DNA of 64,000 bases from an uncultured Schlesneria sp. (GTDB lineage: Bacteria > Planctomycetota > Planctomycetia > Planctomycetales > Planctomycetaceae). The stretch's first letter is position 1. The number at the start of each line of letters is the position of its first letter. The position numbers were made by a program, and so were the translations under genes. Under the pieces are notes generated by a model. The model ran no database searches and was not told the origin of the DNA. It saw nothing but the letters and a program-made list of their open reading frames with translations. This document shows, in pieces, positions 1 through 64,000 of this stretch. The stretch lies in NCBI GenBank assembly GCA_903840265.1, contig CAIMFH010000122.1:1-64000 (forward strand), written 5' to 3'.

Positions 1-138
1 CCCCACCGGCTTCTTCACGTCGCTAGGAGTTCCGAGATTAATGCCCAAACCCGCTTAACCAACCGAATCGCCGTGTACGGACCCGTACGCACGGTGGTGT
101 GGGAGGGGTTCCGCCGCGAGGCGGACCCCTATCCCGAT
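1..138 (+). mobile_element. Group II intron 3' end (domains V and VI)
   Basis: Two consecutive hairpins match the last two domains of a bacterial group II intron. Domain V-like: about 67-98, a lower helix containing CGC/GTG, a two-base bulge (GC, 89-90) on the 3' side, an upper 5-bp helix GTACG/CGTAC and a 4-nt loop. Domain VI-like: about 101-135, a GC-rich stem capped by a GCGA (GNRA) tetraloop at 116-119, with an unpaired A near 131. That A lies 7 nt before an AT at 137-138, the usual distance from branch point to 3' splice site. The CGC triad is the variant known from class IIC introns. The reverse-transcriptase/maturase ORF would lie upstream, outside the window. The structure was folded by eye, and the 5' extent is unknown. 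Confidence 0.65.
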
Positions 139-480
139 TGAGCGACTCGCGTCGACGGTCTCTGCAGGTAACTTGGAGTTCGCCGAAGAGGGCCAACGGC
201 GGTCGCGTCTTGCTCCACTGCTGCTGACGTTGCCTGAGTTCGAGGTGCTGCAGATGTGCGAAACGGGGTTGAGGTCGAACTGCTCTGCGATGAAGCGGAT
301 GTGTTCGTTCGTAGATCTCTTGACGCAAGAAGCCGTTCAATTGCTGTTGTGCGCAGCGATACAGGCCTTGCAGATGTCGGCGGCTGCTTTGTCAGCCTTC
401 AAATCAGCATTCACTGGCAGCGGTCTCGAGAACCGAGGCCGCGATCGCAAGAGTCGGGACGGCGCATCAATCCAGCGGGG
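139..480. other. Intergenic stretch, no supported gene
   Basis: This stretch lies between the inferred intron end and the 3' end of cheB. Reading frames on both strands overlap each other and translate to Arg/Ser-rich sequence without a recognisable domain. It may be the old downstream flank of the chemotaxis cluster, but nothing supports a gene. Confidence 0.4.
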
Positions 481-1596
481 CTATTGTGCCGGCTGCAGAT
501 CGGAAGAGCTATTTTGCCGCGCAACTTGAGGACGCGATTTGACGACGCGTCTGACAATCTCAGCGGCGATCAGATTCAATGGCAATACTTGATCGGCGAG
601 GCCGGCTCTGGCGACAAAGCCAGGCATCCCCCAGACCACGCTACTATGTTCGTCCTGCGCGAGGACCTGTCCGTGAACATCGCGGATCTGTTCGCAGCCG
701 CGCAGGCCATCCTGGCCCATTCCCGTCAAAATGACTCCTAAAACTCCTGCACCGTAAATCTGGACGACTGATCGAAACAAGACATCGACTGCCGGTCGAC
801 ACGAGTTCTCCGGCGGATCCTGGTTCTTGATCAGGACGATGTTCGTTCTCTCTCGCTTAAGGAGCATGTGATACCCACCAGGGGCCACATAGGCGCGGCC
901 GGGCCGCAAGCAATCACCGTCGGCTCCTTCCACCACATCGATTTGACATTGAGTGTCGAGTCGGTCCGCCAGCATTTTCGTAAACATCGGCGGCATGTGT
1001 TGTACGATGACAATCGGCACGGGGAAGTTGGCAGGGATTGAGGGAAGAAGTTCGGAGAGCGCATTGGGGCCCCCAGTCGAAACTCCAATCGCCACAATGT
1101 CGATTGGCGCAGAAAAGAAGGAAGCGGGCCGGGCTGGGGCCGTCGGTCGAACGCTGTTCGGCTTGGTCGGCGATGCAACGACGCGTTCCGCTTTTCCACA
1201 AAGCGTCTTGATTTTGGGGATCAGCTGTTCGCAAAGCGCTTGTTGGGCGGCGGCCACGCCGCCGACATTCGCTGGCTTCGTGACATAGTCGTTGGCTCCG
1301 CGAGCCAGTGCATCGAGCGTCGCTGTCGCACCCCGTTGCGTCAACGTGCTGAACATGATCACGATCAGCTTCGGATAGAGCTTGCGGATCTCGACCAGAG
1401 CTTCCAGCCCGTCCATTTCGGGCATTTCGATATCCAGCATCACCACGTCGGGATTCACTTGCGGAATCTTGGCCAACCCGATCTTGCCGTTCGCAGCGGT
1501 AACGACTTCCAGCTCGGGATCGGCGCTCAATACGTCGCTCACGATCCGGCGAACGACAACGGCGTCATCAACAACTAAAACGCGGATTTTGCTCAT
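481..1596 (-). CDS. cheB: CheB, protein-glutamate methylesterase response regulator
   Basis: CheB removes methyl groups from (or deamidates) glutamyl residues of chemoreceptors, resetting adaptation in the cytoplasm. The 371-residue protein has the standard layout. An N-terminal receiver domain (about 1-120) carries the acidic pair VVDDA and the phospho-acceptor Asp in MLDIEMPEMDG. A linker follows, then the CheB methylesterase domain (about 165-350). The catalytic triad is visible as Ser in GVSTGGP, His in VQHMPP and Asp in LTGMGQDG. Start ATG at 1596. It is the last gene of a minus-strand pair downstream of the chemoreceptor, with about 200 bp between them. CheR, its methylating counterpart, is encoded divergently nearby. 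No CheA is seen in the window. Confidence 0.96.
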   Translation of the reverse strand: MSKIRVLVVDDAVVVRRIVSDVLSADPELEVVTAANGKIGLAKIPQVNPDVVMLDIEMPEMDGLEALVEIRKLYPKLIVIMFSTLTQRGATATLDALARGANDYVTKPANVGGVAAAQQALCEQLIPKIKTLCGKAERVVASPTKPNSVRPTAPARPASFFSAPIDIVAIGVSTGGPNALSELLPSIPANFPVPIVIVQHMPPMFTKMLADRLDTQCQIDVVEGADGDCLRPGRAYVAPGGYHMLLKRERTNIVLIKNQDPPENSCRPAVDVLFRSVVQIYGAGVLGVILTGMGQDGLRGCEQIRDVHGQVLAQDEHSSVVWGMPGFVARAGLADQVLPLNLIAAEIVRRVVKSRPQVARQNSSSDLQPAQ

Positions 1597-1797
1597 TATG
1601 AAGAAGGGCCGGCCTGGTGATGTGGTGGAACGGGAAAGTATCGCCCTGCGTAAAGACGGCTGGAATCAGTCAACTACGGACTTTGCTCGCTTTCCGAAAT
1701 TGGCCCCGGCCCGAAGCTCCAACCCCCGCCACGACCGGTTTGCAAGATCGTGGTGGACGTTGGTGCTCGGGCCGGTACCGCACATGTTCACAGAGCC

Positions 1798-3918
1798 TCA
1801 CACTCTGGCACCTGCAATAGAACGAGCCGTTGTCGGGCGTCCATTATTGACGCCTCGTTCCGTCGAAGCGGATCGCTTATGGGACGCTTGCTCTGTCTCG
1901 CCACAATTAAACTCACTGACGATGCTGTGTAGTTCGGCTGCCATGCATGCCAACTCTTCCGCCGCGCGTTGGCTATTGTTCGCACCTTCCGTTGTGCTAC
2001 GAGCGGCTTCGGCGACGGACGTGATATTCTGAGCGATCTCTGAAGTTCCTCGCGACGCTTCGGAGACGTTGCGAGCAATTTCATTAGTGCAGGCGGTTTG
2101 CTCTTCCACGGCACTGGCGATCGTGTTGGAGATGTCGTTGATCTGATTGATGATTCCACTGATTTCTGCGATCGCTTCGACCGCACCCTTGGTATCGCCC
2201 TGGATCGCTTCGATCCGTTGACTGATGTCCTCGGTGGCCTTGGCTGTTTCTTTGGCGAGCTCTTTCACTTCGTTCGCCACCACGGCGAACCCCTTGCCCG
2301 CTTCGCCAGCACGAGCAGCTTCGATCGTCGCATTCAAAGCCAACAGATTCGTCTGCTGAGCGATCGAAGTAATCACCTTGATGACCTTGCCAATATCGGC
2401 GCTCGACACACCCAACTTGGTGATTGTCGCATTGGTCATCTCGGCAACTTTCACAGCCGACGTGGCCACACGAGCAGCATCCGTCGCATTCTTGGCGATC
2501 TCCTTAATACTGGCGCTCATTTCTTCGATGCCAGTTGCGACAATTTGCGTGTTCTTGCTGACTTGTTCCGAAGCGGCCGAGACGACACCCGACTGAACGG
2601 CGGTTTCTTCGGCGTTTGCACTCATCTGAGTGCTGACTGAAGATAGTTCTTCGGACGCTGCAGCCATGGCCGTCGAATTTTCGCTGACCTTTTGCAGAAC
2701 TACTTCTAGATTCTTACGCATCGTGACTTGTGCAGACACATCTGAAGCGTACTTCACCACCTTGACCGGCTTCCCATTCAGATCCAGGATGGGGCTATAC
2801 GAAGCCTGGATCCAGACCTCGTTGTTCCCTTTGCCGATTCGCTTGAATTCACCAGATTGATACTCACCGCGATTCAGCTTGGCCCAGAATTCTTTGTAGT
2901 CCGAGCTGTGACGGTAGTCTGAGTCGACAAATAGTCCGTGGTGCTTTCCTTGCACTTCATCCAGACGATAGCCGAGCGTATTCAGGAAGTTTTCGTTGGC
3001 TGTGACAATGGTTCCATCAAGGTTAAATTCGATGACGGCTTGCGACTTGCTGATCGCGGCCAATTGTCCTTGATAGTCGGCATTCTTAAGCTTGGCGATG
3101 GTAATGTCGCTGGCGAATTTCACCACCTTGATCGGCTTACCGTTCAGGTCCCGGATCGGATTGTAAGAAGCTTGAATCCAGATCTCTTTGCCACCCTTGC
3201 CGACTCGCTTGAATTCACCTGATTGGAACTCGCCGCGGTTCAGTTTCGCCCAGAACTCTTTGTAGTCGTGGCTGTGACGCGTTGATTCGTCGACGAACAG
3301 ACTGTGGTGGCGGCCCTGGATTTCGTCCAATGAGTAGCCCAGCGTCTTCAAAAAGTTTTCATTGGCCTTCAAGATCGTTCCATCGAGATTGAATTCGATG
3401 ACCGCCTGTGACTTATTGATCGCGTCGAGTTGGCCCTGGTAGTCAGCATTCTTCAACTTGGCTGCAGTCACATCTGAGGCGAACTTCACCACTTTGACCG
3501 GCTTGCCATTCAAGTCCAGAATGGGATTGTAGGAAGCTTGAATCCAGATCTCTTTGCCTCCCTTGCCGACTCGCTTGTATTCACCCGCTTGAAACTCTCC
3601 CCGATTGAGCTTCGCCCAGAACTCTTTGTAATCAGCGCTGTGTCGATAGTCTGGCTCCACGAACATCCCGTGGTGTTTGCCTTGAACTTCATCCAGGCGG
3701 TAACCAATCGTATTCAGAAAGTTGTCGTTCGCTGTGATGATCGTTCCATCCAGATTGAACTCGATCACCGCTTGTGACTTGCTGATCGCGGCGACTTTGC
3801 CAGCGAAGTCCGCCCGTTCCAACTCCGCCGCAGAGTCGACTGCGCGAGTCTCGAGAATGGCAGCTCCATTTGTGAGCTTCGCTTTTCCGTTCGATCGGCG
3901 AGTGGCTTGAGTCGGCAT
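1798..3918 (-). CDS. Soluble methyl-accepting chemotaxis protein with three PAS domains
   Basis: A 706-residue chemoreceptor. After about 40 variable residues come three PAS+PAC units of 122 residues each (about 43-164, 165-286, 287-405), all beginning with an [18 protein letters not shown] motif and nearly identical. They are followed by the coiled-coil methyl-accepting signalling domain, with the conserved hairpin tip [20 protein letters not shown]. No signal peptide or transmembrane segment is visible, so this should be a cytoplasmic receptor sensing a small molecule, redox state or light through a PAS cofactor; the ligand cannot be told. The C-terminus (ARSIAGARV) lacks a CheR-docking NWETF-like pentapeptide. 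It reads divergently from cheR and is followed by cheB. Confidence 0.95.
2695..3792 (-). repeat. Three tandem 366-bp PAS-coding repeats
   Basis: The three PAS units of the chemoreceptor are also repeats at DNA level, with a period of exactly 122 codons (approximate unit boundaries 3792-3427, 3426-3061 and 3060-2695). The stretch encoding [12 protein letters not shown] is recognisable in all three with only scattered synonymous changes. This points to duplication in tandem followed by limited divergence. Confidence 0.85.
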
Positions 3919-4332
3919 TAGGGTTGATCCTTCGTTGTGAAACGGAATTGACAGAGGAGGTGAATTGGCGGTTCGCTGTTGGTCTCTCCCTTCAAATCGA
4001 AGCCCCGCGTTCGGACTTGCGGTACCGAGGCAAATCCGTGGAACACCACGGTGGTGATAGATCAGAAGTCTTCCGGTGTATTCAGCCGATATTCAATGAG
4101 CCGAGACAACAAGCCCGGATTATCGACGCATCCTCTTGTTCAACCATTCCGCGTTTGATGTCAGTCGGGTGACGTGTATCGCCGTGGTCGGCCACGGGAT
4201 CCCAACGAACTTGGCTTGTTCGGTGCTTCCTATCCAACGGCAGCGCCGACCTCTTCGACAAATGCGGTGTATGTTCGTGTGGACATAGGTGGTAAGTGAC
4301 TGGTGCTGGCAGACAGGTGAGGCATCGCATTG
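3919..4332. promoter_or_regulatory. Divergent promoter region between the chemoreceptor and cheR
   Basis: About 410 bp separate the divergently transcribed chemoreceptor (minus) and cheR (plus). Promoters for both must lie here, but no convincing -35/-10 pair stands out. Reading frames in it (for example 4082-4330 on the minus strand) have no recognisable product. A GAGG about 10 nt before the ATG at 4333 fits a ribosome-binding site for cheR. Confidence 0.45.
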
Positions 4333-5145
4333 ATGGACGTTCAAGACTTCAACTTTGTGCGTGAGATGGTGCGGTCGCGATCAGCGATCGTGCTCGAGGA
4401 CGAGAAAAACTATCTCGTGGAATCACGCTTGCAACCGCTCGCTCGCCGCGAGGGCTTTGTTGGAATTGCCGAATTGGTGACCAAGCTGCGTTCAAACGGA
4501 TTCAGCCCGTTGCACGGCAAGGTCGTCGAAGCGATGACGACAAATGAGACTTCGTTCTACCGCGACGTGCAGCCGTTTGAAGCTTTGCGTAAAGTGATCC
4601 TCCCAGAGTTGATCTCTAAGCGCACTGCGACACGCCAACTTCGTATCTGGTGTGCTGCGAGCTCGACTGGTCAGGAGCCCTATAGCCTGGCCATGCTGCT
4701 AAAAGAGCATTTCGCAGAACTTGCGAACTGGGACGTGAAGATCCTGGCGACCGATCTCTCGACACAAGTCCTCGAGAAAGCGCGGTCCGGTTGTTTCAAT
4801 CAGATTGAGATCAACCGCGGCTTACCAGCCCCGCTCCTTTTGAAATATTTCGATCGCCAGGGACCAACGTGGCAAATCAAAGAGTCGATCCGGCAGATGA
4901 TCGACTTTCGGCCTTTGAACCTGATCGAAAGCTGGCCAGCGATGTCCACGATGGACATTGTCCTGATCCGCAACGTGCTCATTTATTTCGACGTACAGAC
5001 CAAGAAGACCATCTTGGGAAAGATCCGGAAGCTGATGCGCCCCGACGGGGTTTTGTTTTTGGGCGGCGCAGAAAGCACCGTCAACCTTGATGATGCCTTC
5101 GGTCGTACCGAAGTTGAGAGAACCAGTGTCTATCGGCTGCGATAG
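4333..5145 (+). CDS. cheR: CheR, chemoreceptor glutamate methyltransferase
   Basis: This enzyme methylates glutamyl side chains of chemoreceptors using S-adenosylmethionine, opposing CheB. The 270-residue length is normal. The N-terminal all-alpha CheR domain (about 1-75) contains the typical receptor-contacting stretch ending in TNETSFYRD. The C-terminal Rossmann-like SAM domain shows LRIWCAASSTGQEPYSLAM as motif I and VLIRNVLIYFD further on. A TTG codon lies directly before the ATG at 4333; the ATG is preferred because a GAGG motif precedes it. It is followed closely by a CheY-like receiver (19 bp gap), so the two are probably co-transcribed with the downstream HDOD and CheX genes. Confidence 0.95.
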   Translation: MDVQDFNFVREMVRSRSAIVLEDEKNYLVESRLQPLARREGFVGIAELVTKLRSNGFSPLHGKVVEAMTTNETSFYRDVQPFEALRKVILPELISKRTATRQLRIWCAASSTGQEPYSLAMLLKEHFAELANWDVKILATDLSTQVLEKARSGCFNQIEINRGLPAPLLLKYFDRQGPTWQIKESIRQMIDFRPLNLIESWPAMSTMDIVLIRNVLIYFDVQTKKTILGKIRKLMRPDGVLFLGGAESTVNLDDAFGRTEVERTSVYRLR

Positions 5146-5164
5146 TTCCCTAGAAAGAGCAACC

Positions 5165-5536
5165 ATGAATGCCTTGATCATTGACGATTCGCGAGCCATG
5201 CGGCGCGTGCTACGGCGAATTGTCGAACCCCTCGGATTTGCCGTGACGGAAGCCGGTGACGGCCAGGAGGGTCTTAATCAACTCAGTGAGATGGACGCCG
5301 TCGATCTGATCCTTGTTGATTGGAACATGCCCGTCATGAACGGGATCGAGTTCGTTCAAGCAGTCCGCGCCGACACCAAACGGCGCGACCTGAAGCTGGT
5401 GATGGTCACCACCGAAACCGAACCGATGAAGATGGCGCGGGCCCTCATGGCCGGCGTCGATGAATTCGTCATGAAACCGTTCACCAGCGACATCCTGGTC
5501 GACAAACTGCGTCTCATCGGCGTGGGTAGCTTTTGA
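5165..5536 (+). CDS. Single-domain CheY-like response regulator
   Basis: A 123-residue stand-alone receiver domain. It shows the acidic pair D7-D8, the phospho-acceptor D52 in LVDWNMP, a Thr in MVTTET and the conserved Lys in VMKPF near the C-terminus. With no output domain it should act like CheY, carrying phosphate from CheA to the motor or to another protein. The frame is open upstream into cheR, but the ATG at 5165 begins exactly at the family consensus (MNALIIDDSRAMRR), so it is the start. It lies directly downstream of cheR and upstream of an HDOD protein. A second CheY-like gene lies at 7744-8214; which of the two drives the motor cannot be told. Confidence 0.93.
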   Translation: MNALIIDDSRAMRRVLRRIVEPLGFAVTEAGDGQEGLNQLSEMDAVDLILVDWNMPVMNGIEFVQAVRADTKRRDLKLVMVTTETEPMKMARALMAGVDEFVMKPFTSDILVDKLRLIGVGSF

Positions 5537-5646
5537 TCCGGCGAATACCGGGGCGCGACGGATCGCATTCGCATCGAGCAAAACCTCAGCAGCAGATCTC
5601 TTTGACGGCACTCCGCCCCGGTTCAATCCACAAGTAAGCGTGCACG

Positions 5647-6567
5647 ATGAGAATCATCACCGAGTTATCAGAGACTGGGCCAGACGAATACATCGTGCTC
5701 CCCGCAGCCGTTCTAGAACGACTTCAGGCTCAGTCGCACGGACAAAGGATGCTCCCTGCGATCGCCGCGCATGCCCTGGAACTCGCGAAGGATCCTGACT
5801 GCAATATCAATGACTTCGCGGCTGTAGTGGAACGCGATCTTAGCCTCGCCACCAGCTTCTTGCGGTTGGCGAATAGCGTCTTGTTCTCCACCGGTCGGCA
5901 GGTGATGGATCTGCGTCAGGCCGTAGTGCGACTCGGCTTTCGGCAGTGCAAGCACCTGATTATGACCACCAGTTTCAATAGCATGATCAAGTCCATGTCC
6001 CTGGATGAGGAATGGATTCGCGAACTGCTGCTGCGACACAGTTTCACCACCGCACTGCTCGGCACCCATCTCAATCGGACACTCAAGCTTGGTTTTCAGG
6101 GTGAAGAGTTTACAGGCGGGCTGATGCATGATGTCGGGCGAATGCTGTTGGCAACCTCGTACCCTGACCGTTTTGCGGAAATCGATCCGCTTGAATTCGA
6201 CGAAGGGATCGAAACCTTGCCCGCCGAAGAAGCGTTGATCTGCACGAACCACTGCGAGGTCGGGGCCTGGTTTATGATCGCCAATGCACTGCCAGAGCAA
6301 TTGTGTGCAGCGGTCCGGTTTCACCACTCGCCAGAACAGGCCGCTCCCGAACACCGTCGGTATGTCGCTCTCGTCGCCGCGAGCGATCATATGGCCAATT
6401 ATCTGCAGACACATGACGAAGCCAATGGCTACGACCCTGGCACGAACGCGGCCATCCAGCTGCTGGAAGAGTCTGGGGTGCCGCGCGTCACGTCTCGCTT
6501 TGTCGAATGCGCATCGAGCCTGATGGCGACGGCACATCGCGAGGCGAAAGACATGTTGGCTTTTTAG
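5647..6567 (+). CDS. HDOD domain signalling protein
   Basis: A 306-residue protein with an HDOD domain (about 15-215): QRMLPAIAAHALELAKDPD at the start, FLRLANSVLF in the second helix, then MHDVGRMLLATSYPD and NHCEVGAWFM. HDOD is a non-catalytic relative of HD phosphohydrolases; as usual for this family some metal ligands differ from the HD consensus. Members are often encoded with chemotaxis or two-component genes and act as signalling scaffolds. No partner output domain is attached. Location between the CheY-like and CheX-like genes supports a role in the same pathway. The exact biochemical function is unknown. Confidence 0.9.
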   Translation: MRIITELSETGPDEYIVLPAAVLERLQAQSHGQRMLPAIAAHALELAKDPDCNINDFAAVVERDLSLATSFLRLANSVLFSTGRQVMDLRQAVVRLGFRQCKHLIMTTSFNSMIKSMSLDEEWIRELLLRHSFTTALLGTHLNRTLKLGFQGEEFTGGLMHDVGRMLLATSYPDRFAEIDPLEFDEGIETLPAEEALICTNHCEVGAWFMIANALPEQLCAAVRFHHSPEQAAPEHRRYVALVAASDHMANYLQTHDEANGYDPGTNAAIQLLEESGVPRVTSRFVECASSLMATAHREAKDMLAF

Positions 6568-6662
6568 GCATCGCAAATCAATTTGCTTCTTTAACGAACT
6601 GCTACGCACCCGAGTGACGACGCGCCCACTTAATACCCACAATTGGAATGGAAGAGACGACG

Positions 6663-7100
6663 ATGATGTACCTCGACGAAGAAACGCTGACCCAGGTGAC
6701 TTCTGATATTTGCACCACTATGCTTGGGTTGCCGATGTATCCAGTCTACGACGGCCTTGTTGAGCACACGCCATTGACTGCGCAAGTCCGCATCTCTGGC
6801 GAATGGAACGCGACAGTGGAAATCGCGACGACCCCCAAGGTGGCGACATTGATCGCCGCTCAAATGTTCTCACTCGATCCGAGCCAGATCCAAACCGCAG
6901 ATCTGTACGACGCACTCGGTGAAGTGGCTAATATGGTGGGTGGCAATGTGAAGGGAATCGTGAACGGCGAACTCGATCTGTCCCTCCCCAGTGTATCGGA
7001 ACGCGATACCCAGACAGCGGGTGCTGTAGGCGAGACCACTGTGGTGCAGATGATTTGCCTGGAAGGACCTCTGATCGTGACTTTGTCAGAATCGAACTGA
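6663..7100 (+). CDS. CheX-like CheY-P phosphatase
   Basis: A protein of about 145 residues with the CheX/CheC-type fold. The signature helix GEVANMVGGNVKG contains the E-x-x-N motif that attacks phosphorylated CheY in CheX and CheC. It probably dephosphorylates one of the two CheY-like receivers encoded nearby, ending the response. Starts are possible at 6648 and 6663; the second is preferred because a purine-rich GGAAGAG lies about 7 nt before it. It is the last gene of the plus-strand run cheR-cheY-HDOD-cheX and converges on a second CheX-like gene on the minus strand, only about 65 bp away. Confidence 0.85.
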   Translation: MMYLDEETLTQVTSDICTTMLGLPMYPVYDGLVEHTPLTAQVRISGEWNATVEIATTPKVATLIAAQMFSLDPSQIQTADLYDALGEVANMVGGNVKGIVNGELDLSLPSVSERDTQTAGAVGETTVVQMICLEGPLIVTLSESN

Positions 7101-7164
7101 GTTTGCACTCCTATTCGATTCCGACCAAGCACGTTTCGACGGATGGCAAGTTGCCTTCGCAACG

Positions 7165-7695
7165 TCAGGCTCGCGCCGCGGTTCCAGACGTTCTACACAT
7201 TCGCTGAACACTGGGTGCGGTTGAGAGTTCGAACCAGAATTGACCCTGCGACGATTCGTAACTCAGACGTTGAGTTGCAGCACCTTTGCCTCTTAACATT
7301 TCAACATCGTTGCCGCGGGCGACCGTAGGCAGCGACATTTGGGCCTGGATGTTGCGTCGAGCAAGTTGCGCGACGACCTCGCCCGCCAGAACATTCGTCA
7401 GTTCCCCGATGACGTCGCCCATATCAGAACTGTCAAAGGTCACATCAAATCCTGTGAACTTCAGAGCCATTGCCACAGCAGTCGGCTCTGGAACAACCAG
7501 CGTCAACGCCCATGGCTGAGCCCCGAAGAACGAAATCACGCTGGCCATTCGCGCGAAAGACGCACCTTGATTGTCAACTTCTGTGGATGCCGGTGGCTCT
7601 CCAAAGATTGACTCGAATGACAATCCAACCGCTGCTTGAACGGCTTCGGCGATGACCACTGGAAAATCACTGGACGCAGGCGCAGGCGCAATCAT
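7165..7695 (-). CDS. Second CheX-like phosphatase paralogue
   Basis: A 176-residue protein related in layout to the gene at 6663-7100 but diverged in sequence. The helix GDVIGELTNVLAGEVVAQL again carries the E-x-x-N phosphatase motif. A short C-terminal tail (about 150-176) is Arg/Ser/Ala-rich and looks disordered. It is transcribed on the minus strand downstream of a CheY-like gene (7744-8214, 48 bp gap), forming a receiver-phosphatase pair that mirrors the plus-strand pair. A sensible reading is that each CheX acts on its own neighbour's receiver, but this is inference. Confidence 0.82.
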   Translation of the reverse strand: MIAPAPASSDFPVVIAEAVQAAVGLSFESIFGEPPASTEVDNQGASFARMASVISFFGAQPWALTLVVPEPTAVAMALKFTGFDVTFDSSDMGDVIGELTNVLAGEVVAQLARRNIQAQMSLPTVARGNDVEMLRGKGAATQRLSYESSQGQFWFELSTAPSVQRMCRTSGTAARA

Positions 7696-7743
7696 GGTAC
7701 GTCTACCAAACGAGAAGTCAGGGAATGTCGATTCAAGAGCCGC

Positions 7744-8214
7744 TTAGCCAAATAACTTCGAGAAGATGCCACCGCTGGGCTGCTGTTGCTTTTGTGATCT
7801 TTCTCGGCGCAGTCGACGAATTCCTGCTCGCTCGATTGTTTTCTTCAGTTTCGATTGCAGTTCGGCCACGGTGAACGGCTTGCTGATAAAGGCATCGGCA
7901 CCCGCTTCGTCCAACGCCTCCTGAACTTTCCCCATCGTCTTTTCGCTGGTGACCATGACGAGAGGAACGCCGGTTGATTCGGATCCATACAGAGCCCGAA
8001 TTTCGCGGACAAACTCGATGCCCGTCATATTCGGCATGTTCCAATCAATGAAGCCGATATCGACCTGCTTAGGATCGAACTTCGCCAGCGCGTCCTTACC
8101 ATCTTCGGCTTCGACAAATTCAAAGTCCGCTAACTTGGATTCTATTAGTCCCTTCATAACCATCTTGCGCATCACGCCAGAATCATCGACGACTAACGCC
8201 TTCAGTGCGACCAT
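7744..8214 (-). CDS. CheY-like response regulator with basic C-terminal tail
   Basis: A 156-residue protein. The receiver domain (about 1-128) shows D10-D11, phospho-acceptor D57 in FIDWNMPNMTG, the Thr/Ser in MVTSEK and the Lys in ISKPF. After it comes an unusual basic tail, RRLRRERSQKQQQPSGG, ending in IFSKLFG, which could bind membrane, DNA or a partner protein. A clear AAAGGA ribosome-binding site lies 8 nt before the ATG at 8214. It forms a two-gene unit with the second CheX-like gene immediately downstream. Confidence 0.92.
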   Translation of the reverse strand: MVALKALVVDDSGVMRKMVMKGLIESKLADFEFVEAEDGKDALAKFDPKQVDIGFIDWNMPNMTGIEFVREIRALYGSESTGVPLVMVTSEKTMGKVQEALDEAGADAFISKPFTVAELQSKLKKTIERAGIRRLRRERSQKQQQPSGGIFSKLFG

Positions 8215-8766
8215 GTGAATTCCTTTCGAGTTTGCAGATGAAGCATCACCTCACCGTTCGAGTGGTGAAGTGCCATGAGTTTGGATTGGTAACGTCAACA
8301 TAGATTCGAATTCGCAACATGCGGCATTCTTCTGCCACGAGCAATGTTTTTTCGCGATGGTGTGACTTCAACAGAATGCACACTCCAGTCGTCACGTGGC
8401 CATCCACGTATTAGATGTGGTTGTTACAGGGCTATAATAGAGGCCACTATTTTATTGGTCCGGATTCGATAGGGTCGTCGTCCCGTCTTCCACCGGGCAA
8501 ACGTGAACAGCATCAAGTCACATGAGATGGCGCTGCGAAACGGTGCTGGCGACGTGAACGCGGCGTGTCAGCACGAGGACACTGCGACTCGGATTGATCA
8601 GCGGCATCTCCGATCTGGTATTGGTTCTGTCCATGAAATTCATGAAATGGGGCCATCTGATCCGATTGGTATGGATACTGCTTGGTACGTCATGAAGGCG
8701 GAAACGCAGTTGACAGGAATGGGCAACCGCCGATAATCGGCGGAAGTTGCCGGTAGGAGTGGACTT
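8215..8766. promoter_or_regulatory. Intergenic region upstream of the metal-efflux locus, with a TATAAT box
   Basis: About 550 bp between the divergent CheY-like gene and the Cys/His-rich gene. A perfect TATAAT occurs at about 8433-8438 on the plus strand, reading toward the efflux genes, but no good -35 is seen at 16-18 bp. A 77-codon frame at 8503-8736 was considered and not called. No recognisable regulator gene is present here. Confidence 0.35.
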
Positions 8767-9237
8767 TTGAATCGCTTGGTCTCGACGCTGATGCTCGCCA
8801 TATTCGCTGCCCAGCACTTTATGTGCTGTTGCTGTGAATTGGGGGGGCACGCCTGTGATCAGCACCACTCTGCATCTCAACCTGTTTGTGCGATTGCAAC
8901 TGAGTCCGACGAATCGAGTTCGGACTGTGGCGACGATCACTGTTGTCACCAACATCGCGAACCATGCAGTGGTGGCCACACATATGATGAAGAATCCCCG
9001 AGCCATGGCTCGCACGGGCATCATCTGTGCGTCGCATCACACGTCTTTTTTGTCCCCACTCCGCGTGCGGCACTACCACCGTCCATGGACTGTCACGACT
9101 TCGGTCTCTGGCCAGCGGCATCATCGGCTCTGGTTTCGCTCGCATCGTTGACCGTCGCAATTCACGATGGCGTCGACTTCGGTCCGCCACTGACTGCGCA
9201 AGCGCGGCGTTCCGCGCTTTGCGTTTATCGGATCTAG
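8767..9237 (+). CDS. Cys/His-rich small secreted or membrane-anchored protein
   Basis: A 156-residue protein with no family I can name. It begins with a hydrophobic segment (LVSTLMLAIFAAQHF) and immediately continues with MCCCCELGGHACDQHH, then further Cys/His clusters (CGDDHCCHQHREPC; HGSHGHHLC). A second, more hydrophobic stretch (ASSALVSLASLTVAI) lies near the C-terminus. Such density of Cys and His suggests binding of soft metal ions in the periplasm or membrane. The start is a TTG at 8767 with AGGAG about 9 nt upstream. It opens a run of genes for RND and ABC export, which supports a metal sensor, buffer or chaperone role by context only. Confidence 0.7.
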   Translation: MNRLVSTLMLAIFAAQHFMCCCCELGGHACDQHHSASQPVCAIATESDESSSDCGDDHCCHQHREPCSGGHTYDEESPSHGSHGHHLCVASHVFFVPTPRAALPPSMDCHDFGLWPAASSALVSLASLTVAIHDGVDFGPPLTAQARRSALCVYRI

Positions 9238-9445
9238 CATCCGCTCTCCTTGTCGTGTTGTCGCGTCAGCATTGTTTGTCGGCGCGATGAATCTGCCCTC
9301 CAGTGATCGTACTCGTTGATCGTACGAACACAGGACCGTTCGGGCTTCGACGAACCATTGTAAACCCGTGAGATCGGTCGTTGTCATCTGACAAACGGCT
9401 CGTGAAACACGTCGTTGCGAAGTTTTTATTCACCAAGGATATGCG

Positions 9446-9946
9446 ATGTATTTTCAAGCAATTCAGAAACTGGACGCATTGTTTCTGGCGTCCATTTGTG
9501 CCGTTTCATTGGCCGTTCAGGCAATCGGTGCTCCACCGGTCGCCGAAGCTCCCAACCCTGGTGCCCATGCTGAACTCGGTCCTCACAAAGGGGCACTGAT
9601 TGAGTTGGGCGAAGAAGAATATCATGCCGAGCTTGTGAACGACGAGAAGACTCACACCGCGACAATCTATCTGCTCGACGGTGCGGTGAAGGAAAATGTC
9701 CCGATTCCCGCGAAGGACATCTCGATCAGCCTGAAACACGACGGCAAGACCGAGACGTTTAAGCTGAAGGCAGTTCCGCAGAAGACTGATCCAGCCGGCC
9801 TGTCCTCGATGTTTAGCTTGAAGGATCGCGAACTAGTTCATGATCTGCGCCGTAAATCCAGCGATCCACGCTTGATGCTTAAGATCGATGGTAAGCCGTA
9901 TTCGGCGAAGATTGTGCTCGCACCAATGCCCGTCCCTAAAGACTAA
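9446..9946 (+). CDS. Periplasmic hypothetical protein of the efflux locus
   Basis: A 166-residue protein with an N-terminal signal peptide (hydrophobic core about 10-28, ending near VQAIGA). The mature part begins with a His-containing region (GAHAELGPHKGALIELGEEEYHAEL) and continues as a beta-rich single domain with charged strands. No enzyme motif is visible. Proteins of this size and style sit beside RND membrane-fusion genes in other planctomycetes, as far as I recall; the role is unknown. Upstream neighbour: the Cys/His-rich gene; downstream: a tiny membrane ORF and the membrane-fusion protein. Probably co-transcribed with them. Confidence 0.75.
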   Translation: MYFQAIQKLDALFLASICAVSLAVQAIGAPPVAEAPNPGAHAELGPHKGALIELGEEEYHAELVNDEKTHTATIYLLDGAVKENVPIPAKDISISLKHDGKTETFKLKAVPQKTDPAGLSSMFSLKDRELVHDLRRKSSDPRLMLKIDGKPYSAKIVLAPMPVPKD

Positions 9947-10069
9947 AGTTACTGGCCCCGATGCGACACGGAGACAGACCCACTCAGCGGCTCAGGTCCA
10001 GCGAGACCTTGCCGCCGGGCGGGATTCTGTTTCATTCGAAATCAACGCGAATCGGGTTCGAGAGATGAC

Positions 10070-10189
10070 ATGACTTATGAATTATGGGTCACTACCGGGC
10101 TGTTCATTGCAGCACTGCTCTTCCTGACGAATGACTTTCCAGCAAAATCGCGAAAAGATCGCAACCTGAAGAGTAAGAGACAAGCATAG
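10070..10189 (+). CDS. Possible 39-residue single-span membrane peptide
   Basis: A short frame that begins ATG ACT TAT GAA and ends in TAG at 10189, 24 bp before the next possible start. It encodes one hydrophobic helix (VTTGLFIAALLFLTNDF) followed by a strongly basic tail (KSRKDRNLKSKR), the pattern of a small N-out single-pass membrane protein. No strong ribosome-binding site is evident. Its place inside the efflux run and positive-inside charge pattern argue for a real gene; its short length argues caution. Confidence 0.4.
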   Translation: MTYELWVTTGLFIAALLFLTNDFPAKSRKDRNLKSKRQA

Positions 10190-10227
10190 AGCCGGAGTTC
10201 CGGCGGCAATTTATGAGGACGACGTCC

Positions 10228-11718
10228 ATGAAGATTGGACTGAAACGAATCGTGATCGGCTTGGTGCTGCTCACTGTCTGTGGAGCAACTGCTCTTGCCA
10301 CACGACCGCATTGGAACGAGTGGTTCGACCGCGCAAAATCCTCTTCGAAAGAGGATGGTCATTCTGCTGATGGCCATGCTGGACACGACCATGCTGGGCA
10401 CGAGGGACATGACCACGGTGGCGGGGACGCCAAGCCAGTTCTTACTTTGTCCGAGCAGGCGCGCGAAAACCTCGGTCTGGAAATGACCGAAGTTCAGCTC
10501 ACCGACTACTGGCGAACGATCCAAATCCCGGGAATCGTCGCTGAGCAACAAGGCCATAGCGAACGGCGCATCCCGGCCACCGTTTCGGGGATAGTCACGA
10601 AGCTTCACATCTTCCCGGGACAGTCCGTCCGACCGGGCGATGCCTTGATGGACATCCAGCCCACCAGCGAACTGCTCACCACGACACAAGCATCGCTGTT
10701 GCGAACGCTGAAAGACATCGAACTCATCGACCTGGAACTGAAACGGATCGCACCGTTTGTGGAGAGCGGTTCGCTGCCTGCAAAAACCAAACTCGAAAAG
10801 GAGTACGAACGCCGCAGACTCGAGGCGCAGGAACTCGTCCAGTCGCAAGAACTCCTGGTGCGCGGTTTGTCCCCTGAGCAGATCCACACAATCGTCGAGA
10901 CGAAGACGTTGATCAGGCAGTTTACGGTTCGCGTCCCAGGCGGTGCCGCTACCGCGACGACCGTTAATCCGATGGAACAGACCTCGGATGATCGAGCTCC
11001 GAAGATTATTCCCGTTGCCGCTTCACAGGTTCAACCACAGGAACCAGAGCCGAAAGAGCGTATTTATTCGGTCGAATCGATCTCGGCCTATCCCGGCAAG
11101 CTCGTTCAACCGGGCGAAGGATTGGTGGAATTGGCCTTACACACCATTCTCGATATCACGGGTCAGGCCTTCGAGAGAGATTCCCCGTTGATCTTGCGAA
11201 CGCTGCAAGAGAGCTGGCCTGTCGAAGCAACATTTGAAACATCCGATGGAACTCCATTGAAGCGAGAAGGGCTCAAGATCCGCTACTTGGAAAGCTCGGT
11301 GGATGGTCTGAGTCGCATTCAGAAGTTTCATATTCCATTGGTCAATCAGGTTCTTCGTGCCACGACAGGCGATGATGGCATCATCTATCACGCCTGGCTG
11401 TTCCGGCCTGGTCAACGGGTCCGCTTATCAGTTCCCGTCGAGAAGCTGACACAGCGAATTGTGCTTCCCGCCGAGGCCGTGATTCAGGAGGGGGCCGATG
11501 CCTACGTGTTCCGCGCGAATGGAAAGCGGCTGGAACGAGTCGCCATCGTTGTTGAGCATCTCGACGCGCGTACGGCGGTCATCAAGAACGACGGAACGTT
11601 GACGCCTGGTTTTGATCTCGTCGCGAAAAATCATGCTTATCAACTGAATCTCGAACTGAAAAAGAAGATGGGCGAAGGTGGTGGCGGCGGCCACAGCCAT
11701 GAAGGTCACAACCACTAA
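10228..11718 (+). CDS. His-rich efflux RND periplasmic adaptor (membrane-fusion) subunit
   Basis: A protein of about 496 residues, one membrane span or signal anchor at the N-terminus, then a His/Asp/Gly-rich segment (for example GHAGHDHAGHEGHDHGG). The adaptor core follows: beta-barrel and lipoyl-like halves (LHIFPGQSVRPGDALMDI; SISAYPGKLVQPGEGLVEL), a helical hairpin with KTKLEKEYERRRLEAQEL between them, and a membrane-proximal domain (PVEKLTQRIVLPAEAVI). The C-terminus is again His-rich (GGGGHSHEGHNH). It would link the inner-membrane RND pump to an outer-membrane channel and probably captures metal. The ATG at 10228 is chosen over 10213 because GAGGA lies 8 nt upstream. Confidence 0.9.
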   Translation: MKIGLKRIVIGLVLLTVCGATALATRPHWNEWFDRAKSSSKEDGHSADGHAGHDHAGHEGHDHGGGDAKPVLTLSEQARENLGLEMTEVQLTDYWRTIQIPGIVAEQQGHSERRIPATVSGIVTKLHIFPGQSVRPGDALMDIQPTSELLTTTQASLLRTLKDIELIDLELKRIAPFVESGSLPAKTKLEKEYERRRLEAQELVQSQELLVRGLSPEQIHTIVETKTLIRQFTVRVPGGAATATTVNPMEQTSDDRAPKIIPVAASQVQPQEPEPKERIYSVESISAYPGKLVQPGEGLVELALHTILDITGQAFERDSPLILRTLQESWPVEATFETSDGTPLKREGLKIRYLESSVDGLSRIQKFHIPLVNQVLRATTGDDGIIYHAWLFRPGQRVRLSVPVEKLTQRIVLPAEAVIQEGADAYVFRANGKRLERVAIVVEHLDARTAVIKNDGTLTPGFDLVAKNHAYQLNLELKKKMGEGGGGGHSHEGHNH

Positions 11719-11761
11719 ACAACGGTGCGCGGTCCTACTCCAGGAATGCATGAAATGGGGG

Positions 11762-11839
11762 GCCACGGTCTTGGAGTCTTCGACATGGCCGTGTCTTTGA
11801 TCGCAGACACGGCCACACCGAAGACGGTGAGACCGTGGC
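11762..11839. repeat. Palindromic intergenic repeat, GTGGCAC-type end
   Basis: A long imperfect hairpin between the adaptor and RND pump genes. Three pairs of perfect arms are nested: GCCACGGTCT (11762) with AGACCGTGGC (11830), GTCTTCG (11776) with CGAAGAC (11819), and GGCCGTGTCT (11787) with AGACACGGCC (11805). Related elements occur at 53126 and in part at 61455. It could act as an attenuator or RNA-stability structure inside the operon, or be a miniature mobile repeat. Confidence 0.8.
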
Positions 11840-11940
11840 ACCCAAACCAAACACAATCATCACTCTGACTGAACACCGGACTCAGTCCCCGTCCAAGGGG
11901 AATTGCGCGATGAAGTCGCGAAAAGAAACTGGCGTTGACC

Positions 11941-14900
11941 ATGAATGCACTTATCAAGTTCGCCCTGCACAACCGGATGCTGATCGTCTGTCTGGCCCTT
12001 GTCACACTAGTGGCGGGGTCGATGACGATGGCCTCGCTGCCGATCGACATCTTTCCATCGTTAACGCGACCGCGTGTGACGGTGATGACCGAATGCCCCG
12101 GCCTTTCCCCTGAGGAAGTGGAAACGCTGGTCACGCTACCGTTGGAGGTCGCTTTCAACGGAGCCACTGGTGTGGAAGCGGTGCGCAGTTCATCTGGCAT
12201 CGGCCTGTCTGTGATCTACGTCGAATTTGGCTGGAACACCAACATCTATGTCGCACGCCAGATCGTCAATGAACGCATCGCCATCGTACGCGATCGTTTG
12301 CCGGAGACGGTCAAGCCCGAACTCGCTCCCATCTCGTCAATCATGGGCCAGATCATGATGGTCGGCATGTACAGCAAAGACGGATCGACGCAACCAATGG
12401 ACGTTCGCACGTTAGCCGATTGGGCGGTGCGTCCGCGATTACTGACAATCCCCGGAGTTGCCCAGGTCATCACCATGGGTGGCGGACGCAAACAGTATCA
12501 GGTGAAGGTCGACGCCGCGAATCTGCAGGCCTACAACGTTACGCTGGATGAAGTCGAGCAGGCTCTGATCGAAAGCAACCAGAACGCCACAGGCGGTTAC
12601 CTCGAAAAGGGCTCGCTGGAATACCTGGTGCGCGGAATCGGTCGAGTCCAGTCGATCGGCGACCTGGAGCAAACCGTGGTCAAATCGCATGGTGAGCGTT
12701 CGGTTCTATTGCGTGATGTGGCCCGAGTTGTCGAAGGCCCGCAGGTCAAGCGAGGCGATTCGTCTGTGAATGGACATCCCTCGGTCGTGCTGACCATTGC
12801 CAAGCAGCCCACCGGAGACACGCGGTCTCTCACCGACCAGATCGAACGGGCTCTGCAGGATCTCAAGGCATCACTACCAGCCGACATCGAGATCGATTCG
12901 TCCATCTTTCAGCAGCGGAAGTTCATTGACTTGGGAATCCACAATGTGCTGGAAGCCCTGCGCGACGGAGCGATACTTGTCCTGATCATCCTGTTCCTGT
13001 TTCTGATGAACGTCCGCACGACATTCATCACTCTCACCGCCATTCCGCTATCGATCGTTATCACCGGACTCGTTTTTTACTTCGCTGGCCAGTCGATTAA
13101 TGTGATGACCCTGGGCGGGCTGGCGGTCGCCATGGGTGAGTTAGTCGATGACGCGATCGTCGATATTGAAAACGTCTTCCGCCGCCTGCATCTGAACGCG
13201 CGGCTGCCCCATCCCAAGCGTTCGCTGGATGTGATTTATCATGCCAGCATCGAAGTACGCGGGTGTATTGTCTTCGGCACGATGCTGGTGATCCTTGTGT
13301 TCCTGCCGCTGTTCGCGTTGTCCGGTGTCGAAGGCCGCTTGTTCGCTCCACTAGGCGTAGCTTACATCGTGTCGATCCTGGCATCGCTGCTAGTGTCACT
13401 GACCGTCACGCCCGTCCTCGGCAGCCTGTTGTTGGCGAAACAAATCGAACGTCAGGGAAAACTCGCCAGAGCAAATGCGGCTGGTGAAGAGACGGAAGTT
13501 CATGGAATCGGGCCACACGAGGCCGACAGCTTTCTGCTCCGAATCTTGAAGCGAGGCATCACACCCGTCATTCACTTCAGCATGAATGCAACCGGTCTGA
13601 AGTTGATCCTGTTGGTCGTGGTTGTGGCGATTGCCGGCAGTGGAGTGCTGGTCGTCAATCTCGGCACCGACTTCCTGCCGCCGTTCGATGAAGGAGCAGC
13701 ACAGGTCAACATCTTCGTGCCGCCCGGATCGTCTCTGGAGACATCGAACCGAGTCAGCGGCATGGTCGACAAGGCGTTTCGCAAACACATGGCAGCTGAC
13801 AAGAACACGGATACGATAACAGCAGGTCACGCGGCCCGACCATCGTTCCCATACAACCTATTCTCCGGTACGGAAAGCGCCAACACAAACGACAAGTCAC
13901 TGATCAAAGCCCTCGTTCGGCGCAGCGGTCGAGCGGAAATGGACGAGCACGCCGAAGGGGTCAACGTGACCGAGTACATTGTCTCGATGAATCCAGACAG
14001 CGGTGTCACGCGACAGGAGGCACTCGCGATTCTGCGCAAAGATCTCGAAGCGATCCCGGGCATTGAGTACGAAGTCGAACAGCCGCTGGCGCACCTCATC
14101 AGCCACATGTTGTCGGGCGTCTCGGCTCAGATCGCGATCAAGGTTTTCGGCGATGATCTCGACGTCCTAAGAAAGAAGGCGAACGAGATCAAAGCGGCAA
14201 TCACTGGAATACCAGGACTGGCTCCTCCGGTCGTCGAACCGCAAACACTGATTCCGCAACTGCGAATTGAACTGAATCGCGAAAAGTTAGCCTTGCACGG
14301 ACTGACCCCCGGCCATGTGAATCGCTTGGTCGAGACAGCACTGAACGGTCGCACTGTTTCGACAATCCTGGAAGGTTCACGGACCTTCGATCTGGTGGTC
14401 AGAATGGATGACGAATATCGCGCCGATGTGAGTGCCATTGAGCGGATGGTGATCGACTTGCCCGGTGGCGGTCGAGTGCCGCTGCTGGCCGTTGCTCGCA
14501 TCTACGACGGTGCTGGCCCCAACACGATCAGCCACGAAAGAACCAAACGCCGCATCACGATTCGTGGCAACACCACCGATCGCGATCTGGGCAGTGTCGT
14601 CGCCGACATTCAGGCCGCCGTCAAGCAAAAGGTCAAACTCCCTGAAGGCTACTTCATCGAATATGGCGGTCAGTTTGAAGCCCAGCAGGAAGCGACGCGA
14701 TTGATCTCGCTGCTCAGTCTGGTGTCGCTCGCCGGAGTCTTCCTCGTCCTCTTCACTCAGTTTCCATCCACCAGGATCGTCCTGCAAATCATGCTGGCCC
14801 TACCGACCGCATTTGTCGGTGGAGCGGTCGCGCTGTGGCTAACGAATCAAACTCTGACTGTTGCCGGGATGGTCGGTTTCATCTCGCTGGGAGGCATCGC

Positions 14901-15237
14901 CGCCAGAAACGGCATCTTGTTAGTCGCCCACTATTTGCACCTCATGAAAGAGGAAGGCGAAGAGTTTACCGAAGCCATGATCCTCCGCGGCAGTCTCGAA
15001 CGACTGGCACCGGTGCTGATGACTGCTCTGACTGCCGGAATTGGTCTGGTGCCGTTGGTCTTAGGCGGTCAGCAGCCCGGCAAAGAAATCCTCTACCCGG
15101 TGGCCACCGTTATTTTGGGGGGGCTGATCACGTCCACGATTTGCGAATACGTTGTTCACCCTGGGCTTTTCTGGCGGTTCAGCGGGTCGGCTGCAAAGCG
15201 CCTGGCGACCTCCTCAAATGCCGCCGATATTCAATAG
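11941..15237 (+). CDS. CusA/CzcA-family heavy-metal efflux RND permease
   Basis: A proton-driven inner-membrane pump of about 1,098 residues, the normal size for heavy-metal RND pumps. It starts MNALIKFALHNRMLIV (TM1), followed by a large periplasmic domain with the conserved segment TECPGLSPEEVETLVTLPLE, TM2-6 including GELVDDAIVDIENVFRRL in TM4, the second periplasmic half beginning near LGTDFLPPFDEGAAQVN, and TM8-12. The charged residues of TM4 (E, D, D, E) are those used for proton relay. The metal cannot be read from the sequence; the surrounding Cys/His-rich proteins suggest a thiophilic ion such as copper, silver, lead or zinc. A TTG six bases upstream is less likely than the ATG at 11941. 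No TolC-like partner is seen in the window. Confidence 0.95.
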   Translation: MNALIKFALHNRMLIVCLALVTLVAGSMTMASLPIDIFPSLTRPRVTVMTECPGLSPEEVETLVTLPLEVAFNGATGVEAVRSSSGIGLSVIYVEFGWNTNIYVARQIVNERIAIVRDRLPETVKPELAPISSIMGQIMMVGMYSKDGSTQPMDVRTLADWAVRPRLLTIPGVAQVITMGGGRKQYQVKVDAANLQAYNVTLDEVEQALIESNQNATGGYLEKGSLEYLVRGIGRVQSIGDLEQTVVKSHGERSVLLRDVARVVEGPQVKRGDSSVNGHPSVVLTIAKQPTGDTRSLTDQIERALQDLKASLPADIEIDSSIFQQRKFIDLGIHNVLEALRDGAILVLIILFLFLMNVRTTFITLTAIPLSIVITGLVFYFAGQSINVMTLGGLAVAMGELVDDAIVDIENVFRRLHLNARLPHPKRSLDVIYHASIEVRGCIVFGTMLVILVFLPLFALSGVEGRLFAPLGVAYIVSILASLLVSLTVTPVLGSLLLAKQIERQGKLARANAAGEETEVHGIGPHEADSFLLRILKRGITPVIHFSMNATGLKLILLVVVVAIAGSGVLVVNLGTDFLPPFDEGAAQVNIFVPPGSSLETSNRVSGMVDKAFRKHMAADKNTDTITAGHAARPSFPYNLFSGTESANTNDKSLIKALVRRSGRAEMDEHAEGVNVTEYIVSMNPDSGVTRQEALAILRKDLEAIPGIEYEVEQPLAHLISHMLSGVSAQIAIKVFGDDLDVLRKKANEIKAAITGIPGLAPPVVEPQTLIPQLRIELNREKLALHGLTPGHVNRLVETALNGRTVSTILEGSRTFDLVVRMDDEYRADVSAIERMVIDLPGGGRVPLLAVARIYDGAGPNTISHERTKRRITIRGNTTDRDLGSVVADIQAAVKQKVKLPEGYFIEYGGQFEAQQEATRLISLLSLVSLAGVFLVLFTQFPSTRIVLQIMLALPTAFVGGAVALWLTNQTLTVAGMVGFISLGGIAARNGILLVAHYLHLMKEEGEEFTEAMILRGSLERLAPVLMTALTAGIGLVPLVLGGQQPGKEILYPVATVILGGLITSTICEYVVHPGLFWRFSGSAAKRLATSSNAADIQ

Positions 15238-15288
15238 ACGATGGTTTGGATGAGCCAACCCCGCAGCTGATTTTCGAAAGGATTCGTC

Positions 15289-16107
15289 ATGTCACGTCAC
15301 CTTGTATTTGCCACGTGTTTGCTTGCCACCAACGCCCTGAATGTGGTTCAGGCACAGCAAGTGACTACGGTCAGGCCAGCGTCGCCCAGCCAGGCAGAAG
15401 CCACGCTGGAAAAGGCCGCCGCAGACGGAAAATACACATTTCTCGTGTTTTACAAGTCAAATGATGCCGCAACGCAGGCCGTGGGGGCCACATTGAAAGA
15501 AGGGCTGGCGAAGCGAAGTGATTTGGCAGTCGGAGCCTACGTCCAAGTCGGTCAACCGGCCGACCAGGCGTTAGTCGACAAATACGACGTCAGCAGAGCC
15601 CCCATGCCGATGACAATTGCCGTCGCCCCTAACGGAGCAATGACGGGGCTGTTTGCGCAGAAATTGACGCCTGAGCTCATCGAGAATGCGTTTGTCACCC
15701 CCACGATGATGCGCTCCATGAAATCGCTTCAGGAAGGGAAGTTGGTTTTCGTTTGCGTGCAAGGATCGGCCAAAGCTGCCGCACCGGCATCGCTCAAAGA
15801 TTTTCAGGCCGATCCCCATTTCAAAGATCGACTGGTCGCCTATTCGATGGTGGCTGCAGACACTGCCGAAGGAAAGTTCCTGACACAGATGCAGATCGAT
15901 CCGACAAAGGCCAAGGGAACGACGACCGTGTTGCTGGCACCGCCCGGTGTGCTGGTCGGGAAGTTCGACGAATTCGCCTCGAAGGACGATATTGCTGCCG
16001 CCCTCGCCAAAGCGGGCAAGTGCTGTGACGACCCCAACTGCAAGCATCATCAACATGCACAACCGGCACCGCGAGCAACTTCAGCACCGCGTGCTGCACG
16101 ACGATAA
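15289..16107 (+). CDS. Secreted protein with thioredoxin-fold-like halves and a CC/HH C-terminus
   Basis: A 272-residue exported protein (signal peptide about 1-22, ending VQAQQ). Two similar halves each show a thioredoxin-like pattern (AAADGKYTFLVFYKSNDAAT; QEGKLVFVCVQGSAKAAAP) but lack a CxxC redox centre. Near the C-terminus is a metal-binding-like cluster, GKCCDDPNCKHHQH, followed by an Ala/Pro/Arg tail. A good AAGGA ribosome-binding site precedes the ATG. It lies between the RND pump and the FtsX-like permease, so it is probably a periplasmic partner of one of these exporters. The fold assignment is by sequence pattern only. Confidence 0.7.
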   Translation: MSRHLVFATCLLATNALNVVQAQQVTTVRPASPSQAEATLEKAAADGKYTFLVFYKSNDAATQAVGATLKEGLAKRSDLAVGAYVQVGQPADQALVDKYDVSRAPMPMTIAVAPNGAMTGLFAQKLTPELIENAFVTPTMMRSMKSLQEGKLVFVCVQGSAKAAAPASLKDFQADPHFKDRLVAYSMVAADTAEGKFLTQMQIDPTKAKGTTTVLLAPPGVLVGKFDEFASKDDIAAALAKAGKCCDDPNCKHHQHAQPAPRATSAPRAARR

Positions 16108-16170
16108 GCCGCAGGAAGGTAGAGATCGCGGCGACGGAATGGCATCAGTCAAAGTACTTCAAGGAAGAGC

Positions 16171-17391
16171 ATGAATCTCAGAACCCTCGTCTGGCGAGAG
16201 TTGAGCGAGCGGCCGTCGGCCATGCTCACCAGCACGCTGGCAATTCTATTAGGTGTGACTGCCCTCGTCGCGATTCGTCACGTCACCGTTTTCTCGGAAC
16301 GAGAAGTCGGGCAGCAACTCCAGTCGCTCGGCGCGAATGTTCTGGTATTGCCGAAGGCCGCGACGCTGCAGGACTACTACTCGGCAGACCTCACGTCGCA
16401 GACGCTTCCCGAGTCGCACGTGTCGAGCATCCTGCTGGCAAATCTGCCAGGCGTAGAACGCTTGTCACCCAAGCTCTGCGTCGCAGCCAAGGTCGGCGAC
16501 CGCGCCGTCACGCTGACAGGCATCCTGCCCCAAAGTGAGTTTCAAGCCAAAGCGGTGTGGCAGTCAGTCTCGCTATTCAGCAACAAGCACGACGGCTGCA
16601 AGAAGGCGGCTTGCGGCCCCAAGACTTACGATGGTGCCCCCGAAGCTCTTGCCACTGAACGGACAATCGACCAGTTGAAGGGGAACGAGGCCATCATCGG
16701 TGCTGATGTGGCCGAATTCTCAAAGCTAAAACCCGGCAAGTCGGTGGAAGTACTCGGCGAATCGCTGCAGGTGCTGGCCGTGCTGCCTCGAACCGGGACA
16801 GTTGATGATGGGCGAGTTTTCGCGCACTTGCATACCGTGCAGCGGATGACGAACGCCGGTGAAGTCGTCAACGCGATCGAAGTGATGGGTTGCTGCGAGG
16901 ACGCGGCCGGTGGCTTGGTCCCCAGCCTGACAGCGCTGCTGCCAGACGCGAAAGTGGTGACGATCTCGCAAGTCGTCTCGACCCAAGTCGGAATCAACCG
17001 GCTAATGAGTCAGATGTCGCTGTTCGTGCTGAGCATCCTGGTCATTGTGGGCGGGGCCAGCGTCGCCAGCACAATCTCGTCGAATGTGCGCGAACGACGC
17101 CGTGAAGTCGGCACGCTGATGGCGTTGGGTGCCACACCGGGACTGGTCACTCGCATGTTCCTGTTCAAGGCACTGGCATTGGGCCTCGTCGGTGGAATCG
17201 GGGGATGTGCGCTGGGGCTAGTTGTGGCGATGCTGCTCGGTTCGCAATGGGCCGGAGTGACTGTCACTCCCCTTCCCGACCTGCTGCTGATCGCGATTGC
17301 CGCGGCGCTGGCAGTCACGACATTAGCGGCCTACTGGCCCGCTCGATCAGCGGCGAGGTTGGATCCCTGCAGTTGCTTCTCGGATGTCTGA
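16171..17391 (+). CDS. FtsX/MacB-like ABC transporter permease with Cys-rich external domain
   Basis: A 406-residue permease. TM1 lies near residue 20 (AMLTSTLAILLGVTALVAI), followed by a large external domain (about 40-285) and three C-terminal helices (SLFVLSILVIVGGASVAS; ALALGLVGGIGGCALGLV; LLLIAIAAALAVTTLAAYW), the classic FtsX/MacB layout. The motif RERRREVGTLMALGATP after TM2 is the ATPase-coupling loop. Unusual are the Cys pairs in the external domain: DGCKKAACGPK and EVMGCCEDAAGG. They could bind metal or form disulfides. The ATP-binding subunit follows 76 bp downstream. It may export a lipoprotein, peptide or metal-related substrate for the preceding efflux genes. Confidence 0.9.
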   Translation: MNLRTLVWRELSERPSAMLTSTLAILLGVTALVAIRHVTVFSEREVGQQLQSLGANVLVLPKAATLQDYYSADLTSQTLPESHVSSILLANLPGVERLSPKLCVAAKVGDRAVTLTGILPQSEFQAKAVWQSVSLFSNKHDGCKKAACGPKTYDGAPEALATERTIDQLKGNEAIIGADVAEFSKLKPGKSVEVLGESLQVLAVLPRTGTVDDGRVFAHLHTVQRMTNAGEVVNAIEVMGCCEDAAGGLVPSLTALLPDAKVVTISQVVSTQVGINRLMSQMSLFVLSILVIVGGASVASTISSNVRERRREVGTLMALGATPGLVTRMFLFKALALGLVGGIGGCALGLVVAMLLGSQWAGVTVTPLPDLLLIAIAAALAVTTLAAYWPARSAARLDPCSCFSDV

Positions 17392-17467
17392 TTTCAAACT
17401 TCGCTTGAGAAAGCCTCGTCGTTGCGTGATTCAAATCTTCAGCAACAACGCCAGGAGTCGGTGACTT

Positions 17468-18154
17468 ATGTTTCATCTGCAAGGTATTACCAAGATCTAT
17501 CGGAAGCGAAGTCAGGAAGTCATCGCGTTTCGAACGGATCTGCTCGACATCGCGAAGGGCGAATATGTCGCCGTCGTTGGACCGAGCGGCAGCGGCAAGA
17601 CAACGTTGCTATCGCTCCTAGGCGGTATGTTGTCACCCGATTCGGGACAGGTGATGTTTGACGGTCAGTCTCTTTACGATCTGCCGTTGAATACTCGGAC
17701 TAAGCTGCGGCGCGATCGGATCGGTTTCGTGTTCCAGACATTCAATTTGGTCCCCTACTTGAGCGCCCTGGAGAATGTGCAGATCCCGCTCTATCTCGCA
17801 GGAATCGCACCCGCCGAACAGCGAGATCGAGCGGTCGCGCTGCTCGAACAGGTCGGACTCGCAAACCGACTGGATCATAAACCATGTGAATTGAGCACGG
17901 GCCAGCAACAGCGAGTCGCCCTGGCGAGAACGCTGGCGAACAATCCGCTGTTGATTCTGGCAGACGAACCAACGGGCAACCTCGACCCGGAAAGTCGCGA
18001 AGCAATTCTCTCGATGTTCGATGGATTCATCCGCGACGGCCGTACAATCGTGATGGTGACTCACGACCCCGCGGCCGCTGCGCGTGCTTCGCGGCGGTTG
18101 CGATTGATTGATGGATCGCTTGACGCCTCCGATTCCATCTCGGATGCCGCATAG
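17468..18154 (+). CDS. ABC transporter ATP-binding protein (LolD/MacB type)
   Basis: A 228-residue nucleotide-binding subunit. It shows Walker A GPSGSGKTT, the Q-loop region GFVFQTFNLVPYLSALENV, the signature LSTGQQQRVALAR, Walker B LILADEPTGNLD and the switch His in VMVTHD. The sequence after the Q-loop is typical of the LolD/MacB/FtsE group, which pair with four-helix FtsX-like permeases such as the one just upstream. An AGGAG ribosome-binding site precedes the ATG. It is the last gene of the efflux run and converges on the minus-strand lipoprotein gene. Confidence 0.95.
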   Translation: MFHLQGITKIYRKRSQEVIAFRTDLLDIAKGEYVAVVGPSGSGKTTLLSLLGGMLSPDSGQVMFDGQSLYDLPLNTRTKLRRDRIGFVFQTFNLVPYLSALENVQIPLYLAGIAPAEQRDRAVALLEQVGLANRLDHKPCELSTGQQQRVALARTLANNPLLILADEPTGNLDPESREAILSMFDGFIRDGRTIVMVTHDPAAAARASRRLRLIDGSLDASDSISDAA

Positions 18155-18182
18155 GGGTGACATCGCTCGGAAAGTGCCACGA

Positions 18183-18638
18183 TCAGGGTTTAAGATGAAA
18201 GACGAGATCCTCTGTCCCCTCCTCCGGGATGTTGGCGCTCAGGTCTGACATGGTCGGAAGAGCGTATTTTTCCGGAATCAACGAGATGGCTTGGATCGGC
18301 GAAGGGTCATCAGCGCCTCCCGTGCCCCCTGACGGCATCGCGGTCTTCATCACAGAGACGGCATACCTTCCAGGCACCGCTCCGACATCAGGTGGGAACG
18401 TCCTGAGTTCGAATTTCCCTTGAACATCAGTTACGGCAGAGGCACCGATTCCGCCGGGAGCCGTTGGCTGGAACACGACGATGGCGCCTTCCAGAGGTTT
18501 CCCTTGAAACGTTACCTCTCCGCGAGCCGGTGCCGTCGACGGACGAGCGGCCAGCCAACGATCCTTCTGTCTTCCGCACCCAGCGATGACTAGCACCGCA
18601 ACCACTATCAGAGTCACTTGAGCTTGCGCTCGGTACAT
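18183..18638 (-). CDS. Carboxypeptidase-regulatory-like lipoprotein
   Basis: A 151-residue lipoprotein. The signal peptide ends in a lipobox (LVIAGCG), and the mature part has one Ig-like domain of the carboxypeptidase-regulatory type: GEVTFQGKPLEGAIVVF, then TDVQGKFELRTF and GRYAVSVMKT. Planctomycetes encode many such proteins, often directly downstream of DUF1559 genes, as here (57 bp gap). The function is unknown; an outer-surface structural or adhesion role is a guess. Confidence 0.85.
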   Translation of the reverse strand: MYRAQAQVTLIVVAVLVIAGCGRQKDRWLAARPSTAPARGEVTFQGKPLEGAIVVFQPTAPGGIGASAVTDVQGKFELRTFPPDVGAVPGRYAVSVMKTAMPSGGTGGADDPSPIQAISLIPEKYALPTMSDLSANIPEEGTEDLVFHLKP

Positions 18639-18695
18639 CTCGCTTCAACTTTCTTTCAAAACAGGTTAGCAAACTCCGTCGGACTGGCCAGACGA

Positions 18696-19763
18696 TTAGA
18701 AATCACCGACGACTTCTCCGCTGGCACGCGTCCCCAAAGCACCCCACACGCCATACGGACTGGCGGTTGAAGTTGTCACGGCGGGTAGTAGTGCCGCCTG
18801 GTTTCCGGTGTCAATGTTCTCACTGACGAAGCGTACGGCTCCATCTGCCATCAGAACTTGTACTCCGCCCGAGTGACGACTCTCGGCACTGTAGATGCCG
18901 TCGCAATAAGAGGTTCCTCCGCCGTTACTGAAACAACTAGCCGAATTCGGTCGAATTGCAGTCGAGAAGGCTGTGAATGAGCCGGCTCCATCAGCCCAGC
19001 GATAGGCGCGCGCGGGCTCGCCGGTATAGGCACCACCCGGGTAGGACTTTGTGGTCGCGTTCCAAAGTGCAGCACACGCAGCAGGGCTGGCACCGCCGGC
19101 TGGCAAAACAGTCTTGGCAATGATCCCCGGACCGTTCGTCGAGGATGCGGCCACCATCTCTGCCATGGCAATTGTATTGCTGGTGCCATCCTGCGCATCA
19201 CGGATTCCGTAGCAGGTTAAAGCCGCGAACATGCCGCGGCTGCGGGTCGGAACCGGGAAGGCCGGTCGAGCGCATCCATTTCCCGCGTGGCTATCTCCGG
19301 CGCAGAACATGTAGTTCTTCTTACCGCGCGTATTCGCTGCATTGTTCGGATCCTGTTGTCCCGAATCACTGGGGCACTGCATCACAGAAATCACTCGCGT
19401 CCAAGGCAGATTGTTGTTGTAAGGAGGGTTATCTCCGGGAAGAGATTGAATCTCTTGATAGACGCCCGTCTGATCAACAAACGGCAAGAGGCAGGCAATT
19501 CCACTGAGACGACTACGCTGGCCACCACTGCTGAGGTTTCCCGTTCCTCCGCCGAAAAACGGGAAGTTGCTGTAAACATCGTGGTAGTTGTGCAGCGCCA
19601 GCCCGAACTGCTTGAGGTTGTTCTTGCATTGAGTTCGACGAGCAGCCTCGCGCGCCTGCTGGACGGCTGGTAGTAACAGAGCGATCAGAACGGCGATGAT
19701 CGCGATCACGACCAACAGCTCAATCAGCGTGAATCCGGTTTTGGAACGTTTCGACATCAACAT
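18696..19763 (-). CDS. DUF1559 protein with type IV pilin-like N-terminus
   Basis: A 355-residue member of the large planctomycete DUF1559 family. The N-terminus has a prepilin-type cleavage/methylation motif ([20 protein letters not shown]) followed by the family signature [21 protein letters not shown]. The long C-terminal beta-rich domain ends with the family closing pattern [24 protein letters not shown]. It would be processed by a prepilin peptidase and assembled or retained at the cell surface. Start could be the first Met or the third residue (MSKRSK). It heads a probable two-gene unit with the lipoprotein downstream. A paralogue lies at 60492-61421. Confidence 0.95.
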
Positions 19764-20057
19764 ACACTCAAACTCCGATAATCAATCACAACGCTTGTCA
19801 TGCGAAGTACTTGGTGGCCAGCACCAAGACTTCAACAGAATCCGCTGATCCGTTTTGGGGAGCGGTCCAGACGCTCTATGCCGTCCAGTTCGTGTTGACT
19901 GAATAGTCAGTCATTCCGAAGGGCGCATAAAGGGGTTGTGAATTTACGGCGAAGTTCGGGCAGTCCGACATCGGTCTGCCAGAGATTATCCAACAACTCA
20001 GGTAAAACTCAGGCAGTGAACATTTTTCTTTCGATCATAGGCACTCTTCTGTTGCGA
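19764..20057. other. Intergenic, no gene seen
   Basis: About 290 bp between the giant gene's 3' end and the DUF1559 gene's start, both on the minus strand. It should carry the DUF1559 promoter. No clear hairpin terminator or promoter was recognised. Confidence 0.4.
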
Positions 20058-23000
20058 TCATTGCTTCGGAGGCGATGCTTCTCGCACCAGGGCTCCGTTC
20101 ATTTCCGAAATGACGAGGATCGAGAACTTGCCGGCACGTTCCAGATCGCTTGTGCTCAGTGAGGCGTAGTCAAAGCGGCCGCGGATATCCGTGTAGCCGT
20201 CTTTGTAGAACTTCACGCTGCCGTCATTCATTTGAGCGTAGACTTTCACATACGATTTGGCGATCGGCTTGCCAGTCACCTGATGAGTCACCTTGATCTG
20301 ACCGTAGTTTTCAATGACCTGAACGGCCAGAGAATTCGAGTAGTAGGCCTGAGCCTTTGTTTGACCGGCCGCGACAATTTCAACCAGGACATTCTTGTTG
20401 TGGAGTGACTCTGGCAGTGGGATGGACGTTGTTCCTCGTGTCTTGCCGTCAGCGAGTTCCAACTTGGATTCGACCGAGAGATTTGGCTTGATCGAACTGA
20501 ACTGGCCGCTGAACTGCTGCACGAATGGATTGCGGCTGAAGAGTAGCTCGACATCCATTTCATAGAAGTTCACCCGAGCCGCGTTGATGTTCTGGAAGTT
20601 CAGCGTGATCTGCTTGGCCTCGACTTTAAAGTCGAAGTTGGGCTCGGTTGCAGCCAATGCTGTCTGTTGCTGACCGCGATCTTCCGGATCAACGGGCTTG
20701 GCATCGGGCCCTTTTCCTTCGGCCTCATCGAGTTGTGCAGCAATAGTATTGAACGTATTTCGCCAACGATCGACGGGATGATCCGCATACTTGGCCGCAA
20801 TACCACGTGCCTTGGCATGAGCTTCAGTGAAGAAATCCAGGTAGGCGGCACAGTAGTCGTACTGCAGATGCGTGGCCACTTTGTCCACGTTCACACGAGC
20901 AAACGTCGCCAGGGCATCTTCCAGGCGATCTTGCAACAACAAGTGATACGTGACCGCCAGCAGATCATCGTCGTCGAGTTGCCGCTCGTAACTCAGTTCT
21001 CGCAGCAAGCGATGATATTGCCAGTATTGCCGATCGTTGACGATCTGGCGTCGTTTGCCAAGTGAATGGGCTCGGGCGTTGACCAGCGGTTTGTATTCCA
21101 GGTGCTCGTAAACTCGTCTTTTGACCAAATCGACGACCAGCAGTGGGCTGGTCAGCCGGCCGCCTGCTTCGTTGACGATTTGATCGACATGTTGCAGGAA
21201 TTCCCGGGCGGCTGCCGCGATGTTGTGCTTCAGCGAATATGACCAGAGCGTCTGTTGGTAAACGTGTCGCGAGGCCAGCTTGGCAATCACAGCTTCGAAC
21301 ATTTTCACGTCGTTCATGCGCCACGCGATCTTGTCCATGTTCAATTCATTGATGTTGTGCTTATCCAAAAAGGCCAGCACTTCATCATCGGAGGCGTGTT
21401 GCGAGACGTAGTCCCACGACTGAGTGTCGATCTTCGTCGCTTTGTCGACCACGTTGAGAGTTACCGGCGCGGCTGCGGCGATCAAGGCTTCGTTCTTTGC
21501 CACATGGACAGGGAAATGAGGTGCCTGACCAGCCGCTGGAAAATAGAAATGATATTCGACCGTCTGAGTGTGATATGGCTCCAGATTCAGATGCACAGTT
21601 CGTGTCGCCTGACTATTTAGAACGGGCATAGCTCCCTGTGGGATCTGCAGCAAAACATTGATCTTCTGTCGCGATGATGTCGGATTCGTGATGACAACCT
21701 GGCAGCCGTAAACCGTGTGGACCAGGAATTCGTCAACGATGTACTTGTCAATCGTTTCGCCATTCTCCTGCCGCGTTCGATCACCGTGTCGGAAAAAGTT
21801 CTCACTGACCAGAATGCCGCCCGCCTGTGCTGGGGGAGCACCCACACTGCGAATTTCTTCGTGAAAGACGACGACCGAGTTCGCCGGCGTGAGTGTCATC
21901 TTGATGCCATCGAACTTCGATTCATGCTTGCCCGACTCGAATGGAAGATCGAGCACGGCCAGTGCCATCAACATCTCAGGGAAATTGCGAGAAGCTTCGG
22001 CCATGTTCCGCGAGAGGAACGGTGTCGCGGGATCATGTTGAGCGAAGTCTTTCCAGAAGGCATTGACCGTCACCAGTCCACCATTCTGCTGATCGATCGT
22101 CAGATGATGATAGTTGTTTTCGGCCCATTCCCAGGTCTTGTCGAGCTTGCGATAGAGCTGACGGATACCTTCACGAACTTCTGACATATCGTCGAAGTAG
22201 TTGAGTTGCCGTTCTTTCGCCTCGCCAGCAGCGTTGTCCTGATCTGCAGACAGACGCGACAAGCTTTTGCCGTCTTTGGCTGACATATCCCGCTTGGCCT
22301 TCTCCATGACCACCTGTTTTTTTCGATGAAGTTGCTCCGATTCCGCCAATTCTCGGCGACCGCTGCTCGGACTTGATGTCACTGGCGGACTCGGTGCAGC
22401 CGCAGCCACCCCAAACAAAGCGTTCCCGGCTGAGGCTTTTAGTTCGCTTTGAGGCATGGCCTCGTCCATCGCTTCGCGGAGTCCCAATGCATCATTGAGA
22501 TCCAGCGAACTACGCTTCACGGCGGTATCAAACAGTCGGTTGAAGTTGTCGATGTTCGGTGGCAGCAGCGAATAGAGGTCACCGACATGGCGAGACGTCT
22601 TTGGTCGTTCGCCTTGAACTCGTTGCGCCAGCAGGATTCGCTCAACGATGTTCAGTTGTTCGTGATTCCATGGGAGCAAGAATTCCGAGAGATCGTGTCC
22701 CAGCAAGTAGTGGTCGATGAATGTCTGATCCTTTTTGTTCGCCAGGTAGGGCAGGATCACCGCTTTGAAGAACTCTGGATCCTTTTTAGAGAGGAACAGG
22801 CTGAGTTCGTGGCTGGCATGCTTAGAGTAGAGCGTTTGCTTTTCTGCTGGTTTCAGCTTGGGCCAGTTCATGAGAAACGCGAACTCGATCAGCTTGGGGT
22901 CGCGATTCAGCGTGGCGTACAAGGCATAGACGCGAGCGAGGCTATCGTAGGCTTCAAACTTCGAAGTGGTGATGTCCGCCAGGCTGAATGGCTGTCCGCC

Positions 23001-26000
23001 TGGAATCACGGTGATTTGCTTCTGCTGCGTGAAATTCCCCTTGGGATCTAGCCCCGCCAGTAAACGCAGGTCGATGAAAGTGGGTTTAGATTCAACCAGC
23101 GCGGTGCTGCGGTAGGTCATGTTGATCGGATCGACCGCCACGACATGTAAATGCTGGTGAGTTCCCAACGCTTCGTTCTTGATCTCGATGATTCCCTTGT
23201 CGTCCGGAGTGAGATTGCCAAGGACTACGGCTCCTTCACGCAGGAAATCGAGATTCGCGAAATGGCCGTGTGCTTCATCCGATTTGGGGCCGGGGGCAGG
23301 CGCCCTGTCCATCGCGCTGCCCGCTTTACCACCGGCTGAACCGAACACTTCACCACCTGCCGCGACTTGTTCGCCTGTCTGAGTTTCGCGAACAGCCCAA
23401 GGGTTCAGCAACAAGGAAGGCCGATCGAGCATGTTGCCTGGAAACTTGTTCGCGTACTTTCGGTCGATGATGTAACGATATTCGTCTCCGATGTTTCTGC
23501 CCGTCAGATAAACCGATTGCGCGGGAGACTGCGAGAAGAGATAAGGTTCGGGCCCACGAACACGGCTGAGGTGTGCATAGACACCATATTCCGGGACGTA
23601 TCTGGTGGCGAAGACGTGAACGCGAGTGAACTTGTTCGCGTTCTGAAGCTTGACGACGACTTTGCCTTCGCCAGCGGTGATCGATTCGATCTGCACTGGA
23701 GCCAAGGCAGGTGTTTCTAACTGGCGATGAGAGCCAAGGACGAATCGCCCGAGATGTTCTCCCGCGGTCAAACGAATGCGGATCCGTGTCCCCGACGATT
23801 TCAGCAGCAGTTCAAAGTCGCCCGCGGGCAGCTTGTCGAGGACCAGCATTCCGTCTTTGACGCTGAGATTGGCAAAGCGATCTGTCACATACACGTCGCC
23901 GCGAAGTTCCAGCAACGACACTTCGCTTCGTTCTGGCTTATTGCCGCCACTGCGCGGCAGATAAGGGAGTGATAGTGCTTCGCCGACTCGACCATGCAGC
24001 GTTTGCGAGTAGGTATGTTCGTCCGATCGCAAATACCATGAGTGCGACGTTCCTTCAGGGCCGGTGGCTGCGATCGAGGCAATGTCGATCAAGGCACCCA
24101 AAGCAATACGACCTGCCGGGTCAGTCTTCAAGACGACATTGTACGGATGACGGAAATCGCGATGCTTCACGGCAAATGAGACGGGTCGCGAGGCACGCGA
24201 TTCGCCCGTTTTGCCCCGAATTTCCAGGATGTACCCCGCGGCTGTTTTCAACAGATGCAAGTCTTCGACTTTTTCTGTGCGGTCAATCTCATTGAGCGTG
24301 AACGTGTCGCTGGCAGCAAGATCGATCTTCTGTCCGCCGGTGCTCAGGCGTTTGACCTTCGCGGTCAATGCAAACGAGATGGCCGCCAGGCGGGCAGGGA
24401 CTTGGAATTCATGTGTGGATTCACGGTCTTCGAACAATTTGAAGTCGGGAATCTCCTGCGAAGACACGATGCCGTCGAGATCGGTGCTCGTCATGGTGAG
24501 CTTCACCTCTTCGAGCAGCTTCAAGGAGACAGGGGTTCCGTTGAGTCCCAGACTGGGGCGAATTACGACTTCGGCGGTCTTGCGTTTCAGTAGCGATTCG
24601 CGATCAACGTAGATCCCGGCAGTCAAACCATAGTTTTCGCCTTCGTGGATGAACATATCGAGCGACGAGAATTCTCCGCGCGAGATTACGATGGGCTGCG
24701 TTACCGGTGCCGCACTGAAGGGGACAACGATTGTTCCGTCCTTCGCCGCCGTGAACTCGTGACCGGCCATCCAGATGGAGGCGTCATTCACCTGCTTATT
24801 TTGCTCATCAAGAATCGTAAAGATTTGCCCAGCGCTGCCGGTTCGTACTAGGTGGCGGAGTCGGCCTTTGCGGATCAAGGCTCGGCTACTGCGGCCGTTT
24901 CCGATGAAGTCGACGACGTAGACACCCGGCTTGGTCAATTGCGGGAATTCATACTTCCGGGCGACTCGGCGAAGCGGCGCGTCGTTGTATGCATAGGTCT
25001 TTTCAACGTTCGCCACCAGGCCGTCCAGGTTCACGTCGGTATCGACTTCTCGCAAATGTTCTCGATAGTAGTTTCGCGTATTCACCTCGAAGACTTTGAC
25101 GATTAGCGTGCCGACGTTTTTGACGTTCAGGTCCAATGCCACTGCTTCATCAGGACCGAATTGTGTTTTGTTCGTGGGAACAAAGTCGATATCGATCCGT
25201 TCCTTGAGTTGCTGGAACAGTTCGGGAGGCAGCATGGATGCCCATTGCTCTGGCTCGCCTAAACCGTTGACAATTTTTGTTTCGGCGAACAGATGTCGCA
25301 GATAGACGTCATTGATGTAGGGTTCGAAGGCTTTGGCATTCGCGGCGTCGATGAAAATCTGCGAGAGATAGGCTCGAACCAATGGTTCATCGTTGCCGAT
25401 GGGGGCAAGCAAGGTTGCTCCTCCATAATTGGAGTTGAGATCGCAGGCGTAGCGTTTGAGGTCATCGGACTCCTGCATCGCCTTCGACAGATAGCCGACA
25501 TGTCGCGGCAACTTGAGATATTCGATCAACAGTTCCTGGTTGTACTGACCTCGCAATTGGCCGAGGACCAATCGATGATAGAGTACCTGCGCCTTCAGCG
25601 AGTTGTGGACGGGAGCGAGCCGTTTTGCGAATGCTGTCAGTCGGTTGAGATACGCTTCGAGCAACTTCGGATCGTGCCGCCATCCTTCATCAGCGCCGGG
25701 TTGGAGCTTTGTCAGATAGGCAACCACAAAGTTCTGTTGATCCAGCAGGTCTGGTAGCAGTTTCAACATGTCTTCAAGCTGCGTCAGCAGGAGCTGACGA
25801 TGAATTCCCATTGAACCGAAGCCGCCGGAGTTCGGATAGTGGAAGTCATCCACGATCAGTTTGACGAGCGTGTCGTAATCGGGACGCTGCAGTCGCGAGA
25901 TGTAGTTGCGGCGGCGATTGGGGTTCATTGCCGCTTGTGATAGCCAATCGAGCGCCGAATCTTCGAAGGCGTCCAGGTTGTCGATGGAGTATCCGTCCGC

Positions 26001-26432
26001 GCGCTTCGTGTATTCATCGCGGCTGATATTCTTTTGATCGAGGGCGATCGGCAGATTGGGTTCGACGCCTAATTGCTCGCGCTGGTGCCCATAGTGCAAA
26101 CCCAGTCGCTGACGAAGATAGTTCAGCGAGTCCTCGGAATTTTTCTCATAGCTCAACAGGGCGAGTCGCGTTTGGATTTCCGTCAGTCGCGCGGACTGCC
26201 CATGGCGCTGGTGCCATGTCGCAAACAGCTCACGGACTTTTCCGAATTGCTCGGTGTTCAGATAGTGCAGGGCGTGAAAGTAGTAGTAATCCTCGGTGCC
26301 GGGAACCAGCTGTTTGAGAACGGTTGCCCGGTCAGGTGCCAGCGAGAAATCCTCGACAAACTGAATCTCACCGCCGATTCCAAACGGAGCCATCGCCAGC
26401 AATAAGATTCCCACGGGAAGGATGCGGCGCAT
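20058..26432 (-). CDS. Giant secreted protein, alpha-2-macroglobulin-like in style
   Basis: A protein of about 2,124 residues. The start at 26432 is chosen over 26507 because a perfect AGGAGTT lies 4 nt upstream and the product then begins with a clean signal peptide (MRRILPVGILLLAMAPFGIGG). The N-terminal third is helical and repeat-like. The middle has macroglobulin-like beta domains (FGPDEAVALDLNVKNVG; LTKPGVYVVDFIGNGR). A low-complexity, probably disordered region follows (AAAPSPPVTSSPSSGRRE), then another beta region (VYGCQVVITNPTSSRQKINV), helical repeats and a C-terminal beta domain with a carboxypeptidase-regulatory-like end. No CxEQ thioester is visible, so a classical proteinase trap is unlikely. 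Single gene, no obvious operon partner. Function unknown. Confidence 0.85.
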   Translation of the reverse strand: MRRILPVGILLLAMAPFGIGGEIQFVEDFSLAPDRATVLKQLVPGTEDYYYFHALHYLNTEQFGKVRELFATWHQRHGQSARLTEIQTRLALLSYEKNSEDSLNYLRQRLGLHYGHQREQLGVEPNLPIALDQKNISRDEYTKRADGYSIDNLDAFEDSALDWLSQAAMNPNRRRNYISRLQRPDYDTLVKLIVDDFHYPNSGGFGSMGIHRQLLLTQLEDMLKLLPDLLDQQNFVVAYLTKLQPGADEGWRHDPKLLEAYLNRLTAFAKRLAPVHNSLKAQVLYHRLVLGQLRGQYNQELLIEYLKLPRHVGYLSKAMQESDDLKRYACDLNSNYGGATLLAPIGNDEPLVRAYLSQIFIDAANAKAFEPYINDVYLRHLFAETKIVNGLGEPEQWASMLPPELFQQLKERIDIDFVPTNKTQFGPDEAVALDLNVKNVGTLIVKVFEVNTRNYYREHLREVDTDVNLDGLVANVEKTYAYNDAPLRRVARKYEFPQLTKPGVYVVDFIGNGRSSRALIRKGRLRHLVRTGSAGQIFTILDEQNKQVNDASIWMAGHEFTAAKDGTIVVPFSAAPVTQPIVISRGEFSSLDMFIHEGENYGLTAGIYVDRESLLKRKTAEVVIRPSLGLNGTPVSLKLLEEVKLTMTSTDLDGIVSSQEIPDFKLFEDRESTHEFQVPARLAAISFALTAKVKRLSTGGQKIDLAASDTFTLNEIDRTEKVEDLHLLKTAAGYILEIRGKTGESRASRPVSFAVKHRDFRHPYNVVLKTDPAGRIALGALIDIASIAATGPEGTSHSWYLRSDEHTYSQTLHGRVGEALSLPYLPRSGGNKPERSEVSLLELRGDVYVTDRFANLSVKDGMLVLDKLPAGDFELLLKSSGTRIRIRLTAGEHLGRFVLGSHRQLETPALAPVQIESITAGEGKVVVKLQNANKFTRVHVFATRYVPEYGVYAHLSRVRGPEPYLFSQSPAQSVYLTGRNIGDEYRYIIDRKYANKFPGNMLDRPSLLLNPWAVRETQTGEQVAAGGEVFGSAGGKAGSAMDRAPAPGPKSDEAHGHFANLDFLREGAVVLGNLTPDDKGIIEIKNEALGTHQHLHVVAVDPINMTYRSTALVESKPTFIDLRLLAGLDPKGNFTQQKQITVIPGGQPFSLADITTSKFEAYDSLARVYALYATLNRDPKLIEFAFLMNWPKLKPAEKQTLYSKHASHELSLFLSKKDPEFFKAVILPYLANKKDQTFIDHYLLGHDLSEFLLPWNHEQLNIVERILLAQRVQGERPKTSRHVGDLYSLLPPNIDNFNRLFDTAVKRSSLDLNDALGLREAMDEAMPQSELKASAGNALFGVAAAAPSPPVTSSPSSGRRELAESEQLHRKKQVVMEKAKRDMSAKDGKSLSRLSADQDNAAGEAKERQLNYFDDMSEVREGIRQLYRKLDKTWEWAENNYHHLTIDQQNGGLVTVNAFWKDFAQHDPATPFLSRNMAEASRNFPEMLMALAVLDLPFESGKHESKFDGIKMTLTPANSVVVFHEEIRSVGAPPAQAGGILVSENFFRHGDRTRQENGETIDKYIVDEFLVHTVYGCQVVITNPTSSRQKINVLLQIPQGAMPVLNSQATRTVHLNLEPYHTQTVEYHFYFPAAGQAPHFPVHVAKNEALIAAAAPVTLNVVDKATKIDTQSWDYVSQHASDDEVLAFLDKHNINELNMDKIAWRMNDVKMFEAVIAKLASRHVYQQTLWSYSLKHNIAAAAREFLQHVDQIVNEAGGRLTSPLLVVDLVKRRVYEHLEYKPLVNARAHSLGKRRQIVNDRQYWQYHRLLRELSYERQLDDDDLLAVTYHLLLQDRLEDALATFARVNVDKVATHLQYDYCAAYLDFFTEAHAKARGIAAKYADHPVDRWRNTFNTIAAQLDEAEGKGPDAKPVDPEDRGQQQTALAATEPNFDFKVEAKQITLNFQNINAARVNFYEMDVELLFSRNPFVQQFSGQFSSIKPNLSVESKLELADGKTRGTTSIPLPESLHNKNVLVEIVAAGQTKAQAYYSNSLAVQVIENYGQIKVTHQVTGKPIAKSYVKVYAQMNDGSVKFYKDGYTDIRGRFDYASLSTSDLERAGKFSILVISEMNGALVREASPPKQ

Positions 26433-26982
26433 GTGTAACTCCTGTCGAATTGAGGACTTCGGGTCAAAGGCCCGGCGATGAATATCTCGGCGACTCGATT
26501 GAGACATGAAAGCCTACGGTGTTATGACGTCTGTGACGTGCCGGCGTACAGAAAGTTCCCCAGTTTTGCCCCAGGATGCAGGGACTGCTCTTTCGAGTGC
26601 CAATGGAGGCAAGCGTTTACAGGTAGTCCATTGAGGGCTGAAGAGCAGGTGTACAGGGATCATTGGGCTGAGTTTCCTTACGATTTGGCAGAATTTGTCA
26701 GTCCATGGCAGGGTTTTCGGGGGGGTGACAGTTTTTTCACAGGGAAATGCGAAGTCGCGGACAGAAAAGTGACAGAGATCGCTGGCATTAGCGCTCGAGG
26801 CCAATCTGGCGATTGGGCGTTGATGGTGGTGTGACAGTGGGGCATGTGGTCGCATTCTCCTTTCTGGGTGCAGTCAGTTTCAAACAGTATGGGGCCGGGC
26901 GGCTGTTGAGCTGCGCGAGGGTGCATTGGCTAAGTTGTCATGTGAACATGCATTCAAAGCAGGGTTGTGAGTTGTTGGGCCA

Positions 26983-27000
26983 GGGGGGCTTACGCCCCCC
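26983..27000. repeat. GC-only hairpin, GGGGGGC-TTAC-GCCCCCC
   Basis: A perfect 7-bp inverted repeat of six G/C pairs plus one, separated by TTAC. It is isolated in the gene desert, has no T-run and is therefore not a standard terminator. The look is that of a dispersed intergenic palindrome. Confidence 0.65.
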
Positions 27001-27254
27001 GCTCAGGGAAGAGGTGGGGGCGGTGTGGTCGTTGTTGTCATCAACTATTGGAACAGGAACCTCTGATCTTCCGCTAAGAGAGCGGCCCAGAGGCGTGTCC
27101 GTTGGTTACGGTACACCTGCGACTATTGTCGTCGCCCTGATTGTCCGGTTTGTGGTGTCCTGATCAAGACGGTGTTTGGAAAACTTGGCACCTTTCTTTG
27201 AAGATTTCACTGACAGATTTTGACACTGGAGGACAGTTTTTGACATTGGGGGAC

Positions 27255-27280
27255 AAAACAGCCCTGTTTTTGGCTGTTTT
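27255..27280. terminator. Inverted repeat AAAACAGCC/GGCTGTTTT, terminator-like
   Basis: A perfect 9-bp stem with an 8-nt T-rich loop; the arms end in A-runs on one side and T-runs on the other, so it could terminate transcription in either direction. No gene ends close to it, the nearest being the PPOX gene end at 27561, about 280 bp away on the minus strand. That gene runs toward it. Confidence 0.5.
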
Positions 27281-27427
27281 CCTCAAAAAAGTGCGTGTTT
27301 TTGACAGTGCTTTTAGCGACTAGAAGGTCGGCCTGAAAAGTGCTGAGGAGAGACGAAATCAAATCTCGAATCTCACATTTTGATCCAATGGTGGAAGCGA
27401 TTACCGCTATGGGTCAAGTGGCATGGG

Positions 27428-27460
27428 CACTGGTTGTCCGCTGCGGCCAACCAGTGGCAC
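27428..27460. repeat. Palindromic repeat with CACTGGTTG/CAACCAGTG arms
   Basis: A perfect 9-bp inverted repeat with an 11-nt loop, ending in TGGCAC. The end sequence links it to other intergenic palindromes of this window (29288, 11762, 53126). It lies between the PPOX gene's 3' end and the gene desert. Confidence 0.6.
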
Positions 27461-27560
27461 ATCTCTCGTGGATCGAGGCAAATAGATCGTTCACGACGTT
27501 GCCCATCCAGGCGAAAAGATCGCTCGAGAGGGCGACTGCGCTGAACGAAATCGCGTTTGT

Positions 27561-28007
27561 CTACGTCAACGGGACTTGATGATATTCCAAGGCCCATTCG
27601 CGCATGAATCGGACCGAGGTTGGTGTGATTCGGTAGACGATCAAGAGTGGGTTATCAATTGTTCCCAGGTACTGTCTTAGCAGCGGGTTGGCGTCCCAGA
27701 TTTCCTGCAGCAGATTGCGATCGGTCACGGTCTCGGCCGCACCCGTAATTCGGACCTGATCGTGAGTGGCATCGAGATAGCAGAGTTCGACTTTTGGATT
27801 CGCAGCGATCTCGGCGGTCTTGTGGTACGACTTCAAGTTGGCGACGTACACGACGAATCCATCGGTTCGCACCGGCGAAACCGGCCGCAGTCTCGGCTGA
27901 TCCCCATCCATTGTTGCTAAGTAAGGAAATCGATCTGACTGGATGACGCGCAAGGCCAGGGCGGGGAGCTCGGCCGGGTCGATCGCAGCAACGGGGGGCT
28001 TCGTCAT
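27561..28007 (-). CDS. PPOX-class (pyridoxamine 5'-phosphate oxidase family) flavin protein
   Basis: A 148-residue split-barrel protein. The N-terminal strand pattern RFPYLATMDGDQPRLRPVSPV and the following VYVANLKSYHKTAEIAANPKVELCYLD are typical of small general-stress-type PPOX proteins, which bind FMN or F420. It lacks the extra C-terminal segment of true PdxH, so vitamin B6 synthesis is unlikely. The likely role is a flavin-dependent reductase or oxidase of stress response. Monocistronic, divergent from the receiver/ATPase gene, with a 16-bp palindrome in the shared upstream region. Confidence 0.88.
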   Translation of the reverse strand: MTKPPVAAIDPAELPALALRVIQSDRFPYLATMDGDQPRLRPVSPVRTDGFVVYVANLKSYHKTAEIAANPKVELCYLDATHDQVRITGAAETVTDRNLLQEIWDANPLLRQYLGTIDNPLLIVYRITPTSVRFMREWALEYHQVPLT

Positions 28008-28340
28008 TGATTATGATCCTCTCTGTGTATCACTTCAGGATGCGCGGGTCTCATAGATCAACACTCCTTGTACTGGCTGAATCCTTTTCAGCCAGCCATC
28101 GAAGTTGAACTCTGAATTACGAGGATCCGATTCGTAAATCTAGCGTTTCACTCGTTCATGGAAATTACGATATCGTAATCTCGGTAATGGCAGCGGCGAA
28201 TTGCTTCCAATACTTTATCAGATGTTGCCAATCACCGCGGGGGAAGGCTAACATCGGGCTACCACTTCGCCGCACAGGTTTCGCCAGTGAATCACCGATA
28301 ACTCAGCACCATCGGTTCTCGCCCGCGAAGGCAGTTGCTC
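28008..28340. promoter_or_regulatory. Divergent intergenic region with a perfect 16-bp palindrome
   Basis: The region between the PPOX gene (minus) and the receiver/ATPase gene (plus). It contains ATTACGATATCGTAAT at about 28164-28179, a perfect palindrome without spacer and lower in GC than its surroundings, roughly midway between the two starts. This is the form of an operator for a dimeric regulator. No regulator gene is adjacent. Confidence 0.5.
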
Positions 28341-29237
28341 ATGCCGAAAATTCTGATCGTTGATGACTCCGCTCTCGACCGCCGATTAGTCAGCGGCCTG
28401 CTGGAAAAAATTCCGGGTGTTGAAATCTCGTTGGCCATCGACGGCCTGGATGCCCTCGCCATCATCCAGAGAGATCTGCCCGATGTTGTCTTGACCGACT
28501 TGGACATGCCTCGAATGGACGGGCTGGAGCTTGTCAGCCGCCTGAAGGAATCACTTCCGGCACTTCCGGTCGTGTTGATGACGGCGGCCGGCAGTGAAGA
28601 AGTCGCGGTGAAAGCGTTGCAGGCCGGGGCTGCCAGCTATGTCTCGAAGAGAAATTTGTCCAATGAGCTCTGGAACACGTTGGCGCACGTGCTACGAGTC
28701 TCGCTGGAGCGTCGCAATCAGGCGCGGGTTCTGAATCGCCTGAAGCTGTGGGAAACCGATTTCTCGATTGAGAACGACCTCGAACTCATCACGGCCCTGT
28801 CGACCTACCTGATGCAAAGCTTCAACGGTTTGCAAATCTGTAGTACCGCAGAACAATTGCGGGTCGGCGTGGCACTCGATGAAGCCCTGCTGAACGCGTA
28901 TTTCCACGGCAACATGGAAGTCTCTTCGAAACTGCGCGAGACGAACTATCACGAGTTCTTCGATCTTGCAGAGCGTCGATCAAAAGAAGCTCCCTACAAA
29001 GAGCGACGCATCTGGGTTTCCGCCAGATACTCGCATGTAGAAGCGACCTTTACCATTCGCGACGACGGGCCAGGATTTGATATCTCCAGCCTGCCCGACC
29101 CGCGCGATCCCATGTACCTGGACCGACCGCACGGCCGGGGTCTGCTATTGATGCGCACGTTTCTGGACGACGTGCGCTACAACGAGCGTGGCAACGAAGT
29201 CACGCTCGTGAAGCGAGCCAGTACTAAGGGACGCTGA
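28341..29237 (+). CDS. Response regulator with C-terminal HATPase_c (RsbW-like) domain
   Basis: A 298-residue protein. The receiver domain (about 1-120) has D8-D9, phospho-acceptor D53 in LTDLDMPRMDG, the Thr/Ala in LMTAAG and the Lys in VSKRN. After a linker, the C-terminal half carries a GHKL ATPase: VALDEALLNAYFHGN (N box), RDDGPGFDIS (G1) and RPHGRGLLLMRTFLDDV (G2). There is no His phospho-acceptor, so it is not a histidine kinase; the domain resembles anti-sigma kinases of the RsbW/SpoIIAB type. It probably switches a partner anti-anti-sigma or similar protein after receiver phosphorylation. The ATG at 28341 is used rather than the TTG six bases upstream. Confidence 0.9.
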   Translation: MPKILIVDDSALDRRLVSGLLEKIPGVEISLAIDGLDALAIIQRDLPDVVLTDLDMPRMDGLELVSRLKESLPALPVVLMTAAGSEEVAVKALQAGAASYVSKRNLSNELWNTLAHVLRVSLERRNQARVLNRLKLWETDFSIENDLELITALSTYLMQSFNGLQICSTAEQLRVGVALDEALLNAYFHGNMEVSSKLRETNYHEFFDLAERRSKEAPYKERRIWVSARYSHVEATFTIRDDGPGFDISSLPDPRDPMYLDRPHGRGLLLMRTFLDDVRYNERGNEVTLVKRASTKGR

Positions 29238-29287
29238 ATGTTGCACACGCTTGTCACCCGATCAAAGCGACTGCAGCGACGCGAAGA

Positions 29288-29320
29288 CACTGGTGGCCCA
29301 GAGCAGCCCCCAGTGGCACC
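29288..29320. repeat. Short palindromic repeat with CACTGG/CCAGTG arms
   Basis: Six-bp arms around a 16-nt loop, ending in AGTGGCACC. It lies between the convergent receiver/ATPase gene and the POT transporter gene and shares its end with the elements at 27428 and 11762. It may act as a bidirectional terminator. Confidence 0.5.
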
Positions 29321-29363
29321 CGACCTGAAATCCAAAACCAGCAGAATTGCGCACGTCTCACGA

Positions 29364-31409
29364 TTATGCGTGATTACTGGCAGGTAGTTCCGCAGGCTGT
29401 TTGTCTTCGTGCATCCATCGCACCAGCAGCGGAGACAGGATCAGCAGCACGAGACCTGACACGCACCCGGCCACTGCGATTTTGGCAAAGACATCTCCGT
29501 AAACGTGGACCGTATCCAGTGGCAGGCTTCCGCCTGCACCTTCGCCTTCTTTAATCCCGGTCAATCCAGCAATCATCCCGGCCAGATAGTTTGAAAATGC
29601 GGTGGCAAGGAACCAGGCCCCCATGACGGTGCTGACCATTCGTGCGGGGGACAATCTCGTGACCATCGACAGACCCACTGGCGACAAACAAAGCTCGCCG
29701 GTCGTCTGCAGGATGTAGCCCAGCAGCAACCACTCCATCGCCACAATCCCCAATGAAGGAGATCTCTTCGCTCCCATCCAGAACGCACCAAAGCCCAGGC
29801 CTAAGAACAGCAGTCCCATGGCAAATTTGACTGCGGTGTTTGGTTCCAACCGCCGCTTGCCGAGGAAGGTCCAGATGAAGGTCAACGGCAGGCCCAGTAG
29901 TAGGATTCCCATTGGGTTCACTGCCTGAAAGATGCTGGCTTTGACTTCTTGTCCGGCCACTTTCATGCCGACCAGATCTTCGGTGACCACCACGTCCTTC
30001 AGCGCGGGTTGTAGTTCTTTGGCCAGCAAGGTTCGTTGCAGATTCATCGCTTTCTTGGGTGGTTCGACTGGCTTCTTTTCGCCGTCTCCTGATTCACTCT
30101 TTGGCTCGGTGGGCTTGTCGACAGCTTTCAATGCGGCCTCGTCGACTGCCTTTTGAATTTCCAGATTGGTCGCGTCATCAGCGGCAGACGCAATGGTTTC
30201 GCGACCAACCGATCGGGCCATGTCGATCATCTTCAGATTCCAAATCCGACCGTCAATCTTTCGTCCTAATAGAGCGGAGTTAATCGGGAGTCGTTCCAGC
30301 GTCTGGCCCACATCTTTGGCGGTCAGCTTTCGCCCGCCGATGATGCGGTCGACGTTGCGATCTGTGAAGTTATTGACGGAGCTACCGGCTTGCTCGAAGA
30401 ACGACCAGAACAGCATCGAGAAGAACATCAGGATGAGCACGACGTACATTCGTTGCCCTTCGATCCGCTCCGCTCGTATCGCATCGATCAGCAACGTGAG
30501 CAGCGCCCCACCGCCGAAGAAGATCAACAAGTATCCGGCCAAAGATGTCTGCTGGACTAATACTGCAGCGAGTGGTATCGCGACAGCGGTCCCCAGGTAA
30601 ACGAGAGCGGTTCCACCCTTTGATTTTCGCACGCCGACATCATCCGGAATGCCACCGCTCGCCAGTGCTGCGATGGCGATGAATGCTGCCACGATCAGCG
30701 CGATACCGACGGGCGCGTTCACAATCAATTGAGTCGTATCGCTGGCGTGAAACCAGACCATGCTTCCCGCCGTTCCCAGCGCGGTCAGGCCGATCATGAT
30801 CTGAGCCAATCTTCGATGAGCGACAAATGTGACCAGGCCACTCAGCATTCCGATCGTCGCCAGTCCGAATCCATAGTGCCACCCGAAAGTTTCGCCCACG
30901 TACCCGCAGATTAGTGGAGACATGGCGGCTCCGAGATTGATTCCCATATAGAAAATCGTGAATCCGCCGTCGCGACGAGGACTTCCCGGGGGATACATCG
31001 CACCGACCATGGTCGAGATATTCGGCTTAAAGAAACCGTTGCCGCAAATGAGTAGCGCCAACGCGACCGAGAAAGCCGTCTTCTCTTCGATCGTCATTAT
31101 CAGGTGACCCGCGGCCATCAGCATGCCGCCCAAAATGACCGCTCGGCGTGCCCCAAGCAGTTTGTCAGCGATCATGCCCCCAATGAACGGAGTTGCATAA
31201 ACAAGGGCGGTGTACGCCCCATAGATCCCGTAGGCCGAGGCGTCGTCGAGCTTCAGGAAGCCCTTGGTCATGTAGAAGACCAGCAGCGACCGCATGCCGT
31301 AGTACGAGAATCGCTCCCACATTTCGACGAAAAACAGTAGAAACAACCCGCTGGGATGACCCATGAAGGTGGGAGTGGTCGTACGCGGGAACGTGGTTTC
31401 TGTCGACAT
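29364..31409 (-). CDS. POT-family (PTR2) proton-dependent peptide transporter
   Basis: A transporter of about 681 residues. The family motif ExxERFxYY is present in FVEMWERFSYYGMRSLL, and the second motif in FTIFYMGINLGAAMSPL. It has about a dozen hydrophobic helices. Between the two halves lies an unusually long soluble insertion (residues about 355-500) rich in Lys, Glu and Pro (KPTEPKSESGDGEKKPVEPP). The chosen start, ATG at 31409, has GAGGG upstream and gives a normal N-terminus; the frame remains open to 31619. The likely substrates are di- and tripeptides imported with protons. Monocistronic, convergent with the receiver/ATPase gene. Confidence 0.93.
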   Translation of the reverse strand: MSTETTFPRTTTPTFMGHPSGLFLLFFVEMWERFSYYGMRSLLVFYMTKGFLKLDDASAYGIYGAYTALVYATPFIGGMIADKLLGARRAVILGGMLMAAGHLIMTIEEKTAFSVALALLICGNGFFKPNISTMVGAMYPPGSPRRDGGFTIFYMGINLGAAMSPLICGYVGETFGWHYGFGLATIGMLSGLVTFVAHRRLAQIMIGLTALGTAGSMVWFHASDTTQLIVNAPVGIALIVAAFIAIAALASGGIPDDVGVRKSKGGTALVYLGTAVAIPLAAVLVQQTSLAGYLLIFFGGGALLTLLIDAIRAERIEGQRMYVVLILMFFSMLFWSFFEQAGSSVNNFTDRNVDRIIGGRKLTAKDVGQTLERLPINSALLGRKIDGRIWNLKMIDMARSVGRETIASAADDATNLEIQKAVDEAALKAVDKPTEPKSESGDGEKKPVEPPKKAMNLQRTLLAKELQPALKDVVVTEDLVGMKVAGQEVKASIFQAVNPMGILLLGLPLTFIWTFLGKRRLEPNTAVKFAMGLLFLGLGFGAFWMGAKRSPSLGIVAMEWLLLGYILQTTGELCLSPVGLSMVTRLSPARMVSTVMGAWFLATAFSNYLAGMIAGLTGIKEGEGAGGSLPLDTVHVYGDVFAKIAVAGCVSGLVLLILSPLLVRWMHEDKQPAELPASNHA

Positions 31410-31687
31410 GCAGCCCTCTTCGGCAAGTACGAGTCGGATCGAGCGAGCGCTTGGGAATGGGATTGGAACGGATCGTAACCCCCGTTTCCAGTCAGGCTTT
31501 GGCTTTCCTGTCGGCCGACAGCCCCTGTGGCAGTTCCAGCCGATGTTGCGAACGTTATGGCGACTTTGGGCGAAAATGCCCAGCAAAGCGGAAACCTTGG
31601 ACTTTACGCATTTGACCATTTGAAATAATTTCCGCCCACTTGCTGACTGGAATCAGCTACCACCGCCTTTCAAAGAAGGAGTTTTGG

Positions 31688-32341
31688 ATGCGCAAGTTTG
31701 GTGTATGTCTCGCGTTGATGGGTGCCGCCGTTGGAATGACGGGATGCGGCATGCAGTTCGGCAGCAGCTCGTCCTCGTCGCGCGGTGGCATCGCGGTGGT
31801 GGATCTGGATAAGGTAGCCGCCGAAACCAATAAAAGCTTCGAAATGAAGGAGCAGTACGAGCTTCAAGAAAACTCGTACAAGCAAGCTCTTCTGAAGTTC
31901 CAGGCCGATGCAACTGCCGAGTTGCAAAAGAAGGTCAAAGTCCTGCAGGACAAGGGTGACGAAGTCACCGACGACGCCAAACGCGAAGTTGGCCAGTTCC
32001 AGCAGAAGGCGAATCAGGCTTTGGCTCAGGCTCAGAATACCGCCGGATCCAAGCTGGGTGTCTACAAGCAAGAGCAAATTGCCAAGTTCCGCGCTGAACT
32101 GAAGCCCATTCTGCAAGAAGCGGCCGCGAAACGAGGTCTCGCGATCGTTATTCCGAAGAACGACGGCCTGTTGCTGGCTGTTGATCCCGGTGTCGATATC
32201 ACTGATGACGTGATCAAGGCTTACCGTGAAAAGAAGCCAGCTCCGTCAGCCCCAGCCGCACAAGCTGCAGCCAAGGCTCCTGAAGCTGCGAAGGCACCTG
32301 CCCGAACAGCTGCAAAGGCTCCTGAAGCTGCTCGCGAATAG
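31688..32341 (+). CDS. OmpH/Skp-like periplasmic lipoprotein
   Basis: A 217-residue protein. The start ATG at 31688 has an ideal AAGGAG upstream; the lipobox is MTGC at about residues 16-19. The mature part matches OmpH/Skp: GGIAVVDLDKVAAETN at the start, a long amphipathic coiled coil (about 45-130, many KQALLKFQADATAELQKK-type heptads) and a closing region RGLAIVIPKNDGLLLAVDPGVDIT. The C-terminal tail consists of Ala/Pro-rich repeats (QAAAKAPEAAKAPARTAAK). Skp is a chaperone for outer-membrane proteins; a similar holdase function is likely, here membrane-anchored. Confidence 0.88.
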   Translation: MRKFGVCLALMGAAVGMTGCGMQFGSSSSSSRGGIAVVDLDKVAAETNKSFEMKEQYELQENSYKQALLKFQADATAELQKKVKVLQDKGDEVTDDAKREVGQFQQKANQALAQAQNTAGSKLGVYKQEQIAKFRAELKPILQEAAAKRGLAIVIPKNDGLLLAVDPGVDITDDVIKAYREKKPAPSAPAAQAAAKAPEAAKAPARTAAKAPEAARE

Positions 32342-32486
32342 TTAGAATTCGTCGTTGAATCGTCAACACGATGATAAATAGTGCGCCTCCGACGGTCCCC
32401 GTCGGAGGCCGCTTGTTTGATATGTGCAACCGCACCTCGCTCGGGTGCCCAACCGAATCCCGTTTTTCGTCGAGAATACTCTCGCG

Positions 32487-33560
32487 ATGCCAGCATCCCT
32501 CTTTTGCCGCGTGTCGATCAACCTTGCGAGGTTGGTGCTGTGCGCATGGGTCTGCCTGTTCTGGGGTAATGTCGCGTGGCCACAAGACGCTGCGCCCACG
32601 ACATTGCAGCCGATCGCCGAGCAACCCGCTCTCTCACTTCCAGCAGCCGGCCACACTGTCACCGTCCGCGGCCCCTGCGATCCCGACTATTGGATTGTCA
32701 GCGCCCGCTGCTGCAAGCAACAGCTCGAGTGCAATCAGAACTGCAACTTCGGCGTCTATCGCTTCGACGGTCCGGGGGCTGGGCGAGCGAGCAATCTCGA
32801 CGAACTGTACGCTTCGTTGCAGCCGGGGGTGCCCGTGTGCTTCATGGTCCACGGCAGCTTTGTCGTTTGGGATTCGATGTTGCGCGACAGTGCCGGAACC
32901 TATCGCTGGCTGCGGAACGCGGCCCCCGACCGGCCTGTGCAGATGATCTTTTTCACATGGCCCAGTGATGACACGTCGACGTGGATTCCCAATTCGGTCG
33001 ATACGGTCGACGCCCGTCGGCTTGGGCGCCTGGCGGGTCTGAATTCCGTTTACCTGGCTGAGTTGATCTCGCGAGTGCCGGATTCACACCCCATCAGCTT
33101 GATCGGGCATAGTCACGGGGCTCGCATGGTCTCGGCGACATTGCATCTGCTGGGAGGTGGCTGCGTCGAAGACCGTTACTTCGTTGGCGGCAAGTACAAT
33201 CACCAGCGGATCCGTGCGGTCCTGGCCGCGGCCGCGATGGATCATGACTGGTTCGACCCTGGCGAGCGTTATGACATGGCCTTGTGCCGTGCCGAGTCCA
33301 TTATCAATCTACGCAACCGTCACGATTTTCCGTTGATCTTTCACCCGACGCATCAATTGTTCGCCAGTCGCTCACTTGGCCGCGCCGGCGTCACATGGTT
33401 CGATCAGTGGCGACTGGGACAGGATGTTTGTCGGATCGTCGACTGTGATGTCACGTCGTTGATCGGCTGTCGGCATGTCTGGCCTCATTACTATCGTCAG
33501 CCGTCGATTGCCTGCGCCATCCGGCACCATGTCTATTTTGACGACGATGTCCAGCGGTAA
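32487..33560 (+). CDS. Secreted alpha/beta hydrolase (DUF900-like)
   Basis: A protein of about 357 residues with an N-terminal signal peptide (LARLVLCAWVCLFWGN). The central part resembles DUF900-type alpha/beta hydrolases: PVCFMVHGSFV (oxyanion region), MIFFTWPSDDTST, and the nucleophile elbow LIGHSHGARM with Ser inside GHSHG. A Cys-rich segment (RCCKQQLECNQNCNFGVY) lies near the N-terminus of the mature protein and may form disulfides. The substrate is unknown. The start at 32487 is chosen because the signal peptide then begins at once; the frame is open from 32424. Confidence 0.82.
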   Translation: MPASLFCRVSINLARLVLCAWVCLFWGNVAWPQDAAPTTLQPIAEQPALSLPAAGHTVTVRGPCDPDYWIVSARCCKQQLECNQNCNFGVYRFDGPGAGRASNLDELYASLQPGVPVCFMVHGSFVVWDSMLRDSAGTYRWLRNAAPDRPVQMIFFTWPSDDTSTWIPNSVDTVDARRLGRLAGLNSVYLAELISRVPDSHPISLIGHSHGARMVSATLHLLGGGCVEDRYFVGGKYNHQRIRAVLAAAAMDHDWFDPGERYDMALCRAESIINLRNRHDFPLIFHPTHQLFASRSLGRAGVTWFDQWRLGQDVCRIVDCDVTSLIGCRHVWPHYYRQPSIACAIRHHVYFDDDVQR

Positions 33561-33680
33561 CGAGCCGCCGAAAAGTGGCTTGTCAGTCGCACTTGCTCAT
33601 GACTTCGTCATAGACTGCTTGCTCCACACAGGTCCGGGTATGTCTTCGTTCTCATCAGTTCATGGCCATAAAGGTGTCGT

Positions 33681-35144
33681 GTGTCGTTTTTGCTGCAAGT
33701 TTCCACGCTGACTGGCTTCCTACACTGGGGAATCGTCCTGGGCGTGATGATCCGCGTTGTCATGAAGCGTCCGGCGACGGGTGTGGCGTTGGCGTGGTTG
33801 CTGATCGTTTCATTGTTGCCTGCGATCGGCATTGTGCTTTACATCCTGGTCGGCGAACGTCGCATTGGAGAGCGGCGTGCGAAGCGTATCGCGAGTTTGC
33901 GAACCAGCTACCAGGAGATCTCCGAGATCGCCGTCCGCGAGCTGCTGACAAATGTCGACTGGAGAAAGCATCCCCATATTGCCAGCGGAATGGCTCATCT
34001 CGGCCGCTCCATGGCAGGCAGCCTCACCGTCTGCGGCAGTCGACTGGAACTATTCTCTGACTCGGATTCGATTCTAAAAGCGATTGCCAGGGATATTGAT
34101 GCGTCACGGAAGAGCCTGCTGATTGAGTTCTATATCTGGAACGAAGGTGGCTTGGCCGACGAAGTGCTGGAGGCACTCATTCGTGCTGCAAGACGCGGAG
34201 TGCGCTGTCGTTTGCTGGTCGATGCAATTGGCGGTCGGCCCTGGTGGAAAGGGGAGCAGCCACGCAAACTGCAGGAGGCGGGTGTTGAACTGCGACCAGC
34301 GCTCCCTGTCGCAATTGTCCCTGCTATTGGTGGTCGATCCGACTTGCGCTTGCACCGCAAGATCGTCATCATCGACGGTGAAATCGGCTGGACCGGTAGC
34401 ATGAACCTTGTCGATCCGAGTTGCTTCAAACAAGACTCGGGCGTGGGGCAGTGGGTGGACGCGATGGTTCGCGTACGCGGTGCCGTTGTCGCTCCGTTAG
34501 CGGCCACGATGATCGGCGACTGGATGCTGGAAACGGGTGATTCGATTCATGCGCTCATCGAAAGTGCGGAATTGACGCTGATTAAACCAGACGGTCCCGC
34601 CGACATCCTGGTTGTCCCTTCGGGGCCTGGTGAGACCGCTGATGGTTTGCTGCAGTTGCTGCTGGCTCTTATCAATTCCGCCGAAAAGGAACTGTTGCTG
34701 ACCACGCCTTACTTTGTTCCGGACGAGTCATTGTTGCGCGCGGTTCGCGGGGCCGCTGGACGTGGCGTTAAAGTGGCGTTGATTGTTCCCGAGAAGGTGG
34801 ATTCATTCCTCACTCGCTTCGCCAGTCGGTCGTACTACGACGATCTGCTGGATGTTGGTGTCGAGATTTATCTCTTTCGAGGCGGTCTGCTGCACACCAA
34901 ATCGATTGTCGTCGACAGAAGCATGTCGATGTTTGGAACAGTCAACCTCGATATGCGCAGCTTGTGGCTGAATTACGAAGTATCGCTGTTTGTCTTCGAC
35001 CAAGAATTCGCACAGACATTATCCGAACTGCAGCAGCGATATCTCAGCGAATCCGTTCGACTGGACCCTGAAACCTGGAAACAACGTCCGTTCCAACATC
35101 GACTGCTGGAGAACTCGTTGCGTCTTGTCAGCCCATTGCTGTGA
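33681..35144 (+). CDS. cls: Cardiolipin synthase, phospholipase D family
   Basis: A 487-residue membrane enzyme that joins two phosphatidylglycerol molecules to cardiolipin and glycerol. It has two N-terminal helices (LTGFLHWGIVLGVMIRVV; VALAWLLIVSLLPAIGIVLYILV) and the two PLD catalytic motifs HxKxxxxD: LHRKIVIIDGEIGWTGSMN and LHTKSIVVDRSMSMFGTVN. The start is GTG at 33681. Length and layout match bacterial Cls. It stands about 120 bp downstream of the hydrolase gene on the same strand. Confidence 0.95.
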   Translation: MSFLLQVSTLTGFLHWGIVLGVMIRVVMKRPATGVALAWLLIVSLLPAIGIVLYILVGERRIGERRAKRIASLRTSYQEISEIAVRELLTNVDWRKHPHIASGMAHLGRSMAGSLTVCGSRLELFSDSDSILKAIARDIDASRKSLLIEFYIWNEGGLADEVLEALIRAARRGVRCRLLVDAIGGRPWWKGEQPRKLQEAGVELRPALPVAIVPAIGGRSDLRLHRKIVIIDGEIGWTGSMNLVDPSCFKQDSGVGQWVDAMVRVRGAVVAPLAATMIGDWMLETGDSIHALIESAELTLIKPDGPADILVVPSGPGETADGLLQLLLALINSAEKELLLTTPYFVPDESLLRAVRGAAGRGVKVALIVPEKVDSFLTRFASRSYYDDLLDVGVEIYLFRGGLLHTKSIVVDRSMSMFGTVNLDMRSLWLNYEVSLFVFDQEFAQTLSELQQRYLSESVRLDPETWKQRPFQHRLLENSLRLVSPLL

Positions 35145-35282
35145 CAAGGTTGCCCACATTGGTAGTCGCGACTCTTGCTCAATTTCGCTGCGGCCCAGTT
35201 AACGTTTCTGCGTGACTGCGGTCATCTGTCCAATGGTTTGTGTTGTCACTCTGAGTGGCCGCGGTGGAAAGGTGGATTCGTC

Positions 35283-35888
35283 GTGAATCAGAATCCGATC
35301 GATGCCGGCAAGCCAATCGCGATTCGGTCCTGGGTCTGGTCGCAACATTGGACTGAGATGTTGTTCCTTCATTGGCGAGTCGACCAGGCCGCCATTCAGG
35401 CGTGCCTTCCCGAACCGGTGACGATCGCTACTTACGATGGCTCGGCGTGGGTCAGTCTGGTGCTATTCCGCTTGAAAGTCCGTCCACGGTGGCTGCCATT
35501 TGTGCCTTGGCTTTCGAGTCTGGTGGAAGTCAATCTTCGCACGTATGTCATGTGCAATGGTCAGCCGGGGATCTGGTTCCTGAGTGTTCACGCGAACAAC
35601 CGCCCCGCGATGGCTCTGGCTCGGCTACTGACACCGCTACCCTATGAGCATGCGGCGATGCAGTATGATGGCATTGGAGATCAACGTCTGTTTCAAGCAG
35701 AAGCTGGCTCCCTCAAGCCGATTTGTAAGCTGGCATTCTGTCCAAGCGGACCGAAAGTTGAATGTCGACACGGCTCATTAGACGAATGGCTGCTCGAGCG
35801 TTATCGACTGTTCATCGATTCCGACAAGGGGTTGATGCGAGCGGCGGTTGCTCATCCAAGATGGGTCGTTCAACAGGTTGCTATTTAG
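35283..35888 (+). pseudogene. DUF2071 (YqjF-like) gene with in-frame TAG
   Basis: The frame encodes 201 residues of a DUF2071 protein (HWTEMLFLHWRVDQAAIQAC; YDGSAWVSLVLFRLKVRP; VNLRTYVMCNGQPGIWFLS). GTG at 35283 with an upstream AAAGGTGG is the probable start. The frame ends in TAG at 35886-35888, yet the same frame continues downstream for over 30 residues and reads VAHFSSGVRARFGSFQPV, the typical closing motif of the family. With it the length would be about 239, the usual size. So the stop is a point mutation, a sequencing error or a read-through site. The extension would overlap the 3' end of trpA on the other strand. Confidence 0.7.
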
Positions 35889-36003
35889 GCGGCCGTCAAC
35901 GACTTTGGCCGCGACATTGGGCTCGATGTACCGCTCGTTCCCGACGTAGCCCATTTCTCATCCGGAGTTAGGGCTCGATTCGGTTCGTTTCAGCCCGTGC
36001 CGC

Positions 36004-36828
36004 CTAGCGACTCGAATGAGCCGCCGCAGCAATACTTCCCGCATACTGAACCAGCTTCGCGATCACAACGTCCGCGTTACCAGAATCGCCCGACAACTCA
36101 TCCAGGTGCTTGACGATCGCGGAACCGACAATCGCGCCATCGGCCAGGCCGCGCAGTTGCTCGACTTGATCGGGACGACTTAATCCAAAGCCGACCGCCA
36201 ACGGTAGCTTGGTCTGGGTGCGAAGTGTCTTCAACATGTCGGCCAGTTGCGGAGCGAGTTCGGCTCGCGCACCTGTTGTCCCGGACACAGCAATGCAATA
36301 GACGAAGCCGCTGGCGTTCTTCAAGATGCGAGACGAACGGGCCGGGGGAGTCGTGGGAGCGATCAGTTGGATGAGATCCATGTTGTTACGGGTCACGAGT
36401 TGCTGAAACTCGTCAGCTTCGTCGCCGGGCAGGTCAGGGACGATCAGGCCAGCGAATCCTGCATCGGCGGCTTGCCGCACGAACTCGAGTGTGCCAATCC
36501 GGAAGATGATCGCGTACGACACCATCGCCACCAGTGGCGTCTTGATCTTCTGAGCAACCGGCTTCAGCGTCGAGAAAATCGCAGGGATCTGCAGTTTGTT
36601 CCCTAAGGCCCGCGTGTACGACGCCTGAATGACTGGGCCGTCGGCAATGGGATCGCTGTACGGGAACCCAATTTCGATCAAGTCAGCTCCCGCTTTGGAG
36701 AGCTCTTCGACCAGTCGCGCGGTCATCGCCAGATCTGGATCGCCCGCCGTCAAGAATGGCATGAATGCCATCTGCTGTTGTTTTTGACGAGCGGCAAAGA
36801 CATCGGCAATACGGGAAGGTGAAGGCAC
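36004..36828 (-). CDS. trpA: Tryptophan synthase alpha subunit
   Basis: Cleaves indole-3-glycerol phosphate to indole and glyceraldehyde 3-phosphate. The 274-residue TIM-barrel protein shows FMPFLTAGDPD at the start, the catalytic Glu in ADLIEIGFPYSDPIADGPVI, the catalytic Asp in GLIVPDLPGDE, the active-site loop VSGTTGARAEL, and the phosphate-binding GFGLSRPDQV. It is the second gene of a trpBA pair, 78 bp downstream of trpB, so indole is channelled within the alpha-beta complex. No other trp genes are in the window. A small hairpin lies in the gap. Confidence 0.98.
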   Translation of the reverse strand: MPSPSRIADVFAARQKQQQMAFMPFLTAGDPDLAMTARLVEELSKAGADLIEIGFPYSDPIADGPVIQASYTRALGNKLQIPAIFSTLKPVAQKIKTPLVAMVSYAIIFRIGTLEFVRQAADAGFAGLIVPDLPGDEADEFQQLVTRNNMDLIQLIAPTTPPARSSRILKNASGFVYCIAVSGTTGARAELAPQLADMLKTLRTQTKLPLAVGFGLSRPDQVEQLRGLADGAIVGSAIVKHLDELSGDSGNADVVIAKLVQYAGSIAAAAHSSR

Positions 36829-36879
36829 CGGAGCTCTTTCAAAAGTTATTCGTGAAACACGGTCTGCAGATCGTCAGGA

Positions 36880-36897
36880 GTTATGCTGAAGCATAAC
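36880..36897. promoter_or_regulatory. Hairpin in the trpB-trpA gap
   Basis: GTTATGC and GCATAAC form a perfect 7-bp stem with a 4-nt loop within the 78 bp separating trpB from trpA. No T-run follows on the transcribed strand, so it is not a standard terminator. It may affect mRNA processing or relative expression of the two subunits. Confidence 0.45.
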
Positions 36898-36906
36898 CTA
36901 CGGGAG

Positions 36907-38130
36907 TCAGAGGTCTTGGCCAGTCAATCGCGCGACCTCGTTGACGTCTTTGTCACCTCGACCTGACAGGCAGACGACAATGATATCGTCCGGCTTACGC
37001 TTGCGGGCACAATCCATGGCATAGGCGATTGCGTGCGAGCTTTCGAGCGCCGGCAGAATCCCTTCCGTGCGAGCGACAAGAGACACCGTTTCCAATGCTT
37101 GATGGTCGCGAACGCTTACATAGTTCACGCGACCAGTGTCTCGCCAGTAGCTGTGCTCCGGACCAACGCCGGGATAGTCGAGTCCCGCCGAGATCGAATG
37201 CACATCCATCGTCTGACCATCGGGATCTTGAAGCACGTAGCTGTAGCTGCCATGCAATACACCCTTGGTCCCGTAGGTCAGCGTGCTGGCATGTTCCCCC
37301 GGCTTATCACCCCGGCCACCCGCTTCGACACCGGTCAGTTGAACACCCGCGTCATCCACGAACGGATAGAACATCCCGGCCGAGTTCGATCCGCCGCCGA
37401 CACAGGCAATCACCTCATCGGGGAGTCGGCCGACCTTATCCAGACATTGCTGACGAGATTCGCGACCGATCACAGACTGGAAGTCGCGGACGATCATCGG
37501 GAACGGATGGGGGCCGACGACGGATCCCAGGATGTAATGCGTGTCTTCGACGGACGACATCCAGTCTCGCATCGCTTCGTTGATCGCGTCACGAAGCGTT
37601 CGCGATCCGCTGGTGACAGGTCGCACTTCGGCACCCATCGTACGCATGATGAAGACATTCAGCTTCTGGCGACGAATGTCTTCTTCACCCATGTAGACGA
37701 CGCAGGGGAGGCCAAACCGAGCACAGGCGGTGGCGGTGGCGACTCCGTGTTGACCGGCACCGGTTTCGGCGATGACGCGTTTCTTGCCCATTCGCAGGGT
37801 CAGCAGCGCCTGGCCCATGGTGTTGTTGATCTTGTGAGCACCCGTGTGATTCAGATCTTCACGCTTGAAGTAGATCTGGGCACCGCCGCACAGATCGGTC
37901 AGCCGTTCCGCAAAATAGAGCGGATTCGGGCGACCGACGAACGTCTGCATTAGTTCATTAAGCCGTTGATTGAACGCGGGGTCCGCTTTCGCACTCGCAT
38001 ACTCAATCGTCAGTTCCTCGAGAGCATGCATGAGCGTTTCGGGAACAAATCGCCGCCCGAATTCACCAAAACGCCCTAAAGCGTCAGGAACATTGGAGCT
38101 GGCTCCCATTTTCACCGCAGTATTGGACAT
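36907..38130 (-). CDS. trpB: Tryptophan synthase beta subunit
   Basis: The PLP enzyme that condenses indole with serine to tryptophan. The 407-residue protein has the PLP lysine in [10 protein letters not shown], the catalytic Glu in AETGAGQHG, the phosphate loop CVGGGSNS and the conserved [12 protein letters not shown]. Full length for TrpB1, the form that pairs with TrpA, which is encoded next. Upstream of it on the minus strand are about 100 bp of intergenic DNA and a degraded sulfatase. Confidence 0.98.
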
Positions 38131-38234
38131 GAAAACTCTTTTTCTGATTCTCGAAGCAGGACAGCAGCCGTCGGTATCCGCGATTATTCATGGGTCGCCA
38201 CCCGAGGTCAACGCGCTCAGGAAAACTCGTCGGT

Positions 38235-38640
38235 TCAAGGCTGCGACTTGGGGCCAGACTTCCGATTATTCGCACGCGGGCGAATTTCCGCCACGACTTC
38301 CGACAATTCGGAGACGTCGTTGCGAGTTTCCAATGGATCGCTCCCATAATCGTAGAGTTCAAGAGCTGCGTCCTGTTCGTTTTCATGAATTTTGCGCCAT
38401 TCACCGAATCGAAATCGTTCGCCCCGGCCCAAACGAGCGTTCGGATCGGCGTGAAACGCGTGATCGCGTCCCCGAGCCTCTGGCTTTTTCAGGACCGGCA
38501 CCAGAACTTTTGCCCTCGATCGGATGACGTACTGGAGGCGCCGGCAGGTTCGCAAGTTCGGCCAAAGTGGGAGAAAGATCCACGCTTTCTGCGAGTTGCC
38601 GTGTCGAAGAATTGGCCGCTTAGTCGATCGCGCTCAGATG
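38235..38640 (-). pseudogene. Degraded sulfatase C-terminal fragment
   Basis: Two overlapping frames together encode the end of a sulfatase. The first (about 38617-38500) reads ESVDLSPTLAELANLPAPP and then EGK. The second continues KVLVPVLKKPEARGRDHAF, later FRFGEWRKIHENEQD and ALELYDYGSDPLETRND. These are the C-terminal hallmarks of iduronate-2-sulfatase-like enzymes (VDLYPTLAELAGLP, SLVPVL, RYTEW, ELYDxxxDPxExxN). The shift of frame falls close to 38510-38525. No start, no catalytic CxPSR region and no N-terminal two thirds are present upstream, and a TAA lies in the first frame just before. It is a remnant. Confidence 0.75.
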
Positions 38641-38795
38641 CTAATTGGACGACGGGGGCCTTGTAGGGATCGCGGCCTCCGTAGAGCGAGCGTGGGGCCA
38701 TCTGGGCCGGCCCCGAAGCTGGCGAATTGGGCCACGAGGAAACAAACTCGGGGCGTCCCGGATGTCCGCTAGAGAGTCGTGCCTTGGCGTGATCC

Positions 38796-39920
38796 TTAGG
38801 CTCGCGTCAGTCTTGGATGCGGTAGAGCACTCGCTTTCGTCGGCGCGAGTTTTGGGAGTTCGGCTGGCTCCATGATTGGCACCAGTCTCGGTGAGGTGGG
38901 TTGGCCGTTGAAGTCGAGCCAACGATGTTCGCGATAGTCGTAAAGCTTGCAGCACTTGAGGGTGGTCAGCAGGACGCGGGGGCTCCACCCGATAATCTTG
39001 ATCGTTCCTGGATAGGCGGTCTCCAGAACTTGTTGGCTTTTGTCGAGGTTGTAGAGCGGGATCATCGGGTCGACGTGGTGGGCGGAATGTTCGAGGACAT
39101 TCAAGAAGAAGACATTGAGGAGTGGTGGAAAATCCATGTGGACCGTGCCCGCGACCTGATTCTGAAAGTACGACCAATCGGACTTGCGGTCGAACCAGGG
39201 GATCTCGGCATTTGTGTGTTGCTGGTAGGTCACAAAGCCAGTGAGCCAGAGGAAGACACAATAGGGACCGGCCACGGCGTAGATTGTAAAGAGCAGCGGG
39301 AGGGGACGGTTGACGGCGACCGACACGCAGTAGACGCCGACGACTTCTGCGATGAGAAACAGGGCGATTATCGCTCTGTCGAGCCGGAGTTCTCCGCGCT
39401 GCGACGGCATGTATTCTCGCGTGGGGAACAGCATGCGTTTCCAATAGAGCTCCACGAAGTAACAGAACCCGATGCCGGCCCAACTGCGGTAGAAACGCTC
39501 GAGAAAGCGTCTGGAGGGAGGCAGGTCGCGGTATTCAGCGAGGGAAAATGGAGGATAGCCGGGATCTTCGCCCTTGAGATTCGTCCAGAGGTGATGCTTG
39601 GCGTTGTGAGAACGTTTCCAACCGGTGAGGGGATGCAGCGAAGGCAGAAACGCGAGGATCCCGATGACGCGGTTCATTCGTAGAGACGACACGAGCGTGC
39701 CGTGAGCCGCATCGTGCGCGACGATGAACAGCATCGCCACTGTGATCGCGTTGGCGAATGAGGCGGGGATTGATAGCCACAATGGCAACAGCACTACGGC
39801 GGCCAACGTCAGCAGCCAAGCGGCAGTGCAGAACGCGAAGATGGTGATCCCAAACAGCGTGCTGCGTTCTCGCCGGAGCGCTGGCAACGTGTTGAATAAA
39901 CTTCTGGTTTGCGCGTCCAT
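38796..39920 (-). CDS. Membrane fatty acid desaturase
   Basis: A 374-residue di-iron membrane enzyme. The three histidine boxes are all visible: HDAAHG, HNAKHH and HSAHH. Hydrophobic helices surround the first two boxes (TAAWLLTLAAVVLLPLWLSI; LLFTIYAVAGPYCVFLWL). The family introduces double bonds into acyl chains or related lipids using oxygen and an electron donor; hydroxylase or carotenoid-type activity is also possible in this superfamily. Monocistronic. Its start is at 39920, with a 215-bp gap to the next gene, read divergently. Confidence 0.92.
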   Translation of the reverse strand: MDAQTRSLFNTLPALRRERSTLFGITIFAFCTAAWLLTLAAVVLLPLWLSIPASFANAITVAMLFIVAHDAAHGTLVSSLRMNRVIGILAFLPSLHPLTGWKRSHNAKHHLWTNLKGEDPGYPPFSLAEYRDLPPSRRFLERFYRSWAGIGFCYFVELYWKRMLFPTREYMPSQRGELRLDRAIIALFLIAEVVGVYCVSVAVNRPLPLLFTIYAVAGPYCVFLWLTGFVTYQQHTNAEIPWFDRKSDWSYFQNQVAGTVHMDFPPLLNVFFLNVLEHSAHHVDPMIPLYNLDKSQQVLETAYPGTIKIIGWSPRVLLTTLKCCKLYDYREHRWLDFNGQPTSPRLVPIMEPAELPKLAPTKASALPHPRLTRA

Positions 39921-40135
39921 GCTGTTCCTGAATTCGGTTGGATTCCCCGTGTGGGGTTGAATCTCAGATCACGGAGGCATTTCGTGTGCCGCGCTGCCTA
40001 TTCGAGAGCGATCAATATCAAGCCATCTGACATCGCTGTGAGTTTCGGTGCCTGGACCGAGGCATCACATTTGCGTCCCCGTTGATTCAAGACGGAACTG
40101 TTGTCTTGGAACTGTGATTCAACGAAGGAAGCAAC

Positions 40136-40906
40136 CTGAAGATTCTTTTAAATACCGGTATTACGGCGGCCTGCGTCTGCATGGTCACCGCGAGTGCGTT
40201 CGCTCAGGCCAAGCTGGGGCAGACGCAAGAAGGAACCAATGGGGGCCAGCCCGGCAACACGGCAGCTCAACCGAACACTGCTTCTGGGGGTAATTTCAAT
40301 GGGATTAACCAGTCGCCGTGGTTTGGCAATAACGCGACACGCCAGCAATTGCAGATCAATGAGCAGCAATACAATCAGTTGAACAACAACTATCAAAAGG
40401 CCTATAGCCGTTACAACGACGGGCTGAACGGGCTGGATCGCAACTTGACTCCGCAGGCTCGGGAGCAACGTCAGATGCAGTTGCATGATCAGTTTCGTCA
40501 GGACTTTTCAGCGGGGACGAACGACGTCTTCACCGACCCGACTGCTCGCCAGAGATTCAATGGGATGGACTATCAGTACCGAGGCTACAGCGCCTTCAAC
40601 GATCCGACGGTCCAGAAACAATTGAACCTCACTGACGCACAGCGACAGAAATTCAATCAGTACGGTCAGGATTGGAATCAGCAGCACAGCAACTGGCAGC
40701 AGGAATATCCCAGGAACCAGCAATTGGTCGGAAAACAGTTTTCGGCGTCACGTGTCCAAATGCAGGACAGAATCAAAAGCACATTGACTCCCGATCAGCA
40801 GCAACAGTGGAACCAGATGAGCGGGCAACCGTACAACTTCACGCCGGACATGTATTTCGGCAACCAGTCGTCGGTGAATAACGTGGGAAATCAGACGGGG
40901 CAGTAG
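40136..40906 (+). CDS. Secreted Gln/Asn-rich protein, probable CTG start
   Basis: A protein of about 256 residues. The first ATG in frame (40181) would cut the signal peptide in half. Fifteen codons upstream, a CTG at 40136 preceded by AAGGAA at a 6-nt distance gives a complete signal peptide, KILLNTGITAACVCMVTASAFAQ. The mature part is very rich in Gln and Asn (NATRQQLQINEQQYNQLNNN; QYGQDWNQQHSNWQQEYPRN) with short helical repeats reminiscent of Spy/CpxP-type (LTxxQ) proteins, for example LNLTDAQRQKFNQ and LTPDQQQQWNQM. A stress-responsive periplasmic chaperone role is a weak guess. Confidence 0.75.
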   Translation: MKILLNTGITAACVCMVTASAFAQAKLGQTQEGTNGGQPGNTAAQPNTASGGNFNGINQSPWFGNNATRQQLQINEQQYNQLNNNYQKAYSRYNDGLNGLDRNLTPQAREQRQMQLHDQFRQDFSAGTNDVFTDPTARQRFNGMDYQYRGYSAFNDPTVQKQLNLTDAQRQKFNQYGQDWNQQHSNWQQEYPRNQQLVGKQFSASRVQMQDRIKSTLTPDQQQQWNQMSGQPYNFTPDMYFGNQSSVNNVGNQTGQ

Positions 40907-41126
40907 AACTGTCCTGGGGAACAGCGAAGCCGAAGAGCCCGTGCGTGAGTACGGGCTTTTCGCTTTGACGTCGGACGAAAGCGGCTGACGACATAGTGCA
41001 TAAGCCTGCATCCACCGAGACAAGCTCGAAGGGGTCGAAAACAGGCTTCGTCAAACTCAATAATCCCCGCCCAGTTCATCTCGGTGGAAGCAGGCGTTTG
41101 CACTAGGCAGACGGTACTTACCGCGG

Positions 41127-41953
41127 TCACTTCGCGGGCGAAACATTTTTGTCGGCAACCTGGAGTAGGCCGGATTTCCCGACGCTCAGGCCCAGGATGC
41201 AGCCTGCGGTCTGGCCTTTGGCGGACACCAGGTCGAGTGATTTCACCTTGGACACCGGATGTGGGTTTTGCATCGCGGTCAGGCAGTAGCGGACGACTTG
41301 GCCGTTCTCATCGGCGCCGCTCCAAGCCAGAGTCGAGCGTGGAGCCGATGGTTCCTTGGGCGCATTGGCATCATTGAGATACCAATCGAGCAGGTCTTCA
41401 CCGCTCGTGATGGACTCCTTGGCTGAGTTGCCATCTTCATACTGGAACACAACATTGTAAACTGGATCCCCGGATTGGCCCTCGAAAAAGCCCGAGTGAT
41501 AGATGTAGAGCGTATCGAAGGCCGCCTCGATGGGGATTCCTTCGATCCGTTCGGGATAGGCCATACCATTTTTGTATTCCGTTCTCCCCACAGGAAGATC
41601 CCACCATCCAGTTGGAGCAGGATTCCCGCAAAGGTCTGCTTTCCTTGGGGAACAATCTTCCAAGGGAATCGTGTCACCTTTTCGAAGTGCTCCGCCCGCA
41701 GTTGGTAATACTTCGACAAGTCAACCGGAAAGATGTCTACTGCAACCGTATCCTCCGGCACACCTCTTCGCATTTCGACTCTCTTCGGCTTAACGCTAGC
41801 GTCATTGTCATTCGTGGCCATTGCTTGAGCGGCCAGGGACGCATTCGGCCCGGATCCCGGTGTTGGCGTACCTGAATTGCAAGAGGCTCCCGAGACGAGT
41901 GCAAGGACCGCAATCAATCGCCACATCACTCGAACGCCAATTCGCATTTGCAT
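41127..41953 (-). pseudogene. Lipoprotein gene broken by a single-base frameshift
   Basis: Two overlapping frames form one protein. The upstream frame gives a lipoprotein signal (VMWRLIAVLALVSGASC) and the sequence up to FAGILLQLDGGIFLWGE. The other frame continues TEYKNGMAYPERIEG, then AAFDTLYIYHSGF and DLLDWYLNDANAP, up to the end at 41127. The switch falls at a GGGG run near 41593 (minus-strand sense). Restoring one G would give a continuous protein of about 275 residues. No family is recognised. It may be a genuine mutation or a sequencing error in a homopolymer. Confidence 0.75.
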
Positions 41954-41981
41954 GATTCAAGTCCCCCAGAAATCAGCGGAG

Positions 41982-42030
41982 CACAATTACAGACACGATG
42001 TCTACTGTAGACATCGTGTCTGTAATTGTG
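41982..42030. repeat. Perfect 49-nt palindrome (23-bp arms, 3-nt loop)
   Basis: Left arm 41982-42004 begins CACAATTACAGACACG; right arm 42008-42030 is its exact reverse complement, ending CGTGTCTGTAATTGTG; the loop is CTG. It lies 28 bp upstream of the frameshifted lipoprotein gene and about 220 bp downstream of the CotH gene, both on the minus strand. No T-run follows, so it is not a canonical terminator. Confidence 0.9.
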
Positions 42031-42137
42031 GCCGGCGTCAAGTCCGGCTGCTTTCTAAAGCGAGCGAATTGAATCCCCTTTCTTCAAATCGCTCGCACTG
42101 AAAAATCGCGAGGACAAGAGTGGCACTGGGATCGCTC

Positions 42138-42205
42138 GGACGTGACCGGCACGTCCCTGAAGCTATTGCGAAGGGTGGTCGTCGAGCGTTTCTTCGACTA
42201 CCACC
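42138..42205. repeat. Pair of intergenic inverted repeats after the CotH gene
   Basis: GGACGTG (42138) pairs with CACGTCC (42150). GGTGGTCGTCGA (42174) pairs with TCGACTACCACC (42194) with one mismatch. Both lie in the 43-220 bp after the CotH stop codon, in the direction of transcription, so they may stop or stabilise the transcript. Confidence 0.5.
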
Positions 42206-42247
42206 GCGGACTTTGTGCTGGCCACACACTCGCGGCTCGCAGCATCA

Positions 42248-44170
42248 CTACTTCTGCTTGTAGACCCGCAGGGACGCCAGATCGAATTGGGCACTTCCGG
42301 CGCTGCTTTTCAGTTCGGCGACGAGTTCTACCTCTTGCAGATCCTGGGTGATTTCGAACTCGTGCGAGACGGTTTGCCAATCTGACGTGCCGGTGACGTT
42401 GTTCTTGCGTGAGCCTCCGCCGAGTCGGACACCGGCTCCGAAGCCTTTGTCTTCGGGGGTGGCCATGACTTCGTTGGTCTTGACCTTGGCATCGAAGTGG
42501 TAGCGACCGCGTGCCAGGCGGACTTTGGTGCGAAACGAGGCCTGAGTCTGGTTGCTGGGGCCGGGAGTGAACGACAGGACCTTCTTGCCGTCGATCGCAG
42601 TCAGTTCCAGCTTGGCATCCCCCTGCGGCTTGGGGGCCCAATCTTCGACGAGTGCCCAATCGTCGGCGTTGAAGGCGATGGGCTCGGGCGGGAACTGGGA
42701 TTTGATCGCGAGGGCTCGACCCGCGACGCGATTCTTATAGTCCTGCACGCGTCCGTCGAACTGGCGGGCTCGATCTTCGTTGATGGAGGCCAGCACGGGA
42801 CGGATTCTGGCATGAGCGGTATCGATCTTCTCGTGCAGTTTGTCCGGAGAGAAGAGCGGTAACAGGTCGCGGACTCGCTGGCGATACTTGGCTTGGACGG
42901 CAGGGTTCTGCAGGACGGCATTGGCGACCATTTGGCCGGGGATGTGAAAGACGCTGAAGTTGATGTCGCCGAACATTTGATCCATGCCGTGCGGCAGGAA
43001 GCAGACTTTCTTGTCGTCGGCATGAAAGTACAGGCGGTAGTTATTCTTGTTCTGACAGTAGCCGTCCCAGTGACACATCATCAGTTCCATCGCGGCGAAA
43101 TTGATGAATTCATCGATCGCGACTTTCTCTTCGATCAATTGCCAGCGTTTGGTTTGATCTCCTTCGCGACAGGCGGCGATCAGCTCTTTGAGGTCGCTGC
43201 TATCATCGGGCCCGTCTCCGAATTCTTTCTCGAGCGGGGCATCGATATCCGCGCAAAAGCCACCTTCATAGAAGTTGCCTTTGTGATGCTTGAAGTGACG
43301 TTTGATGAATTCTTCATCCATCCCTTCTTTGAGCACATAGAACCCGAGATCGCGGCCGTTGAGCCAGACGCGAGCGTGGGAGGTGCGTGCGGCGGGCAGG
43401 CCCGCTTCGCGACAAAGCTGCGAGGCGATTAATTCATTGAGATACGATTCATCCTGCACCGAGTTGTTGAGATGAAATTTGTCGAGTCCGTGGAAACGTT
43501 CTCCTTTTTTGCGCATCGAGATCGTCAAGGCCGGGCGATCGCCGAGGTCACGGAAGCTGCCCGCAGCTCCTTTGAGCTTCATCTTGACGTTCTTGAACTT
43601 CGTCGACTCATTCTCGGTGAACGTGACATCGACATAACGCCGCAAGTCGCGTCGCAGTTGTTGCTCTTCTTTGTCCGTGAGCGTAATGCGGATTTCAGGG
43701 ATCATTCCCTTCTGGAAGAACTCATCGGTGGGATCGACTTTGGGCGGTTTGCGTTTGGGGGGCTCGGGTGCAGCGACCTTGGGAGCAGGTTCAGCGTTTT
43801 TTTGTGTGGGAACGGGTTTCTGTGTGACCACAGGCTTCTGCGCGACCTGCAAGGGCTCGCGTCTCAGAGCAGCTTCACTGGGGGCTCCCGTTGGTCGACG
43901 CCAGCCACCCCTATCTGGAGCGGGATCAACGGTGGCCTCCCTTGGCGGTACCGCGTCCGCTGATTCTGGAACGGCAGCACTCAACGCGGACTCGGCAGAG
44001 ATCGAATCGGGTGTATTGATCCGAAGCGTGGACTCAGGGGACGGTTCATCGATTTCGGCAACGGGGTTTGGTTCGTTGCGGGATCGTGTGCTGGTCGTGA
44101 ACGCATTGCTGAATTGCAATGCGATCGCGCCGATCAGCACGACACCTATAATCATGGCAAGATTCCGCAT
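42248..44170 (-). CDS. CotH-kinase family secreted or membrane-anchored protein
   Basis: A protein of about 640 residues. The start at 44170 is chosen because GAGGAG lies 10 nt upstream and a signal anchor follows at once (RNLAMIIGVVLIGAIALQF). Residues about 25-150 are Pro/Lys/Glu-rich and disordered (VVTQKPVPTQKNAEPAPK). The CotH kinase domain (about 160-460) shows KMKLKGAAGSFRDLGDRPAL, NLNNSVQDESYLNE-like text (FHLNNSVQDESYLNELIA), YVLKEGMDEEFIKRHF and the metal-binding region LPHGMDQMFGD. A C-terminal carbohydrate-binding-like beta domain ends the protein. CotH phosphorylates proteins; planctomycetes have several such paralogues, targets unknown. Confidence 0.9.
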   Translation of the reverse strand: MRNLAMIIGVVLIGAIALQFSNAFTTSTRSRNEPNPVAEIDEPSPESTLRINTPDSISAESALSAAVPESADAVPPREATVDPAPDRGGWRRPTGAPSEAALRREPLQVAQKPVVTQKPVPTQKNAEPAPKVAAPEPPKRKPPKVDPTDEFFQKGMIPEIRITLTDKEEQQLRRDLRRYVDVTFTENESTKFKNVKMKLKGAAGSFRDLGDRPALTISMRKKGERFHGLDKFHLNNSVQDESYLNELIASQLCREAGLPAARTSHARVWLNGRDLGFYVLKEGMDEEFIKRHFKHHKGNFYEGGFCADIDAPLEKEFGDGPDDSSDLKELIAACREGDQTKRWQLIEEKVAIDEFINFAAMELMMCHWDGYCQNKNNYRLYFHADDKKVCFLPHGMDQMFGDINFSVFHIPGQMVANAVLQNPAVQAKYRQRVRDLLPLFSPDKLHEKIDTAHARIRPVLASINEDRARQFDGRVQDYKNRVAGRALAIKSQFPPEPIAFNADDWALVEDWAPKPQGDAKLELTAIDGKKVLSFTPGPSNQTQASFRTKVRLARGRYHFDAKVKTNEVMATPEDKGFGAGVRLGGGSRKNNVTGTSDWQTVSHEFEITQDLQEVELVAELKSSAGSAQFDLASLRVYKQK

Positions 44171-44730
44171 CTGTGCCGTACTCCTCTTGGTTTCAACGTG
44201 GCAAGTCATCTGTCGCTCATTGTATTGACGCACGATCTTCAGATGGTTTCCCAGATTTTCAACGGCGAGGCCATTTTGTAGGATTTCAAGACGGGAATTG
44301 AAGTGGGGAGTTCAGCCGGATCTGATGCTGGCCATCGCGATTGCCCTGAAACTCAACGATCACCATCGCCAATGCTGCGCGGTCGAGTCTGCTCGTCGTT
44401 CACGTCAGACGAGGGCTGTTGGCACGAAATGAAGCTCGCGTGGTTCAAATTGCTGCTGGGCGAACGCAAGCTGGGTCCGGCGGAAATTGCCGGACAGGCC
44501 GCCGTCCGCAACCAGATCCAATGCTGCTCGTCGTCATAGCGGGTACTGATGTCAGTTCGTGCTCTCTTCAACAAATCTGGCGGACCAAGCACGAATTCAG
44601 GTTGTGGCACGTCATGGCCGGTGGACTTGATGAAATAGACATGCGAAATCGAAATAACTCATACGGTCAGCCTTCGTGGATCGAAGATGAGAACCGGATT
44701 GTTGGACATTCCGAGAATAATCGTCATCGA
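44171..44730. other. Intergenic stretch, no gene seen
   Basis: The region between the divergent CotH gene and the small secreted protein at 44731. A frame extends upstream of 44731 to 44419, but its translation has no signal peptide or family features and the clear signal sequence begins only near 44761. Promoters for both genes must be here; none was recognised. Confidence 0.4.
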
Positions 44731-45177
44731 ATGAGGGGCACGATTGTGATCGTCGCACGAAAAGTACAGGTCAGTTTGCGGCTGTTTGGGTTCGTCGCGT
44801 CGCTGACAATCACAGCGAGTCTGGCGTCGGCTCAATCGTCGCCACAGCAGGCGGTTCCTCAGCCGCCACAGCAGGGGATGTCGCTGTCTGATGCTCGATA
44901 CGTTCCTCCCGGTTACATGACAGACATGACCGAGTATTGGGAACCATCCGGGCGTATTCCGATGGTCCTGAAGCCAACGCCACCCGGATATGTGATGGGA
45001 CCAGATGGGCAGTGGTGTTTCAACCCACCTGCAGGCTATGTCCGGCCGTATTCGCGAAGTTACGGATGCCTATCGCAGAAGATGGCCATCTGCTGCCAGG
45101 AAAAGCAGTCGTTCATGATGTACATCCGCGGATACGGTCCCGCGATTCACACGCGTAAGGCCAGCATTCTCTGGTAG
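44731..45177 (+). CDS. Small secreted Pro/Gly/Tyr-rich protein
   Basis: A protein of about 148 residues. The N-terminus is a signal peptide (LRLFGFVASLTITASLASAQ). The mature part is Pro/Gln-rich, then repeats a PPGY motif three times (RYVPPGYMTDM; PTPPGYVMGP; NPPAGYVRPY), and ends in a Cys-containing region (YGCLSQKMAICCQEKQS). No family is recognised. Repeated PPGY resembles low-complexity surface proteins. ATG at 44731 is the first start close to the signal sequence. Confidence 0.6.
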   Translation: MRGTIVIVARKVQVSLRLFGFVASLTITASLASAQSSPQQAVPQPPQQGMSLSDARYVPPGYMTDMTEYWEPSGRIPMVLKPTPPGYVMGPDGQWCFNPPAGYVRPYSRSYGCLSQKMAICCQEKQSFMMYIRGYGPAIHTRKASILW

Positions 45178-45245
45178 AACTGACTGAGCAAATTCAGCGC
45201 GTTTAAGCCGTGAGATTGAGGCTGTGATGCTATTCTATGTGCATC

Positions 45246-45701
45246 ATGCGGGAACTCTTTCACGGCTGGCGACGAGGGTGTGGCTGTCTGACTTTGGTGT
45301 TGGCTGTCGTGCTCTCGTCGGGTTGGCTGCGGGGTCTTCGTTACGACGATGTCGTGGTGATTGCGCGCGGTCGTCAGAAGGCCGTCTATCTGCTCGGGTC
45401 AAATGAGCATGGACTGGTGGCTTCCCGCGTCAACCTGATGCTCGGCACTCTGACGATGCCGCCTGCCACTCAGTTTGCCTTTCAATCGGTACCCAACGAG
45501 GGATTCACCGCGAACCAGCTGTTGTTTCTGTGGAGCGGCTGCAAATTTGCGGGCGAAGCACCGCCTCGCAAAGGTGGCGGACCGATCATCTTCGACGATC
45601 AACAGCTCCGTTGGCACCGCAACTGGCAATGCTGCGGCTTGCTGATGGGTGACGCGAGTGAAGTCCGCAGTGTGACGGAATCGATTCGCATCGCAACCTG
45701 A
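45246..45701 (+). pseudogene. Small planctomycete membrane protein interrupted by TGA
   Basis: The frame encodes 151 residues: an N-terminal membrane span (GCGCLTLVLAVVLSSGWLRGL) and an extracytoplasmic domain. It stops at TGA 45699-45701. The same frame then runs on to 45827 and reads VIPYWMLVVPLTLLSMWLLV followed by HPKHRK, a second membrane span with a basic end. Small two-span proteins closing with an IPYW..VPLTLLS helix are, as I recall, common in planctomycetes, so the TGA probably splits one gene. A GTG directly overlaps the stop (TGAGTG) and could restart translation. The extension overlaps the convergent gene at 45805. Confidence 0.65.
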
Positions 45702-45804
45702 GTGATTCCGTATTGGATGCTGGTTGTTCCTCTGACTCTGCTGTCGATGTGGTTGCTGGTGTGGCATCCAAAACATCGCAAGAGTCAAGCGATCGGAATT
45801 GAGG

Positions 45805-46353
45805 CTACTTCCCAATCGATTTCTTGAGCGCGCCCGCGACTTCCGGGACCACGGTTTCGTTGACGGAACGATAGCCGAAGGTGGCGGCGACTTTACCGGA
45901 CTGAACGACGATTGCGGTGACGTGGGCGTCGGTGTTGACGGCCCATCCATCGGGGCTCATTTTCGCACTGGGGTAGACGACCAGAGGATTCGACGTGAAC
46001 TGCAGCGACATCTGGGCTTTGGGCAAATACTCCTTGGTTTTGTCTGCGTCATCCGTGAGGAAGACGGTCACCATCTGTGATTCGTTGCCAACGTCTTTGA
46101 CGGACTTTTCGAGTTCCTTCAGGAATCGCGAGATCGGTCGATCGAATCGTTCGTGGGGAACGAACACGTAGACCGTGGGCTTTGCGCCTCGTTCGGCGGC
46201 GTAGTCGACTTCTTTCCCCGCTTGGTCTCCCGTGACGGCGAAGACTTTCAAAGCCGAGACTTCCGTTCCGACCTTTGGGCCTGAATCTACGTCGGCATGA
46301 GCAGTCTGCTGGGCAGCTACCGTGACGATGAGTGCAGCGGCTAAGAATCGCAT
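45805..46353 (-). CDS. Secreted thioredoxin-fold-like hypothetical protein
   Basis: A protein of about 182 residues with a signal peptide (MRFLAAALIVTVAAQQTAHA); the ATG at 46353 is preferred, with AAGGGA upstream, over 46392. The mature domain has a peroxiredoxin/thioredoxin-like outline: VGTEVSALKVFAV, then KPTVYVFVPHERFDRPISRF where a CxxC might be expected but no Cys is present, MVTVFLTDDADKT and NPLVVYPSA. So it would be redox-inactive. Small membrane protein upstream (46407-46637) is on the same strand. Confidence 0.7.
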   Translation of the reverse strand: MRFLAAALIVTVAAQQTAHADVDSGPKVGTEVSALKVFAVTGDQAGKEVDYAAERGAKPTVYVFVPHERFDRPISRFLKELEKSVKDVGNESQMVTVFLTDDADKTKEYLPKAQMSLQFTSNPLVVYPSAKMSPDGWAVNTDAHVTAIVVQSGKVAATFGYRSVNETVVPEVAGALKKSIGK

Positions 46354-46406
46354 CTGTGTTCCCTTTTGAAGAGCCAGCAACGATAGGTCCAAGAAGATCG
46401 AACGGG

Positions 46407-46637
46407 TTAGTCGAGACCTCTGGATTTCTGTTTGAGTGCCGGCCAGTCGCTAAGCGCCACGATGAACAGCACAATGACAATGCCGAATGGGAGCAGAGTC
46501 AGCAAGGATAACGCGGGAGGCAAGCCCGCTTTGGTGCAGATCGTCCAGAGCGGCCAAATGAAGACGCCCACCATTAATACCAGCGTGAACAGGACCAGAA
46601 TTAATTCCATTGGTCCGATAGAAAACATGGCCAGCAT
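46407..46637 (-). CDS. Small two-span membrane protein
   Basis: A 76-residue hydrophobic protein with two predicted helices (MELILVLFTLVLMVGVFIW; LSLLTLLPFGIVIVLFIVAL) and a short basic C-terminus. The spacing and the sequence WTICTKAGLPPALSLL between the helices are seen in small membrane proteins of other bacteria, but no function is known. It lies upstream of the secreted protein gene on the same strand. Confidence 0.7.
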   Translation of the reverse strand: MLAMFSIGPMELILVLFTLVLMVGVFIWPLWTICTKAGLPPALSLLTLLPFGIVIVLFIVALSDWPALKQKSRGLD

Positions 46638-46798
46638 TGCTGAGTCTCCTGAATTCGGTAGTACTCAAACACAAGCGGTTCGATTCGCGACGAACAAACA
46701 CGACCGCCCCGGTCGTGCAAAGCCAAACCGGGGCGGGATCATGCATTCTGAAGACCCAATCTCTTGGCGAGATTGGCGACGTCAAGCTCTGACAAAAA

Positions 46799-48271
46799 CT
46801 AGCCGAGCTTGACCGTGACGGTCTTGGTTTCGGTGTAGAGTTCCAGTGCCGCTTCTCCGTTTTCACGGCCGTGGCCGGACATCTTGAAGCCGCCGAAGGG
46901 TGTGGTGGCGTCGACGATGTGGTAGCAGTTGACCCAGACCGTTCCAGCCTTCACGCCCTTGGCGTAGAGGTGAGCCTTGTCGATGTCTTTGGTCCAGATC
47001 GCGGCGGCCAGGCCGTAGTTGGTGCGGTTGGCTCGATCGAGGACTTCGTCGAAGCTCTTGAACGGCAGGACGCTGACCACCGGGCCGAAGATTTCGTCCT
47101 TGGCAATCGCCATGTCGTCTTTAACGCCATCGAAGATTGTCGGATTGACGAAGAAACCTTTGTCGCCCACTCGTTCGCCTCCGGTGACCAGCTTGGCCCC
47201 TTGCTTCTTGCCAAGTTCGACATAGCCCAGGATCTTATCCATCTGTTCCTGCGAGACCTGTGGTCCCTGCTCGGTGTTGGCGTCGAGCGGGTTGCCGACG
47301 CGGCGCTGCTTGGCTTTCGCGGCGAGCTTGCTGACGAATTCGTCGCGGATCTTTTCTTCGACGAACAGGCGGCTGCCGGCGGTGCAGCATTGTCCGCCGT
47401 GGAAGTAGATCGCGTGAAATGCACCGGCGACGGCATCGTCGATATTCGCGTCAGCGAACACGACGTTGGGGCTCTTGCCACCCAGTTCGTAGCTGGTGCG
47501 CTTCAGCGTTTCGGAAGTGGCTCGTTGAATGATCTTGGCCGTGTCGACGTGACCCGTGAAAGCGATCTTGTCAATCTCGGGATGCGTGCACATGGCCGCA
47601 CCGGCCGTTTCACCGAAGCCGTTGATGACGTTGAACACACCGGCGGGGAAGCCCGCTTCCATAGCCAGTTCGGCGATGCGCAGAGCGGTCAGCGGCGTCT
47701 GTTCGGCCGGCTTCATGATGACCGTGTTACCACAGGCCAACGCTGGACCCAATTTCCAGGAGAGCATCAGCAGTGGAAAGTTCCACGGGATGATCTGACC
47801 GACCACGCCAACCGGCTGACGCAGCGTGTATGACAGGAAATTGCCGCGAACGGGAACGGTTCGGCCTTCGATCTTGTCGGCCCAGCCCGCGTAATATCGC
47901 AGCGTGTTGACGACGCCTTGCAGATCGCCGATGGAATCGGTGATTGTCTTGCCGCAGTTTAGCGATTCCAATTCGGCGAGTTCACGCGAATCGCGTTGGA
48001 TGAGTTCGGCCAGCTTGAACAGCAGGTTTCCGCGATCGGCAGCGTCCATCTTGGCCCAGGGGCCTGTTTCCAGCGCCTTGCGAGCGGCCTTGGCAGCCAG
48101 ATCGACATCCGCTGCGGTGCCAGCCGCGACTTCGGCGATCACATCGCCCGTGGCGGGATCGTAGGCCTCGAAAGTCCCCCCTTCGACGGGCTGAACCCAT
48201 TCATTGTTAATGAACAGCTTGGTCAGGCAGACAGCAGGCTTGGACGGCTTGGCAACAACAGCTTGAGACAT
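46799..48271 (-). CDS. NAD(P)-dependent aldehyde dehydrogenase
   Basis: A 490-residue member of the ALDH superfamily, oxidising aldehydes to acids. Conserved elements: [19 protein letters not shown] (oxyanion Asn and cofactor site), [12 protein letters not shown], the general-base Glu in [13 protein letters not shown], the catalytic Cys in [14 protein letters not shown], and the closing [12 protein letters not shown]. Closest in style to betaine/retinal-type ALDH (class 1/2). Monocistronic by spacing. The substrate cannot be told. Confidence 0.96.
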
Positions 48272-48558
48272 CGTGGCGAGTTCCTGGGAGGGCGGGGGCT
48301 CTGAAGTAAAACACGTGTACTTGACCGACGTTACTTACGACCTGTGGACCAAATCGAGCTGCAAGGATGTTCAATTCTTTTGAAGCGGGCTGATCGTGAT
48401 GAGCGGCAAAAACGACAGGGACCGCCTGAGAAAAAGGGAGCGGTCCATGAAGTAAACCTTCCACTGACGGTGGCGAAATCGAGGTGCTTCGGGAACCACC
48501 GGATTATGTCAATTCGCGGTGGCAACCTCAACTACGAAGGAAATCGGCGAGGGTGCAG

Positions 48559-49065
48559 TCAGGAAGTGGGAGCTTGGTGCGGACGATGATGCCAGCGGAT
48601 CAGGTACGCCAGATAGACCACGATCAGAACGTTCGCTACGAAGGTACAGACCTTCAGAACAGTGACATGCAGGATGATTTCATAGATCTCGAAGGGGATA
48701 TAGAGTACTCCACTGACGAGGCCCAGCCATTTCGCCCAGGCCTTCCCGTGCCACAAACCGTAACCTTCGACCCCTCGAAGGGCGGCATCGGCAAATGCGA
48801 TGGCGGCCAGAGCCCAGAGCCGGGCGTCGGTCAGTTGCCGACTGGCTGCGATGAAGATTTTGGGGTACTTGCTGGCGGGGTTCAGGTGCAGGTGCTTGAC
48901 CAGTTGAACGGCCACCGCCTCGACATCGTGATGGATCAGCGACAGTAGGCCGAAGCCTGTCGCCAGAATCAGGACGGCTTTGGCCCCTTCGAAAATCGCG
49001 ATGCTGCGAAGTCCGCGCACCTCACCTGGTTCTAATGATTCTGTCATGCCGGTTTCTGTATCCAT
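48559..49065 (-). CDS. DUF2127 membrane protein
   Basis: A protein of about 168 residues with four hydrophobic helices: GLRSIAIFEGAKAVLILATGF, ALAAIAFADAALRGVEGYGLW, WLGLVSGVLYIPFEIYEIILH and VLIVVYLAYLIRW. The segment GLWHGKAWAKWLG with the following PFEIYEI is typical of DUF2127. The function is unknown. The start is uncertain; the frame is open to 49119, and ATGs at 49065 or 49047 are the best. Confidence 0.85.
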   Translation of the reverse strand: MDTETGMTESLEPGEVRGLRSIAIFEGAKAVLILATGFGLLSLIHHDVEAVAVQLVKHLHLNPASKYPKIFIAASRQLTDARLWALAAIAFADAALRGVEGYGLWHGKAWAKWLGLVSGVLYIPFEIYEIILHVTVLKVCTFVANVLIVVYLAYLIRWHHRPHQAPTS

Positions 49066-49449
49066 GATCGCAATATGAAGTGTCGCTTGGCGGGTCAAAC
49101 CCGGCAGTAGATCAATCACTTACCAATCAGTTGCTCGCTCGCGTCGCGGTTGGTCGGAATAGTAACTCGACGCCAACCTTCCGTCGCCTGAGGAGTCGAC
49201 GTTTTTCCGAACACGACCGCGTTCGTATGCGACTCAATCGCCCTTAATTCGACTGTACGAGAACAGACCACTTGGAACCTTCAGCGACCAACTCAAACCG
49301 CGTCTAAGGGCCGTTTTGGGTGCCAAATGACCACGGATTAACCGAGATCAGGTATTTATTGAGGTTCTCAGGCCAGTCGTCACGGTTGGCATGGCGTTTT
49401 CTTGGCCGGGAGTTGGGATGCGAGTGAACTTCAGTTTTGGAGCAATGGA
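49066..49449. promoter_or_regulatory. Divergent intergenic region upstream of the Fis-type gene
   Basis: About 380 bp between the DUF2127 gene and the Fis-type regulator. A weak sigma-54-like pair, TGGCATG then TTTC with 4 nt between (49387-49401), lies about 50 bp before the regulator start; it departs from the consensus TGGCACG-N4-TTGC in two positions. Nothing else was recognised. Confidence 0.25.
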
Positions 49450-49857
49450 ATGTCTGATTTTACGACGCCAGACTTGGCCAACATTGACCATCAGGAATCA
49501 AGCATCGAAGAGCGAGTGTCGGAACTGCTCGCCGAGGGAAATCAGGACATCTTCCGAATCGTGATCGAGCCTGTGGAACGAGAAGTCGTCCGCATGGTGG
49601 TCGAGCACTGCAAAGGAAACTACGTCCACGCCAGCCGCATTCTGGGGATCAGCCGGATGACGCTGCGGAAAAAGCTGGGCGTGACGCGGCCTTGGGGTAA
49701 GCGTGCCATGATGACCGAAGAGTCATCACCCCGAGAAAACGAACGAGACATGAATCCGATGCAGAAGAATTCCAACCGTCAGGCGGGTCATGACGACAAT
49801 GAACTCAACGAAGCTCGCCGCAGCTTTGCTGGGGTTGCCCCGTTCGATTTGGTGTAA
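49450..49857 (+). CDS. Fis-type helix-turn-helix protein
   Basis: A 135-residue protein. Residues about 15-80 form a Fis-like DNA-binding domain: IFRIVIEPVEREVVRMVVEH followed by the helix-turn-helix NYVHASRILGISRMTLRKKL. This is the C-terminal domain of NtrC-type activators occurring alone, without an ATPase or receiver. The C-terminal 50 residues are polar and disordered (SSPRENERDMNPMQKNSNRQ). A GGAG motif lies about 9 nt upstream of the ATG. It could shape DNA as Fis does or serve as a partner of sigma-54 activators. Confidence 0.9.
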   Translation: MSDFTTPDLANIDHQESSIEERVSELLAEGNQDIFRIVIEPVEREVVRMVVEHCKGNYVHASRILGISRMTLRKKLGVTRPWGKRAMMTEESSPRENERDMNPMQKNSNRQAGHDDNELNEARRSFAGVAPFDLV

Positions 49858-49983
49858 ACTAACGACGTACCGTTTTCGACTCGTCCTGACGGGTTGGATT
49901 CCAAATACGGTTTGTGGAATCGAAACCCGATGGGACAGGGTCGATGACGGTCTGAGCGTTATGGACGAACCCGCAGGCCGCTA

Positions 49984-50046
49984 GTGCGGTGGCAGCCTGC
50001 GACCAGAGCGCACTACTTGTCCCAAGAGGCTAAGCAGTGGCACTAC
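49984..50046. repeat. Degenerate intergenic palindrome with AGTGGCAC end
   Basis: CACTACTT and AAGCAGTG pair with one mismatch across about a dozen bases, and the element ends AGTGGCACTAC. It sits between convergent genes (Fis-type and PQQ-like propeller) and shares the end motif with other repeats here. Confidence 0.4.
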
Positions 50047-50059
50047 AATGGTGTTGTTG

Positions 50060-51316
50060 CTATTGGGCCTTCACGTCATAGCAGTACAGTAGATCCTGAT
50101 CGCGCAGGTACAACTTGCCGTTGCTGACAACAGGGTGAGTCCAGATGCGGCCGCGGGGATTGCGGCGTGATGTCTGGGGTGCCATCTTGAAGCGGCTGTG
50201 CTCGTTCCACCCGTTAGGCGATGCCTCGACCAGTGCGACTTCGCCGTTCCCTTCGTCGATGCAGTACAGCATCCCGTCGGCACACGTGACGCAGCCCTTG
50301 CCGAGTGCGCCGCGTTCATTCCATTTCACTTCGCCTGTCTTGAAGTTCAGGCACATCCACCCCACACCGTCTGAGTGGCCATACACGTAGTCACCCAAGA
50401 GCAGCACTCCACCGTGATGGTTCTTCATGTTCTTATTGAAGTAGACTTCGTGAGACTTGTTGTCTTTGTCGATTTCGATCAAGGAGCAACCAACGCCATA
50501 ACCTGATGTCACAAAGATGTTGTTGTCTTTGACAATCGGGGTTGGAATGACAGCGGTCTTCCCTGGCCAGTCCGCTGTCCACAGAACCTTTCCATCCTCA
50601 GGTGATACTGCCGCGAGGATCTCAGTGAATAGCTGAACGTACTGGGCCTGTCCGTTGATCTTCGCAGGAATGATTGACGCGTATTGAGCTCCCGCCGTGA
50701 GATCTGTCGAACGCCACAGCACTTTGCCATCGTCTTTGTTGAAGGCAACAATCGCCCCCTGGTCGCCACCGGGTGTGCAGACGACTCGAGGGCCATCGAC
50801 CAGCACCGACTCGCAATAGCCCCAGTTTGGTGCTTTGCCTCCGAGGTCCCCCATGGACGCCGTCCACAGTTGTTTGCCATCTTCTGTCTGCGCGCAGATC
50901 AAGTCGCCGGTCCCACCCATGGCATACACACATGCGCCATCAACTGTGGGAGTTCCACGAGGTCCGTTACCCCAGCCATTGCCCAGAGTCGGTCCGACTT
51001 TCGTCTTCCACTTCTGTTCGCCGGTGTTCGCGTCCAGACAGATCAGGTATTCGCTATCTTGATCGTCATCGTTAATCGCCCCCATCGTGAAGAGCTTGCC
51101 ATCGACGATCGAGAAGCCGGAATAACCCAAGCCCACGTTCTCATTGAGCCAGACTCGTTTGGGACCGTCCGCCGGCCACGTCTTGAGCAAACCTATCTCT
51201 TGCGAGACATCACTATGATCGGGACCACGCCATTGAGGCCAGTCACCGGCAGAGGCGCCGCCTACGGCAGCCGCGAGGGCACAAACAATCAGCGACAGTC
51301 GTCGGTTCATCATCAC
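50060..51316 (-). CDS. Secreted PQQ-type beta-propeller protein
   Basis: A 418-residue exported protein (signal peptide ending GGASA, then GDWPQWRGPDHSDVS). Blades show the repeating pattern of the quinoprotein/BamB propeller: YLICLDANTGEQKWKTKVG, DLICAQTEDGKQLWTASMG, AIVAFNKDDGKVLWRSTDL and AAVSPEDGKVLWTADWPG. Catalytic residues and a cofactor site of true PQQ dehydrogenases are not evident, so it is more likely a binding or scaffold propeller. Planctomycetes carry dozens of such proteins. Monocistronic, its start divergent from the AcpH-like gene. Confidence 0.92.
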   Translation of the reverse strand: MMMNRRLSLIVCALAAAVGGASAGDWPQWRGPDHSDVSQEIGLLKTWPADGPKRVWLNENVGLGYSGFSIVDGKLFTMGAINDDDQDSEYLICLDANTGEQKWKTKVGPTLGNGWGNGPRGTPTVDGACVYAMGGTGDLICAQTEDGKQLWTASMGDLGGKAPNWGYCESVLVDGPRVVCTPGGDQGAIVAFNKDDGKVLWRSTDLTAGAQYASIIPAKINGQAQYVQLFTEILAAVSPEDGKVLWTADWPGKTAVIPTPIVKDNNIFVTSGYGVGCSLIEIDKDNKSHEVYFNKNMKNHHGGVLLLGDYVYGHSDGVGWMCLNFKTGEVKWNERGALGKGCVTCADGMLYCIDEGNGEVALVEASPNGWNEHSRFKMAPQTSRRNPRGRIWTHPVVSNGKLYLRDQDLLYCYDVKAQ

Positions 51317-51493
51317 CTATTCTCCTGATCAATCTTCAACCCCGAATCCGCTCCGAGTGCCCGCACTTTAGCAACAAAGCGGGTTCGGTTCACCTCGCAC
51401 AGACTCTGAAATTCAGGTGAACTTCGGCAACTCGACGCGGCAGGAACGCGTCGTCGCGATTGATCCCGCGTGAAAACCCTCGATAATCCTCGT

Positions 51494-52165
51494 ATGAATT
51501 ACTTTACGCATGCGATCCATTATCTCGATCGCCCTTATTTTGCAGCGGGAACTGCTGTTCCTGACTGGCTGTCTGTCGCCGATCGCCGGATCCGATTGCG
51601 GCCCCGTCAACTGGAACCGTGGTTCGATTCGACGGATCCCATTCAGGCGGAAATCGCCGCCGGAGCGGCTCGGCACCTGCATGACGACGGCTGGTTTCAT
51701 GCGACGCGCGGCTTTGCTGAGGTGACCAACGAGTTGACGCTGCTATTCCGCAATTCGTTGGGAGCGGATGACAAATATCACTGCGGATTCCTCGGACATG
51801 TCGGCATGGAACTGCTGCTGGATTCGATCCTGATCGAGCAGCATCCGGAGAAGATCGACCGGTATTACGATCTGCTGGCCGAGATCAATCCCGCCGAAAT
51901 TCAAATGGCCGTCAACCGGATGGCGAAGGAGCCGACTGACAAACTGGCCTGGTTTATCGGACTTTTCCGGCAAAAGCAGTTTCTGCGAGACTATTCTGAC
52001 GATGAACGCCTGCTGCTTCGCTTGAATCAGGTTCTACAGCGAGTCAAACTGTCGCCGCTTCCGATCGAAGCTCGGGCCCTGCTGTCGACGGCTCGAGACA
52101 TCGTGCGAAAGCGGGCCGATGATCTGCTACCCGCCGAACACTTCTCGGCCATCGCGTCCGGCTGA
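51494..52165 (+). CDS. AcpH-like hypothetical protein
   Basis: A protein of about 223 residues starting MNYFTHAIHYLDRPYFAAGT. The opening and the positions of His/Asp residues (TAVPDWLSVADRR; AARHLHDDGWFHAT) resemble acyl-carrier-protein phosphodiesterase (AcpH), which removes phosphopantetheine from ACP. The similarity is limited to this pattern and the family assignment is tentative. The ATG at 51494 is chosen over 51470 because the typical MNY opening begins there. It is followed on the same strand by the TIM-barrel isomerase, 57 bp away. Confidence 0.6.
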   Translation: MNYFTHAIHYLDRPYFAAGTAVPDWLSVADRRIRLRPRQLEPWFDSTDPIQAEIAAGAARHLHDDGWFHATRGFAEVTNELTLLFRNSLGADDKYHCGFLGHVGMELLLDSILIEQHPEKIDRYYDLLAEINPAEIQMAVNRMAKEPTDKLAWFIGLFRQKQFLRDYSDDERLLLRLNQVLQRVKLSPLPIEARALLSTARDIVRKRADDLLPAEHFSAIASG

Positions 52166-52222
52166 CGACGTCCAATTGACTGATCCGGCACCACCAGCGC
52201 ACACCACCTTGAGGAATCACCA

Positions 52223-53065
52223 ATGAAGTTCGGCCTGAACATGCTCCTCTGGACATCTGATGTCACCGAAGAGCACTACCCTCTGTTGGAGCAGATCAAG
52301 TCCTGGGGCTACGATGGGGTGGAGTTGCCAGTCTTCGAATTGGAGAAATCCAAATTCACCAAGCTCGGTAAAAAACTGGATTCGATCGGCCTGGGTCGAA
52401 CAGCCGTGACCGTCTGCAGCGATGCCGAGAACCCCATTTCGCCCAAAGCGAGTATCCGGAAGGCGGCATTGTCGCGATTGAAGAAGGTGATCGACATGTG
52501 CGCCGCCAGCGGCGTGACGCATTTGTGCGGCCCGATTCACTCGGCCCTGGGAACATTTAGCGGTTCCGGCCCAACCGAAAGCGAATGGAAGTGGGGTCTG
52601 GAGACGCTGACGAAGGCGGCTGATCATGCTCAGGCCAACGATGTCACGCTGGTGGTCGAGTATCTGAATCGCTTCGAATGCTATTTCTTGACCAGCGCCG
52701 CTGACGATGCGAAGTTTTGTCGCGAAGCCAATCATCCCAACCTGAAGATGATGTACGACACGTTCCACGCGAATATTGAAGAGAAAAACCTGGCCGCGGC
52801 GATGCAGTCGTGCTGGGATCAGGTCGTTCACGTTCACATCTCGGAAAACGATCGGTCCACCCCCGGCGAAGGCCATGTCGATTGGGAAACCACGTTCCAG
52901 ATGCTTAAGACCCTGAAGTACGACGGCTGGCTGACCGTCGAAGCGTTTGGATTGGCGTTGCCGGCCTTGGCCGCCGCAACGAAGATCTGGCGACGCATGT
53001 ATCCGAGCGAAGAATATCTGGCTCAACATGCCCTGGCGTTTATGAAACGGATGATGGCCAGTTGA
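52223..53065 (+). CDS. Sugar phosphate isomerase/epimerase (TIM barrel)
   Basis: A 280-residue protein of the xylose-isomerase-like/AP-endonuclease 2 family. It starts FGLNMLLWTSDVTEEHYPLL and contains YDGVELPVFE (metal Glu), VTLVVEYLNRFECYF (second Glu), NLKMMYDTFHANIEE (Asp and His), WDQVVHVHISENDRSTPGEGHVDW (His, Glu) and a final Glu in WLTVEAFG. These are the metal ligands and catalytic glutamates of D-tagatose/D-psicose 3-epimerase-like enzymes. The substrate could be a ketohexose or an inositol-type compound. Full length. Confidence 0.9.
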   Translation: MKFGLNMLLWTSDVTEEHYPLLEQIKSWGYDGVELPVFELEKSKFTKLGKKLDSIGLGRTAVTVCSDAENPISPKASIRKAALSRLKKVIDMCAASGVTHLCGPIHSALGTFSGSGPTESEWKWGLETLTKAADHAQANDVTLVVEYLNRFECYFLTSAADDAKFCREANHPNLKMMYDTFHANIEEKNLAAAMQSCWDQVVHVHISENDRSTPGEGHVDWETTFQMLKTLKYDGWLTVEAFGLALPALAAATKIWRRMYPSEEYLAQHALAFMKRMMAS

Positions 53066-53125
53066 AATCAGGCCGTCCGCTAAAGAATCTCCCAGGACCA
53101 TCGCCACTATCACAATGCGGTGAGT

Positions 53126-53209
53126 GTGGCACGCCATGAGTCTTCGAAGGGCGTGGGATTTCGGCTTCAATCATGACCACGCCCTTCGCAAAGCCTCAGA
53201 GCGTGCCAC
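53126..53209. repeat. Palindromic intergenic repeat, GTGGCAC-type end
   Basis: Outer arms GTGGCACGC (53126) and GCGTGCCAC (53201); inner arms CGAAGGGCGTGG (53145) and CCACGCCCTTCG (53177), a perfect 12 bp. The organisation, with two nested perfect stems and an unpaired GTCTTC-like stretch between, is that of the element at 11762. It lies between the isomerase gene and the tRNA. Confidence 0.8.
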
Positions 53210-53340
53210 CCCAATTGAAAAAAGCGATTGCCCTCAGGAATCGCGGCCGTTGGCTTGTCCAATTGCCGGAAAACGCTAAACTCCCTGCTCGACGCATTCA
53301 GGTCGAAATACGCCCCCGTCGTCACTGACGGGGTGGGTGT

Positions 53341-53414
53341 GGCAAGGTAGCTCAGTCGGTTAGAGCACAGGCTTCATAAGCCTGGGGTCGCGGGTTCGAG
53401 TCCCGCCCTTGCTA
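53341..53414 (+). tRNA. tRNA-Met (CAT anticodon)
   Basis: A 74-nt cloverleaf. Acceptor GGCAAGG pairs with CCTTGCT (first pair G-T); D arm GCTC...GAGC with loop AGTCGGTTA; anticodon stem CAGGC/GCCTG with loop TTCATAA, anticodon CAT; T arm GCGGG-TTCGAGT-CCCGC. The CCA end is not encoded. The paired first position shows it is not the initiator; elongator Met is most likely, but a CAT anticodon could also be tRNA-Ile2 read after lysidine modification. Confidence 0.93.
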
Positions 53415-53419
53415 CTTAA

Positions 53420-53446
53420 GAAAACCCCTCATTGTGAGGGGTTTTC
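53420..53446 (+). terminator. Rho-independent terminator after the tRNA
   Basis: Immediately downstream of the tRNA, a perfect 12-bp stem with a 3-nt loop (TTG): AAAACCCCTCA pairs with TGAGGGGTTTT. A T-run is part of the 3' arm, so it terminates the tRNA transcript. Confidence 0.9.
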
Positions 53447-53523
53447 TCCGTTCTTTGGCCAAGCGTAACAAGCTTTGGGATGCCACGGTTTTTGACGGCC
53501 TACCTTAACGAGGCGTCGGCGAG

Positions 53524-55620
53524 TCAGAGTGAACCGTTCGACTTGTTAAGGTCCAGGCGGCAAATCGATCGGCCCAGACGAAGATAAAGAGCCCCGTTGG
53601 CCAACGCGGGATGTGACCAGCAATCGGATCCGTCTTCCGACAATTGCAGGCGGGATAAGATAACAGGCTCGGCCTGGTGAGGATCAATTAGGATTAGTTC
53701 TTCCTTGAAGGTAAGTGCCAACAGGCGTTCGGTGCTTGCGATTAGGGAGCCATATTTACGAAAGGCCCGGTCCTTCAGTCGCCAGACACTCTTGAGGTCA
53801 TCTCCCAGCGACAGGCTATGCAAGCCATTATCAATCCCAAGCAACCGGTCACCGGACACGACGGGTGAGTGTGAATCGGGAGACAAGGCCTTGTTTGCGA
53901 CGGCAACTTCAAACCCCGGTTTACCGTCGTGACGCGGCGTATAGACGCGAGCACCATTGTTCTCGCTAACGAGCACGAAGCCTGAGCGGTAAATGATGGG
54001 AGAAGGCACGTTAAAATCGCCGGCTTCGGGTGGAACGACGGACCATTTTCGCTCACCCGTGGCGATGTCCCACCCGCCGAGTGAAGACTTGTCGTAGCCG
54101 ACCAATTGAATCTCGCCATTCACGGCGGATGTCAAGAATGACGCATGGCCCGGTGCGAGGCCCGTCGCTGACCAGAGCACGTCACCAGTCGCGGGACTCA
54201 GAGCCACGAGCGACGCCACGTTGCCACCCGGTTGGACGATCAGTCGGCCCGCTGCCAGTAAGGGGGAGCCAGACAAACCCCAGGTGAGGAGTGGCATTTG
54301 AAACCGAGTCGCCAAATTCAGATTCCATTCGACATGGCCATCGCTCAACCTGACACAATGCAGATGTCCGAATGCTCCGAGTAGCCAGGCATGCTCACCA
54401 TCGATCAGCGGCGTGGCGCGAGGAGAATTTCCATAGTCGAGGCGACCGGGGGCGGGGTAGGCGAGTGACCATCGCGACGCGCCGGTATCCGCATCCAGGC
54501 ACGTCCACAGATCCTTCTGGTCTAAAGCGTCGCGTCCCCCCGCAATGACACAGCCTTTAGCGACCGCAATGCCACCCACTCCTTCGCTGGGAAGCGTGAC
54601 CTTCCAGTCAAACTCGGCCCGTTCTGGAAGCTTTGCAGGAAGCCACTGGACTGTGCCGTCTCGAAAGGGGCCGCGAAATTGCGGCCACTCACTTTCTTGT
54701 CTATCCAGATTGTGTGAAAGGTCATTGCCGCCACTGCGCAGAGACGACTGAGTCTTGTTTTTCTCGGCGTCGGACCTTTCATTTTTTGCATCACGGGCAA
54801 ATGGCAAGAAGCCTTTTTCGGTTTCGAGACCAATCAGGAGCTTGGCTTCGTTACCGACTTTGAGGAGCGCTTCGGTGATAGCCCCGCGAACGTCTTTATC
54901 CAGCCTGGCATCGACGAACGCCGTAATAAACGGCACGGGCTCCGATTCCCCAATGACTCGCACATCACCTTTTTTGATCGAACCGCAGCCTTCCAGAAGC
55001 GGTTGCGCATAGCTGGAAACGACGGCGGCGGCTTTTTCAGACTCCGGCAACGCCAGCAAGGCCTTCGCGGCGTCACTGCATGACGGCGACGTCTCTACGG
55101 GGCTTGGAAGCGGGAGCCCCGCTTTCTTTAATAGCTTCATCGGCGAGGCAGATTTCTCGTCGCAATCGGCCGGGCCGAACAGCACGCGATATCCTTTGAG
55201 GTCCGCCATCGATTTAGCAGGGTCGAGCTTGCGAACAATAAACAGGCCGGTCTGTGTCACTTCGCCGTCCCGACCGGTCAGTTGAGCGACAGGTTGCACG
55301 GTGATCTTCGCTTCTTTCGCGTCTGCCAGGACGACGGAATGCTTCCCGATGATCAGATCGGCTTTGCCTTTCGTTTTTTCTTCGAGCACCCCCTTCAGTG
55401 ATTCCGACCAGTAAACTTTGACCGGCCTTTTGAGCTCGCTCGTTAGGAACTCACCCAGCAATTCGTACTTTCGCTGGGCATACCCCTTCACGCAATCACA
55501 GGCCAACGGTGCCGACAGCGGGTCCATGATGACCACTGTCAGCGTCGTGGGTGCCTCGTCGGCAGCGAGCGCAGACGCCCCCACTGCCATTGCCAACATG
55601 AAACAAAACCAGTTCTTCAT
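53524..55620 (-). CDS. Fusion of a PhnD-like solute-binding domain and a PQQ-type propeller
   Basis: A 698-residue exported protein (signal peptide MKNWFCFMLAMAVGASALAA). Residues about 22-260 resemble PhnD-type (phosphate/phosphonate/phosphite) periplasmic binding proteins: YELLGEFLTSELKRPVKVYW, DLIIGKHSVVLADAK, MADLKGYRVLFGPADCDEKS and AAVVSSYAQPLLEG. Residues about 305-690 form a quinoprotein-like beta-propeller: WPQFRGPFRDGTVQWLP, then WTCLDADTGASRWSL, HCVRLSDGHVEWNLNLA and ALSPATGDVLWSATG. An Asp/Lys/Ser-rich linker joins them. Four Cys lie in the binding domain (LACDCV; ADCDEK). Such a fusion is uncommon to my knowledge. It is the second gene of a pair with the Cys-rich propeller gene, 65 bp downstream of that gene's stop. 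Confidence 0.82.
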   Translation of the reverse strand: MKNWFCFMLAMAVGASALAADEAPTTLTVVIMDPLSAPLACDCVKGYAQRKYELLGEFLTSELKRPVKVYWSESLKGVLEEKTKGKADLIIGKHSVVLADAKEAKITVQPVAQLTGRDGEVTQTGLFIVRKLDPAKSMADLKGYRVLFGPADCDEKSASPMKLLKKAGLPLPSPVETSPSCSDAAKALLALPESEKAAAVVSSYAQPLLEGCGSIKKGDVRVIGESEPVPFITAFVDARLDKDVRGAITEALLKVGNEAKLLIGLETEKGFLPFARDAKNERSDAEKNKTQSSLRSGGNDLSHNLDRQESEWPQFRGPFRDGTVQWLPAKLPERAEFDWKVTLPSEGVGGIAVAKGCVIAGGRDALDQKDLWTCLDADTGASRWSLAYPAPGRLDYGNSPRATPLIDGEHAWLLGAFGHLHCVRLSDGHVEWNLNLATRFQMPLLTWGLSGSPLLAAGRLIVQPGGNVASLVALSPATGDVLWSATGLAPGHASFLTSAVNGEIQLVGYDKSSLGGWDIATGERKWSVVPPEAGDFNVPSPIIYRSGFVLVSENNGARVYTPRHDGKPGFEVAVANKALSPDSHSPVVSGDRLLGIDNGLHSLSLGDDLKSVWRLKDRAFRKYGSLIASTERLLALTFKEELILIDPHQAEPVILSRLQLSEDGSDCWSHPALANGALYLRLGRSICRLDLNKSNGSL

Positions 55621-55685
55621 CGAGCCTCCGGTAGGATTCGCAGGGTAGCGCCTGTGGTCGGGATGGTATTGGTGAAGCCTCGCAA

Positions 55686-57518
55686 TCAGTTCGACTTCGC
55701 GTCGCCCACAGGCTTCGCGGTGGCATCGATCGTTTCAGTAGGCTTCGCATCGCGCTGATAGGCACTGGTAGCCATCACGCTGTCGTCACTGCGCAGCTCG
55801 ATCTTCACTGTGTCGTCGGTGTTAAACGTCACTTTGAAATTGAAGTTTTCGACGCCATCCATCACGACACCCACGGTCAAATGATTGTCCGCCTGCTTCG
55901 TGGCGACCCACTCCAGCGAGGTCTCACGCGAATAGATGGACAACATTCCGCCGGTGGCCTTCAACTCCCCATTCTCACCGAAGGTCAGTTGATCTGCCAC
56001 TCCTTCCGTGGCCCCGCCCGCGCCAAACACAGAGCGCACGACTCCAGTGATACCGGATTTGGCTTTTTTGGCCCCCTGCATCGACCATGTGCCGACGAGC
56101 TTCGCTCCGAGCCCTTCGCGAGCGGCTTTAGCGAGCAATTCATCTTCGGTGGGTCCGGTGATTTCAGCGACGGGGACCAGCACGCAGATGTGGCCCTTGT
56201 CCTGATGCTGCATGTAATATCGATTGCGGGCGGCATCGAATTCCAGAGCGACGTGTTTACAGCCCCCTGCGATCTTTGCTCGACCAATGTAGCCGACCAT
56301 CTTGCCTTCGGGAGAAAATCGCTTGATGTCTCCGATACTCGATTCGGCCGTGAGAATTGTTCCGTCCGCACAACAGCGAACATTCATCGGGTTGCAGCAA
56401 CTGCCAAACCCTTCGGGGCTCTTGCGATCACGTTTGCCAAAGCTCTTAGTCATTTCCCCATCGCGATCATAGATCCCGACCTGGAACTTGCCGTTTTCAG
56501 CGACGAGCAGATTATCTTTCGAGGCCTGGATGTCCATCTGGCCACAGCAGCCACCGAGGTCTTCGACGATTTTCTCGCCGTCGGTAAAGTCGTGCGTCGT
56601 CCGCCAGACGTCATAGCCGTGTCCGTTCAGTTTCTTCAGCGACATAAACACGTCCTTTTCGGTCGCGGCCACTGCCGTCACCGTCAGTTTGTCATTCACG
56701 GCCGCTTCGGGGTCGCCCACTCCCAGCGACGCTTCAACTTGTACTAGCTGTTCTTTGTATTGCTTGATCAGCGTCTCCTGGGCTTCGATCTGGGCCTTGA
56801 TCGCTTTGGTGCGGTCTGCCTCAGGCTTCTCCAGCAGCTTCGCGAGCTTCTTTTCGGCCTGCTTGATTTGTGTGTCAAACTGGCTGGTGAATTGCTGGGC
56901 TTGAGCCTTGGCTTCTTTGAGCGCCTTCGCCTTGAATTCTTCTAAGTTGCCCACATTGGGCGTCCGGCTTTTCTTGATGAGTTCACCGTCAAGTGTCAGG
57001 CGAGCCAACCAGCCTTCGCCAGCGACTACGAATTCTTTACTGCCGGGAACCATGTTGATGGCGGTCGGCTTAAAGTCCAGCTCGATTTCCTTCAGCAGCT
57101 TTTCGTCAGGGGAGTAGATCTGGACGAGTGCGTCTTGCTTGATGTGCTTGATGTCGTACTCGCCCGGTTGGTCTGGTTTGAGAGCGTATTCGACGGAAGG
57201 GCCGCCAACGCAGAGCAGCAGGTCGCCAGTGGGGGTCAGGCAAAAGGTGTTGAGGCCAATCTTTTTGCCATTGTGTTGAGGAGTAATGACCCGCGCCTGC
57301 TTGTGCGTGCTATCGGATCGTGAACCGGCAACGGCTGGATGACCATCCTTGCAGTTCTCAGTCGCTGCCTTCACACCGATATCGATCGTCTGTCCTGCGG
57401 TAGCCTGTACCTTTGCAGGTTCAAGTTTTGCCGGAACTTCCTTTTTCACGTCATCTGCCCACAGGGGCATCGCAACGAGACTCATCAGCCAGATCGCAAG
57501 GGTGTCGCGAAGTCGCAT
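55686..57518 (-). CDS. Secreted coiled-coil/beta-propeller protein with Cys pairs
   Basis: A protein of about 610 residues; the start at 57518 gives a clear signal peptide (LRDTLAIWLMSLVAMPLWA), the frame being open to 57743. The order is a propeller-like part with LTPTGDLLLCVGGPSVEYAL, a coiled coil (QFTSQFDTQIKQAEKKLAKL and following), an NHL-like propeller in which blades carry paired cysteines (DLGGCCGQMDI; FGSCCNPMNVRCCADGTIL; IAGGCKHVALEF), and a C-terminal beta domain (LEWVATKQADNHLTVGVVMD). The Cys pairs suggest disulfides or metal/heme binding. Upstream partner of the PhnD-PQQ fusion and probably functionally linked. Confidence 0.8.
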   Translation of the reverse strand: MRLRDTLAIWLMSLVAMPLWADDVKKEVPAKLEPAKVQATAGQTIDIGVKAATENCKDGHPAVAGSRSDSTHKQARVITPQHNGKKIGLNTFCLTPTGDLLLCVGGPSVEYALKPDQPGEYDIKHIKQDALVQIYSPDEKLLKEIELDFKPTAINMVPGSKEFVVAGEGWLARLTLDGELIKKSRTPNVGNLEEFKAKALKEAKAQAQQFTSQFDTQIKQAEKKLAKLLEKPEADRTKAIKAQIEAQETLIKQYKEQLVQVEASLGVGDPEAAVNDKLTVTAVAATEKDVFMSLKKLNGHGYDVWRTTHDFTDGEKIVEDLGGCCGQMDIQASKDNLLVAENGKFQVGIYDRDGEMTKSFGKRDRKSPEGFGSCCNPMNVRCCADGTILTAESSIGDIKRFSPEGKMVGYIGRAKIAGGCKHVALEFDAARNRYYMQHQDKGHICVLVPVAEITGPTEDELLAKAAREGLGAKLVGTWSMQGAKKAKSGITGVVRSVFGAGGATEGVADQLTFGENGELKATGGMLSIYSRETSLEWVATKQADNHLTVGVVMDGVENFNFKVTFNTDDTVKIELRSDDSVMATSAYQRDAKPTETIDATAKPVGDAKSN

Positions 57519-58154
57519 GATTCTGCTTTTCTGATAGTGACAGGATTCGTTGGAAATGAACGTCGAAGGGAAGCGACGTTGTCCTCGCTGATCCGTCGCG
57601 AGGCGGTGTTCATATTCTGTCGATGACCACCAGAAAGCAACTTTCCGGTTCGGGTTTTGCAGATTGCGAATCAAGTTGATCTTGACATCTAGCAAAGTCA
57701 TTCTGTCTCGTTCCGGAGGGCATGCAACGATGGCTCCTTCCAAGCATCACACAGTAAGCCATCATTTCAATTGCGAACCGCATTCTCGTTCTCGCGTGAA
57801 TGCTGGCAGCTTAGGAAGTCTCGCAGCGGTCGCCGCACCTGTGAGGCATTTCTTGAGGGCGACGCCAATCGTCCCGCGATTCTGCCAAGAATGATATGAC
57901 CGTGTTGCTTTGGCCTTTGCTCGGCTTTAGAGGCACATGGTCACAACTCCATGAGAGATGCCGTTCGTATTGGCTAGCCGCTTCTTGACTTGCCAATTAC
58001 ACAACACTGTGTAATAGTGGAGTGTTGAATGGGGTTGGGAATGGCACAGCGCGGTAGTCGAGACGACCCTTTCTGAAACACGTTATCGACATACGAGTTT
58101 CTGGCCTGATCGAACAAGCATGGTGCCTGATGGACAAGGCGCATGAATTGAGAT
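57519..58154. promoter_or_regulatory. Divergent intergenic region upstream of the arsenic-type operon
   Basis: The region is about 640 bp. The only clear structure is the palindrome at 57996-58015. No ArsR-like or other regulator gene could be recognised in any frame. It should also hold the promoter of the Cys-rich propeller gene. Confidence 0.45.
57996..58015. promoter_or_regulatory. Operator-like palindrome ATTACACA-ACAC-TGTGTAAT
   Basis: A perfect 8-bp inverted repeat with a 4-nt spacer, 140 bp before the aquaporin gene. It is AT-richer than the surroundings and has the size expected for a dimeric winged-helix repressor such as ArsR. Confidence 0.55.
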
Positions 58155-58865
58155 ATGGAAACAATGCGACTTCATCAAGCAGGCAGAGTTTTCAGAAGAA
58201 AGCTTTTCGCCGAAGCAGTCGGGACTTTCTTTCTCGTCTTTGCGGGAACGGGAGCGATCGTCATCAACGATCTAAGTCATGGGGCCGTCTCCCATGTGGG
58301 TATCTCTCTGACGTTCGGCCTGGTGGTCCTGTCGATGATTTATTCTCTGGGCTCGGTTTCCGGGTGTCATCTTAACCCTGCTGTGACGCTGGGCTTTTTC
58401 CTTGCCAGGCGATTCCCAGGCCGCGAGGTCGCAGGCTATGCCGCAAGTCAATGTTTGGGTGCAGTCCTCGCGAGCATCGTATTGCGATTGATGTTTCCTG
58501 AGCATCCCACATTGGGAGCAACGGTTCCGGCAGGCACTGACATCCAGTCATTTATTCTTGAATTCATTCTCACCCTGATGTTGATGTTTGTCGTGTTGAG
58601 CGTCGCGACCGGGGCGAAAGAAGAAAGCCAGCTCGCCGGCGTCGCCATCGGTTCGATGATTGCATTGGAAGCACTATTTGCGGGGCCGATTAGCGGAGCG
58701 TCCATGAACCCGGCCCGATCGCTTGCACCAGCATTTGTGACCGGGCAGCTACTGCCAATCTGGATCTACATTGCCGCTCCCCTGTTGGGTGCCATCACCG
58801 CCGTTGGCTTGTACGGGTCCCTGCATACAGACCAGCCACGGGATCTCAAACTGGATGAAAGCTAA
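58155..58865 (+). CDS. MIP-family aquaporin / arsenite channel
   Basis: A 236-residue channel with six helices and the two half-helix signatures, HLNPAVTLGFF and SMNPARSLAPAF. By sequence it belongs to the AqpZ/GlpF superfamily. It overlaps the next gene, an arsenate reductase, by one base (TAATG), so both are translated together. In Sinorhizobium an aquaporin, AqpS, works with ArsC by letting the arsenite produced leave the cell; the same arrangement is inferred here. The start may be the first ATG (58155) or the ATG nine bases on. Confidence 0.93.
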   Translation: METMRLHQAGRVFRRKLFAEAVGTFFLVFAGTGAIVINDLSHGAVSHVGISLTFGLVVLSMIYSLGSVSGCHLNPAVTLGFFLARRFPGREVAGYAASQCLGAVLASIVLRLMFPEHPTLGATVPAGTDIQSFILEFILTLMLMFVVLSVATGAKEESQLAGVAIGSMIALEALFAGPISGASMNPARSLAPAFVTGQLLPIWIYIAAPLLGAITAVGLYGSLHTDQPRDLKLDES

Positions 58866-59254
58866 TGAAACGACTGTTATTCGTGTGCATAGAAAATTCG
58901 AACCGCAGCCAGATGGCACAGGCGTTCGCCCGAATCCACGGAGGCGATTCCATCGAGGCCTTCAGTGCCGGTTCACGTCCGTCAGGACGCATTAATCCCA
59001 AGGCTGTTGCTGCCATGGGGGAACTGGGTTACGACCTCTCTTCACACACCTCAAAAGGACTCGAAGAATTTAACGGGCAGCAAATGGATGTGGCTGTCAC
59101 GATGGGTTGCGGCGATGCCTGTCCACTGGTGAAAGCGGTTCAACGGGTTGACTGGAGCATTCCTGATCCACGCGACATGACGCCCGAAGAATTCCGCGGC
59201 GTGCGGGATCTCATCGAGACGAAAGTCAAATTGTTGATTGCTAGCGTTTCGTGA
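58865..59254 (+). CDS. arsC: Arsenate reductase, low-molecular-weight phosphatase type
   Basis: A 129-residue thioredoxin-coupled ArsC-type protein. The P-loop is VCIENSNRSQMA with the nucleophile Cys at residue 8. A second Cys pair lies in VTMGCGDACP, the position of the redox Cys used in ArsC, and the general acid Asp in DWSIPDPRDMTP. It should reduce arsenate to arsenite. It overlaps the aquaporin gene by one base. No ArsR, ArsB or ACR3 gene is in the window. Confidence 0.9.
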   Translation: MKRLLFVCIENSNRSQMAQAFARIHGGDSIEAFSAGSRPSGRINPKAVAAMGELGYDLSSHTSKGLEEFNGQQMDVAVTMGCGDACPLVKAVQRVDWSIPDPRDMTPEEFRGVRDLIETKVKLLIASVS

Positions 59255-59422
59255 TGCCGCGGCCGTTATTTTAGAACGCGGTCCCACACTTCAATGTGAA
59301 AGGCCACCACATAGCGGTGGCTTGTCTCTGTCGGGGAGTTCTTCCGCTCCTTGCGACAAGCATTCTCTTTTTCGGTGGCATTCCACAATTGCTTCGGGGA
59401 GGTTCTATCTGCCCCGCTTCGA

Positions 59423-60208
59423 TTAAACGTAGTACGTGCCGTGCTTCCCGTAGTCGGCGTACTTTTGTTTCAGCCAGGTGTGAAACTTGCGATAGTGTGC
59501 CTCTCGCTGTTCACCGCCATCCGACTTGGCGTTGTAGCTCAGGTATAACTGACGGCGCCAGTTGCTGGATTCGTTGGCGGCCGACCGGTGCGGCAGCATC
59601 CCATCGAAGACGGCTAGATCGCCCGGTTCCAGACAGAGCCTGACCCCTTTGATCCCTTCGACGGACGATAGTGGAAGTTCGTGGTAGTCGCCGTCCATGG
59701 CGGACAGAAAGCCTTGCTTGTGCAGGCCGGGAAAAACTTCGGTCGCTCCATTGGAATCTGTGGCAGGGTCGATCGGGATCAGCACCGTCACGAAGCTACG
59801 GGGAAAGCTGTCCCAACCAATGTAATCCTGATGCAGGCCATAACCCTTCGCTCCAGGTGGCTTATAGATCAGCTTGTCTTTGAACAGACAGGCTTCTTCG
59901 CCATACAGCGAGGACACAATGTCGATCACACGCTGATCACGCGCCATTCGCTCAATCGTCGGACTGAGGTCAATGATCGGATCGAAGCAATCGAATCGAC
60001 ATTCCTCGGTCTGATAGTGATTCTGCCATCGACAGCGGAGATTATTCGAATCGATCAGACTGGTTAGCTGGAGCGCCCGGTCCGCTTCATCGGACACCGC
60101 TTTGATTTCCGCCAAACTGAAAACACCACGGAGAACCGCCAAGCCGGTTTCGCGATACTCGTTAATGGTCTGCTGGTTGACGACCGCTGATGACATTTGA
60201 GTCGACAT
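59423..60208 (-). CDS. Phytanoyl-CoA dioxygenase (PhyH) family protein
   Basis: A non-heme iron, 2-oxoglutarate-dependent oxygenase of about 261 residues. The HxD of the iron triad is in YGLHQDYIGWD, and the distal His in MLPHRSAANESSNWRR, with Arg for 2-oxoglutarate following. The N-terminal helical segment is typical (INEYRETGLAVLRGVFSLAE). ATG at 60208 is preferred over 60259, a GGAG lying about 12 nt upstream. The substrate is unknown; many bacterial PhyH proteins act in secondary metabolism. Monocistronic. Confidence 0.92.
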   Translation of the reverse strand: MSTQMSSAVVNQQTINEYRETGLAVLRGVFSLAEIKAVSDEADRALQLTSLIDSNNLRCRWQNHYQTEECRFDCFDPIIDLSPTIERMARDQRVIDIVSSLYGEEACLFKDKLIYKPPGAKGYGLHQDYIGWDSFPRSFVTVLIPIDPATDSNGATEVFPGLHKQGFLSAMDGDYHELPLSSVEGIKGVRLCLEPGDLAVFDGMLPHRSAANESSNWRRQLYLSYNAKSDGGEQREAHYRKFHTWLKQKYADYGKHGTYYV

Positions 60209-60491
60209 TCTGGGCGTGTGCTCCACTGGGGTCTGGCTCCAAGTCTGGCAGTGATTCACATGCCGCTCCCGATCGAAGCAACACTTTTACGATCGTCAGA
60301 GAGTCTGTCAACCAGCGAATTGGCGGGCATGTGCAAGCGCTTGCTGAACTTCAGGTAAGCACTGGTTTGCACCACTGAATGTCCAGGATACTTGCAACCC
60401 GTTTGAGACAGCGGTAGAACATTCTTACAAGCGTTAGAATATACGATCGTAAGCCGCTCTCGTTCCCACCCCCCGCCTGAAGGGCCCCACC

Positions 60492-61421
60492 ATGTTGCGC
60501 CGCCGAGGTTTCACGCTGATCGAGTTGCTCGTTGTGATCGCGATTATCGCGGTCCTGATTGCTCTGTTGCTCCCCGCCGTTCAACAAGCTCGCGAAGCCG
60601 CGCGACGAACTCAGTGCAAGAACAATATGAAACAGCTTGGACTGGCACTCCATAACTACGAGAGTTCAACCCGTGTCTTCCCGCCGAGCAGCACAAGTAC
60701 CTTCGGGAAGGGTTGCTGGCAGTGGACGGCCGCAGGCTCCGCCACTGACCCCAATATGCATTTGCACAGCTTCGCCAGCCTGATTCTGCCCTACATCGAC
60801 GCGGGCAATCTCTACAACAATTTAAACTACAACGTCTCGGCACTTGATCCAGCGAATCGCGCTGCGGCCTCGACGGTGCTTCCTTTCTACAAGTGCCCCA
60901 GTTTTGCTGGCACCCCCTACAGCACCGACGCTTACTACACCGGCACTCCGATTAACTCGACGACATATGCACTCCGAAATTACACCGCCATGGGGGCGAA
61001 AAACGTTTTGGGACTGTCTGGAGCGCCAGGAACAAGTCCAGAAGGTGTGATGTATCCACTTTCGAAAAATGGTTTTCGTGACATCACCGACGGATCATCG
61101 AACACTCTCCTGTTGGCTGAAACCCGCGACCAGGGTGCTCCAGTGTGGATTGACGGTTCGGCTGCGACATTTGTCGCTCGTTGGTTCAACGGCGCGGCAG
61201 GTCCCCCGTATGCCGGGACCTCCAGCTCTATTAACTATAAGAATTACTACGTGGGTGGCGGGGGAATCAACCAAATCTACGGCCCATCGAGCATGCACAC
61301 TGGCGGTGCTCATCACTTGATGGGGGACGGGGCAGTCCGGTTCATTTCCGAAAACATCGACGTTAATACGTACGACGCACTCGTGAGCAGGAACGGTGGC
61401 GAGGTTCTCGGCGACTTCTAA
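60492..61421 (+). CDS. DUF1559 protein with type IV pilin-like N-terminus
   Basis: A 309-residue paralogue of the protein at 18696-19763. The first 40 residues are almost identical: [20 protein letters not shown] and [20 protein letters not shown]. It closes with the family pattern [20 protein letters not shown] and ends GGEVLGDF. Shorter central region than the paralogue. Expected to be processed by prepilin peptidase and to lie at the cell surface. No lipoprotein partner follows. Confidence 0.95.
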
Positions 61422-61454
61422 GTCGCACTGACGATCATATCGAATTCTGTTCGG

Positions 61455-61493
61455 GTGCCACGGATTTGGAGTTGTTGCCAAAGCCGTGTCTCT
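61455..61493. repeat. Partial GTGCCACGG/CCGTGTC repeat
   Basis: GGTGCCACGG at 61454 and GCCGTGTCTC near 61483 match the two left-half segments of the element at 11762 in the same order and about the same distance. It appears to be a half copy, without the right half. Confidence 0.45.
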
Positions 61494-61544
61494 TTTCGAT
61501 CTCCTGGATATAGTGGGGCTTCGGTGCCTCCTGAAGGATCCAGA

Positions 61545-62795
61545 ATGCTTCGATCAACACTATTGACCGTTTCAGTTGCGTTGGTTGCGATCAATGCCGC
61601 GTCGGCCGGTGATTGGCCCCAGTGGCTGGGGCCGGCGCGTAACGGCTCATCAACCGAAAAAGTGGAAGCTTGGACGGATCCTCCAGCGGTTGTCTGGCGG
61701 CAATCCATCGGTTCCGGCTACAGCTCTCCCGTCGTCGCCGGCGGGCGAGCGTTTGTTCACGCCCGAGCCGGGCAGCTTCAGGAAGAAGAAGTCGTGGCCT
61801 TCGACGCCGTGACCGGTAAAGAGCTGTGGCGCGACAAGTCTCCTCGCGCCACTTACAACAGTGTTCTTGGTGGTGGGCCTGCCGCGACCCCGACGGTTGC
61901 CTGGAACAAGATCTTTTCGTATGGTATCTCGGGGTTGCTCAGTTGCCATGACGTGGAGACTGGCAAGCGCTTGTGGCAGCGCGATGTCTACCGCGAGCTG
62001 AATGTCTCGATTCCACGGTACGGCGTCTGTTGCTCACCCCTGGTGATCGGCAGCCATGTGCTGGTCAGCGTCGGAGGCAAAGATTCGGCGATCGTCGCCG
62101 TGGATGCTCAAACAGGCGAAGTTGCCTGGAAGGCCTTCGACGAACCCGCCACAACAGCCTCGCCCATTCTGTACCGGGCACCTGGACAGGACGCCACAGA
62201 GCAAACCGCCCTGTTTGTGACCAGCTTGCGACTACTGGCCATCGACCCGCTGGATGGTCACATCGGTTGGGAAGCACCACAAATCTTCAAGCCGTCCGGC
62301 CCAGCTCCAACGCCCCTCGCCATCGGTGACATTGTCATCACCTCCAACTCGAATGATGGGACTGCGGCAACGCGCATCACTCAATCAACCGAGGGAGTGC
62401 GATCCGAGCAGCTCTGGACCAAGAAGGAGATTGGTGGCTACTTTTCCAGTGGCGTGAGGTGTGGCGATGACAAAGTCTGCCTCGTCACTAACGTCTTGCA
62501 GCCTATCCCATCCGCCTCGCTGCGTTGCTTGGATATACGCACCGGTGAAGAACAGTGGACCGTGTCGGGGGCTGGATATTTTCACGCGGGTGTGATTCAA
62601 GTCGCCGACAACCGACTGCTGGTGCTCGACGACGGCGGCACGCTGAAGCTGTACGAAGCCGGTGATAAGAAGTGTACACAACTCGCGAAAGCGCCCGTCT
62701 GCGGGGGTACTTTGGTGACGCCTGCCTTCGCGAATGGCCTGCTCTATGCACGCGATGGAGCAGAACTGATTTGCGTTCGATTGGAAACTCCATGA
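61545..62795 (+). CDS. Secreted PQQ-type beta-propeller protein
   Basis: A protein of about 416 residues. The ATG at 61545 with AAGGA upstream gives a signal peptide (LLTVSVALVAINAASA) followed by GDWPQWLGPARNGSS, the usual opening of planctomycete propellers. Blades contain VVAFDAVTGKELWRDKSP, LSCHDVETGKRLWQRDVY, IVAVDAQTGEVAWKAFDE and LRCLDIRTGEEQWTVSG. No dehydrogenase cofactor residues are evident. The stop overlaps the start of the following MFS gene (ATGA), so the two are translationally coupled. Confidence 0.92.
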   Translation: MLRSTLLTVSVALVAINAASAGDWPQWLGPARNGSSTEKVEAWTDPPAVVWRQSIGSGYSSPVVAGGRAFVHARAGQLQEEEVVAFDAVTGKELWRDKSPRATYNSVLGGGPAATPTVAWNKIFSYGISGLLSCHDVETGKRLWQRDVYRELNVSIPRYGVCCSPLVIGSHVLVSVGGKDSAIVAVDAQTGEVAWKAFDEPATTASPILYRAPGQDATEQTALFVTSLRLLAIDPLDGHIGWEAPQIFKPSGPAPTPLAIGDIVITSNSNDGTAATRITQSTEGVRSEQLWTKKEIGGYFSSGVRCGDDKVCLVTNVLQPIPSASLRCLDIRTGEEQWTVSGAGYFHAGVIQVADNRLLVLDDGGTLKLYEAGDKKCTQLAKAPVCGGTLVTPAFANGLLYARDGAELICVRLETP

Positions 62796-64000
62796 CCGTG
62801 GCCGCTGTCTCTGAGGTGGAACACGCATCAGTCCAGTCGAATCCACGATTCTACTACGGTTGGGTGAACCTACTGATGGCCTCGGTCGCCATGACCGCGA
62901 CCTTGCCAGGAAGAACGCACGGCTTGGGCCTGATATCAAAGCCGTTGACCGAAGACGTTTCGCTCGGCGTCAACGAAGCACTTTTCAGCTATCTGAATTT
63001 CTGGGCCATCCTGATCGGGGCCGCGATTTGCCTCCCCATCGGCAGGGCGATCGATCGAATCGGCGTTCGCTACGCCTTAGTGGGGGTGGCACTCATACTC
63101 GGGTTGGCCGTGGCGGCGCAAAGCCAAGTCACGAATTGGATCGGGTTATTGGCGACGCTCATCCTCGTCCGCGGGTTTGGTCAGGGAGCTCTCTCCGTCG
63201 TCAGCATGGCCATGATCGGCAAGTGGTTTACGCGCCGACTCGGCATGGCGATGGGAATCTTCTCCGTGTTGTTGGCAATTGGGTTCATCGCCACGACACT
63301 GGGGACGGGCTTTGCCGTCGGTGAATATGGTTGGCGCGCGACATGGTTGACCATCGCCGGATGCCTGCTGTTCGGGCTGGTCCCGCTGGGCTGGTTGTTC
63401 GTGCGGAATAGCCCTGAATCGATGGGACTCGCGGTCGACGCACCTCGAACGGCCGCCACGTCAGAAACAGTTGCTCCATTGGACGCCACACTCTGGGAAG
63501 CGCTGCGATCGCCATCATTTTGGATCTTCACCCTCGCCGCCGCGATGTTTAACCTCACCTGGTCGGCGATTACGCTATTTCAAGAGTCATTGCTGGCAGA
63601 CCGGGGCTTCGGTCACAACGCGTTTGTACTTGTTATGGGATTGTTGGTGGCCGGGGGTCTGCCTGCTAATCTGCTGACAGGCTGGTTAGCAACGCCTGAA
63701 CGCCTTGGTCGTCTGTTGGCAGTCGGGATGTTGATGCTCGCCGTGTCACTGACCGCCTTTCCCTGGTTGCAGACCAGTCTGCACGCGATGTACTACGGAA
63801 CGGCCTTAGGCGTCTCGGGCGGGATCATCACGGTCATCTTCTTTTCCGCCTACGGTCAAACGTTTGGCCGAACACATCTCGGCGCGATTCAGGCCACAGT
63901 CCAGGCCGTGTCCGTGTTAGCATCGGCATCCGGCCCCGTCCTGCTCACTTTTAGTAAATCGTACGGCTCGACCACTCCGTTCTTTTATGGGACTGCAGCG
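62792..64000 (+). CDS. MFS transporter (partial, runs off the window)
   Basis: At least 403 residues of a major-facilitator protein; no stop codon before the window end. It starts at the ATG overlapping the previous stop codon. The first helix region is RFYYGWVNLLMASVAMTAT, as in oxalate/formate-antiporter and monocarboxylate-type MFS proteins. The loop 2-3 motif is GRAIDRIGVRYALV, followed by about ten further hydrophobic helices, with a central loop at about residues 205-230. The substrate is unknown, perhaps an organic acid; coupling to a propeller gene hints at joint handling of one compound. Confidence 0.88.
   Translation, partial: MTVAAVSEVEHASVQSNPRFYYGWVNLLMASVAMTATLPGRTHGLGLISKPLTEDVSLGVNEALFSYLNFWAILIGAAICLPIGRAIDRIGVRYALVGVALILGLAVAAQSQVTNWIGLLATLILVRGFGQGALSVVSMAMIGKWFTRRLGMAMGIFSVLLAIGFIATTLGTGFAVGEYGWRATWLTIAGCLLFGLVPLGWLFVRNSPESMGLAVDAPRTAATSETVAPLDATLWEALRSPSFWIFTLAAAMFNLTWSAITLFQESLLADRGFGHNAFVLVMGLLVAGGLPANLLTGWLATPERLGRLLAVGMLMLAVSLTAFPWLQTSLHAMYYGTALGVSGGIITVIFFSAYGQTFGRTHLGAIQATVQAVSVLASASGPVLLTFSKSYGSTTPFFYGTAA

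Follow-up and report, generated by a model that had tools for sequence, protein, structure and literature searches.

The window, i.e., the whole stretch of 64,000 nucleotides of DNA that was analyzed, encodes two proteins that may form an extracytoplasmic complex, in which a repurposed binding protein takes part in cysteine-based redox chemistry or soft-metal binding; we infer both the ligand and the chemistry, and estimate the probability of this reading at roughly 0.4. The best reading of the pair is that it is not an importer. One gene (53524..55620, minus strand, a 698-aa ORF) encodes a PhnD-type binding domain fused to a BamB/PQQ-like propeller, and the other (55686..57518, minus strand, a 610-aa frame with its ATG at 57518) an NHL-type propeller protein. 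The NHL gene is located upstream of the fusion gene on the same strand, separated from it by 65 bases (55621..55685, minus strand), and the two would probably be co-transcribed as a single two-gene unit. A terminator-like hairpin of 13 pairs (53419..53447, assigned to the plus strand by the scan) is found approximately 76 bases beyond the end of the fusion gene; the hairpin scan gave 7 sites in total versus a shuffled mean of 6.1, and this stem was the longest listed. The divergent genes adjoining the pair encode a MIP channel and an ArsC-like protein. The fusion is the sole PF12974 match in its 7.49-Mb genome, in which no second match to the NHL protein was found at E 0.001, and the fact that two such single matches nevertheless adjoin each other indicates more than chance.

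The coordinates, strands and domain fusion given in the original prediction were correct, and both PF12974 and PF13360 scored over their cut-offs. On basis of Pfam, the structural model and structure matches, the fusion protein consists of an exported PhnD-type domain (residues ~25-275, with a signal peptide read from the sequence by eye), a linker of low confidence (277-308), and a propeller (~310-692); the model as a whole had a pLDDT of 81.2 and a pTM of 0.56. The PF12974 match spans residues 49-265 (E 5.4e-24, 85.3 bits versus a cut-off of 27), and PtxB appears in the Foldseek list for the fusion model (TM to target 0.67-0.70), whereas a later Z-score structure list covers residues 310-692 only and therefore says little about the binding domain. 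The scores for the more specific families fall short of their cut-offs, with 50 versus 112 bits for TIGR01098 and 40 versus 261 bits for the PhnD equivalog, and the A3 profile gave no HMMER match to E. coli PhnD.

Judged from the alignments, the pocket of this PhnD-type domain is changed: the oxyanion loop is gone, the ligand histidine is not kept, and three cysteines are fixed. The Ser-Thr-Ser oxyanion loop is present in none of the 41 rows, and in a MAFFT alignment of the 41 loci to E. coli PhnD S127 is replaced by E, T128 by K, H157 by C, N175 by S, and E177 by Y, each in 41/41. Counting against the proposed complex, Ser68 and Gly65 of E. coli PhnD are retained in 34 and 35 of the 41 rows, respectively. 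A CxC motif (codons C41 to C43 plus the next codon, 55489..55500, minus strand), with Cys at both places in 41/41, lies inside an insertion of 8 residues, relative to E. coli PhnD, in the first strand-helix loop of the same alignment. Another invariant cysteine, C181 (codon at 55078..55080, minus strand; 41/41), coincides in position with E. coli PhnD His157 or lies at most 2 residues from it: the MAFFT alignment pairs it with His157, but a profile alignment sets it two residues ahead of the PtxB His. Loop and cysteine are offset by two residues between these alignments, so which residue replaces which is alignment-dependent, and in neither are the PhnD oxyanion contacts kept as a set. Every row has a fourth PhnD cysteine, which 36 rows place in one column and 6 place two columns away; C153, seemingly invariant in a set of 13 rows, is present in only 21/41 of the full set. 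Including the partner protein, the pair carries nine nearly invariant cysteines (four PhnD, five NHL).

The propeller half is matched by PF13360 (PQQ_2) from fusion residue 373 (E 2.4e-19, over cut-off), and BamB is among its best structural matches in Foldseek. In the structure list for residues 310-692 the top matches are Rv3035 (Z 33.8 alone, Z 33.3 in complex with FecB) and YxaL, with BamB structures at Z ~28-30 and the PQQ enzyme 4mh1 at Z 29.3. The term quinoprotein, used for this half in the original prediction, is not supported: TIGR03075, the model for PQQ dehydrogenases, gave 14.5 bits versus a cut-off of 480, the best structures are BamB, Rv3035 and YxaL, and by present family scores the propeller half would not be a PQQ enzyme, a candidate that was set aside on these scores. 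BamB/PQQ-like propellers are one of the known groups to which this half compares well, sharing PF13360; the propeller in the window differs from them by its low score with the BamB equivalog model (36.2 bits versus 285.2) and by its association with a binding protein, as a fusion or as an adjacent gene.

The NHL-type protein has no Pfam match over cut-off, and Pfam NHL is missed even at E 1, but its model resembles the NHL domains of Thin and TRIM2 (Foldseek probability 1.00, with TM to target at 0.73-0.74 for the four highest-ranking rows). It carries an insert at residues 192-265, modeled as a helical hairpin (192-229/238-265), a beta-rich C-terminal domain, and the conserved cysteines C324-C325, C374-C375 and C420. 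The CC pairs that had been noticed in successive blades are borne out by the model: its strand list assigns 324-325 and 374-375 to corresponding between-blade loops of consecutive blades, and C420 to the one that follows. Among 38 PhnD-linked NHL proteins, C325, C374, C375 and C420 are present in all and C324 in 37. By comparison, ten sister NHL proteins without PhnD (no PhnD match at any of their loci) have C374-C375 in 10/10, and C324, C325 and C420 in 0/10; these ten represent 10 of 12 non-cassette ferredoxin places, G452:C51 and G414:C13 being left out. C324, C325, C420 and mostly C93 thus form a consistent difference between NHL proteins with and without PhnD.

The 41 loci were selected because they resemble either the fusion or its PhnD domain; none was chosen via the NHL protein. 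Initially 119/392 genomes matched, mostly with the PQQ half only; L029, L032-L043, L058, L062 and L063 were dropped, and L049 was excluded because its genome is that of L009. Among the remaining rows, three pairs are more than 90% identical (L012/L013, L053/L057, and L008/L011), and 12 named loci came from whole-fusion patterns, which biases the share of the PQQ part upward there. Among the genomes sampled, the cassette occurs in 18/392 of Planctomycetota and in 10/337 of Verrucomicrobiota; a plasmid search gave no match. Conservation of the neighbor is evident from 36/41 loci, including the window, in which the NHL gene lies upstream within 3 kb on the same strand; its absence at 5/41 PhnD loci counts against the proposed complex. 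The BamB-like part is fused in 17/41, adjacent in 15/41, and absent in 9/41 loci, and three loci (L012, L013, and L130) have neither the NHL nor the PQQ part. Fused and separate forms alternate, with at least 6 changes forced on the tree; this alternation, like the pocket change, was missed by the original prediction. The fusion is a single frame in 17/41 loci across two phyla, including a relative that is 71% identical, and this recurrence, together with the conserved pair, refutes misassembly or chance fusion, for which no supporting point was found and which is practically negligible as an explanation. Neither of the two outcomes that the original prediction had named as refuting it, lack of the fusion in relatives and poor conservation of the neighbors, was thus borne out.

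The tree separates the clade of the window (clade I, 35 loci) from a sister clade (clade II, 6 loci) with 100/100 support. Matches to a ferredoxin and a NapH-like protein follow directly downstream at 6/6 sister-clade loci, and at 0/35 loci beside the pair in clade I. The NapH-like match of L086 comprises only 43 residues at a contig end, the ferredoxin is present in L132, and the NapH-like protein of L142, the only one scored, reached 68.5 bits with TIGR02163 versus a cut-off of 213. The five ferredoxins read contain a stretch that we take to be a twin-arginine motif. The arrangement is reminiscent of the NapG/NapH quinol dehydrogenase in combining a 4Fe-4S ferredoxin with a NapH/MauN-like membrane protein, and differs from it in that the NapH-like protein stays below the family cut-off and is set beside NHL-PhnD. 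These genes strengthen the redox link, and the suggestion in the original prediction of a possible exported redox complex is supported. A search of the window's genome with the clade-II ferredoxin gave no match at E 1e-10, and the redox link for clade I is therefore made by analogy. In L136 and L142, ArsR, DsrE2-like and HdrA-like genes then follow (Pfam, NCBIfam), and in L141 they were seen by eye 2.6 kb further on; sulfur, arsenic and COG0523 neighbors are each confined to one or two loci, which counts against the proposed complex. The flanks of 27 clade-I loci were tallied for 137 of 144 proteins, seven large ones being left out, and for the first 25 of 124 families. Among the families listed, sulfatase (8), phosphodiesterase-type (4), MFS (3) and EF-hand (3) proteins precede smaller counts, ABC_tran occurs in 2/137 proteins, and no family common to many loci appears as a conserved third neighbor.

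Several known systems employ comparable parts. In mycobacteria, FecB-Rv3035(-AftB) comprises an orphan binding protein without an ABC transporter and a beta-propeller partner (PMC12802301), and Rv3035 is the top structure match of the propeller half described here. According to the available part of that description, FecB is similar to iron-type binding proteins rather than PhnD, and the third partner is an arabinosyltransferase; neither an NHL partner nor conserved cysteines are mentioned in that part (PMC12802301). The arsenic-oxyanion sensors AioX, ArxX and ArrX, as covered in the available part of their description, have a PhnD-type fold, no transport role, and a pocket cysteine (PMC5908839). 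AioX has Ser161, Ser163 and His192 and uses Cys106, as given there, whereas the family of the window lacks Ser-Thr-Ser and has mostly Gly at the Cys106 place (G 35, C 2, S 2, T 1, and A 1 of 41 in the E. coli MAFFT alignment; G in the window), and no XSR gene set of sensor kinase and response regulator was found among the 8 window neighbors. In TtrS/ThsS-type kinases, a periplasmic sensing domain that is PhnD-like, and has likely been taken over for a different ligand, is joined to a histidine kinase, as far as the available part of the source describes them (PMC5408782), whereas that of the window is joined to a propeller.

A conventional binding protein for phosphonate or phosphate, left behind after the loss of its transporter genes, would account for the PF12974 score and for Ser68 in 34/41 rows, but it is very improbable, given the lack of Ser-Thr-Ser (0/41), the five pocket positions changed in 41/41 rows of the E. 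coli alignment, and the TIGR01098 and PhnD equivalog scores below cut-off. Moreover, no transporter gene was found among the 8 window neighbors scanned along with the pair, none of which is an ABC gene, in agreement with the earlier remark that no ABC permease is adjacent; an importer relic was set aside on family scores and pocket residues. The pair could also be a structural scaffold, in which the orphan binding protein serves as a protein-protein adaptor with the BamB-like propeller, and the cysteines form stabilizing disulfides. The at least 6 changes between fused and separate forms are expected if the partners touch, Rv3035, alone and with FecB, is among the top structure matches, and FecB and its propeller partner function without an ABC transporter in the available part of the report (PMC12802301). 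However, several positions of the pocket have not drifted but carry the same new residue in 41/41 rows, and this suggests a ligand. Adjacent CC pairs are rarely involved in structural disulfides. The scaffold explanation appears quite unlikely.

Somewhat less unlikely, but still improbable, is the binding and delivery or sensing of a soft metal (Cu, Zn or similar) or arsenite without redox chemistry, in which the clamshell would pass the ion to the propeller Cys face. The COG0523 (CobW-type) GTPase family is tied to metal delivery. Two of the three loci without NHL and PQQ parts, L012 and L013, sit after a COG0523 gene, which in L012 is preceded by an ArsR/SmtB regulator over cut-off, while the L013 contig ends there. 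The divergent MIP and ArsC-like genes beside the window pair point the same way, as does AioX, also of the PhnD type, which holds arsenite through a cysteine in the available part of its description (PMC5908839). On the other hand, in the available stretches COG0523 genes are near 2/41 loci and MIP-ArsC near 1/41, 35/41 rows have Gly and 2/41 have Cys where AioX has Cys106, and the sister clade's ferredoxin and NapH-like genes are left unexplained. An arsenic island, considered in view of the MIP and ArsC-like genes, was rejected, as neither occurs in the available stretches of the other 40 loci and the AioX Cys is not shared.

The cysteine-based two-protein complex could operate as follows. 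The PhnD-type clamshell core would have given up its oxyanion pocket in favor of a fixed pocket that contains cysteines, made up of the CxC in the loop insertion, the Cys at or next to the ligand His place, and Glu-Lys near the Ser-Thr place. The NHL propeller would expose CC, CC and C, contributed by consecutive blades, on one of its faces, and the cysteines of both partners together may constitute a thiolate centre. This centre might bind a thiophilic ligand, such as a soft metal ion, an arsenite-like or a sulfane-sulfur species, and might participate in electron or thiol transfer. The quinol pool would be the source of electrons in the sister clade, via the NapH-like membrane protein and the ferredoxin, and in the clade of the window the BamB-like propeller, whether fused or adjacent, would serve as a docking scaffold in the way that Rv3035 serves the orphan FecB. 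What is observed is the conservation, the gene order, the disappearance of the former contacts, and the association of the extra NHL cysteines with the presence of PhnD. More tentatively, and with considerable doubt, the cassettes may represent an undescribed family of extracytoplasmic thiolate redox complexes in Planctomycetota and Verrucomicrobiota, in which a nutrient-binding clamshell, converted to a cysteine-based redox or metal centre, closes over the propeller Cys face, with one branch being fed by quinol in a NapGH-like manner and the other having the BamB-like docking propeller instead.

No paper on the NHL-PhnD cassette was found in the literature, and PhnD-fold proteins are readily annotated as importer parts from sequence alone. 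A natural comparison is offered by NHL proteins that have a PhnD partner and those that lack one. If confirmed, the complex would represent a new use of the PhnD fold and an extracytoplasmic redox or metal system for two phyla.

In the window, the NHL-type propeller gene (55686-57518, minus strand) is the first gene of the pair, and is followed after 65 bases by the fused gene encoding a PhnD-type binding domain and a BamB-like propeller (53524-55620, minus strand). Both products start with a Sec-type signal peptide, as judged by eye, and in the fusion protein PF12974 and PF13360 both exceed their cut-offs. The predicted structure of the fusion (pLDDT 81.2, pTM 0.56) resembles PtxB and BamB, and places a low-confidence linker (residues 277-308) between the PhnD and propeller halves, while the NHL protein model (pLDDT 77.5, pTM 0.71) resembles NHL domains from Thin and TRIM proteins. 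The window's genome was searched for each protein, and no second match to the fusion's binding protein or to the NHL protein was found. Two more BamB/PQQ-like propeller genes lie close to the cassette (50060-51316, minus; 61455-62795, plus), sharing approximately 25-27% identity with the fusion's propeller half.

The gene pair is genuine and conserved. Among named genomes, a scan yielded 12 relatives, of which 10 include the propeller half; each of these 10 is preceded on its own strand by the NHL gene, which is a tandem double gene in two cases (L008:5984-9808 and L011:5920-9744), and the remaining two relatives are PhnD copies without propeller half or NHL gene. By PhnD-domain profile, the family was detected in 18 of 392 Planctomycetota genomes, including that of the window, and in 10 of 337 genomes of a Verrucomicrobiota sample, including its centre genome. 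These matches and second copies constitute 41 loci, which were selected by likeness to the PhnD domain or to the whole fusion; no locus was chosen through the NHL protein. In 36 of the 41, an NHL gene in the same orientation lies no more than 3 kb upstream, and L012, L013, L050, L128, and L130 lack one in that position. At locus L046, two copies of the CC-bearing NHL region occur within one frame. In 17 loci the BamB-like part shares the PhnD reading frame, in 15 it is encoded by the next gene, and in 9 it is absent. On the PhnD tree the fused state requires 8 changes, at least 6 of which are forced by well-supported branches; fusion and splitting therefore alternate, as expected for cooperating parts.

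The binding pocket has changed. Pocket positions were those compared in the AioX paper (PMC5908839), mapped via a MAFFT alignment to E. coli PhnD. None of the 41 rows has the oxyanion-loop string Ser-Thr-Ser, and five positions are replaced in every row (S127 by Glu, T128 by Lys, H157 by Cys, N175 by Ser, and E177 by Tyr); Tyr93 is replaced by Gln, Leu, or Phe, and Asp205 by Ile, Val, or Thr. Some of these E. coli position numbers are presumed or were derived from a constant offset of 26. As counter-evidence, Ser68 is retained in 34 and Gly65 in 35 of the 41 rows. Both cysteines of a CxC motif (C41/C43), within 8 residues inserted into the first strand-helix loop relative to E. coli PhnD, are present in 41/41, as is C181; a fourth cysteine occurs in every row listed (in a single column in 36, two columns away in 6), and C153 in just 21/41. 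The family profile gave no HMMER match to E. coli PhnD, identity is low, and a profile alignment to PtxB places the loop and C181 two residues off from the E. coli PhnD alignment. Thus the loss of the old oxyanion loop is firm, and the residue-by-residue substitutes for the old PhnD contacts are tentative.

Fixed cysteines also characterize the NHL partner. The 38 PhnD-linked NHL proteins come from 36 loci, two of which have tandem copies; C325, C374, C375, and C420 are present in 38/38 and C324 in 37/38. In the model strand list these cysteines lie in loops that lead into the first strand of a blade, in three blades in succession, and therefore probably share one face near the pore. In contrast, ten sister NHL proteins, whose loci gave no PhnD match, have C374-C375 in 10/10 and C93, C324, C325, and C420 in 0/10; the presence of the extra cysteines thus tracks that of a PhnD partner. 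Observed features of the cassette are its conservation, the loss of the oxyanion loop, the fixed cysteines, and the genomic neighborhood.

The PhnD tree (midpoint root) consists of two clades with support 100/100. Clade II comprises 6 loci, one from a planctomycete and five from the Verrucomicrobiota sample; in all six the NHL and PhnD genes are followed by those for a ferredoxin bearing several CxxC motifs and then a NapH/MauN-like membrane protein. The NapH likeness was scored for a single protein (68.5 bits, under the 213-bit cut-off), which the other clade II proteins match by tblastn; at L086 this match spans only 43 residues at the contig end. The outermost frames of that end resemble residual sequencing adaptor. 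In flanking stretches of the 35 clade I loci, window included, ferredoxin and NapH-like genes never adjoin the pair; L129 has a weak 72-residue match approximately 5 kb away on the opposite strand. The modules that encode the sister NHL proteins (L155-L164, Planctomycetota and Verrucomicrobiota) include the same ferredoxin and NapH-like genes with an NHL protein bearing one CCNP pair, and a BamB-like propeller and a second one in the modules scanned; some also encode a NuoEF-like protein (e.g., L162:11709-14054). A search of the open-access literature gave no description of this module. CC-bearing NHL proteins thus repeatedly occur with BamB-like propellers and NapGH-like parts.

Further neighbors hint at the ligand. 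In L136/L142, the clade II cassette is followed by ArsR, DsrE2-like, and two HdrA-like genes, and farther on by a fusion of CoA-disulfide reductase, rhodanese, TusA, and DsrE; in L142 these genes occupy 4265-6727 and 11521-17783 (minus strand). A comparable ArsR, DsrE, HdrA row, recognized by eye, lies 2.6 kb on in L141, beyond two other genes. These genes hint at sulfane sulfur. A COG0523 GTPase precedes L012 and L013, two of the three loci without NHL and PQQ parts, and in L012 an ArsR/SmtB regulator lies ahead of it (the row regulator, GTPase, PhnD-type protein is at L139:11894-14283, a longer form of this stretch), which hints at metal. The COG0523 relative in the window's genome (L065:6432-8877) adjoins a radical SAM type gene, judged by eye, and not PhnD. 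Divergent from the window's cassette are a MIP channel gene and, after it, an ArsC-like gene that belongs to the low-molecular-weight phosphatase family (58155-59254, plus strand), which we take to resemble the aqpS-arsC pair. No ORF of at least 100 aa directly precedes the MIP gene, upstream of which lies an operator-like inverted repeat, TTACACA-N4-TGTGTAA (57997-58014); flanking stretches of the other loci among the 41 lack both genes.

No paper on the cassette, at least under these names, was found in the open-access literature. The nearest architectural precedent is FecB-Rv3035 of mycobacteria, an orphan binding protein with a propeller (PMC12802301), and Rv3035 is among the structural matches of the fusion's propeller half. 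Use of the fold outside transport is described for AioX and proposed for TtrS (PMC5408782). As to ligand, oxidation state, and partner contacts, we infer that the cassette would form an extracytoplasmic complex built on cysteines, in which the BamB-like half may serve as docking scaffold, and which would bind a thiophilic ligand and probably handle electrons or thiols.
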